Positions 1-43,400 of a stretch of 43,400 bases of DNA are shown piece by piece. The position numbers and the translations under genes were made by a program. The DNA comes from Sphingobacteriaceae bacterium (GTDB taxonomy: Bacteria > Bacteroidota > Bacteroidia > B-17B0 > Aurantibacillaceae). Positions within the stretch are counted from its first letter, which is position 1. Every line of letters starts with the position of its first letter. The notes beneath the pieces were generated by a model, which saw nothing but the letters and a program-made list of their open reading frames with translations, did not search any database and had not been told where the DNA came from. The stretch covers positions 1 to 43,400 of the forward strand of contig JAHEYC010000022.1 of the NCBI GenBank assembly GCA_023251775.1, given 5' to 3'.

Positions 1-2
1 AA

Positions 3-884
3 ACAGGAGATATTGATTACAAACAAGATTTTTTTGGCAAAGCCGTTAACTTAACCGTCTCCGGACAATTAGAAGGAGAACTTGCAGCGATGGCCTTTGG
101 AGATATTTATACATTTGGTCCAACCTTTAGAGCAGAGAATTCAAATACAACTCGTCACTTAGCAGAATTTTGGATGATAGAACCTGAGATGGCTTTTTAT
201 GATCTCACTGATAATGCTAATCTGGCCGAAGAACTTTTGAAATATGTTATTGCTTATGCGATCGAAAAATGCGGCGATGATATTGAATTCTTATCGCAAC
301 GCTTATTGGAAGAAGAAAAACAAAAACCTCAACTCGAACGCAGTGAAATGAATTTGGTTGAGAAGTTGAAATTTTGTTTGGATAATACGTTTGAACGTGT
401 AACATATACAGAAGCAATTGCTATTTTACGAGAGTGTAATCACAACAAGAAAAAGAAATTCCAATATTTGATAAATGAGTGGGGCGTTGATCTTCAAAGC
501 GAGCACGAACGTTATTTGGTAGAAAAACATTTTAAGAAACCCGTGATCTTAACCGATTATCCCAAGAACATCAAAGCATTTTACATGCGTCAGAATGATG
601 ATGGAAAAACGGTAAGAGCTATGGACATCTTATTTCCCGGCATTGGCGAAATTGTTGGAGGATCTCAACGTGAAGAACGTTTAGACAAACTCGAAACGCG
701 CATGAAGGAAATGAATATGCCGGTGAAAGAATTAGATTGGTATTTAGATACACGAAGATTCGGTGCTTGTGAACACGCCGGATTTGGATTAGGATTTGAA
801 CGCTTAGTTCTATTTGTAACAGGCATGACGAACATTCGTGATGTTATCCCTTTCCCGCGCACGCCGAAGAATTGTGAGTTTTAA
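3..884 (+). CDS. asnS: Asparaginyl-tRNA synthetase, C-terminal part (5' end outside window)
   Basis: The frame is open from the window edge and reads [62 protein letters not shown]. Class II motifs [12 protein letters not shown] and the C-terminal [10 protein letters not shown] match AsnRS. Confidence 0.93.
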
Positions 885-912
885 TTTACGCAGCTCCGCT
901 GCTTTAAAAAAA

Positions 913-1031
913 TAAGCCACGAATTACACGAATTTCACTAATCTAAATTTGTTAAACACAGTTTAGTGTAATGCACTTGTTTGGCACAAAATACGCTTAG
1001 ATTAGTGCAAATTAGTGTAATTCGTGGCTTA
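913..1031. repeat. Long imperfect inverted repeat between convergent genes
   Basis: Left arm 913-946 (taagccacgaattacacgaatttcactaatctaa) and right arm 997-1031 (ttagattagtgcaaattagtgtaattcgtggctta) are reverse complements except one substitution and one indel. Confidence 0.85.
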
Positions 1032-3191
1032 AAAACGGATACCGATAAGGCTAACGTCATCTACCTGTTCTAAATGTTTTTTCCATTCGTCGAATGCTGC
1101 ATTCAAAATATTCTTTTGATCTAAAAGCGCATTAGTGTGAATTGACAAAAGCAAATTACTTAGATTTTTCACTTTGAATTTTTTTCCGGCCTCTCCGCCA
1201 AATTGATCGGCGTATCCGTCAGAGAATAAATAGACCATCATTCCAGTTTCAACATCTACCTCATTTAAATTAAATTCTATCTCATCGCTTGCTTGTGATC
1301 CGCCGATAGAACGTTTATCGGGTTTTAGTTCTGTGAGAATTCCTTCCTTCACAATATAAACAGGACGATTTGCCGAAGCGATGAATATTTTCTTTTTATG
1401 TAAAAGAAGAATAGCTGCATCCATTCCATCATGCGATTGCACGCCGCCGGTTTGACGCAACGTACTTCGCACTTCTTTATGTAATTCGCTTAAGATCTTA
1501 TTTGGTTCTTTTGTTCCACGCTCAAGTATTATCTGTTTCAATAAATTACTTCCAACCATACTCATCAAAGCGCCCGGCACACCATGGCCTGTGCAATCTG
1601 CCAATATCGCATATTTAAGATCTCCATTCTTTTTAAATTGATAAAAATCACCGCTCACAATATCGCGTGGCTTGAAAAGAACAAAACTTTCTTTGAAAAT
1701 ATCTTTTATTTCCTGATCAGTTGGGAGTATCGACTTTTGAATTCGTTGTGCATAATTGATACTATCGGTGATATCCTTATTTTTTTCTTCAATTACTTTT
1801 TTCTGTTGGTTTATTTCTTTTGTTCGTTCTTCTACTTGCACCTCTAATACTTCATTTTGCTCGGCGAGCATTTTCTGTTTTTCTTTTTCTTGCTCGATGG
1901 TCTTAACGGACAACTCTTCCACTTCAACTAATTTTTCAGAAAGTGATTTATTTGTTTGCGAAAAATCCCATGCCAGGAATATCGACATTGAAAGTGGGAT
2001 ACTCAAAATAGTTAAGAGGAAAAGAATAACTAAAATTACACCTGCAAACTCATTGCTACCATATACCAATTTTCCATCACGTAAAAATATTTGAGCTAAC
2101 AAGAATGATACAAAGGAAATAAAAGATAGAAAACCTATAGTAATGATCCGAGCACCCTTCATTTTTTTTCGGTTTGCCATTATCATTATGCGCAATACCT
2201 CAAACAGTACAATAACAATTAATAAGGTCAGTAATACGGCTCCAATTGTGTATTCAGAGAATAAACAAATTGACGTTATAAGAGCCATTGCAGTTATAAA
2301 ATAGAATTGCTTTGGGATCTTTTGGTAGAAAAAGGAATAAAAAACACTTATTAACGAAATGAATAAAAATGGAAAAGAAAGATAAAAACTAAAAATGAAT
2401 CCTTTTTGTGTTTCCGGATTCGAGATCACATATTTAGTTATAAAGATACTGATGAAATAGTAACTCAATAAAAAACAAAAGATCGAAAAAACAAGATTAG
2501 ATTTTCTCTCTCTGTAGAACAAGAATAAAAGAAAGTGAATAAGACCGAATGATGCGAAAAGGAAAAAAAATCCGAGGCCTAAAATGGCGGTTTGAATGAA
2601 TGCGTTCTTCTCATTCCAATGGAATTCACCAACTGGTTCTATCTTTGAAGTAAATCCACCCCTTAAATTTCCTTGGTCGGCATACGTATGTTCATAGAGT
2701 GTATTCTCAAATTCAACTGCTATCACGTTCAATCCAAAAACCGGTGAAAAGTACACTGGCTCATTTTTCCCATCCGATCTTTCATCATCACCTCCACCAT
2801 ATTCTCCAATTTCTGAAATGAATTTTCCGTTGACATAAACTCTACACGAGCCGGCCATGTAAAATTGCTGAACGAAACATTTTCCCACTTGATCTGAATC
2901 AGCAAAAAATGTTGTTCTGAACCATCCTCTTCCTTTGAAGTTTGTTTTTTTAATGTCCTCCTCACTCAAAAAAGAATTAATGTGTACCCAATCCTTTTCT
3001 GATAAATTCTTACGAGAATTGGAACTGTCGCTCGTTGTAGTGAAAAGCCATAATTCATCTAATAGCGTATCGGAATGTATTACACTCTTGAGTTTAAATG
3101 AAAGCTTTGAAACAAACGTACTGTCGGCCAATAGATTTAAATTGCCAAAAAGAATTACCGCGATCAAGATCCTATGCAAACCCTTCATCAT
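1029..3191 (-). CDS. Membrane serine phosphatase: extracytoplasmic beta-sandwich-like domain, 7TM region, coiled coil, SpoIIE/PP2C domain
   Basis: 720-aa ORF with N-terminal hydrophobic signal, about 7 hydrophobic segments, and coiled coil EKEKQKMLAEQNEVLEVQVEERTKEINQQKKVIEEKNKDI. The C-terminus FVLFKPRDIVSGDFYQF...ADCTGHGVPGALMSMVG...LFSDGYADQFGG is typical of SpoIIE phosphatases. Confidence 0.85.
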   Translation of the reverse strand: MMKGLHRILIAVILFGNLNLLADSTFVSKLSFKLKSVIHSDTLLDELWLFTTTSDSSNSRKNLSEKDWVHINSFLSEEDIKKTNFKGRGWFRTTFFADSDQVGKCFVQQFYMAGSCRVYVNGKFISEIGEYGGGDDERSDGKNEPVYFSPVFGLNVIAVEFENTLYEHTYADQGNLRGGFTSKIEPVGEFHWNEKNAFIQTAILGLGFFFLFASFGLIHFLLFLFYRERKSNLVFSIFCFLLSYYFISIFITKYVISNPETQKGFIFSFYLSFPFLFISLISVFYSFFYQKIPKQFYFITAMALITSICLFSEYTIGAVLLTLLIVIVLFEVLRIMIMANRKKMKGARIITIGFLSFISFVSFLLAQIFLRDGKLVYGSNEFAGVILVILFLLTILSIPLSMSIFLAWDFSQTNKSLSEKLVEVEELSVKTIEQEKEKQKMLAEQNEVLEVQVEERTKEINQQKKVIEEKNKDITDSINYAQRIQKSILPTDQEIKDIFKESFVLFKPRDIVSGDFYQFKKNGDLKYAILADCTGHGVPGALMSMVGSNLLKQIILERGTKEPNKILSELHKEVRSTLRQTGGVQSHDGMDAAILLLHKKKIFIASANRPVYIVKEGILTELKPDKRSIGGSQASDEIEFNLNEVDVETGMMVYLFSDGYADQFGGEAGKKFKVKNLSNLLLSIHTNALLDQKNILNAAFDEWKKHLEQVDDVSLIGIRF

Positions 3192-3677
3192 CTATCAAAT
3201 GTAATGAAATTTAACGGAGATTATAGGAAGTTTGAACGATACTGATCATGCCAAAAAAATAAAAATTGCTTTATGAAATACACAGTTGATCTTAATTGCT
3301 CAGAAGATCCGAGAATGAATTTTATTTTATGTTATAAAGATCTGCTTATTTTATTTTGATATCACCATTGTGCAAATTCGCTTCAGCGATTAATTCCAAA
3401 ACGCAGAAAATTATTTTATTCATTCGTGATCTCTCACTTATTATGCTGTTCATATCAATGGATTTTTTGTCCAAAAGAGCCTTAAAATGAATCAGATAAA
3501 AGTAAAGAGAGACTTGTTAATATCTTATAGCCAAAAAAGACCATTCTTTCATCTCCATTTTTTTGAAGCAAGGCCGTGGAACACCTATAAACACAGGTAA
3601 AATCGAACTTTCTGAATTCTCATAATACGAAATTTTAGCGATACTAACAATGTTAATAAGGACCATTTTTTCAACAG

Positions 3678-3717
3678 AAGTGGGAAAAAGTGTCTCAAAG
3701 TGGTAAAAAGTGGTAAA
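3678..3717 (+). promoter_or_regulatory. Putative MraZ operator: four tandem 10-bp repeats
   Basis: aagtgggaaa / aagtgtctca / aagtggtaaa / aagtggtaaa at an exact 10-bp period, starting 78 bp upstream of the mraZ ATG. Resembles known MraZ boxes (direct GTGG/TGGG-type repeats). Confidence 0.8.
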
Positions 3718-3725
3718 ACTATATG

Positions 3726-3733
3726 TATTTTTG
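3726..3733 (+). promoter_or_regulatory. Putative Bacteroidota -7 promoter element of the dcw operon
   Basis: TATTTTTG matches the TAnnTTTG consensus, 22 bp upstream of the mraZ ATG. No clear -33 TTTG was found. Confidence 0.45.
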
Positions 3734-3755
3734 TTAAATCATTAGAAATCAAGGG

Positions 3756-4220
3756 ATGGCAAGCCTCATAGGAGAATACGACTGTAAAGTGGACGCAAAA
3801 GGGCGTTTCATGTTCCCTGTGGACCTTCGCAAGCAGATGGAAGGCCTTTTTGACAAGGGTTTTGTGATCAATCGCAACCTCCATCAAAAATGTTTAGTGC
3901 TTTATCCCATCAACGAATGGAATCGTTTGAACAACAAGCTCAGCAAGTTAAACCGGTTAATTAAAGCTAATGACGTTTTTGTTCGTCGCTTTACCGGCGG
4001 AGCAACAAATTCCGACGCCGATTCATCCGGAAGGTTGTTAATTCCGAGATCGCTTACCCAACACGCAGAAATTAAATCCGACATAAAAGTATTAGGCAGC
4101 AATAATGTGATCGAGATCTGGGATAAAACATTGTACGAAGAATTCCTGAATCAAGATGTGAACATTGAACAACTGGCGCAAGATGTTTTAGGTGGATTGA
4201 ATTTTAATGATGATGAGTGA
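3756..4220 (+). CDS. mraZ: Transcriptional regulator MraZ
   Basis: 154 aa. MASLIGEYDCKVDAKGRFMFP and the second copy SDADSSGRLLIPRSL are MraZ/AbrB-fold repeats. First gene of the dcw cluster. Confidence 0.95.
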   Translation: MASLIGEYDCKVDAKGRFMFPVDLRKQMEGLFDKGFVINRNLHQKCLVLYPINEWNRLNNKLSKLNRLIKANDVFVRRFTGGATNSDADSSGRLLIPRSLTQHAEIKSDIKVLGSNNVIEIWDKTLYEEFLNQDVNIEQLAQDVLGGLNFNDDE

Positions 4221-5124
4221 TAAGGCTTATCATATACCCGTTCTTTTAAATGAGTGTATTGAGAATTTGAATATTGAACCCGATGGTGTTTACGTGGACC
4301 TTACGTTTGGCGGGGGCGGACATTCAAAAGCAATTCTTAAAAAATTAAGTGCAAAAGGAAAACTGTTCGCGTTTGATCAAGATCCGGATGCACAAAAGAA
4401 TGCTTTAACGGATGAACGCTTTGTTTTGATACCGCAAAATTTTCGCTTCATGAAAAATTATTTGAAGCTGAATGGTGTGAAACAAGTTGACGGAATACTT
4501 GGGGATCTTGGAGTTTCTTCACACCAATTTGATTCGGCCGAGCGCGGTTTCTCTATACGATTTGATGCAGCATTAGATATGCGCATGAATCAAAAGAGTG
4601 ATCTCACGGCAAAAAAAATTGTGAATGAGTATTCGGAAGAAGAACTCACTTCAGTTTTTAAAGAGTATGGCGAGATAAGCAACGCAAAAAAAGTAGCATG
4701 GCTTATTTGCAAACACCGCGAGGAAAAAGAAATTGAAACAACCGAGGATCTGAAAGAAATTACGAAGAGTTGTCATTCAAAGCACGAAGAGAATAAATTC
4801 CTGGCCCCTTTATTTCAAGCCTTACGCATTGAAGTAAATCAGGAGATGGAAGCACTGAAAGAATGTTTGAACGATTGTTACACAGTTCTTAAACCCGGAG
4901 GAAGATTAGTGATCATTTCGTATCACAGTTTGGAAGATAGAATGGTGAAGAACTTAATTAAAAGCGGTAATACCGAAGGAATTATTGAAAGAGATGTGAT
5001 CTACGGATCAACAACAAAAGTATATAAGAACTTAACAACAAAACCAATTTTGCCAAGTGCAAGCGAACTTGAAAAGAATCCGCGAGCACGAAGCGCAAAA
5101 TTAAGAGTAGCAGAAAAAATATAA
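4207..5124 (+). CDS. rsmH: 16S rRNA (cytosine(1402)-N(4))-methyltransferase
   Basis: HIPVLLNECIENLNIEPDGVYVDLTFGGGGHSKAIL, DQDPDA, DLGVSSHQFDSAERGFSIRFDAALDMRMN, ISYHSLEDR. Typical RsmH/MraW. Confidence 0.96.
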   Translation: MMMSDKAYHIPVLLNECIENLNIEPDGVYVDLTFGGGGHSKAILKKLSAKGKLFAFDQDPDAQKNALTDERFVLIPQNFRFMKNYLKLNGVKQVDGILGDLGVSSHQFDSAERGFSIRFDAALDMRMNQKSDLTAKKIVNEYSEEELTSVFKEYGEISNAKKVAWLICKHREEKEIETTEDLKEITKSCHSKHEENKFLAPLFQALRIEVNQEMEALKECLNDCYTVLKPGGRLVIISYHSLEDRMVKNLIKSGNTEGIIERDVIYGSTTKVYKNLTTKPILPSASELEKNPRARSAKLRVAEKI

Positions 5125-5573
5125 TGGCCAACAAGCTAAGAGAAATAAAAAAACCGGAACCAGTTGAAGAAGTGGTTGAACAAACGCCTACTAAAAAGGC
5201 AAATGTAAAACCCGGACGCAAAGGTGTGCTTGCAAAAGCATTATCGGGTGTTTTTAGTGGCACTTTTTTAGCAAATGAAAAGAACTTTAAACATGTTCCT
5301 TTTATTTTGTTCGCGGCAGTTTTGGCTACGGCGTATATCGCTTATGGTTATTACGCTGATGATACCATTAGAGATGTGAATAAGATCACCAATAATTTAA
5401 AAGAATTAAAATCAGAATTCATTTATACAAAAAGTGAATTGATGTTTGCCAGCAAGCAAAGTGAAGTTGCTAAAGCTGCAGAACCTATAGGTTTAAAAGA
5501 ACCTATTACACCGCCTTTAAAAATTAAAGTAGACAGTACACAATTATATAAGAAACAGCAACAAAAGAATTGA
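5124..5573 (+). CDS. FtsL-like cell division protein
   Basis: 149 aa with a single central TM (FILFAAVLATAYIAYGYYA), positioned between rsmH and ftsI. Starts at TAATG overlapping the rsmH stop. Confidence 0.7.
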   Translation: MANKLREIKKPEPVEEVVEQTPTKKANVKPGRKGVLAKALSGVFSGTFLANEKNFKHVPFILFAAVLATAYIAYGYYADDTIRDVNKITNNLKELKSEFIYTKSELMFASKQSEVAKAAEPIGLKEPITPPLKIKVDSTQLYKKQQQKN

Positions 5574-7693
5574 AAGAGAAAAAAGATATACTATCGCGCA
5601 TTTATTTGGTTTACGTCCTGCTCTGTGTCTTCTCACTTTCAATTTTGTATCGGATAATAGTGATACAATTTGTTCAAGGCGATGAATGGAAAGCTAAGGC
5701 CGAAGCTTTTACCACAAAGGTTCACGAAATAGAAGCCGTTCGCGGTAATATTTTTGATGTGAACGGGGCCTTGCTGGCTACCTCCCTCCCCTACTACGAA
5801 ATTGGAATTGACATCAATGCGCCAAGCATCGACGACAAATTATTTCGCGAGAATAGAGATTCATTGGCATTTTGTCTGCATAATTTATTTAAAGATAAAA
5901 CTGAAACACAGTATTTACGCATTTTAAATAGCGCGCGTAAAACAAAAGACCGTTATGTTCTTTTACAACGCGGTGTTTCTTACAAAGACCTACAAACATT
6001 AAAAAGATTTCCGATCCTTCGCAAAGGAAGCAAAGGCGGTTTAGTTACACTTCAAACAAATAAACGCGAACGTCCGTTTAGATTATTAGCTGCTCGTACC
6101 ATTGGTTTAGCACGCGACGGAGTAAAACCTGTTGGCTTAGAAGGTGCGTTTGATACATCACTTACAGGAATAAGCGGTAGACGTTTAATGCAAAAAATTG
6201 CTGGCGATGTGTGGAGACCGATCAATGATGAGAATGAAGTAGAACCAAAAGACGGAAGTGATCTTTACACAACGATTGATATCAATATTCAAGATGTGGC
6301 CGAACATGCACTTTTAAAAGCCTTAGTAAAAAATAATGCATCGCATGGTTGCGCTGTATTAATGGAAGTAAGAACAGGAGCCATAAAAGCCATTGCAAAC
6401 TTAACTAAAGGTGGAAAAGATTCAACGGAATATTATGAATCTCTAAATTATGCCATCGCTTATCCAACTGAGCCAGGTTCAACTTTTAAATTGGCATCTT
6501 TCTTAGCACTCATCGAAGATTATAATATCAATTTAGATGAGATGGTAAATGTTGGAAGGGGAAAATGCAATTATTATGATATTACCGTAACTGACTCGCA
6601 TGAACCGGAAGCGGAAAAGATCTCTGCCCAACGTGTTTTTGAAACATCGTCGAATGTTGGAACAAGTAAACTTATCACAAAATATTATTCCAAAAATCCG
6701 CAACAGTTTGTCGACCGGCTTAACGCATTTGGATTAAACAAACCTTTAGGTCTTACCATTCCCGGCGAAGGAACTCCTTTGATCAAACAAACAAAAGATA
6801 AAGATTGGAGCGGCGTTACACTTCCACAAATGAGTTATGGTTACGAAAGTTTAATAACGCCATTACAAACCTTAACACTTTACAATGCCATTGCTAATAA
6901 TGGTAGAATGGTAAAACCGCATTTCGTGAAAGAAATTAAACGTAACGAGAACACCATCATGAAATTTGGAACTGAAGTGATGAACGAACGCGTTGTCAAA
7001 AAGAGTACGCTCGCTAAAGCAAAAACATTATTAGAAGGCGTTGTATTAAATGGCACAGGAAAAGGATTGAACATTACCGCATTTAAAGTTGGTGGTAAAA
7101 CAGGAACTGCGGCCATTGCAAAGAATGGTGTTTATGGAAAAGGTAATCAACGTTCGTATCAAGCGTCGTTTGTTGGCTATTTCCCTGCAGATAATCCTTT
7201 ATACACTTGCATCGTTATCATTAACTCACCAAGCAACGGTATTTATTACGGCGGTTTAGTGGCCGGTCCGGTATTTAAAGAAATAGCCGAAAAAGTTTAT
7301 TCTGGAAGTTTAGATTTCTTGTCGCCTATCAATGATCAAAACACTATTATTAATAACAGCCCGATGATCGGCATGGTTAAAGGCGATGAATTGAATAAGG
7401 TTGTAAAGCAATTGAATATCCCAAGCAAAAATATTCCGGCGACCTCAACTTATGTGGCGCGAAATTATAGCGACAGCACAAAATTAAATGTGGCCGAAAC
7501 AAAATTAGAGGACACGCTTAAAAAAGGATTCATTCCGAATTTAACAGGACTTTCGGCAAAAGATGCTTTGTTTTTATTAGAAAATAAAGGATTGAATGTG
7601 AAACTGCAAGGTTACGGTCTTGTAAAAAAACAAAGTATTTCGGTTGGACAAAAATACAATAAGGGCGATAAAATTATTTTGACACTGAGTTAA
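5570..7693 (+). CDS. ftsI: Penicillin-binding protein (FtsI/PBP3-type transpeptidase) with C-terminal PASTA-like domain
   Basis: N-terminal TM; transpeptidase motifs STFK, SSN, KTGT; C-terminal IPNLTGLSAKDALFLLENKGLNVKLQG...GDKIILTLS is PASTA-like. Apparent TTG start. Confidence 0.93.
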   Translation: MKEKKDILSRIYLVYVLLCVFSLSILYRIIVIQFVQGDEWKAKAEAFTTKVHEIEAVRGNIFDVNGALLATSLPYYEIGIDINAPSIDDKLFRENRDSLAFCLHNLFKDKTETQYLRILNSARKTKDRYVLLQRGVSYKDLQTLKRFPILRKGSKGGLVTLQTNKRERPFRLLAARTIGLARDGVKPVGLEGAFDTSLTGISGRRLMQKIAGDVWRPINDENEVEPKDGSDLYTTIDINIQDVAEHALLKALVKNNASHGCAVLMEVRTGAIKAIANLTKGGKDSTEYYESLNYAIAYPTEPGSTFKLASFLALIEDYNINLDEMVNVGRGKCNYYDITVTDSHEPEAEKISAQRVFETSSNVGTSKLITKYYSKNPQQFVDRLNAFGLNKPLGLTIPGEGTPLIKQTKDKDWSGVTLPQMSYGYESLITPLQTLTLYNAIANNGRMVKPHFVKEIKRNENTIMKFGTEVMNERVVKKSTLAKAKTLLEGVVLNGTGKGLNITAFKVGGKTGTAAIAKNGVYGKGNQRSYQASFVGYFPADNPLYTCIVIINSPSNGIYYGGLVAGPVFKEIAEKVYSGSLDFLSPINDQNTIINNSPMIGMVKGDELNKVVKQLNIPSKNIPATSTYVARNYSDSTKLNVAETKLEDTLKKGFIPNLTGLSAKDALFLLENKGLNVKLQGYGLVKKQSISVGQKYNKGDKIILTLS

Positions 7694-9156
7694 TGAAATT
7701 GCTGAGCGACATATTATATAAAGTACGATTGGAAGAGATCGTTGGCTCCACGCATTCTGCCATTTCATCGGTAACCTTTGATTCGCGTAAAATAAAAAAA
7801 GATTCGGTATTTGTTGCTATTAAAGGAGAAGCAAGTAATGGTCACGACTTTATTGCAAAAGCCATTGAGAATGGTGCAATTGCTATTATTTGCGAAGATC
7901 TTCCAAGCGAACGCAAAGCCGAAGTTACTTATGTGAAAGTAAAAAATTCGCATGAAGCTTTAGGATTTATTGCGTGTAATTATTACGATAATCCATCTAC
8001 AAAATTAAAATTGGTTGGAGTTACAGGTACAAATGGAAAAACAACTACTGTAACATTATTATTTAATTTATTTAAATCACTTGGATATTCTGCAGGACTA
8101 TTATCTACAGTTCAAAACAAAATAAATAATACCATCATTCCTGCAACGCATACAACGCCTGATGCATTAACGTTGAATGAATTATTGCATACCATGACCG
8201 AACAGGGCTGCGAGTATGCTTTTATGGAAGTTAGTTCTCATGCCATTGTTCAGCATCGTGTTACAGGAATTTCATTTGCAGGTGGCGTTTTCAGCAATAT
8301 CACACACGATCATTTAGATTATCACAAAACATTTGATGAATACATCAAAGCAAAAAAAGGCTTGTTCGATCAATTATCATCGGATGCATTTGCATTAACC
8401 AATGTTGATGATAAGAACGGCAAGGTAATGTTGCAAAACACAAAAGCGAGCAAACATTCTTACAGCTTAAAAACTGTTGCTGATTTTAAATGTAAGATCA
8501 TCGAAAATCATTTGAATGGATTATTACTCAATATCGACGGCAAAGAAGTTTGGGTAAAATTGATAGGTTCATTTAATGCTTACAATGTATTGGCTGTTTA
8601 TGCAACTGCAGTTCTTTTAAAACAAGATAAAACAAATGTCCTTACCGCTTTAAGTAATTTAAATTCGGTAGAAGGTCGTTTTCAATATTTTAAATCAAAA
8701 GGCGGCGTTATTGGTATCATTGATTACGCCCACACACCGGATGCATTAAAAAATGTTCTGGAAACCATAAAAGATATTCGCTCCGGCAACGAGCAAGTAA
8801 TAACCTTAGTAGGCTGCGGTGGAGATAGAGACACAACTAAACGTCCGATAATGGCCGGCATTGCTTGCGAATACAGCAACAAGATCATTTTAACTTCCGA
8901 TAATCCGCGCAGTGAAGACCCCGAAGAAATTTTGAACCAAATGCAAAAAGGTGTTTCGCCGGTTGATGCTAAAAAAACATTACGCATCTCTGATAGAAAA
9001 GAAGCCATACGAACTGCATGTACGCTTGCAAAAAGTGGAGATATTATTTTGATCGCGGGAAAAGGACATGAAAAATACCAAGAGATAAAAGGCGTGAAAC
9101 ACGATTTTGATGATTACAAATTATTTAAAGAAACTATAAGCGCCATAGAAGTATAA
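7693..9156 (+). CDS. murE: UDP-N-acetylmuramoyl-tripeptide ligase MurE
   Basis: [42 protein letters not shown], and DNPRSEDP (a meso-DAP-type signature). Confidence 0.95.
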
Positions 9157-10424
9157 TGCTGTACTATTTATTTACATATTTAGATAAGAACTTCGATTTC
9201 CCCGGAGCAGGTGTATTTAATTATATTTCCTTCCGCGCAGCGTTTGCTTTGATCACCTCTTTGCTCATCACCTTGATATTTGGTAAACGTATCATCGAAT
9301 TCATTCGCAAAAAACAAATTGGCGAAACTATTCGCGAATTAGGATTGGAAGGACAAGCTAAAAAAAGTGGAACACCAACCATGGGAGGTTTGATCATCAT
9401 TGCAGGAATTTTGATTCCGACTTTACTATTCGCCAAAGTTTTAAATGTGTATATCATTCTCATGATCATCTCAACCATTTGGTTGGGCGCTCTTGGATTT
9501 TTGGATGATTACATTAAAGTATTTAAAAAGAACAAAGAAGGTTTACAAGGTAAATTTAAAATTATTGGACAAGTTGGAATTGGTTTGATCGTTGGATGTG
9601 TATTATATTTTCATCCGGACGTGGTGATCAAGGAGCGTATCTCAAAAGCTAAAACTGATATGATGAGCATTTCGGGTACCGGCGATAAAGAACAAAAAGT
9701 TATTGCTGCAAAATATGCTGAACAGCCAACAAAAACATTAAAGACCACCATTCCATTTATAAAAGGCAATGAGTTGGATTATTCTAAATTCATTTCATGG
9801 GCTTGCGATGATTGCGCTAAATACGGTTGGTTGATATTTATTCCAATGGTAATATTAGTTGTGACCGCCGTTTCAAATGGTGCAAACATTACAGATGGGA
9901 TCGACGGATTAGCTGCAGGATCAAGCGCCATTATTGGTGTTGTACTTGGGATTTTCGCTTACGTTTCGGGTAATACCGTTTTTGCCGATTACCTCAACAT
10001 TATGTACATCCCTCACTCTGCCGAGTTAGTGGTATTTATCGCGGCATTTATTGGCGCATGCGTTGGTTTCTTGTGGTATAACTCTTTCCCTGCGCAAGTA
10101 TTTATGGGCGATACAGGAAGTTTGGCCATCGGTGGAATTATTGCAGTATTCGCCATTTCCATTCGTAAAGAATTATTGGTGCCAATATTGTGCGGCGTAT
10201 TTGTGGTAGAAAGTTTAACTGTTATTCTTCAAGTATATTATTTCAAATTTCAAAAAAAGAAAAGAGGATTGGAATATGCACAAACACATCGTTTATTTAA
10301 AATGGCACCCTTGCATCATCATTATCAAAAGAAAGGTTTTCATGAAGCAAAAATTGTGATGCGCTTTTTTATTATTGGAATTGTACTGGCTGTATTCACG
10401 TTCGTAACACTCAAATTAAGATAA
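9156..10424 (+). CDS. mraY: Phospho-N-acetylmuramoyl-pentapeptide-transferase
   Basis: [45 protein letters not shown], and [23 protein letters not shown]. Confidence 0.97.
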
Positions 10425-11770
10425 TGAGCAAACGCATGGTGATACTTGGCGGAGGAGAAAGCGGTGTGGGAAGCGCCATATTGGCAAAACAAAAAGGATA
10501 CGAGGTATTTGTAAGTGATAAAGGAACATTTAAAGAAAAGTACAGAGCACAATTAGTAAAAAATAAAATTGAATTTGAAGAAGGAAAACATACAGAAGAA
10601 AAAATATTAAATGCTACGGAAGTTATTAAAAGTCCGGGCATACCCGATAAAGCAGAATTGATAGTGAAACTAAAAGAAAAACATATACCGGTGATATCCG
10701 AAATTGAATTTGCGGGACGTTATACCTCTGCCAGAACAATTTGCATTACCGGCTCTAATGGTAAAACAACAACTACGATGCTCACCTATCATATCCTTAA
10801 AAAAGCAGGGTATAATGTTGGCTTAGCGGGAAATGTTGGGAAGAGTTTTGCTTTACAAGTGGCGACTGAGAATTTTGATCTCTACGTTTTAGAATTAAGC
10901 AGTTTCCAACTCGATGGCATGTTTGATTTTAGAGCCGATGTATCTGTTCTTTTAAATATCACTCCCGATCATTTAGATCGTTACGATAATAAGTTTGAGA
11001 ATTACGTTGCCTCCAAATTCCGCATCGTTCAAAATCAAACCGCGCAAGATTCATTTGTGTACAACGCCGATGATGAAGTGATGAGAGAATATATGCGAAC
11101 ATGGAAAAGTCCTGTTCACCTTGTGCCCTTCAGCATCAAAAAACCAATTGACGGTGAAGGCGCATTTTTAACCGAAAACCAAATAACCATAAATTATAAA
11201 CCAAACCAAAATCCCTTAATTATGACGATTGAACAACTCGCCCTACAAGGCAAACACAATGTGTACAATTCAATGGCCGCGTCTCTGGCTACACGCATCG
11301 TGGATGTACGAAAAGAGACCATCAAAGAAAGTCTGCAAGATTTTCAAGGCATCGAACATCGCCTCGAATTTGTTGCCTCTATCAATGGTGTTGAATTCAT
11401 CAACGATTCAAAAGCTACCAACATCAACTCAACTTGGTATGCACTTGAAAGCATGCAAAAACCAATTATTTGGGTTTGCGGCGGACAAGACAAAGGCAAC
11501 GACTACAACGAGCTAACCGACCTTGTAAAACAAAAAGTAAAAGCCATCATTTGCTTAGGTAAGAACAACAAAAAGATCATCAGTGCTTTTAAAGACACCA
11601 TTGAACTTATTGTTGATACCGACAATGCACACGATGCTGTTGCGGCTGCATACAAGATCGGCAAAACCGGTGATGTAGTACTTTTATCGCCTGCTTGCGC
11701 AAGCTTCGACCTGTACGAGAATTATGAAGACAGGGGAATGCAGTTCAAAGCGGCTGTTAGGTCACTTTAA
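10424..11770 (+). CDS. murD: UDP-N-acetylmuramoylalanine--D-glutamate ligase
   Basis: ITGSNGKTTTTMLTYHIL, GNVGKSF, ELSSFQLD, NITPDHLDRY, NDSKATN, and LLSPACASFDLYENYEDRG. Confidence 0.96.
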   Translation: MSKRMVILGGGESGVGSAILAKQKGYEVFVSDKGTFKEKYRAQLVKNKIEFEEGKHTEEKILNATEVIKSPGIPDKAELIVKLKEKHIPVISEIEFAGRYTSARTICITGSNGKTTTTMLTYHILKKAGYNVGLAGNVGKSFALQVATENFDLYVLELSSFQLDGMFDFRADVSVLLNITPDHLDRYDNKFENYVASKFRIVQNQTAQDSFVYNADDEVMREYMRTWKSPVHLVPFSIKKPIDGEGAFLTENQITINYKPNQNPLIMTIEQLALQGKHNVYNSMAASLATRIVDVRKETIKESLQDFQGIEHRLEFVASINGVEFINDSKATNINSTWYALESMQKPIIWVCGGQDKGNDYNELTDLVKQKVKAIICLGKNNKKIISAFKDTIELIVDTDNAHDAVAAAYKIGKTGDVVLLSPACASFDLYENYEDRGMQFKAAVRSL

Positions 11771-11900
11771 TTAAGAACGCAGCTTCGGAAAAGCCTTTAG
11801 GTCTCACATCATTTTTCGAAATGGTTTAAAACCGACGGCACATACTTGATCAAAAAAAATTGATCATAATAATTCCGCAAGCGCAATAAAAAAAGGAAAA

Positions 11901-13049
11901 ATGAAATTATTCAGTTATTTAAAAGGCGATAAGGTTATTTGGGTGATAATGCTTTTATTATCGATCCTCTCTACTTTGGTGGTTTATAGCGCCGTTGTAA
12001 CTCTTGCCCATAAATTCAAGCAAGGTGATACTGAATTTTATCTTATTAAACATTTTGGTTTGATCGTTTCGGGATTTTTATTGGCGTATTTCTTTCACAA
12101 AATAAAATACACAGCCTTTAGCAAGATCTCACAAATTGGTTTTTATTTATGCATTCCTCTCTTGCTCTTTACTTTATTTAAAGGTGTGAGTGCCGGTGAA
12201 GCGGTTCGTTGGTTACCAATTCCGGGTACATCGCTTACATTTCAATCGTCGGATATTGCCAAGATCATGTTATTGCTTTATGTGGCGCGTACAATTACCT
12301 TAAAATTTGATCAGCTGCAAGATTTTAAAGGCTTAGCACTTCACTTATTATTGCCAATAGGTATTATTTGTGGTTTGATATTACCTGCTAACTTCTCTAC
12401 AGCCGCTCTACTATTTCTAAATTGCTTATTCTTAATGTTCGCAGGACGAATAAAATTAAAATTCATCACCTACATTTTATTAATGTGTGCAGGGTTTGGT
12501 TTACTCTTAAGTCTTTTAATTTTCACAGTTCCCGATCTTATCCCAAGAGGAAGAACATGGAAAGCGCGTATCGAGAATTTTGCGAGCAACGATAGCAAAA
12601 GTAATTATCAAGCCGAACAAGCAAAAATTGCTATTGCTACAGGCGGTGTAATAGGTAAAGGTCCGGGTAACTCTACCCAACGCGCATTTTTACCGCAAGC
12701 ATCTTCCGATTTTATTTATGCTATTATTATTGAAGAGTATGGTTTGATCACAGCCGTTGTAATTTTATTCCTTTACCTCATTTTATTTTTTAGAGGCATT
12801 CGCATTTTGCGCGACTCCGATAAAACTTTTGGCGGACTCATTTCCGTCGGGCTTTCTTTCAGCCTGGTATTTCAGGCACTCATTAATATGGCTGTTGCCG
12901 TGAATTTATTTCCGGTTACAGGGCAACCTCTCCCATTAATAAGTATGGGCGGAACATCCATTTGGTTCACAATGATCTCTCTGGGAATTATTTTAAGCGT
13001 AAGTAATAGCACCAACGATAAAACCGAAGAGCAACTTGCAACCGACTAA
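11901..13049 (+). CDS. ftsW: FtsW/RodA/SpoVE-family peptidoglycan glycosyltransferase
   Basis: Polytopic protein with FQSSDIAKIMLLLYVAR, GKGPGNSTQRAFLPQASSDFIYAIIIEEYG, and PVTGQPLPLISMGGTS. Confidence 0.94.
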   Translation: MKLFSYLKGDKVIWVIMLLLSILSTLVVYSAVVTLAHKFKQGDTEFYLIKHFGLIVSGFLLAYFFHKIKYTAFSKISQIGFYLCIPLLLFTLFKGVSAGEAVRWLPIPGTSLTFQSSDIAKIMLLLYVARTITLKFDQLQDFKGLALHLLLPIGIICGLILPANFSTAALLFLNCLFLMFAGRIKLKFITYILLMCAGFGLLLSLLIFTVPDLIPRGRTWKARIENFASNDSKSNYQAEQAKIAIATGGVIGKGPGNSTQRAFLPQASSDFIYAIIIEEYGLITAVVILFLYLILFFRGIRILRDSDKTFGGLISVGLSFSLVFQALINMAVAVNLFPVTGQPLPLISMGGTSIWFTMISLGIILSVSNSTNDKTEEQLATD

Positions 13050-14139
13050 AGTCATATTAAGCGGCGGCGGCACAGGCGGACATATATTTCCCGCAGTAGC
13101 TATTGCCAACGAACTCAAAAAACAAATTCCAAATATTCAAATTCTTTTTGTTGGCGCATTAGGAAGAATGGAAATGGAAAAAGTTCCAAAAGCAGGTTAC
13201 GAAATTATTGGATTACCCATCGCAGGATTTCAACGAAGTTTATCGCTTTCTAATCTTACATTTCCTTTTAAAGTGATCAAAAGTTTGTTCAAAGCACGAA
13301 AGATCATTAAAGATTTTAAACCGGACGTAGTTATTGGAACAGGAGGTTACGCCAGCGGACCCATCCTGAAATCCGCTACCAACAAGGGAATTCCGACCTT
13401 GATCCAAGAACAGAATTCTTACGCAGGGATCACAAATAAAATTTTGGGTGCTAATGTAAATACCATTTGTGTGGCGTACGAAGGCATGGATAAATTCTTT
13501 CCGAAAGAAAAAATTGTTTTTAGCGGTAATCCCATTCGCCAAGATATTACCAGAGTTTCCGAAAAAAGAAATGAAGCATTTGAATTCTTTAAGCTTGACA
13601 AAAATAAAAAGGCCATTTTAGTTGTTGGAGGAAGTCTAGGCGCTAAAGGCATCAACGAAGCCATAGGCGAAGGCTTAAAGAAATTAGCAGATGAGAACAT
13701 TCAACTTGTTTGGCAAACCGGTAAAACCTATTTTGAAACAGCCAAACAACAATGTGCGCCTTTTGAAGCTAAAAATATTAAAGCAGTCGATTTTATCACG
13801 CGCATGGATCTTGCATACGCCTTTGCCGATTGTGTGATCTCAAGAGCAGGTGCTGGCGCTATTTCTGAACTGTGCGTGGTAAAAAAGCCAAGTATTTTTG
13901 TCCCTTTACCAACAGCAGCCGAAGATCATCAAACAAAAAATGCGATGGCCTTAGTGATCAAAAATGCTGCACTCTTGGTAAGAGATGCCGATGCTAAAAA
14001 AGATCTAATAAGAAAAGCAATTGACCTGGTAAAAGACGAAACCTTACAAAAAGAACTCTCCGAAAAAATAAGTTTAATGGCCATTCATAATTCGGTTGAG
14101 ATCATTGCCAAAGAAGTGATAAAGCTCCTCAAAAAATGA
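13036..14139 (+). CDS. murG: UDP-GlcNAc--MurNAc-(pentapeptide) pyrophosphoryl-undecaprenol GlcNAc transferase
   Basis: VILSGGGTGGHIFPAVAIANEL, GTGGYASGPIL, QEQNSYAGITNKIL, SRAGAGAISEL, and PLPTAAEDHQTKNA. Apparent TTG start overlapping ftsW. Confidence 0.96.
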   Translation: MQPTKVILSGGGTGGHIFPAVAIANELKKQIPNIQILFVGALGRMEMEKVPKAGYEIIGLPIAGFQRSLSLSNLTFPFKVIKSLFKARKIIKDFKPDVVIGTGGYASGPILKSATNKGIPTLIQEQNSYAGITNKILGANVNTICVAYEGMDKFFPKEKIVFSGNPIRQDITRVSEKRNEAFEFFKLDKNKKAILVVGGSLGAKGINEAIGEGLKKLADENIQLVWQTGKTYFETAKQQCAPFEAKNIKAVDFITRMDLAYAFADCVISRAGAGAISELCVVKKPSIFVPLPTAAEDHQTKNAMALVIKNAALLVRDADAKKDLIRKAIDLVKDETLQKELSEKISLMAIHNSVEIIAKEVIKLLKK

Positions 14140-15527
14140 ACATCTTAAATTACAAACTATATTACTTTTTGGGTATTGGCGGCATTGGAATGAGCGCACT
14201 GGCAAGATATTTCAATCATTATGGCAAAAAAGTTTCGGGTTATGATAAAACCAAAACAGATCTTACTTCTCTATTAGAAAAAGAAGGTATTGCGTGTCAT
14301 TATGAAGAGAATATAGAATTATTACAAAAAACACTTAGTGGATATAAACCTGAAGACGTTTTGATCGTTTATACACCCGCTGTTCCCTTGGAACATAAGG
14401 AATATGTATTCTTAAAACAAAATGCTTACACAATTTTAAAACGCTCGGCTGTTTTGGGCGAGATCACCAAACAATTTAAAACAATTGCTATTGCGGGCAC
14501 TCACGGAAAAACAACAACAACAACTATGGTGTCGCACGTATTGAAGAGTAATAGCGTTAACTGCTTTGCATTCATGGGTGGAATTTCGAAGAATTACGAT
14601 ACAAATCTGTTGCTTGGTGATCCTTCAAAAACCGAAACTTACGTTGTGGTAGAAGCAGATGAATACGACAGATCTTTCTTAACTCTGCATCCGTATCTAT
14701 CTGTAATTACGAGTTGTGACGCAGATCATTTAGACATATACAAGAACCACCAATTTGTAAAAGAAGGCTACGAATTATTTGCGAATCAGATACAAAAAAA
14801 TGGTGTTTTGGTTGTTAACAAAAATGTTGATAACGAATTGCGTCTTCCCTCTAATAAGCTCATCTACTCTCTAAATTTAAATACAAATTATGTTGCTGAA
14901 AATGTGCGTTTTATAGAGAATGAAGCGCACTTTGATGTGATCAGTCCGACTGAAAATTTAACAGGTGTTTGTCTCGGAATAACAGGGATGCATAACGTTG
15001 AAAATTCACTCGCTGCAATTGCGATCGCGCAGCAACTTGGTTTAACAGGCGAACAGATAAAAAAAGCCTTACGTTCTTTTAGTGGTGTAAAACGCAGATT
15101 TGATTACAGGTTCAAATCGAGCAAAACAATTTACATTGATGATTACGCGCATCATCCCGAAGAGTTGAAAGCGACCATATCGTCAGTAAAGCGAATTTAC
15201 CCAAGCAAAAAGATCACGGGAATTTTTCAACCTCATCTTTTTAGCCGCACAAGGGATTTTGCCGATGGTTTTGCAAAGAGTTTGAGTTTGTTGGATGAAG
15301 TAATTCTGCTTGACATTTACCCCGCACGCGAACTACCGATAGAAGGTGTGACGTCGAAAATGCTTCTGGAAAAAGTAACAACATCAAATAAAAAGTTGTT
15401 GAGCAAACAGGAAGTTTTGGAACACATTCGAAAAAATGATCAGGAAGTGATCATTACTATGGGCGCAGGGGATATTGATGGATTAGTAAAACCCATCGAA
15501 GACATACTAAAAGAAAAGATCAAATAG
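14136..15527 (+). CDS. murC: UDP-N-acetylmuramate--L-alanine ligase
   Basis: YYFLGIGGIGMSALARYF, IAGTHGKTTTTTMVSHVL, EADEYDRSFL, DDYAHHPEELKATI, and FQPHLFSRT. Confidence 0.96.
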   Translation: MNILNYKLYYFLGIGGIGMSALARYFNHYGKKVSGYDKTKTDLTSLLEKEGIACHYEENIELLQKTLSGYKPEDVLIVYTPAVPLEHKEYVFLKQNAYTILKRSAVLGEITKQFKTIAIAGTHGKTTTTTMVSHVLKSNSVNCFAFMGGISKNYDTNLLLGDPSKTETYVVVEADEYDRSFLTLHPYLSVITSCDADHLDIYKNHQFVKEGYELFANQIQKNGVLVVNKNVDNELRLPSNKLIYSLNLNTNYVAENVRFIENEAHFDVISPTENLTGVCLGITGMHNVENSLAAIAIAQQLGLTGEQIKKALRSFSGVKRRFDYRFKSSKTIYIDDYAHHPEELKATISSVKRIYPSKKITGIFQPHLFSRTRDFADGFAKSLSLLDEVILLDIYPARELPIEGVTSKMLLEKVTTSNKKLLSKQEVLEHIRKNDQEVIITMGAGDIDGLVKPIEDILKEKIK

Positions 15528-15531
15528 CATT

Positions 15532-16344
15532 TTGAAAAAAATAAATTATAAAAAACTCTTTACCGCTCTCACTTGGATACTTGTTCTTTCCGGCCTTGTG
15601 ATCTCATGGTCGTTTGCCAGCGAAAAAAATCTGAACGCTAAAGTGAATCATGTTTCTGTAGAGATCATCAATCCATCCGATAACGAATTCATCAACGAAA
15701 AAGAAGTAAAGAACTTTTTTGAAGAGCGTCATGATGTTTTAGTGAATACCGAATTAAAAAATATCGACATCACCGGTTTAGAAAAAGCGCTCAATTCAAA
15801 TCCTGCCGTTGAAAATGCCGAAATATCTTACGATGTAAATGGCGATCTTAAAATTTCAGTAAAACAACGTCGCCCTTTAGTACGCGTGATCACATCAAGC
15901 GGCGAAAGTTATTATATTGATTCCCTAAGCAAACTCATGCCATTAAGTTTTAGAGCAACCGGAAGAGTTTTGGTTGCAAATGGTGCCATTTACGAATCCT
16001 ATGCTCGTCGTTACCAATATTCTGTTGATCAAATTTCGAAGAATGCATTATTCAAAAAAATAAGTGTGCTCGATGATATTTACGAGATCTCAAAACACAT
16101 TTATGCCGATTCATTATTATGCGATCTTATTCATCAAATTTATGTGACTCCTGAAAAAGAATTTGTGTTAACGCCGGTAGTTGGCGATCAATCCATTTTA
16201 CTTGGGCCAAATGAAGATCTTGAACTAAAACTCAACAAACTAAAATTATTTTACAGCGAAGGTTTGAACAAAACAGATAGCTGGAATAAATATTCAACTA
16301 TTAATTTAAAATTTAAAAACCTGGTTGTTTGCACCAAAAAATAA
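15532..16344 (+). CDS. ftsQ: Cell division protein FtsQ-like (POTRA-type)
   Basis: N-terminal TM, FtsQ/POTRA-like region (ITGLEKALNSNPAVENAEISYDVNGDLKISVKQRRPLVRV), position murC-ftsQ-ftsA. Apparent TTG start. Confidence 0.85.
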   Translation: MKKINYKKLFTALTWILVLSGLVISWSFASEKNLNAKVNHVSVEIINPSDNEFINEKEVKNFFEERHDVLVNTELKNIDITGLEKALNSNPAVENAEISYDVNGDLKISVKQRRPLVRVITSSGESYYIDSLSKLMPLSFRATGRVLVANGAIYESYARRYQYSVDQISKNALFKKISVLDDIYEISKHIYADSLLCDLIHQIYVTPEKEFVLTPVVGDQSILLGPNEDLELKLNKLKLFYSEGLNKTDSWNKYSTINLKFKNLVVCTKK

Positions 16345-16348
16345 GTCT

Positions 16349-17698
16349 ATGGAAGAAAACACAACTAATTTAGGTTCTGACCTTGTTGTAGGTCTCGACA
16401 TCGGAACCACAAAAATTGCCGCCATTGTTGGCCGTAAAAATGAACATGGTAAAATTGAGATCATGGGCATTGGCAAAACCGAATCGCTTGGTGTGAACCG
16501 TGGCGTTGTGGTAAATATTGAGCAAACTGTTGCATCAATAAAAACTGCTATTGCTATTGCCGCCGATAAGGCCAATGTGGATATCGGAGAAGTTATTGTG
16601 GGCATCGCCGGACAACATATTAAAAGCATGCAACATCGTGGCATGATCACTCGTCAATCCTTAGACGATGAAGTTAACCAAAAAGATGTGGATCAGTTGA
16701 TCGACAATATGCATCGCTTGGTAATGAATCCGGGTGAAGAAGTAATTCATGTTATTCCACAAGAATATATCATCGATAACGAAAGCGGTATCAAAAATCC
16801 AATTGGTCATGCCGGAATTCGTTTAGAAGGGAATTTCCATATCATCACCGGACAAGTAAGCGCCGTAAAAAATATTTTCAAATGCGTTAACCGTGCAGGA
16901 TTAGAGATTGTTGATCTTCACCTTGAGCCATTAGCAAGTGCTGATGCGGTGTTAAGCGATGAAGAAAAAGAAGCAGGCGTTGTATTAGTGGATATTGGTG
17001 GTGGAACAACCGATGTTGCCGTGTTTTACGATGGCATCATTCGTCATACGGCTGTAATTCCTTTTGGTGGAAATATTGTTACCGAAGATATTAAAGAAGG
17101 ATGCAGCATTATTAGATCTCAAGCAGAACAATTAAAAGTACGTTTTGGTTCGGCATTAGCGCAAGAGAATCAAGAGAACGAAATTATTTCGATTCCGGGT
17201 CTATCAGGTCGTCCGCCAAAAGAAGTGTCTGTGAAATTATTAGCGCAGATCATTCAAGCGCGTATGGAAGAAATTTTAGAATTTGTTCTGTACGAAATAA
17301 AATCATCAGGCTACGAACGCAAATTATCAGCAGGCATTGTAGTAACCGGTGGTGGATCGATGTTAAAACATTTACAACAATTGGTAATGCTTACAAGCGG
17401 AATGGATTGCCGTGTTGGTACGCCAAACAAACATTTAACCTCAGCTGATAACGAATTAAAAAATCCTTTGTACGCTACAGGTGTTGGATTAGTAATGAAA
17501 GGCATTGAGAAATACGAGCGTGAATCAAAACGCGGCTTGAACTTCAACAAACCGGAAGTTGTAGAAACAGATGCTTCAACCAGCTCAGCAACCACAGAAG
17601 CCAAAAAAATTACCAATCACTCACAGAAAAAAATAGGATCTTTTTTTGATACACTTATTACGCGCGCTAAAGATTGGATGAGCGACGACATCGAATAA
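16349..17698 (+). CDS. ftsA: Cell division protein FtsA
   Basis: VVGLDIGTTKIAAIVGRK, VVNIEQTVASIKTAI, VLVDIGGGTTDVAVF, and VVTGGGSMLKHL. ATG at 16349 is preferred over the TTG at 16325. Confidence 0.95.
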   Translation: MEENTTNLGSDLVVGLDIGTTKIAAIVGRKNEHGKIEIMGIGKTESLGVNRGVVVNIEQTVASIKTAIAIAADKANVDIGEVIVGIAGQHIKSMQHRGMITRQSLDDEVNQKDVDQLIDNMHRLVMNPGEEVIHVIPQEYIIDNESGIKNPIGHAGIRLEGNFHIITGQVSAVKNIFKCVNRAGLEIVDLHLEPLASADAVLSDEEKEAGVVLVDIGGGTTDVAVFYDGIIRHTAVIPFGGNIVTEDIKEGCSIIRSQAEQLKVRFGSALAQENQENEIISIPGLSGRPPKEVSVKLLAQIIQARMEEILEFVLYEIKSSGYERKLSAGIVVTGGGSMLKHLQQLVMLTSGMDCRVGTPNKHLTSADNELKNPLYATGVGLVMKGIEKYERESKRGLNFNKPEVVETDASTSSATTEAKKITNHSQKKIGSFFDTLITRAKDWMSDDIE

Positions 17699-17747
17699 TT
17701 AAATTATAAACTAACAAATCCCTTAATAACCTAAAACCATAACCACC

Positions 17748-19295
17748 ATGATGCAATTTGAATTACCAAACGCCGAGAGTTCGATCATAAAAGTGATCGG
17801 TGTTGGCGGCGGCGGAAGCAACGCTGTAAACCACATGTTCCTAATGGGAATAAAAGGCGTTGATTTTATCGTAGCAAATACCGATAGACAAGCCCTTGAG
17901 AAAAGTCCTGTTCATCACAAGATCCAATTAGGCAGCAATCTTACAAAAGGATTGGGCGCAGGCTCTATTCCCGATGTTGGTCGCGATGCCGCTATCGAAT
18001 CTATTGACGAGATCAGAGCATATCTCACCGAAAATACCCAAATGGTATTTATCACTACCGGTTTAGGTGGTGGAACAGGTACTGGAGCTGCTCCGGTAAT
18101 TGCAAGTATTGCACGTGAGTTGGGCATACTTACCGTTGGCATTGTTACATTACCTTTTATGTTTGAAGGTAAAAAACGTAAAACACAAGCCGATGCAGGT
18201 TTAGAAGAAATGAAAAAGTATGTTGATACACTTTTAGTGATCAGCAACGATAAATTACGCGAGATCTACGGTAATTTAAAAATGAGCGAAGCATTTGCAC
18301 ATGCCGATGATGTATTAACCGGCGCTGCAAAAAGTATTGCCGAGATCATTAGTTTACATATGCACATTAACGTTGACTTCAACGATGTGAAAACTGTAAT
18401 GAAAGATAGCGGCGTGGCCATTATGGGTAGCGCAGTTGCCAGTGGCGAAAAACGCGCCATTAAAGCAGTAGAAGGTGCATTGAATTCTCCATTATTAAAC
18501 GATAACGATATCAGTGGTGCTCGCCATGTATTATTGAATATCATGAGCGGAAGTGATGATATTGATATGGACGAATTTGGTGAGATAACCGACTTTATTC
18601 AAGAAGCTGCCGGTGGAACAGCTGAATTGATTACAGGTTATGGAACCGATGCATCCTTAGGTGATAGCGTAAGCGTTACCATTATTGCTACAGGATTTAA
18701 ATCACGCCCTTCGGCAAGTTTTGAAGCTTCCTTTTATAAAGAAAGAAAAGTGGTTGACCTTAACGAAACAAAAACAGAGGACGTAGTTGAGCCGATTAAC
18801 GAAACTAAAGAAGAAGAAGCATTTGTTTTTATTAAAGAAGAGATCACCGAAGAAAAAGAGATCAGCTTCGAGATCACTGAAACAAATTTAACGGATGAAG
18901 CAGAAAAAATAGAAGCAACAAATATTGAAGTAACCGAAACCAAAGAATTTACATTTACGGTAATGAATGAGAATACAGAAACTCCGGTAAATGACGTAAC
19001 ACAAGATCCGGTTTCTGAAACTCCGAACATTGTTGCCGAAATTTCGCGCGAAGAGCAGATCAAATTAGCTCAAGAGCGTATTCGTAAACTGAAAGAGATC
19101 ACCTTGAAAATGAAAAGTCCGGAAGGCTTAGCATCTTTAGAAAAAGAAACAGCATTCTCAAGAAAGAATATCAATTTAGAGAATAAGAACTATTCGCAGG
19201 AATCAAATGTATCTCGCTTTACCTTAAGCGAAGGCGATGATAAAAAAGTTGAGATCCGCCCGAATAATTCTTTCTTACATGATAATGTAGATTAA
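17748..19295 (+). CDS. ftsZ: Cell division protein FtsZ with long acidic C-terminal linker
   Basis: IKVIGVGGGGSNAVNHM, tubulin signature GLGGGTGTGAAPVIA, NVDFNDVKTVM. Glu/Thr-rich tail ending RPNNSFLHDNVD. Confidence 0.97.
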   Translation: MMQFELPNAESSIIKVIGVGGGGSNAVNHMFLMGIKGVDFIVANTDRQALEKSPVHHKIQLGSNLTKGLGAGSIPDVGRDAAIESIDEIRAYLTENTQMVFITTGLGGGTGTGAAPVIASIARELGILTVGIVTLPFMFEGKKRKTQADAGLEEMKKYVDTLLVISNDKLREIYGNLKMSEAFAHADDVLTGAAKSIAEIISLHMHINVDFNDVKTVMKDSGVAIMGSAVASGEKRAIKAVEGALNSPLLNDNDISGARHVLLNIMSGSDDIDMDEFGEITDFIQEAAGGTAELITGYGTDASLGDSVSVTIIATGFKSRPSASFEASFYKERKVVDLNETKTEDVVEPINETKEEEAFVFIKEEITEEKEISFEITETNLTDEAEKIEATNIEVTETKEFTFTVMNENTETPVNDVTQDPVSETPNIVAEISREEQIKLAQERIRKLKEITLKMKSPEGLASLEKETAFSRKNINLENKNYSQESNVSRFTLSEGDDKKVEIRPNNSFLHDNVD

Positions 19296-19323
19296 GAAAC
19301 ACAAGGTTAGTTTTAGGAAAAAG

Positions 19324-19351
19324 ACCCCGGGTTAATTCTCGGGGTTTTTTT
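19324..19351 (+). terminator. Rho-independent terminator after ftsZ
   Basis: accccgggttaattctcggggttttttt: GC stem ACCCCG/CGGGGT followed by a T tract, 29 bp after the ftsZ stop. Confidence 0.88.
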
Positions 19352-19354
19352 GTT

Positions 19355-19376
19355 GGTCGGGACTTAAGTCCCGACC
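19355..19376. repeat. REP-like perfect 22-bp palindrome (left of transposase)
   Basis: GGTCGGGACTTAAGTCCCGACC is a perfect self-complementary palindrome. Confidence 0.85.
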
Positions 19377-19425
19377 CTCAAAAACACAAGTCCCGACCCT
19401 CAAAAACACAAGTCTCAACCCTACC
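19366..19425 (+). repeat. 22-nt tandem repeat built from the right half of the REP palindrome (two full copies and one partial)
   Basis: aagtcccgaccctcaaaaacac at 19366-19387 and 19388-19409, followed by diverged partial aagtctcaaccctacc at 19410-19425. Confidence 0.85.
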
Positions 19426-19466
19426 ATTTGCTATATTCTGTAGCAAGGGTTTCTCAATAACTAGTT

Positions 19467-19474
19467 TACATTTG
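19467..19474 (+). promoter_or_regulatory. Possible -7 promoter element of the transposase gene
   Basis: TACATTTG matches TAnnTTTG, 18 bp before the ATG. No clear -33 element. Confidence 0.3.
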
Positions 19475-19491
19475 TTGTTCATTTTCACTGA

Positions 19492-20040
19492 ATGGGCTTT
19501 CATTATAAAATATACAATAACGATAAACCCTATTTTATCACAACAACTATTGTTGATTGGATAAACGTTTTTGAAGAGGAAAATCAGAAACTTTTCATTG
19601 TGGAATCATTACAATACTGTCAGAAGAACAAAGGACTAAAGATATACGCTTGGTGTTTAATGCCCAACCATTTACACATGATAGCTAAAGCGACAAATGG
19701 ATATAAACTTTCGGATGTCATACGCGATTTTAAACGACATACTTCTAAGAAAATTATTGATCGGATACTTGAAGAACCAAATGATAAAGGCGAATGGATG
19801 CTTAGAGTTTTCAAGAAAACAACGTCACAAGATCCTAAATGTGTTAAATACAAAGTTTGGAAAGATGGGTATCACCCTATCGAATTATCTTCGGCTCCAT
19901 TTACATTTCAAAAACTAAATTATATTCATAACAATCCGGTTAAAGCAATGATAGTGAAAAATTCATGGGAGTATATGTATAGCTCAGCAAGAAATTATGC
20001 AAACATGGAAGGATTACTAGAAATAACAAAGATTGCTTAG
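19492..20040 (+). CDS. REP-associated tyrosine transposase (Y1_Tnp / RAYT family)
   Basis: 182 aa. HUH motif in AWCLMPNHLHMIA; candidate catalytic Tyr in LNYIHNNPVKAMIV; YSSARNY tail. Flanked by REP-like palindromes. Confidence 0.9.
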   Translation: MGFHYKIYNNDKPYFITTTIVDWINVFEEENQKLFIVESLQYCQKNKGLKIYAWCLMPNHLHMIAKATNGYKLSDVIRDFKRHTSKKIIDRILEEPNDKGEWMLRVFKKTTSQDPKCVKYKVWKDGYHPIELSSAPFTFQKLNYIHNNPVKAMIVKNSWEYMYSSARNYANMEGLLEITKIA

Positions 20041-20045
20041 TCGCA

Positions 20046-20067
20046 GGTCGAGACTTAAGTCTCGACC
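20046..20067. repeat. REP-like perfect 22-bp palindrome (right of transposase)
   Basis: GGTCGAGACTTAAGTCTCGACC. Differs from the left copy by a compensated G/C to A/T pair. Confidence 0.85.
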
Positions 20068-20072
20068 ATCAA

Positions 20073-20100
20073 AAAAGGCGTTCAGTTATGAGCGCCTTTT
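20073..20100. terminator. Bidirectional-type hairpin terminator between convergent genes
   Basis: aaaaggcgttcagttatgagcgcctttt: 8-bp perfect arms AAAAGGCG/CGCCTTTT with flanking A and T runs. Confidence 0.8.
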
Positions 20101-20119
20101 AAATTTGTTTTTAATACTC

Positions 20120-23100
20120 TTATTTCGATACGATCAATTTGCTTACACGTTTAATTCCTTTTGAACTTGTTACGTTCACAATATAAACGCCATTACTAAG
20201 TTCGCTTGTATTGAAGGTGTGATCGGTATAACCATAAGTTAAATTCTTTTGAGTTTCCGACCTAACAATGCGTCCGTTAATATCCATTACGTTGATCACG
20301 ATATCTTCGTTATCGGCAGCAAAGAAATTAAGTGTAACATTTCCGTTGGTTGGATTTGGATATAATGATAAACCGGTGTTCTTCGCAATTATTTCGTGCT
20401 CCTCTATTCCAATTATACTTTGAACAAGGTAATTCTTATTCAACCATGCTCCTCTACCATTTGTAGCTACATAAATAATTCCCGAGTTGTATGAATCCCA
20501 GGTGCTTGATTTTTGTTGCTTGATGTCAAACACCTGCACGTTAGGAAGCGCCGCAGTTGGATTTGCAGCATTTTTTGCATCATTCCAAACCGGACTTGCT
20601 GCTGTAATATCATTTGTAACATATACACCTCTATCGGTACCAACTAAAACGCGTTTATTATCGGTCATTTCAAATAGCGCACAATAGATAGAACCACCAG
20701 GCAATCCGGTTCCTGTTTTACCGGTGAAAGTTACAACCGTATTATCTATATTATCAATATCCATGTTAGGAGTACTTACATAAACCTTATTAGTTGCATC
20801 CGCAGTTGTGAGCAATACAGTTTTGTTATCATCGCTTACAGCTAAGTTGGTGATCTTCTCGGCACACGTAAAAGTTAATGTTGTTCTAAATGGTGAGTTC
20901 AAATTGGTAGTAAATGTAAATGCAGTCGGAGCTGTTCTTTTTCCTGTCACACATCCTGTATAATACGCTCCTCTGTAATCATCAATTGAAAAGTCGAACA
21001 TACTTGCTTTCATATTTACTTTGTAAAGACGGTAAGCAGGACTAGGTGTTGTAACCGCTGTTACATAATAAAGGGCTTTTCCATCGGGTGCCCATTCTAA
21101 TAAATAAGGTAAACCTGTAACGGTCATTTGTCCTGCAGTATAACCTCCCGGAAGTGCAGTTGAGTTAGTTGTTAAGGCGCCGGTACAACTTACGATCTGA
21201 AATTTTTGAGGATCGTTGGTGTTCAATGGACGTTTACTAACTAACACACCTTTATCATTCAAAATTGCTAATCTAGAATTGTAATCTATTTTGTATTTAT
21301 TAGGCGCTGATGTTGAAACCGGAGCTAATGAATTTGTTCCTACGTTGGCGAATGACCAAGATGTAGCTGCAATAGTTGTTGTTTTTGCAAATTTCAAGGC
21401 CGAGATATTCTCGCTCTTAACTTCGATCGTACTTCCTGCGTTGTAACGATAAAAAACTGTAACAGCTACACGAACATATTGATGATTGGCCGTACTGGTA
21501 AGTATTGGTGTAAGTGGATTTACAGGTATCTCAAACTGGATAATATCTTTAAGATCCACAGGATCGATGGTTAATTTGTTCAAGGTATTTATTACGCCTG
21601 AAGTTAATCCCGTTAAAGTATAACTTGATGGCAGAGTTGTTGGTGAAGTTGCGCCTCCAAATTCCATTGTTGCTTTTGTATTGGTAGTGTATGATACATT
21701 ACAATTTCCAAAACACGAAGAACTTGTTGTTGTTGCAATAGCTACAGTATAAGTTGCAATTGTAACCTTATCAATAATAGCAGACGCTTGTGGCTTTATT
21801 AAACTAACTGTATAAGATGTAGGAACAGCAACAGTTGAAGGTGGAACAACTGTTATAGGGATCAAAACGCGCACCGAATCATTAAAGAATAATACCGAAT
21901 CAACAGGTGTAAATCTTTTGGGATCAGTCACAGTACCATCTACTTTTGTATTCTCCCATAATTTAAATGGTGTGCCGGTTGTTGTATATGTATTATTCAC
22001 ATAAGCCTGATCTTTTGTAGATCCGTTATTGCTAATTCCACGGAAATCAATTTGAGTGATGCTCGGATCAACTTGACATTCTGATCCAAGATGACTCACT
22101 TGCATTAATGTTGGATCGCCTGTGGTAATATCAGGCGCCACATATAAATTACTGTTTGCAGCAGTAAAGAATGCCGTTTTTGGAGATAATTTAGAATACA
22201 CAGCATTAAAGAAATCACCATTCAAATAATTTAATTCACTCGTAACTGAAGGATAATTTCCGCTAAAGAAACTTACACCATTTCCGGCAGTAGCTGCAAT
22301 GTATCCTGAGTATGGCACCAGTGAATTAGTTTGTTTTGCAGTTTTAGGGAAGCGTGTAATTTCAATACTATTGTATTGCGCTGTTCCTAATCCCGCTGAA
22401 AAGAATTGGAACGTAAGAAGATTATCCGATGATCTGTATACACCGGCATCCGTTACAAAATATGTTGAAACTACATTTCCTCCAGTGGTCGTCATTTTTA
22501 TATCGTGGATATTCTGACGCAAATAAATTGGAGAGTTAAATGCGAATTCGCTTCCATATCTCACCCAAGTTCCAATTCCTTCAGGTCCGCCTGTAGTTTT
22601 TGTCCACGTATAAAATTTATAACTTCCAATATACACTTGATCAGCATTGAATGGATTCACAACCACACAATGGGCGTAATCGCCGGCAGCCGAACTACCA
22701 CCATTTGATAAGGGATCTAATTGCGGAGAGCCTTCTACGATCAATGTCCAATTTGCACCGGCATCTTTACTCACAAAAAATCCATATAGTGTAGCAGTAG
22801 AAATATTATTTGTTGTAGTTGGTTTTGCTACTGAAGCATAAATTGTATTGGCATTTGAATACGCTATTCCCAATTCTATCCTACCATAATTCATATCAGG
22901 CAAGTTGGTTGAACTTGGTGTAATATCCACAAAACCGGTTGGACTTCCCCCTACCGATCGGTAAACCTTTGTATAGGAAAATCCGGATCCTGAATTTAAA
23001 CTACTTGTTGCAACAGCATAAATATTCCCAACATTATCATAGTAAACTGAAAGTGCTGTGGCAGTAGCCGGAATAGCACCGGTTCCATTTGCGTTAATAA

Positions 23101-23620
23101 ATGTAGTTCCTCCATCTGTTGAGATCAATAATCCCATATCACTCGCAATAGCTATTTTCTGTGCACTGTTTGGGTCGCAGGCTATTCTTGTGATCACAGA
23201 ACCTGTAACTGAAGCATCAGCTACTTGATCTAAATTACTTGTTGTTTGATTTAACTTATATAAACCCGAACCCGGAATAGATTTTGACTTGGCAGTTGCC
23301 CTTAAGAAACCTTCGCCGGTAGCTGCATATATTGTTCCATCGGCCGATTGCGCAAGGTATGACACGTTACGAACCACGTCCTGATCATTAACCGGTAACC
23401 AATTTGTACCCCCATTTGTAGACCTGAATATTCCACTGGAAACACTACCTACGTATAGCACGCTACTGTTCAATCTATCTACAACCATGTTCCTAGAGCG
23501 ACCTGCGCTTAATACGGGTCCCGCAGGCGACCAGGTATAGGTTTGAGCTTTTACCTCACTACTTAAAACAGCTGCTAAAGCTATCATTCCGGTTAACTTG
23601 TACATATTCATCATAGCCAA
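20120..23620 (-). CDS. Secreted BNR/sortilin-like beta-propeller protein with T9SS type A C-terminal sorting domain
   Basis: 1166 aa. Signal peptide. Asp-box-like repeats FRSTNGGTNWLPV, ISTDGGTTFI, VSKDAGANWTLI. C-terminus LSLYPNPTNGNVTLNF...GRIVRS...GVYIVNVTSSKGIKRVSKLIVSK. Confidence 0.87.
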   Translation of the reverse strand: MAMMNMYKLTGMIALAAVLSSEVKAQTYTWSPAGPVLSAGRSRNMVVDRLNSSVLYVGSVSSGIFRSTNGGTNWLPVNDQDVVRNVSYLAQSADGTIYAATGEGFLRATAKSKSIPGSGLYKLNQTTSNLDQVADASVTGSVITRIACDPNSAQKIAIASDMGLLISTDGGTTFINANGTGAIPATATALSVYYDNVGNIYAVATSSLNSGSGFSYTKVYRSVGGSPTGFVDITPSSTNLPDMNYGRIELGIAYSNANTIYASVAKPTTTNNISTATLYGFFVSKDAGANWTLIVEGSPQLDPLSNGGSSAAGDYAHCVVVNPFNADQVYIGSYKFYTWTKTTGGPEGIGTWVRYGSEFAFNSPIYLRQNIHDIKMTTTGGNVVSTYFVTDAGVYRSSDNLLTFQFFSAGLGTAQYNSIEITRFPKTAKQTNSLVPYSGYIAATAGNGVSFFSGNYPSVTSELNYLNGDFFNAVYSKLSPKTAFFTAANSNLYVAPDITTGDPTLMQVSHLGSECQVDPSITQIDFRGISNNGSTKDQAYVNNTYTTTGTPFKLWENTKVDGTVTDPKRFTPVDSVLFFNDSVRVLIPITVVPPSTVAVPTSYTVSLIKPQASAIIDKVTIATYTVAIATTTSSSCFGNCNVSYTTNTKATMEFGGATSPTTLPSSYTLTGLTSGVINTLNKLTIDPVDLKDIIQFEIPVNPLTPILTSTANHQYVRVAVTVFYRYNAGSTIEVKSENISALKFAKTTTIAATSWSFANVGTNSLAPVSTSAPNKYKIDYNSRLAILNDKGVLVSKRPLNTNDPQKFQIVSCTGALTTNSTALPGGYTAGQMTVTGLPYLLEWAPDGKALYYVTAVTTPSPAYRLYKVNMKASMFDFSIDDYRGAYYTGCVTGKRTAPTAFTFTTNLNSPFRTTLTFTCAEKITNLAVSDDNKTVLLTTADATNKVYVSTPNMDIDNIDNTVVTFTGKTGTGLPGGSIYCALFEMTDNKRVLVGTDRGVYVTNDITAASPVWNDAKNAANPTAALPNVQVFDIKQQKSSTWDSYNSGIIYVATNGRGAWLNKNYLVQSIIGIEEHEIIAKNTGLSLYPNPTNGNVTLNFFAADNEDIVINVMDINGRIVRSETQKNLTYGYTDHTFNTSELSNGVYIVNVTSSKGIKRVSKLIVSK

Positions 23621-23777
23621 TATTTATCGATTCGAAATTATATTATTTTAACAAAAATGTTCATTTTTCTTTGAATAAAAAAATAACCTTTTGCCTTTTT
23701 TACGATTTGGTACTTATTTTTTCACAATTGGTTCATTTTAACACATAAGTGATTTTCCAGTTAATTGATTATCAAAA

Positions 23778-23808
23778 TTTTGAGATATCTATGGTTTTTC
23801 TAAATTTG
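23778..23808 (+). promoter_or_regulatory. Putative Bacteroidota promoter of the nucleotide-sugar operon
   Basis: TTTTG (-33-like) and TAAATTTG (-7) with 18 bp between, 15 bp upstream of the ATG at 23824. Confidence 0.55.
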
Positions 23809-23823
23809 TACTCTTAATTTTTT

Positions 23824-24405
23824 ATGAGCCAAACCAATTTTTATGCACACCCAACAGCCGTTATCGACGAGGGTTGTACTATTGGGGAAGGCACCAAAAT
23901 ATGGCACTTTTCGCACCTCATGCCCAAGTGTAAATTAGGTAAGAATTGTAACATAGGTCAAAATGTTGTTATATCTCCTGAGGTGATCTTAGGCAACAAC
24001 GTAAAGGTTCAAAATAACGTATCTATTTATACAGGAGTTACTTGCGACGATGATGTTTTCCTTGGGCCAAGCATGGTATTTACCAATGTTATCAATCCTC
24101 GCAGCGCTATAATTCGGAAGGATCAATACGCCAAAACTCATGTTGGAAAAGGCGTTTCTATTGGGGCAAATGCTACTATTGTTTGTGGACATGATATTGG
24201 CGAATTTGCATTTATAGGTGCAGGGGCTGTTGTTACAAAAAATGTTCCTGCCTATGCATTACTGGTTGGAAATCCTGCCAAACAAATTGGATGGATGAGC
24301 GAGTTTGGTCACCGTTTGAATTTTGATGCGAACGGAATTGCCCAATGTGAAGAAAGTAAACAAAAATACGAACTCAAAAATAATAGTGTAAAACGCGTAA
24401 GCTAA
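23824..24405 (+). CDS. Left-handed beta-helix acyltransferase, WbpD/WlbB-like (UDP-GlcNAc3NA N-acetyltransferase family)
   Basis: Hexapeptide repeats (AVIDEGCTIGEGTKIWHFSHLMPKCKLGKNCNIGQNVVISPEVILGNNVKVQNNVSIYTGV). Adjacent Gfo/Idh and UDP-sugar dehydrogenase genes. Confidence 0.82.
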   Translation: MSQTNFYAHPTAVIDEGCTIGEGTKIWHFSHLMPKCKLGKNCNIGQNVVISPEVILGNNVKVQNNVSIYTGVTCDDDVFLGPSMVFTNVINPRSAIIRKDQYAKTHVGKGVSIGANATIVCGHDIGEFAFIGAGAVVTKNVPAYALLVGNPAKQIGWMSEFGHRLNFDANGIAQCEESKQKYELKNNSVKRVS

Positions 24406-25436
24406 TGGGAAAGATAAAATTTGCAGTTGTAGGCCAAGGTCATATTGGCAAACGCCACGCCGAAATGGTGCGACGGAATGAAGATTGCGAATTGGTTGCC
24501 GTTTGTGATGCTTTACCAAAGGAAAAATTAGGCCTTGATGATCTGAAAGAAAAATTTTACAATAATATCGACGATCTTTTAAATGCGCATCCGGAAATTG
24601 AAGTGGTGAATATTTGTACACCCAATGGTTTACATGCCGAACATGCTTTAAAAGCAATTGATGCCAACAAGCATGTGGTGGTTGAAAAACCAATGGCACT
24701 TTCAAAATCGGATTGCGAAAAAGTTATTTATAATGCCTTGCATCATCATCGTAATGTATTTTGTGTGATGCAAAATCGCTATTCTCCTCCAAGCATGTGG
24801 TTAAAAGAAGTGATGGATAAAAAATTAATGGGCGAAATTTACATGGTGCAATTGAACTGCTATTGGAACAGAGATGATCGCTATTATAAACCCGGAGGCT
24901 GGAAAGGAACGCAAGATCTTGATGGCGGAACATTATTCACACAATTCAGCCACTGGTTAGATATTATGTATTGGTTATTCGGAGACATAAAAAATATTCA
25001 AGCAAAATTTGCCGATTTTAATCACCAAAAAAATACGGCATTTGAAGACAGTGGTTTTGTGAGTTTCGATTTTGTGAATGGAGGAATGGGTTGTATAAAT
25101 TATTCTACATCTGTGTGGGAAAAGAATTTAGAATCATCGCTAACCATTGTTGGAAAAAAAGGAAGTGTGAAAGTTGGCGGACAATACATGGATCAAATTG
25201 AAGTGTGCAATATTAAGGATTATAAAATGCCTGAGCTCGCGCAAACCAATGCTGCCAACGATTACGGAGCCTATAAGGGTTCGGCCAATAATCATCATAA
25301 TGTTATTGAGAATGTAGTGGAAACTTTGCAAGGAAAAAATAAAATATCCACAAACGCATTAGAAGGATTAAAAGTAGTGGATATCATTGAACGCATTTAC
25401 GCTTTGCGACCAAAAAGTGTTTTAAAAAATAAATAG
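24405..25436 (+). CDS. Gfo/Idh/MocA-family oxidoreductase, WbpB/WlbA-like
   Basis: N-terminal Rossmann motif KFAVVGQGHIGKRHAEMVRRN; EKPMALSKSDCEKVI; operon with the acetyltransferase (ATG overlaps its TAATG stop). Confidence 0.85.
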   Translation: MGKIKFAVVGQGHIGKRHAEMVRRNEDCELVAVCDALPKEKLGLDDLKEKFYNNIDDLLNAHPEIEVVNICTPNGLHAEHALKAIDANKHVVVEKPMALSKSDCEKVIYNALHHHRNVFCVMQNRYSPPSMWLKEVMDKKLMGEIYMVQLNCYWNRDDRYYKPGGWKGTQDLDGGTLFTQFSHWLDIMYWLFGDIKNIQAKFADFNHQKNTAFEDSGFVSFDFVNGGMGCINYSTSVWEKNLESSLTIVGKKGSVKVGGQYMDQIEVCNIKDYKMPELAQTNAANDYGAYKGSANNHHNVIENVVETLQGKNKISTNALEGLKVVDIIERIYALRPKSVLKNK

Positions 25437-25443
25437 TACTGCT

Positions 25444-26733
25444 ATGATGTACCAGGATGTTATAAAGAAAAGATCGCAAGTTGCCTTGATCGGATTAGGA
25501 TATGTTGGCTTACCCATTGCTTTGGCTTTTGCAAAAAAAGTAAAGGTGATAGGTTTTGATATCAATGCAAAGCGTGTTGACATGATGAAGAAAGGAATTG
25601 ATCCTAGTAACGAATTACCAAAAAGCGAATTCAAAAATTCGGATATTACATTCACACATAAATTAGAGGATCTTAAAAAAGCGAATTTTTTTATTATTGC
25701 CGTTCCAACACCGATTGACGAGCATAATCTACCCGACCTGAAACCATTGATAGCAGCCTCAACCACGGTGGGTAAGGTTTTAAAAAAAGGCGATTATGTA
25801 GTTTACGAATCAACCGTGTATCCTGGTTGTACCGAAGAAGATTGCATTCCCGTACTTGAAAAAGTAAGCGGATTAAAGTATATAAAAGATTTTAAAGTTG
25901 GTTATTCGCCCGAGCGTATCAACCCCGGGGATAAAGAACATACCATCACCAAAATTTTAAAAGTAGTAAGCGGTTGCGATAAAGAAAGTTTAGAGAATAT
26001 TTCTAAGGTATACGAAATTATTGTTGAACCGGGAACTCACAAAGCGTCTAGCATAAAAGTTGCGGAAGCAGCAAAAATTATTGAGAACACACAACGCGAT
26101 GTAAATATTGCTTTGATGAATGAGCTTTCGATCATTTTTAATAAAATGGGAATTAATACCTATGATGTATTGGAAGCGGCGGGTACAAAATGGAACTTTT
26201 TAAAATTCTCTCCGGGACTAGTAGGCGGACATTGCATTGGTGTTGATCCGTATTATTTAACTTACAAAGCCGAAAGTTTAGGATATCATGCACGTGTGAT
26301 CAATAGCGGACGTTATGTGAACGACAGTATGGGATTTTATGTCGCCAAAACGTGTGTGAAAAAAATAATTGCCGGTGGAAAAAATATTTCCAAATCAAAA
26401 GTATTGGTGATGGGTGCAACATTTAAAGAAGATGTAAGCGATATTCGCAATAGCAAAGTGGCAGACATTGTAAAAGAATTAAAATCGTTTGGCGTAAAAG
26501 TTGAGATCGTCGATCCACACGCCGACAGCGATGAACTAAAACACGAATACGGTTTTGGTTTGAATAAATTAGGAAAAGGTTACGATGGTGTTATTGTTGC
26601 TGTTAATCATAAAGAATATAAAGCGCTTGATGAGAAATTCTATAAGTCAATTCTTTCCAGTCATGGCGTTTTAGTGGATATCAAAGGAATGTACAAGGGG
26701 AAAATAAAGGGTTTAACTTATTGGAGCCTGTAA
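25444..26733 (+). CDS. Nucleotide-sugar (UDP-HexNAc) 6-dehydrogenase, TviB/WbpO/WbpA-like
   Basis: VALIGLGYVGLPIALAFA, YESTVYPGCTEE, YSPERINPGDKEHT, and catalytic FSPGLVGGHCIGVDPYYLTYKAE. Confidence 0.9.
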   Translation: MMYQDVIKKRSQVALIGLGYVGLPIALAFAKKVKVIGFDINAKRVDMMKKGIDPSNELPKSEFKNSDITFTHKLEDLKKANFFIIAVPTPIDEHNLPDLKPLIAASTTVGKVLKKGDYVVYESTVYPGCTEEDCIPVLEKVSGLKYIKDFKVGYSPERINPGDKEHTITKILKVVSGCDKESLENISKVYEIIVEPGTHKASSIKVAEAAKIIENTQRDVNIALMNELSIIFNKMGINTYDVLEAAGTKWNFLKFSPGLVGGHCIGVDPYYLTYKAESLGYHARVINSGRYVNDSMGFYVAKTCVKKIIAGGKNISKSKVLVMGATFKEDVSDIRNSKVADIVKELKSFGVKVEIVDPHADSDELKHEYGFGLNKLGKGYDGVIVAVNHKEYKALDEKFYKSILSSHGVLVDIKGMYKGKIKGLTYWSL

Positions 26734-26754
26734 TTAAAAGGTTCTCAAAATAAA

Positions 26755-26780
26755 AAAAGGTGCTTAATTAAGCACCTTTT
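26755..26780. terminator. Perfect 26-bp palindromic hairpin, bidirectional terminator
   Basis: aaaaggtgcttaattaagcacctttt between convergent CDSs ending at 26733 (+) and 26851 (-). Confidence 0.82.
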
Positions 26781-26850
26781 CTGTTTATTCTATCACTACT
26801 CTTATTATATAAACCATAAAACAATAGATAGAAAAAAGCTTCTTATGTTA

Positions 26851-29800
26851 TTATTTCAATAGCGTAACGTGTCCCGTTAAATGTTTTACTTTACCCGACA
26901 ATGCAGATTTAATATCGATCTTCCAAATATACACATCATCCTTACTCATTTCGCCTTTATAATAGCCATTCCAACCATTATCATGCAGGTCGTGCGTTTT
27001 GTATAATAACGCTCCCCAACGATCAAAGATCATGAAACTATATCCTTCTTCGCTATAACCTGTGATGAGGGGATGGAAGAGATCATTCAATCCATCATCA
27101 TTAGGCGTGAAGGTATTTGGAATATAGAACAACTCATCCTCGAACGAAACATATTTTGAGATCGTATCAGAGCAATACTTATTTGAAACGATCAACGATA
27201 CTAAGAATTTACCCGGATCATAGAAATTATGTGTTGGATCTTTATCTGTTGAGAATTGATCATTTTCGTTATACCAGCTATAGGTTGTTGCACCGTTACT
27301 TTGATCAAAGAATTTTATTTCCGGTTCAGTAGTACTTGCTCTATCAGGTGTAAATCTAAAATTGGCAATTGGTTTACTATATACGGTAACATAATCCGAA
27401 TAAGAACGTGTAGCGCTGCAATTATACGGCGAGGTAATACTTACACTCACATTATATACACCGGGTGTATTAAAACAAATGGTTGGACTATACAGTGTGG
27501 AAACGGTGCTGGTTATACTATTATAGAACCACCATGTATATGAATATCCCGGAATTTGATTTTGCGCTAAACTAAATGTATTGCAAACCGGATTACAACC
27601 AAAAACAGCCGGCTTATTAAGGCTCGCTATTGGCTGTGGATGAACTGTAACATTTATGGTAGAAGATATCACACAGCCTCTTGAATCGGTTGCTAAAAGC
27701 GTGTATTGCCCTGTTGTAGTTGGTGCAAGACCAATGGTTGATGAATTTACTCCACCCGGGGTCCATAAGTAAGTGTATCCGGGCGAACCACCGCTAACAG
27801 TTGACGATAAAGAGGTTTGTTGTCCTTGACATATATCTGTTATTCCACCGATCGCTAAATTTAATTTGGCAGGATCATTAAGCGCTATCACATGCGTTTT
27901 AGAACAACCATTTGCATCTGTTACTATGATCGTATAGCTTGACGCGCCTAGTCCATTTATTTGAACAGGGAATGCGATCACATTAGTTATTACAGCGCTG
28001 CTATTTACATTGGTGATCGTAAATGGTGCTTGACCACCACCAGCATTTGTTATTTGAATTATGCCATTCGTTCCACCATTACAATTTATTTGTCCAAAAA
28101 CAGAAAGCGCAGTGCTGAACATTGGTATACTGCTCACCGCAATTGTTGTGAAAACTACACAGCCGGTGTTTGGATCTGTAACTGATAATGTATAAATACC
28201 CGGAGCTGTAACATTGTATATTTGCGAAGCTGGTCCGCCAACCCATTGGAAATTCACATTGGTACTTGTTGAACTACCTGTTAATGTAACCTGCGCATTA
28301 TTACAATCCAGATCGTTTGATTTTATGGCCGCAACATTTGGCATCAACGAACTTTGATTAACTGTAATTACAGAATTACTTATACATCCGCTTATAGCAT
28401 CAGTAATTGTTACCGTATAATTTCCTGCTGCATTTACCACTGAAGGATTTAGTGCATTCACTAAACTTCCGCCATTCCACACATAATTATTGCCACCTCC
28501 TTGAGCAGTTAATGTAACAGTTGTTGCCGAACAACTAAGATCACTTGATTTTACTAGAACAGCAGTTGGTGTATTTACGATCTGCGTTACGTTAACCACA
28601 CTATTACTTGTACAACCATTTACCGGATCAAACACACTGAACGTATAACTTCCTGCACTTGCGGCAATGGCAGTAGCGGTATTTACATTTTGCGGGATCC
28701 ACGAATAAGTAACTCCACTTGTAGAAGATGAACCAATTAAAGCCACTGTAGAATTGATACACGTTAAAGTTGCAGGCGTAACAACATTGATATTTGGGAA
28801 GGCTCCGTTTTGTGTTACCGTTACAACTGTACTATTTACACATCCGTTTAAAGGATCGGTAACATTAAGCGTATAATTTCCTGCACTAATAACGATCACA
28901 TTACTTGTATTCACATTGGATGGCAACCAAGTATACGTTGCGCCGGCGTTTGTTGAATTACCATTTATAACAACTGTTGGAATTGTACATGTAATTGTAC
29001 CTCCCACCAAAGCAGAAACATTTGGCACCAAAGTATTTTGAGTAACGCTCACAACAGTATTTGATGTACAACCATTACTTGGATCAGTTACTGTTAATGA
29101 ATAATTACCAACTGAAGAAACCGAAACTGTTGAGGTGTTTAGATTCATTGGTTGCCAAGTATACGTTGCACCGGCTGCTGTGGATGTACCGGTTAAGATC
29201 ACCGAAATATTTCCACACGTTAAGGTTCCATTTACACTTGCAGAAATAGTTGGAGAAACTGTATTTTGATTCACCGTTACAACACTCGTACTAACACATC
29301 CATTAATTGGATTTGTGATCGTTAACGAATAATTTCCTGCGGCAGAAACTGATACAGTTGCATTATTCACATTCATTGGTTGCCAATTATAACTTACACC
29401 ACCCGTTGTTGAGGTACCCGTTAAAACAACCGAAGCATTGATGCAATTTAAAGTAGCCGGTATATTAATGGTGATGTTAGGCGCTACCGTATTTTGCGCG
29501 ACAACAATAACTGTAGTTGTAGAACATCCACTTATTGTATTTGTAGCTGTGGCTGAATATGAACCAATACTATTTACGGTTGCAGGATTAGTAGCGTTCA
29601 CTAACGGTCCGCCATTCCAAACAATTGTATTACCTGTGCTGTTCGCATTTAACGAAACTATACTAATAATACATGTTAAGGTATTACTTGAACTTGCCGT
29701 AATTGTTGGCACACCCGCACTTTGTATCACAGTTAAAACCGTTGTGCTTGTGCAGCCATTCACAGGATTGGTTACCGTTAACGAATAATTTCCGGCAGCT

Positions 29801-32800
29801 GATACAGAAACAGTTGGGGTATTCACATTCATTGGTTGCCAAGTATAGGTTGCGCCAACGTTGGTTGAAGTTCCGGTTAATACAACAACTGTATTCGTAC
29901 ACGTTAACGAACCACTTAAGCTTGCCGAAATATTTGGTGCTGTTGTATTTTGAGTAACTGTAACTACAGTTGTGCTTGTACAGCCATTTGCAGGATTGGT
30001 TACCGTTAACGAATAATTTCCTACAGCAGAAACAGAGACCGTTGATGTATTCACATTCATTGGTTGCCAAGAGTATGTTGCTCCACCTGTTGTTGATGTA
30101 CCGGTTAATACCACAGAAATATTTGCACAGGTTAAAGTACCACCCACACTCGCAGAAATATTTGGTGCTGTTGTGTTTTGAGAAACTGCAACCACAGTTG
30201 TGCTTGTACAACCATTTGCAGGATTAGTTACTGTTAACGAATAATTTCCTGCAGCAGAAACAGAGACCGTTGATGTATTCACATTCATTGGTTGCCATGT
30301 GTATGTTACTCCACCGGTAGTTGATGTACCGGTTAATACAACCGAACTATTTATACAGGTTAAAGTACCACCAACACTAGCTGAAATATTAGGTACCGTT
30401 GTATTTTGACTAACTGAAACTACTGTTGCGTTGGTGCAACCATTAATAGGATTTGTGACCATTAAAGAATAATTACCAACTGTGACTACCGAAACCGATG
30501 AGGTATTCGCATTCATTGGTTGCCAAGTGTAAGTTACACCTCCTGTTGTTGAAGTTCCGGTTAATACAACCGCAATAGTTGTACACGTTAATGAACCACC
30601 AACACTCGCCGAAATAGTTGGAACAATTGTATTTTGAGAAACTGCAACTACGGTTGTGTTTGTGCAACCATTAACAGGATTTGTAACTGTTAAAGAATAA
30701 TTACCAACTGCTGTTACCGAAACAGAAGATGTATTCACATTCATTGGTTGCCATGTATAAGTTACACCACCTGTTGTAGAAGTTCCGGTTAATACCACTA
30801 CGGTATTTGTACAGGTTAATGAACCGCTCACGCTTGCAGAAATATTTGGCTGAACCGTATTTTGACTTACGGCAACAACCGTGGTGCTTGTACATCCATT
30901 AATTGGATCTTTAACTACTAATGTATAATTACCTGCCGAACTAACAGACGTGCTCGCCGTTGTGACATTCTGCGGTAACCACGTATACGTTGCACCTGCA
31001 ACAGTTGATGTTCCCGAAAGCGTAACTCCTAAATTAATGCAAGTTAAAGTTCCACCGACTGAAGCAGAAATAGTTGGTGCAACTGTATTTTGCGATACAG
31101 TTACCACCGTAGAATTGATACAGCCATTTACTGGATTAGTTGTGGTTAATGTATAATTACCGGCTGTAAAAACAGAAAGTGATGACGTAGTAATATTTCC
31201 CGGTTGCCAAGTGTATGTTGCGCCGGCCGTGGTTGAAGTTCCAGTAATAATAACAGAAAGATTTGTACATGTAAGCGAACCCGGAACAGAAGCACTCACA
31301 TTTGGTATCACCGTATTTTGTACCACCGAAACAACTGCTGTATTTGTACAACCATTAACTGGATTTGTAATGTTCACTGTATAATTTCCAACTGCACTTA
31401 CGCTAACCGATGAACTATTTACATTCATTGGTTGCCAAGTAAATGTGATACCGCCAATGGTAGAAGAAGCAGCTAAGGTTGCACTTGTATTTATACAGGT
31501 CAAGGTATTGCTTACACTTGTTGTAAATGTTGGAGCCGTTGTATTTTGAGTAATTGTAAGGACTGTATTAGTAGTACATCCTTTTGAATCGGTAACAGAT
31601 ACCGTATAATTTCCCGCACTTAAATTACTTGCTGTATTACTATTTCCACCGCTTGGCGACCATGTATACGTATATCCCGGTGTTCCACCATAAGCTGTAA
31701 CGGTTGCCGAACCATTTTGCAAGCAATTACCATTCGTAATAGCCGTAACACTTACACTTAATGCTGATGTTGGTTGTGTGATACTTAAGGTGAACGTTCC
31801 CGTACAACTGTTTGCATCTTTTACATTCACTGTAAATACACCTGCAGCTAAACCGGTTTGCGAAGCGCCAATAAGATTTCCGGGCACCCATGTGTAAGTA
31901 TATGGACCAACACCACCCGTTGAAGTTATGGCAGCCGAACCTGTGCTCGCCCCAAAGCAATTTACATTTGTTTGAGAGGTAACAGAAATAGTTAAAGTTG
32001 GACACGTATTTGTACAATTAGGAACTGTTGCCATACTTACAATTGTGTAGGTAGTTCCGTTTGCGTCTTTTACTTTAATTGGAAAAACAGTTGCTGTTGG
32101 TGGACTAACAGGACTTCCTGTGGCGGTCCAAACAGAAACTTGAGTGCCTGGACATAAGAAAGTACATGTTGCAAATGGACAAGCTGAACAGTTAAGTGAT
32201 GTAGTTAAACTTGACCATACGTAAGGACCGGTTCCACCCGATACAGTTAATGAACCATTTGTTTGACAAATGTATAATGAACATGAACTAACTGTAATAA
32301 GTACAGATTCAGATCCGCACGCTAATGTGTAAACAACTGTATGCGTTCCAACCCCTGCTAACGATGGTGAAAAAACACCCGAAGCATTTACACCTGTTCC
32401 ACTCCAACTTCCACCCGGTGTAGAAACAATGAGTGTGAACGAAGGATCGGTGATACATTTTTTAGGTGGGATACAAATAGATGGATCGCAACATGTAAAA
32501 GAAATAGCAGCACAAGCACCTGCAGCAATAGATTGAATATATCCTTGTCGCGCTGCTGTGGCACTGGTACCGGTACTTCCGCAAGCAATGATATCACCCG
32601 CGGAACTAACATGCACATCGTAAACATTAAATGCAGATGAGGTAGGATAAGTTGCCAATACATTTAAATTAGCATCATATTTTATAACTTGATTTTTAGA
32701 ACCAACATACACGTTTCCGCAAGCATCAATATCTAATCCGCTATTTTGTACTGCGCTTCCTGCATATCCTCCACCCGGAATTGCTGCCGAACTAATAATT

Positions 32801-34377
32801 CCCAAGGTAGTAAGCGAACGTTTGTCAATTTGATTACCTCTGTGTGTGTAAAAGAAAGTACCGCTTGAACGAATGGCCATGATACCCGAGTTATTGTAAC
32901 GGTAATTCTCGCACTTGTATGATAAAGCATATGAATTAGATGCTTTTTTCATGGCCGAGGAATTTGGCCCGCAAATAGAAAAATTTTGATTGATGTAACC
33001 TACCGTATCGTGCGATAAAAAATAATACTTTCCATTACCACTGGCACAGATCGATCTTACCTCTTGTGTAGGAAATAAATTTGCTGTGGTCACTTGTAAA
33101 CTACTTACAACGTTCCCGGTATTCACGTCAATTTGATAAATATAAGGCAATGGTGGAATTGCGCCTCCGGTTCCTCCAACAACTAAACGCGTTTGATCGC
33201 AATTAAATGTAATGTTCCAAAATTCGGCTGATAACATTGGGCTTGGACTTGTATTATTCCAAACAAGACCACCTGCAGTATTCACCTTTATCATTTGCGC
33301 TACTGAACCTTGGGTTACATAAGAATTTCCTGCATTATCGGTTGCAAAAGTTCCAAGCCACGCTGTTGTATCATAAGGTGTGTTATAGGTCCATTGTAAA
33401 ACTCCTGCGGGATTGTATTTAAGCAATTGCATTTTATTAACGCCGCCAATAATGTAAACGTTTCCTGCACCATCTTTTTCACACTCCCATACACAATCCC
33501 AATTCGACACAAAGTTAGGAGCTTGGATCCATGGATCGATGATCACTTTTTTTGTAACATCATACGTTCCCAATTCAAAACCAACGGCTTTACCTTTCAC
33601 CACAAATTTTGAATTGATGATCTCAGCATTATTATCATCGTAAAATGTTAGGGGCGCATGATCCTTTAAATTCCCGAATTTTGTTTTTACATGTATATCT
33701 CCATCCAATTCTTTTCCAACTGTTCTATCGTAAACCATTTTTATGTGTGCAGGATCAGCACCCGGATGAAGTATGATGGCATATTTTAATCCGCCTTGCT
33801 TTGCAAAACTAAATTCTACATCAATGTTTGGATAGATCCCCTTGTAAATTATCTTTTCATAAGCCCTAATGTAATTGATGTTCCTTACACTTCCTCCGGC
33901 TAATTGGACATTGTAACTATGATAGTTGTTGGTTGGTGTGATCCCAATTAATTCCACATCATCACTTACGCCTTCCCATGTCATGTTCACAGTTTCTGTT
34001 TCATAGCGAACTCTGTTCTCTTCGGCTTCAAATGCTTTGTATTCTTCAGGACTAGAGATGCGACCTTTCATTTCTCTTTCTTTCTCTTCTTCTCTCTCTT
34101 CTTCTTCCTTATTTTTTTCAGCAGCTTTTAGAAAAGTATAGGTAATCCCTTTCTTTGTAAAATATATTTTTGTGTGGCTCTGATCAACTCCAAAAACAAT
34201 AGGACTGCTTGTACCATTTTGCGAAACGAACTGACCTCTATTCTCAATAAATGAATTACTTCCCTGAAATTTTTTATTCCAAGTGTACTCATTTGAGTTA
34301 GTTTGAGCGGTAAGTTCCCTGGTAATTGACCCAAGCAACATTAGTATCAAAGCCTTGCAAAAAAACCGCATTTTCAT
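26851..34377 (-). CDS. Giant cell-surface repeat protein with gliding-motility-associated C-terminal (CHU_C, T9SS type B-like) domain
   Basis: 2508 aa. Signal peptide. N-terminal ENRGQF domain and propeller-like region. SprB-like repeats (VNCFGASTGSAAITSTGGVGPYTYTW). 15 tandem 75/76-aa Ig-like modules. PKD-like modules. C-terminus FYIPNTFTPNDDGLNDLFHP...FMIFDRWGALLYKT...GWNGYYKGEM...VYIWKID. Confidence 0.9.
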   Translation of the reverse strand: MKMRFFCKALILMLLGSITRELTAQTNSNEYTWNKKFQGSNSFIENRGQFVSQNGTSSPIVFGVDQSHTKIYFTKKGITYTFLKAAEKNKEEEEREEEKEREMKGRISSPEEYKAFEAEENRVRYETETVNMTWEGVSDDVELIGITPTNNYHSYNVQLAGGSVRNINYIRAYEKIIYKGIYPNIDVEFSFAKQGGLKYAIILHPGADPAHIKMVYDRTVGKELDGDIHVKTKFGNLKDHAPLTFYDDNNAEIINSKFVVKGKAVGFELGTYDVTKKVIIDPWIQAPNFVSNWDCVWECEKDGAGNVYIIGGVNKMQLLKYNPAGVLQWTYNTPYDTTAWLGTFATDNAGNSYVTQGSVAQMIKVNTAGGLVWNNTSPSPMLSAEFWNITFNCDQTRLVVGGTGGAIPPLPYIYQIDVNTGNVVSSLQVTTANLFPTQEVRSICASGNGKYYFLSHDTVGYINQNFSICGPNSSAMKKASNSYALSYKCENYRYNNSGIMAIRSSGTFFYTHRGNQIDKRSLTTLGIISSAAIPGGGYAGSAVQNSGLDIDACGNVYVGSKNQVIKYDANLNVLATYPTSSAFNVYDVHVSSAGDIIACGSTGTSATAARQGYIQSIAAGACAAISFTCCDPSICIPPKKCITDPSFTLIVSTPGGSWSGTGVNASGVFSPSLAGVGTHTVVYTLACGSESVLITVSSCSLYICQTNGSLTVSGGTGPYVWSSLTTSLNCSACPFATCTFLCPGTQVSVWTATGSPVSPPTATVFPIKVKDANGTTYTIVSMATVPNCTNTCPTLTISVTSQTNVNCFGASTGSAAITSTGGVGPYTYTWVPGNLIGASQTGLAAGVFTVNVKDANSCTGTFTLSITQPTSALSVSVTAITNGNCLQNGSATVTAYGGTPGYTYTWSPSGGNSNTASNLSAGNYTVSVTDSKGCTTNTVLTITQNTTAPTFTTSVSNTLTCINTSATLAASSTIGGITFTWQPMNVNSSSVSVSAVGNYTVNITNPVNGCTNTAVVSVVQNTVIPNVSASVPGSLTCTNLSVIITGTSTTAGATYTWQPGNITTSSLSVFTAGNYTLTTTNPVNGCINSTVVTVSQNTVAPTISASVGGTLTCINLGVTLSGTSTVAGATYTWLPQNVTTASTSVSSAGNYTLVVKDPINGCTSTTVVAVSQNTVQPNISASVSGSLTCTNTVVVLTGTSTTGGVTYTWQPMNVNTSSVSVTAVGNYSLTVTNPVNGCTNTTVVAVSQNTIVPTISASVGGSLTCTTIAVVLTGTSTTGGVTYTWQPMNANTSSVSVVTVGNYSLMVTNPINGCTNATVVSVSQNTTVPNISASVGGTLTCINSSVVLTGTSTTGGVTYTWQPMNVNTSTVSVSAAGNYSLTVTNPANGCTSTTVVAVSQNTTAPNISASVGGTLTCANISVVLTGTSTTGGATYSWQPMNVNTSTVSVSAVGNYSLTVTNPANGCTSTTVVTVTQNTTAPNISASLSGSLTCTNTVVVLTGTSTNVGATYTWQPMNVNTPTVSVSAAGNYSLTVTNPVNGCTSTTVLTVIQSAGVPTITASSSNTLTCIISIVSLNANSTGNTIVWNGGPLVNATNPATVNSIGSYSATATNTISGCSTTTVIVVAQNTVAPNITINIPATLNCINASVVLTGTSTTGGVSYNWQPMNVNNATVSVSAAGNYSLTITNPINGCVSTSVVTVNQNTVSPTISASVNGTLTCGNISVILTGTSTAAGATYTWQPMNLNTSTVSVSSVGNYSLTVTDPSNGCTSNTVVSVTQNTLVPNVSALVGGTITCTIPTVVINGNSTNAGATYTWLPSNVNTSNVIVISAGNYTLNVTDPLNGCVNSTVVTVTQNGAFPNINVVTPATLTCINSTVALIGSSSTSGVTYSWIPQNVNTATAIAASAGSYTFSVFDPVNGCTSNSVVNVTQIVNTPTAVLVKSSDLSCSATTVTLTAQGGGNNYVWNGGSLVNALNPSVVNAAGNYTVTITDAISGCISNSVITVNQSSLMPNVAAIKSNDLDCNNAQVTLTGSSTSTNVNFQWVGGPASQIYNVTAPGIYTLSVTDPNTGCVVFTTIAVSSIPMFSTALSVFGQINCNGGTNGIIQITNAGGGQAPFTITNVNSSAVITNVIAFPVQINGLGASSYTIIVTDANGCSKTHVIALNDPAKLNLAIGGITDICQGQQTSLSSTVSGGSPGYTYLWTPGGVNSSTIGLAPTTTGQYTLLATDSRGCVISSTINVTVHPQPIASLNKPAVFGCNPVCNTFSLAQNQIPGYSYTWWFYNSITSTVSTLYSPTICFNTPGVYNVSVSITSPYNCSATRSYSDYVTVYSKPIANFRFTPDRASTTEPEIKFFDQSNGATTYSWYNENDQFSTDKDPTHNFYDPGKFLVSLIVSNKYCSDTISKYVSFEDELFYIPNTFTPNDDGLNDLFHPLITGYSEEGYSFMIFDRWGALLYKTHDLHDNGWNGYYKGEMSKDDVYIWKIDIKSALSGKVKHLTGHVTLLK
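28126..31542 (-). repeat. Tandem array of 15 modules of 228 bp (76 aa; the last 75 aa) inside the giant surface protein
   Basis: Consensus TTxPNISASVGGTLTCxNxxVVLTGTSTTGGVTYTWQPMNVNTSTVSVSAxGNYSLTVTNPxNGCTSTTVVxVSQN. Register checked in DNA at 31314 (unit 2 start) and 28350 (unit 15 start); two conserved Cys per module. Confidence 0.93.
34071..34110. repeat. 40-nt uninterrupted polypyrimidine/polypurine tract
   Basis: tttctctttctttctcttcttctctctcttcttcttcctt contains only C and T. It encodes an E/R/K-rich stretch (KEEEEREEEKERE) near the N-terminus of the giant protein. Confidence 0.9.
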
Positions 34378-34445
34378 TGTTATTCGTTCGATCTAAAAAT
34401 TTGATGCAAAATATCCAGCTAAAGTATTGATACTCCACATGCTAT

Positions 34446-34467
34446 AAAAGAGGGCCGCCCCCCTTTT
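34446..34467. other. GC-rich imperfect hairpin with a C6 run in the divergent intergenic region
   Basis: aaaagagggccgccccccttttt-like sequence (aaaagagggccgcccccctttt) in an otherwise AT-rich 127-bp spacer. Confidence 0.5.
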
Positions 34468-34504
34468 CATATTTTTCAATTATCTTTACTTTTAACTAAT
34501 AATC

Positions 34505-36466
34505 ATGCGATTAGCTTCATTTTTGTGTTTTTTATTACTAGCCTCATTTGGATCATTTGGTTCTGATAACGATAGTCTAAAAGTTCTTTTAAAAAAAGTA
34601 CGCGAAGCATCTTATCTCGATTCTACACGTTTAAGTAATGCTTGTAAAAAAGCGATGGCCTATGCGCACCAAGTTAAAGAAGAGGAAGAGGCCAATGCCG
34701 AAATTTGTATTTACAATGGTAATTATCTTTTTTATAAACGCAATTATGAAAAAGCGGCACAGCAATACAATAATTGTTTAAGGATCTCGCGTCAGATCTT
34801 ATCCTCGCACTTTGAGATATTAGCGAAGATCCGATTGATGTATATTGATCGCGAATACGGTTTAACACAAAATACCATTGAGGAAGCACAGGCTTTACTT
34901 AACCAATGCATCAAATCGGGAGATCACGAAAATGAATTCGAACTTTACAATATCATTGGGATAGTGTATGAAGAAAATGGTGATCTTAAAAAAGCTGCGG
35001 AATTTTACATCAAAGGACTTTCAAAATCCGAATTAGTGAATGATGAATATTTCCAAGGTAATTTTCTTAATAATCTGGGTTTGATAAAATATTACATGGG
35101 TGAATTAGACAGCGCCGATGCGGATTTTAAAAAAGGAATAGATATAGTTAAGAATACAAATTACAGACGATTGCTAACCTATATTAAAATGAATCATTGC
35201 CTTGTTTCGGTGGGCAAAAATAGATTTGATGAAGTGAACACAACCTTTAAAGAAGTACTACGCTATTCGGTTCAAAATGATCTTCCAATAGAACTTGCCA
35301 ATTCTTATGCTCTTTTAGGATCGGTGTACATTGAGAAGAACGACCTAAAAAAAGGCTTAGGTTATATAGATTCTGCTATTTATTTCTTTGATAAATATCA
35401 TTTTAATAACGAACATGCAAGTGCTTTGCTAACCAAGGCAAATGTATTTCTCCAAATGAACGATGCTAAAAGCAGCGAGAAATTGGTTGAAGAAATTGAA
35501 GGACTTGTGTTGCGATCGAACAACGGCAGCGTTCGTTCTAAACTATTCTTTTTAAAATACGAACTCTGCGAAAAAAAACAAGATCATAAATGTGCCCTTT
35601 ACAACTATCGAAAATATGTTGATCTCTTAGATAGCATTCACCGTGAAGTTAATAACCGCACCATTGGCGAATTACACTTAAGATATAACATCCAAAAGAA
35701 AGCCATTGAATTAGAGAAAGAAAAAACAAGATCAGTGTTGCTGCAAAAAAGCTATCAAGAGGAAGTATTCTTACGATGGATCATTATTGGTATTACCTTA
35801 GTACTTATTGCTTCACTTGTGGTTTTCTTTTATTACAGATATTATAGCACCATTAGAAAACAACAAGCGCAATTCAGCAAACAATTGATCATTAACATTG
35901 AGCAAGAGCGAAGTCGGATCGCGCAAGATCTGCACGATGATATAGGACAAAGTTTATCTATCCTTAAATCAAAATTCAATTCAAATCCAAAAGAACAAGA
36001 GGATAAGATCATTAACAAAGAAATTGAACGCGTTATTGAACAAACGCGACAAATATCTAAAAATCTTTTTCCTTCTTACGTTGCTAAAGTTGGTTTAAAA
36101 ACAGCCATCGAAGGACTAACAGAAACCTTGCAAAAAAATTCGCATCTCGAGTGTAGCTACGAATTATCGAATGATACAGATGCTATTCCCGCAAATATTG
36201 CAACACACGTGTACAGGATCATACAAGAATGTTTGAATAATACCATTAAACATAGTCAAGCAACTGCACTAAAGATAGAGATCACAAAAAAGAATGATCA
36301 TTACCATTTAATATACCTGGATAATGGAAATTGGGACACCCATCAGACTAAAAAAAGTTTAGGGATCGGATTACTTTCCATAAAAGAACATGCCAAGATC
36401 ATTTCGGGAATATTATCTTTACATAAAAATGAACCAAAAGGATTTAAACTGATACTTGAATTTTAA
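34505..36466 (+). CDS. TPR-containing sensor histidine kinase (HisKA_3 / NarL-type)
   Basis: 653 aa. Signal peptide, TPR-like helices (ENGDLKKAAEFYIKGLSKSE), TM WIIIGITLVLIASLVVFFYYRYY, H-box EQERSRIAQDLHDDIGQSLSILK, ATPase motifs HVYRIIQECLNNTIKHSQA and GIGLLSIKEHA. Confidence 0.92.
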   Translation: MRLASFLCFLLLASFGSFGSDNDSLKVLLKKVREASYLDSTRLSNACKKAMAYAHQVKEEEEANAEICIYNGNYLFYKRNYEKAAQQYNNCLRISRQILSSHFEILAKIRLMYIDREYGLTQNTIEEAQALLNQCIKSGDHENEFELYNIIGIVYEENGDLKKAAEFYIKGLSKSELVNDEYFQGNFLNNLGLIKYYMGELDSADADFKKGIDIVKNTNYRRLLTYIKMNHCLVSVGKNRFDEVNTTFKEVLRYSVQNDLPIELANSYALLGSVYIEKNDLKKGLGYIDSAIYFFDKYHFNNEHASALLTKANVFLQMNDAKSSEKLVEEIEGLVLRSNNGSVRSKLFFLKYELCEKKQDHKCALYNYRKYVDLLDSIHREVNNRTIGELHLRYNIQKKAIELEKEKTRSVLLQKSYQEEVFLRWIIIGITLVLIASLVVFFYYRYYSTIRKQQAQFSKQLIINIEQERSRIAQDLHDDIGQSLSILKSKFNSNPKEQEDKIINKEIERVIEQTRQISKNLFPSYVAKVGLKTAIEGLTETLQKNSHLECSYELSNDTDAIPANIATHVYRIIQECLNNTIKHSQATALKIEITKKNDHYHLIYLDNGNWDTHQTKKSLGIGLLSIKEHAKIISGILSLHKNEPKGFKLILEF

Positions 36467-36475
36467 ACAACACCA

Positions 36476-37138
36476 ATGAAACTTTTAATTGCCGATGATC
36501 ATCCCATATTTAGAAAAGGTTTAATAGATCTTCTAAATACCACGTACGATAATGTTGAGTTCATTGAATGTTCAAATGGCTTGGATGCTTTAAATGAGAT
36601 CATGTTCAAAAAACCGGATATAGCGATCTTAGATATTAATATGCCGGGCAAGAACGGGCTTGAACTTACTAAACTTGTAATGGATAACGAACTCTCCACA
36701 AAAATAATCATCCTTACAATGTATAAAGAGAAAGAGATGCTTAAAAAAGCCATGGAGTTTGGTGCCAGAGGTTTTATATTAAAAGATTTTGCGGTTGACG
36801 AACTTACTAATTGTATCAACCTTGTTCTTGCCGATCAAAAATATATTGGTCCTACCTTAGAAAATAGTATGGATGGAATTGGTCCCATTGATCAAAAACA
36901 ACAACAGGTTTACGAAAAAATAAAACAATTAAGTCAGGCCGAATTAAAGACCTTGAAGCTTGTTAACCAAAATAAATCGTCGAAAGAAATTGCCGAACTT
37001 TTATTTTTAACCGAAAAGACCATAGAAAATTACCGCTCAAAGATCTGTCAAAAATTGGAACTTCCTCCGCGCAATAATAGTTTGGTATTATGGATCAGCG
37101 AAAACAAAGAACTGTTATCGCTGCTTAATGAGTTTTGA
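36476..37138 (+). CDS. LuxR/NarL-family response regulator
   Basis: Receiver MKLLIADDHPIFRKGL...PDIAILDINMPGKNGLEL; HTH AELKTLKLVNQNKSSKEIAELLFLTEKTIENYRSKICQKL. Confidence 0.93.
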   Translation: MKLLIADDHPIFRKGLIDLLNTTYDNVEFIECSNGLDALNEIMFKKPDIAILDINMPGKNGLELTKLVMDNELSTKIIILTMYKEKEMLKKAMEFGARGFILKDFAVDELTNCINLVLADQKYIGPTLENSMDGIGPIDQKQQQVYEKIKQLSQAELKTLKLVNQNKSSKEIAELLFLTEKTIENYRSKICQKLELPPRNNSLVLWISENKELLSLLNEF

Positions 37139-37207
37139 TGATATTAAAAGCCATCTGCCCCACACAAACGCTCGACATAAGCCAAACCATAAATAAGCCT
37201 AAATATC

Positions 37208-37238
37208 TTTTGAGAACCCTCATTTTATTTTAAATTTA
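37208..37238 (+). promoter_or_regulatory. Possible promoter of rfbB-like gene
   Basis: TTTTGAGA-N15-TAAATTTA, with the same layout as the promoter at 23778-23808. Confidence 0.4.
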
Positions 37239-37255
37239 CAAAAAATTAGCTACAA

Positions 37256-38308
37256 ATGAAAATACTGATCACCGGAGGAGCAGGCTTTATTGGCTCGCAT
37301 GTTGTTAGATTGTTTGTGAATACCTATCCAAACTACCAGATCTATAATTTAGATGCCCTTACCTATGCCGGTAATTTGGCAAACCTCAGCGATATTGAAA
37401 AGAAACCGAACTATACATTTGTGAAAGGCGATATTGTGGATGCTCCTTTTATTAATGCACTTTTTGAAAAAGAACAATTTAACGCCGTTATTCATTTAGC
37501 TGCCGAAAGTCATGTTGATAGAAGCATCACCAATCCTTTGGAATTTGTTATGACCAATGTAATTGGCACCGTTAATTTATTGAACGCTGCAAAAGTTCTA
37601 TTTAAAAAACCAAACACTACCTTCAAACGTTTTTACCATGTAAGTACCGATGAAGTTTACGGAGCATTAGGAGATACAGGCATGTTTGTTGAAACTACGT
37701 CGTACGATCCTCACAGCCCCTACTCTGCTTCCAAAGCAAGTAGCGATCATTTTGTACGTGCTTATCATGATACCTATGGTTTGCCTTGTGTAATTTCTAA
37801 TTGCAGTAATAATTACGGACCAAATCATTTCCCCGAAAAATTAATTCCGCTTTGTATCAATAATATCTTAAATAATAAACCACTGCCTATTTACGGCAAA
37901 GGCGAAAATGTTCGCGATTGGTTATATGTGGTTGATCATGCACGCGCCATTGATGTGGCTTTTCATAAGGCAAAAGATGGAAGTACGTATAATATTGGCG
38001 GACATAATGAATGGACCAACATTGATGTGATCCGTTTATTGTGTCGCATTATGGATAAAAAATTGAACCGCGCTGCAGGAACAAATGAGAAGTTGATCAC
38101 ATTCGTTACCGATCGCGCAGGACATGATCTTCGTTATGCCATTGATGCTACCAAATTAAAAAATGATCTTGGTTGGGTGCCAAGCGTTACGTTTGAAGAA
38201 GGCTTAGATAAAACCGTTGATTGGTATTTGACTAATAGCGAATGGTTGAATAATGTTACCTCAGGTAATTATTTAAAATATTATCAAAAGCAATACGCTG
38301 ATAGATAA
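37256..38308 (+). CDS. rfbB: dTDP-glucose 4,6-dehydratase
   Basis: ILITGGAGFIGSHVVRLF, NLDALTYAGNLANL, HLAAESHVDRSI, HVSTDEVYGALG, YSASKASSDHFVRAYHDTYGLPCVISNCSNNYGP. Confidence 0.94.
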   Translation: MKILITGGAGFIGSHVVRLFVNTYPNYQIYNLDALTYAGNLANLSDIEKKPNYTFVKGDIVDAPFINALFEKEQFNAVIHLAAESHVDRSITNPLEFVMTNVIGTVNLLNAAKVLFKKPNTTFKRFYHVSTDEVYGALGDTGMFVETTSYDPHSPYSASKASSDHFVRAYHDTYGLPCVISNCSNNYGPNHFPEKLIPLCINNILNNKPLPIYGKGENVRDWLYVVDHARAIDVAFHKAKDGSTYNIGGHNEWTNIDVIRLLCRIMDKKLNRAAGTNEKLITFVTDRAGHDLRYAIDATKLKNDLGWVPSVTFEEGLDKTVDWYLTNSEWLNNVTSGNYLKYYQKQYADR

Positions 38309-38333
38309 CCTACAAAAAAACATTGGGGCTTTT

Positions 38334-38435
38334 TTAACTACGAAAACCACAAAATCCGAATAGATATCGGGACTACACGAAATGCACAAAACTTTTCGTG
38401 GCTTTCGTGTAAAAATTTCGTGACTTTCGTGGTTA
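38334..38435. repeat. Imperfect inverted repeat made of iterated CACGAA-type words
   Basis: Left ttaactacgaaaaccacaaaat... and right ...tttcgtggctttcgtgtaaaaatttcgtgactttcgtggttat. The right-arm reverse complement (ataaccacgaaagtcacgaaat) aligns to the left arm with a few mismatches. Confidence 0.6.
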
Positions 38436-38460
38436 TTGCCTCTAATACCCTGGAAAACAA

Positions 38461-38488
38461 AAAACCCCTACGAATTCGTAAGGGTTTT
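38461..38488. terminator. Bidirectional hairpin terminator between rfbB and the metalloprotease
   Basis: aaaacccctacgaattcgtaagggtttt: near-perfect palindrome between convergent genes. Confidence 0.85.
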
Positions 38489-38507
38489 CTTTTACTAAAA
38501 TAATTTC

Positions 38508-40799
38508 TTATTGCTTAATAACACGTGTTGCTGTTGTTTTACCATTATTCACAACACTTACAAAATAAACTCCTGCATTATATCCCGAAAGATCAATGCG
38601 CTCATCCAATAAATTTACTTTATTGTAGGTAGTTTGTTTTATCACTTTGCCCAATACATCGGTAATGATCACTTCTGTTTTTGAATCGCTTGATAAAGAA
38701 GCAACTTTTAATTGGAACTCATTTGCGAATGGATTTGGAAGGATCTTCACACCAAAATTATTGCAAGCCGATACATCGCGCAATCCTGCACCAGGTGCAT
38801 TCGAGATCTCAAAATTTGGTTGATTGATATCGAAAAAAATATTTCCAATAGATTCAATTTTGATGCGACATGTTGAAATAACTGTGGTTACTGTTGGAAT
38901 AGTTATTAATTCGCTGCCATCATTTGTTGTATTTGCCACAAGTGTTGTGAATGTATTTCCCGAATTATACGAGATCAAGATATTTATGCTCGCACAACTA
39001 ACCGGAGCCATATTAGTATTATTTACATTCCATGTAATGGTTTGTTGTCCGCCCGAAGGCCAAACAATTCCAACTGCATTTGGATACGTAATATCAAACG
39101 GACCAACACCTGCAACCGTTGTAACAGAACATTGCTGATAACAAACTCCACCGCCTGTCATTTTATTATCGCGCGCGGTTAATCTAAAATTCAACGATTG
39201 AGCATTTGTTGGAATATACTCGCCAATTAATGTTTGATATTGACCGCTTAATGCTTGACTTTGTGGTGGGAACATACGATTTCCGGAAGCAACCGGAACA
39301 TACGAACGGAAAAATGGTTTTATACCCGAATTCCAATTACCCGCTGCAGGACCTGCATCACGCTCTTCCCACGAAAAAGTTAGAGGATCACCATTAGGAT
39401 CGGAACCGCTACCTGTTAACGTAAATGCTGTGTTCACAGGGATATTATAATTAGTTAAAGCATTAACTACCGGAGGTTGATTACCTGTAGTTGTTGTAAC
39501 CGCACACGCATTTCCTCCACCAGTTTGAGTAAAATTCACGATCTCATCATAACTGGTTGCATGAAAATAGGCGATACTATTTCCCGCGATATTTTGTGAA
39601 CCGCAAATTCCTGCATAACCCATAATAGTAATTCCACTTCCAGGTTCAACCGAAGTTCCTGCATTACGATTTCCACTGCAACTTCCTGCACCGGATGATG
39701 CATTGAATGTGTGATTTCCCGAGAATTGATGTCCCATTTCATGCGCCACATAATCCACATCGTATGGATCTCCAACAGGACTTGGACTACCTGTAATTCC
39801 TCTTGCTTTATTTCCGGCACTGCAAACACACCCTAAATTTGCTAATCCGCCACCACCTGTACTGAATGTATGGCCAATATCAAAATTTGCTGTTCCAATT
39901 GTTGCTGTAATAACAGTTTGACTTTCGTTAATTAAAGTATTTGCATTATTGTTTCCCGCAAATGGATCGGTTCCGGCATTTGTAAAAATAACATTGGTCT
40001 CTGTTGCAACTAAAACCATACGTACTGCTACTTCTGTTTGATAAATGCCTGTTACGCGATTGATGGATGTAACAATTTTTGCTAATGTTTGCGCATTTGT
40101 TGGTGTTGCCGAACCTGTTGCTGCCACTGCATATTCGCCTGTACATGCAACTGCTAAACGATACGTGCGTAAGTTAGCCCCCACGCACGCCGCCGGTGGC
40201 ATTAGTGCTGCGCTTTGCAGACTTGTTACGTTTTCTTTTTTTTTCGGTTGTTGATCGCTGCCTTCTAATCCAACTTCCTGAGATCTGTCTTGCTCAGGCT
40301 TAACAAAATCTGCGGTATAATATGTAATATAATCAGCTGTATTTTGCAAACAATACGGATCAATAAAAAAATCACCATTGATGCTGCGGATCATTCCATG
40401 AAAACCAAATTCGTTCACATCAATTTTTCCGTTCGCATACACATCGGTGATGCCTTTTATAGAATACGTTTTAATATCAGGATAAGCCGCAGCTAAAGCA
40501 GGCTCCATGATAGGCGACTCTACAACTTTAAATAATTGCATTTGTCCATTTGGAGCAGGTAAGGTAATGATGCAATTACTATTATTAATAAGCGTAGAAT
40601 TTTCATGAGGCGCAGTTGCCAATTGCGCTTTTAAATTCGTTAAGTTCAAATTATATACAAGGTATTTAGTTGGTACGATCTGACGTTTACCATTGAGTGC
40701 AACATCTTTATCTGTGCTCGCGCTCCAATGATTCTCTCCACTTTGAGCATTTGTTCCCAAACAGAATACTAAAGCAATAGCAGGTAAAATTAATTTCAT
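38508..40799 (-). CDS. Secreted reprolysin-like (M12B-type) zinc metalloprotease with T9SS type A sorting domain
   Basis: Signal peptide MKLILPAIALVFCLGTNAQ (ATG at 40799 preferred over the upstream ORF start). Zinc motif HEMGHQFSGNHTF, Met-turn ITIMGYAGICG, C-terminus VKILPNPFANEFQLKV...GVYFVSVVNNGKTTATRVIKQ. Confidence 0.9.
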   Translation of the reverse strand: MKLILPAIALVFCLGTNAQSGENHWSASTDKDVALNGKRQIVPTKYLVYNLNLTNLKAQLATAPHENSTLINNSNCIITLPAPNGQMQLFKVVESPIMEPALAAAYPDIKTYSIKGITDVYANGKIDVNEFGFHGMIRSINGDFFIDPYCLQNTADYITYYTADFVKPEQDRSQEVGLEGSDQQPKKKENVTSLQSAALMPPAACVGANLRTYRLAVACTGEYAVAATGSATPTNAQTLAKIVTSINRVTGIYQTEVAVRMVLVATETNVIFTNAGTDPFAGNNNANTLINESQTVITATIGTANFDIGHTFSTGGGGLANLGCVCSAGNKARGITGSPSPVGDPYDVDYVAHEMGHQFSGNHTFNASSGAGSCSGNRNAGTSVEPGSGITIMGYAGICGSQNIAGNSIAYFHATSYDEIVNFTQTGGGNACAVTTTTGNQPPVVNALTNYNIPVNTAFTLTGSGSDPNGDPLTFSWEERDAGPAAGNWNSGIKPFFRSYVPVASGNRMFPPQSQALSGQYQTLIGEYIPTNAQSLNFRLTARDNKMTGGGVCYQQCSVTTVAGVGPFDITYPNAVGIVWPSGGQQTITWNVNNTNMAPVSCASINILISYNSGNTFTTLVANTTNDGSELITIPTVTTVISTCRIKIESIGNIFFDINQPNFEISNAPGAGLRDVSACNNFGVKILPNPFANEFQLKVASLSSDSKTEVIITDVLGKVIKQTTYNKVNLLDERIDLSGYNAGVYFVSVVNNGKTTATRVIKQ

Positions 40800-40877
40800 T
40801 TGATAGGTTTTTAGTATTTCAAATATACAAAAACTAAGTTCTTGTAGCAAATAAAAGGGCGCTTAATTGTTTAGAAT

Positions 40878-41702
40878 TTAGTAAAGAAAAGGCTTTAGCT
40901 CAGGGTCATTTACCTGTTCGCCCTGACTTCTTTGGTAAAAATTGTATAGTCTAATATTCGTATTCCCAAAAATGCTACTATAGTACTTATACGCATCCCT
41001 AGTTCTAAATTTAACACTTTGTGCTTTTTCTCCCTCAAGCTCAACTCTTTCGCGCACGAATAATTTTCGAATAAAAAAAAGATTGGTGCCACACTTGTAA
41101 GGGAACGGATTTTTTAATTGATGTCCGTACTTATTTTTAAAAAGAAAAGGTTTTGTTCCATTTGAGTAACCCCTTTCCACAGCGTATTTAGCACTATCTT
41201 CCTTAACAAAACCAATAGAAGATTGATACAAAAAATCTTCCTCAAGAATTACATAGAAATTTTCATTCATAACAATATTCTGTTGAACTTTTAAGGTGGA
41301 ATCGATGAAAATATTATTTCTTTTTCCTCCTAATAAAGAATCGCTGCTTTGCGAATACATAAAATAAACTTTACAAAAATCGATCTGTCCTAAAGCAGAA
41401 TAAATAATGGATCGATTTCGATATTGCGCTTCAGCCATAACTAATTCGGCCGACTTCTTATCACCTACCTTTAAATAACCGTCAATCTTACGCTGATCAT
41501 TTTGCAGTCTAATTACGATGGCCCCAAATTTCAAATTTTGAATTTGCCATGATGCTACTTTTACGGCGCGCCGATGGTATTTTTTGAATTCTTCACGGTT
41601 ATGATAGTCCTTATCACTTGATCTTTGTTCTTGCGCAATTAATGACATGCTAATGAATAGCATCAAAAAACTGCAGCAAATTCTATTTGATAATAGAACC
41701 AT
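40878..41702 (-). CDS. Uncharacterised secreted protein
   Basis: Signal peptide [24 protein letters not shown] starting at 41702. No recognised family. Overlaps the metG 3' end by 20 bp. Confidence 0.7.
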
Positions 41703-43400
41703 TATTTGTTTTATCTTTTTTGGTTGGTACCACAAAACTCAATTCACCTTGTGAATTCTCGGCCATCAATATCATTCCTTGACTTTCGATACCTTTTATT
41801 TTTCGAGGTGCTAAATTTGCCAAGATACTTACTTGCACTCCAATGATATCTTCGGGTTTATACCATTCGGCAATTCCGCTCACAACCGTGCGTACATCAA
41901 TACCGGTATCAATTTTAAGTTTCAATAATTTATCGGTTTTAGGAACACGTTCAGCTTCCAAAATAGTTCCTACGCGAATATCCATTTTCGAAAAATCATC
42001 AAAAGAGGTCTCTGCCTTTTGAGAAGGGATATTATTCGCAGGAGTATTTTCTTTTTTGCTATTTTCCAATTTTGCTAACTGAATTTGTATTTGCTCATCC
42101 TCAATTTTCGCGAACAGTAATTCTTCTTTTGCAATAACGTGATTGGTAGGCAAATTATTTGTCTTTTTTGCGAACAACCATGTTAAAGGATTAATATTTA
42201 AGCTCGCAAATAATTTTTTGGATGTAAAAGGTAAAAATGGTTCACTTAAGATCGCCAAATTAGTAGTGATCTGCAAGGCAATATTCATGATCGTTTTTAC
42301 GCGCTCTTCATCCGTTTTAATTAATTTCCAAGGTTCTGTATCTGCTAAATATTTATTTCCCAAACGCGCTAAATTCATTAACTCAGTTAAGGCTTCTCTG
42401 AATTTAAAATGTTCCAAAGGTTCGCTGATCTTATTGGGGAATTTTGATAATTCTTCCAACACGATCATATCTTCCTTGCTGAATTTTTCGGCCTGTGGCA
42501 CTTTGCCATTGTAGAATTTATGCGTGAGAACAACAGTACGATTCACAAAATTTCCGAGGATCGCCACTAATTCGCTATTGTTCTTTGTTTGAAAGTCCTT
42601 CCACGTAAAATCATTGTCTTTTGCTTCAGGCGCATTAGAGCATAAAGTGTAACGCAATACATCTTGCTGCCCTTTGAATTCGTGCAAATATTCGTGCAAC
42701 CACACCGCCCAATTGCGTGAGGTTGAAATTTTATCGCCTTCTAAATTCAAAAATTCATTGGCAGGAACATTATCTGCTAAAACAAATTCACCATGTTCCA
42801 TTAACATGGCAGGAAAAATAATGCAATGAAAAACAATATTATCTTTTCCAATAAAATGGATCAAACGCGATTCTTTATTTTGCCAATAGTCTTTCCAAGT
42901 ATTAGGCAATAATTCTTTTGTAGCACTAATATATCCAATGGGCGCATCAAACCACACATACAATACTTTTCCTTCGGCACCCGCTATTGGAACTTTTACG
43001 CCCCAATCTAAGTCGCGCGTCATAGCCCTTGGCTGTAATCCATCTCCGCTTTCTATCCAACTTTTGCATTGTCCGTACACATTTGGTTTCCAATTACTGT
43101 GCGAATCGATGTATTCTTTTATTTTTGGTTGCAATTTATCTAAGGGCAAGAACCAATTCTTTGTTTGTTTTAAAACAGGTTTACTTCCACTTAAAGTAGA
43201 TTTAGCATCAATAAGATCCGTTGCATTTAAGGATGATCCGCATTTTTCGCACTGATCACCATAGGCATTTGGGTTGGCACACTTAGGACAAGTTCCTGTA
43301 ATATAACGATCGGCCAAAAATTGTTTTGCTTCTTCATCGTAATATTGCTCGGTAATTTGCTCTGTAAATCCACCCTTATCATAAAGCGTTTTAAAAAAAT
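41683..43400 (-). CDS. metG: Methionyl-tRNA synthetase with C-terminal tRNA-binding domain (5' end outside window)
   Basis: Zinc knuckle [38 protein letters not shown] (KMSKS-like), and C-terminal [31 protein letters not shown]. The frame stays open to the window edge ([34 protein letters not shown]). Confidence 0.95.

Follow-up and report, generated by a model that had tools for sequence, protein, structure and literature searches.

Grappling hook protein A (GhpA) of Aureispira sp. CCB-QB1 is a heptameric protein of 5898 amino acids (PMC13319060). Some tandem Ig rods are stiffened by additional links: in the isopeptide pilin RrgB these are Lys-Asn bonds inside a domain (PMC3132780), and the extender of the adhesin MpAFP is rigidified by Ca2+ (PMC4083281). 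Disulfide use in Bacteroidota gliding and secretion is known experimentally for SprF-GldK (PMC12635249). Our literature search found no report of inter-module disulfides in SprB or GhpA; its coverage did not extend to the original publication on GhpA (Lien et al. 2024), and the deposited GhpA structures may already show such bonds.

Here, we describe a long modular surface protein encoded in a window of 43,400 nucleotides (the whole stretch of DNA analyzed) from a Sphingobacteriaceae bacterium. Each of its central modules carries cysteines at module positions 16 and 65 (C16 and C65). Our main reading, to which we assign a probability of roughly 0.83, is that the sequence encodes a T9SS type-B surface rod in which C16 of module n is bonded to C65 of module n+1 at each junction. 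The features of the gene are as follows.

26851..34377, minus strand: the whole secreted T9SS type-B protein, one coding sequence of 2508 amino acids starting with ATG
34303..34377, minus strand: probable Sec signal peptide, residues about 1-25, MKMRFFCKALILMLLGSITRELTAQ, a typical sequence as judged by eye
33529..34251, minus strand: DUF7948 domain, residues 43-283 (PF25778, E 3.4e-44)
32023..32289, minus strand: proposed first module of the chain, residues about 697-785, placed from the sequence with an approximate boundary
31768..31995, minus strand: SprB-like module 1, C807 and C858 (PF13573, E 9.4e-17 over both SprB-like modules; AlphaFold2 model)
31543..31767, minus strand: SprB-like module 2, C885 and C934, on the 76-residue pitch (PF13573; AlphaFold2 model)
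28126..31542, minus strand: 15 Ig-like modules, residues 946-2084, cysteines at 16 and 65 (sequence; AlphaFold2 model of modules 6-8)
29491..29718, minus strand: module 9, of the B type (VWNGGxLVNAxNP), in which -2/+2 indels bracket W36, with a match in the nearest related array (G011, identical to L060)
28351..28578, minus strand: module 14, B-type, resembling module 9
28126..28350, minus strand: module 15, the array end, 75 residues, grouping with the last module of G011
27868..28125, minus strand: SprB-like module, C2099 and C2158
27637..27867, minus strand: Ig_7/SprB-like module, C2183 and C2235
27385..27636, minus strand: PKD/SprB-like module with four cysteines (C2261, C2265, C2301 and C2320)
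27154..27384, minus strand: terminal PKD-like module with C2402 at the C65 position and without C16 (PF18911, E 6e-4, below cut-off)
26854..27123, minus strand: CHU_C / T9SS type-B sorting domain, residues 2419-2508, without cysteine (PF13585 and TIGR04131)

The first-pass annotation had proposed SprB-like flanks, a PKD-like module and a CHU_C end, and this layout was borne out: flanking SprB-like modules scored 60.8 and 35.5 bits against PF13573 (cut-off 28; E 9e-17), and the C-terminus matched both CHU_C (46.2 bits, cut-off 27) and TIGR04131 (53.2 bits, cut-off 35), which identifies a T9SS type-B protein. The PKD match was weak. Within the four-cysteine module, C2265 and C2301 fit an extra intra-module pair. 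Between DUF7948 and the SprB-like modules lies a cysteine-containing stretch without a Pfam match, and residues about 697-785 gave no match to the module HMM. A 175-residue open reading frame at 29684-30211 was discarded as a shifted-frame artefact of the repeats.

The genome encodes a T9SS, as indicated by a SprA_N match (E 7e-158), and together with the C-terminal domain this supports the proposed surface location of a secreted type-B rod. PorP/SprF-family proteins number 19 over cut-off in the genome, none of them beside this gene, and TIGR03519, searched on the contig that carries the window, gave no match to a SprF/PorP-type partner. A GldJ-like protein fell below cut-off, and whether this organism glides is uncertain. 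We infer that the protein functions as a rigid adhesin shaft.

Searches of the 15 modules against Pfam and NCBIfam returned nothing above cut-off, in line with the earlier suspicion that the module may not have been described separately. The SprB repeat family PF13573 matched 0 of the 15 even at E 10. Ig_7 (PF19081) matched more of the modules than any other curated family (8 of 15), with a best E of 0.015, below cut-off; its score against the reference module was 15.6 bits, with a gathering score of 27.3. Profile-profile alignment with hhalign nevertheless linked the modules to SprB repeats of the same genome with a probability of 98.1 over 55 columns, and an iterated HMM merged the two. As judged by these profiles, the modules are divergent kin of SprB repeats.

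Structure prediction agreed with the proposed Ig-like fold. AlphaFold2 modeled modules 6-8 from a 100-row alignment with a mean pLDDT of 96.9 and a pTM of 0.80, in an Ig-like strand order (A' 12-14, B 21-26, C 33-37, 45-48, F 52-59, G 66-75); such a pTM for three modules suggests a defined packing between them. A model of the SprB-like pair with module 1 had the identical strand order. The best PDB fold matches were Ig-like, and the top seven in a Foldseek search were all GhpA fragments (E 1.6e-10 to 8e-10). Matches to CEACAM and titin were put down to generic Ig resemblance.

The array proved to lie exactly at 28126-31542, where it had been placed, with 14 modules of 76 residues and one of 75. 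The first cysteines of successive modules fall at residues 961, 1037 and so on to 2025, with a spacing of exactly 76 in all 14 intervals. The second cysteine follows the first by 49 residues, confirming positions 16 and 65, and by 48 in the last module, which is why that module has 75 residues. The 76-residue pitch also reaches one module upstream, into the adjoining SprB-like module (C885 to C961, C934 to C1010), a feature on which the first-pass annotation was silent. Pairwise amino-acid identity among the 15 modules ranges from 16 to 89%, with a mean of 50%. Modules 9 and 14 both have a two-residue deletion before the invariant W36 and a two-residue insertion after it; with these compensating indels, length is truly maintained.

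The claim of a strictly fixed length therefore stands within this array, even across indels, but not as a rule of the family, since other arrays run at other pitches. Of the 87 genomes of the organism's own family, 86 contain relatives detected with the module profile, and a search seeded with seven close modules gave further matches in Saprospiraceae, Flavobacteriales, Bacteroidales and others. In the related arrays, typical pitches are 70, 72, 75, 76, 77, 79 or 84 residues, some of them very regular. The nearest array, G011, belongs to a protein of 2389 residues with a different N-terminus and has modules of 74, 76, 78 and 79 residues. In a tree of 62 modules from the window array and its relatives, window module 9 grouped with G011 module 7, 13 with 10, and 15 with 12, and the central modules 3-8, 10 and 11 were tied to no single relative's module. 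These central modules look, from their sequences, like lineage-specific duplicates, and the simplest reading would be that a few landmark modules are old and that tandem duplication has taken place recently in the stretches separating them. No exact DNA repeat exceeds 46 nt, which makes a collapsed assembly, and hence an artefactual copy number, unlikely.

Could the length of 76 residues instead be a selected register, for example for the lateral packing of rods? Modules 9 and 14 keep it despite their -2/+2 indels, and several other arrays are near constant too, at 70 or 72 residues. We nonetheless consider a selected register unlikely: the closest array mixes four module lengths, and recent duplication suffices to explain the regularity, given that the tree keeps modules 3-8, 10 and 11 together as one unresolved group of window modules and that the neighboring modules 6 and 7 are 89% identical in DNA. 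Fixed length is accounted for by duplication.

To locate C16 and C65 within a module, we applied direct coupling analysis to 982 distinct modules. An F-G hairpin that turns around 62-63 is evident from couplings 55-70 and 53-72, which places C65 at the F-G turn, and couplings 28-60 and 32-63 show that this turn adjoins the B-C loop. At the other end, couplings 14-73, 14-75, 15-75 and 11-71 pair A' in parallel with the far end of G, which brings C16 close to residue 76 and leaves some ten strand residues between it and C65. From the couplings and the predicted strands, C16 (A'-B loop, bottom) and C65 (F-G turn, top) would thus lie at opposite ends of the module, roughly 30 Å apart. The strongest coupling, 17-50, corresponds to an extra cysteine pair of SprB-type modules, which ties together two loops at the module bottom, A'-B and E-F. 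The two members of the pair, a second cysteine before the tryptophan and the cysteine in LCAG, occur together in 59 modules, the first only in 29, the second only in 0 and neither in 515 (p 4e-60). Such strong covariation makes it very probable that disulfides form in this family of modules.

The first-pass annotation had proposed that C16 and C65 of each module form a disulfide with each other, which would staple the A' and G edge strands. We regard this as probably wrong, and by our estimate quite improbable as an account of the array. Both cysteines are present in 1670 of 1686 internal modules of our census, and 92% of modules have an even number of cysteines, as a bond within the module would predict; a chain of bonds between modules predicts the same. 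Co-occurrence of C16 and C65 was rejected as a pairing test; it is uninformative because both are nearly always present. Against the staple, the F-G and A'-G pairings set the two residues at opposite ends, an indirect indication that they are distant, the outcome that the first-pass annotation had itself named as refuting, and bonding within modules leaves unexplained the lone cysteines of fixed polarity at array ends, which fit a C16(n)-C65(n+1) bond better.

Those array ends were surveyed in 2135 modules from 185 open reading frames; the sequences are related, so that p values overstate their independence. Only C65 was retained in 99 of 197 last modules, compared with 12 of 1686 internal ones (p 2e-94, inflated by kinship), and only C16 in 39 of 197 first modules, compared with 3 of 1686 (p 1e-36, likewise inflated). 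The reverse polarity was seen in 9 last and 9 first modules. Among modules adjoining CHU_C, 85 of 90 had C65 only, a pattern found in this genome (27 of 29), in its family (26 of 28) and in phylum-wide contigs (32 of 33), and the penultimate module had C16 in 85 of 85. Four terminal modules do carry C16, and each of these has one more cysteine downstream, three in the linker and one inside CHU_C. Terminal modules are another, PKD-like sequence type, so shared descent inflates the p values; at least two sequence types are represented among them, with and without a C-x-x-C loop.

Other observations bear less directly on the pairing. Where at least 150 residues lie upstream, 88 of 117 first modules have both cysteines, and these presumably have upstream partners that escaped detection. 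When an internal module has lost C16, the C65 of the next module is usually retained, leaving one cysteine unpaired; this does not discriminate between the models. Coupling across adjacent modules was highest for the proposed block but weak (mean z 0.50 versus 0.23 and -0.03), and is weakly supportive, with duplication swamping the signal.

The window protein itself fits both end rules in its sequence. C16 and C65 balance at 21 each. C704 opens the chain at a C16 position, its module having NGT where C65 would stand, and C2402 closes it at a C65 position in a terminal module without C16. Within the array, the proposed partners are 125 residues apart, and 124 once. This balance also bears on a link between neighboring protein chains, such as strands of a bundle, in place of modules of one chain. 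GhpA, the closest solved relative, does assemble as a heptamer (PMC13319060), but a link between chains predicts neither half-pairs of opposite kind at a chain's two ends nor a 21/21 balance within one, and we judge it very improbable. Pairing C65(n) with C16(n+1) would bridge the same linker between residues 27 positions apart, a bond local in sequence that would also link neighbors. It is almost certainly wrong: no result favors it, it predicts C65-only first and C16-only last modules, the reverse of the polarity found (99 to 9 for last modules, 39 to 9 for first), and by the coupling analysis these two residues would be about one module length or more apart.

Under the C16(n)-C65(n+1) reading, the shaft would be a rod with about 22 Ig-like modules, of which the array supplies 15, and in which a disulfide between cysteines about 125 residues apart spans each junction. 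Every junction would then be crossed twice, by the peptide linker and by one disulfide, with the first module of the chain keeping C16 only and the last C65 only. The shortest covalent path under tension would be about 28 residues per two modules, so that the rod would be stiff and could hardly be extended, and one proteolytic cut between modules would not break it. With its C-terminus anchored at the outer membrane, where the CHU_C end would be expected to be held by a PorP/SprF-type partner, the rod would carry the N-terminal region outward. We infer the bonds themselves, the stiffness and the use as an adhesin or tether from the patterns described above. VKOR was looked for and not found.

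If correct, this arrangement would explain the abundant conserved cysteines of these proteins and the lone cysteine of the last module before CHU_C, as well as how very long adhesins could bear load outside the cell. It would also mean that a single module predicted or expressed alone has two unpaired cysteines. Module arrays occur throughout the Bacteroidota sampled, and we consider it reasonably probable that a polar chain from C16 to the next C65, with dedicated start and end modules, is a phylum-wide plan for T9SS rods of Ig_7/SprB/PKD-like modules. Such a plan, of which the literature searched gave no description, would allow modules to be duplicated or swapped without creating unpaired cysteines.

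Of the described families, the SprB repeat (PF13573) resembles the modules in length class, two conserved cysteines, W36 and a GxYxxxVTDxxGC motif; repeats of this kind flank the array on both sides and share its AlphaFold2 strand order. The 15 modules differ in having neither the CNGS/GGTPPY signature nor the additional C17-C50 pair of many SprB repeats. The protein context is shared with Ig_7 (PF19081, Ig-like domain CHU_C associated), but all matches to it were below the gathering score. GhpA (PDB 9flp, 9flw and others) gave the best fold match: the tandem-module fold is common to both proteins, a profile match reached E 4e-137, the CHU_C-like end aligned and cysteine positions agreed in the aligned stretches shown. 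Whole-model TM to GhpA was only about 0.5, indicating that domain angles differ, and the predatory hook function of GhpA is not implied for the window protein. Compared with RrgB and MpAFP, the link proposed here would be a disulfide between successive domains.

A second pair of cysteines, at module positions 17 and 50 (C17 and C50), is frequent in SprB-type modules and occurs at loci phylum-wide, including two in the window's own genome (L132 on contig C119 and L133 on contig C43). In these modules the two cysteines covary, tending to be gained or lost jointly, and in coupling analysis C17-C50 gave the highest coupling of the family.

At a related array, L089 (ORF at 7104), the pitch switches between 74 and 76 residues over many modules, and this alternation suggests that the array was duplicated in two-module units. 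About one-fifth of the terminal modules before CHU_C carry C-x-x-C in the loop following the Trp (for example at loci L155, L113, L086 and L065), and these look like a separate end-cap type.

Other features of the window, the first and the two large proteins classified by appearance, are:

3756-19295 (+), seemingly complete cell-wall/division cluster (MraZ, RsmH, FtsI, MurE, MraY, MurD, FtsW, MurG, MurC, FtsQ, FtsA, FtsZ)
19492-20040, transposase-like protein (REP-associated type), after that cluster
20120-23620 (-), large protein with apparent type-A T9SS tail
29684-30211 (-), 175-aa shifted-frame ORF within the module repeats
38508-40850 (-), large protein with apparent type-A T9SS tail

The 175-aa ORF was rejected as a real gene, being an artefact of repeat composition. 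One of the two large proteins is sortilin-like and the other metalloprotease-like (AHEMGHQFSGNHTF).

The 3.6-Mb genome encodes CHU_C proteins by the dozen. Its type-B T9SS repertoire is large, with 20 PorP/SprF-family matches (19 above cut-off).
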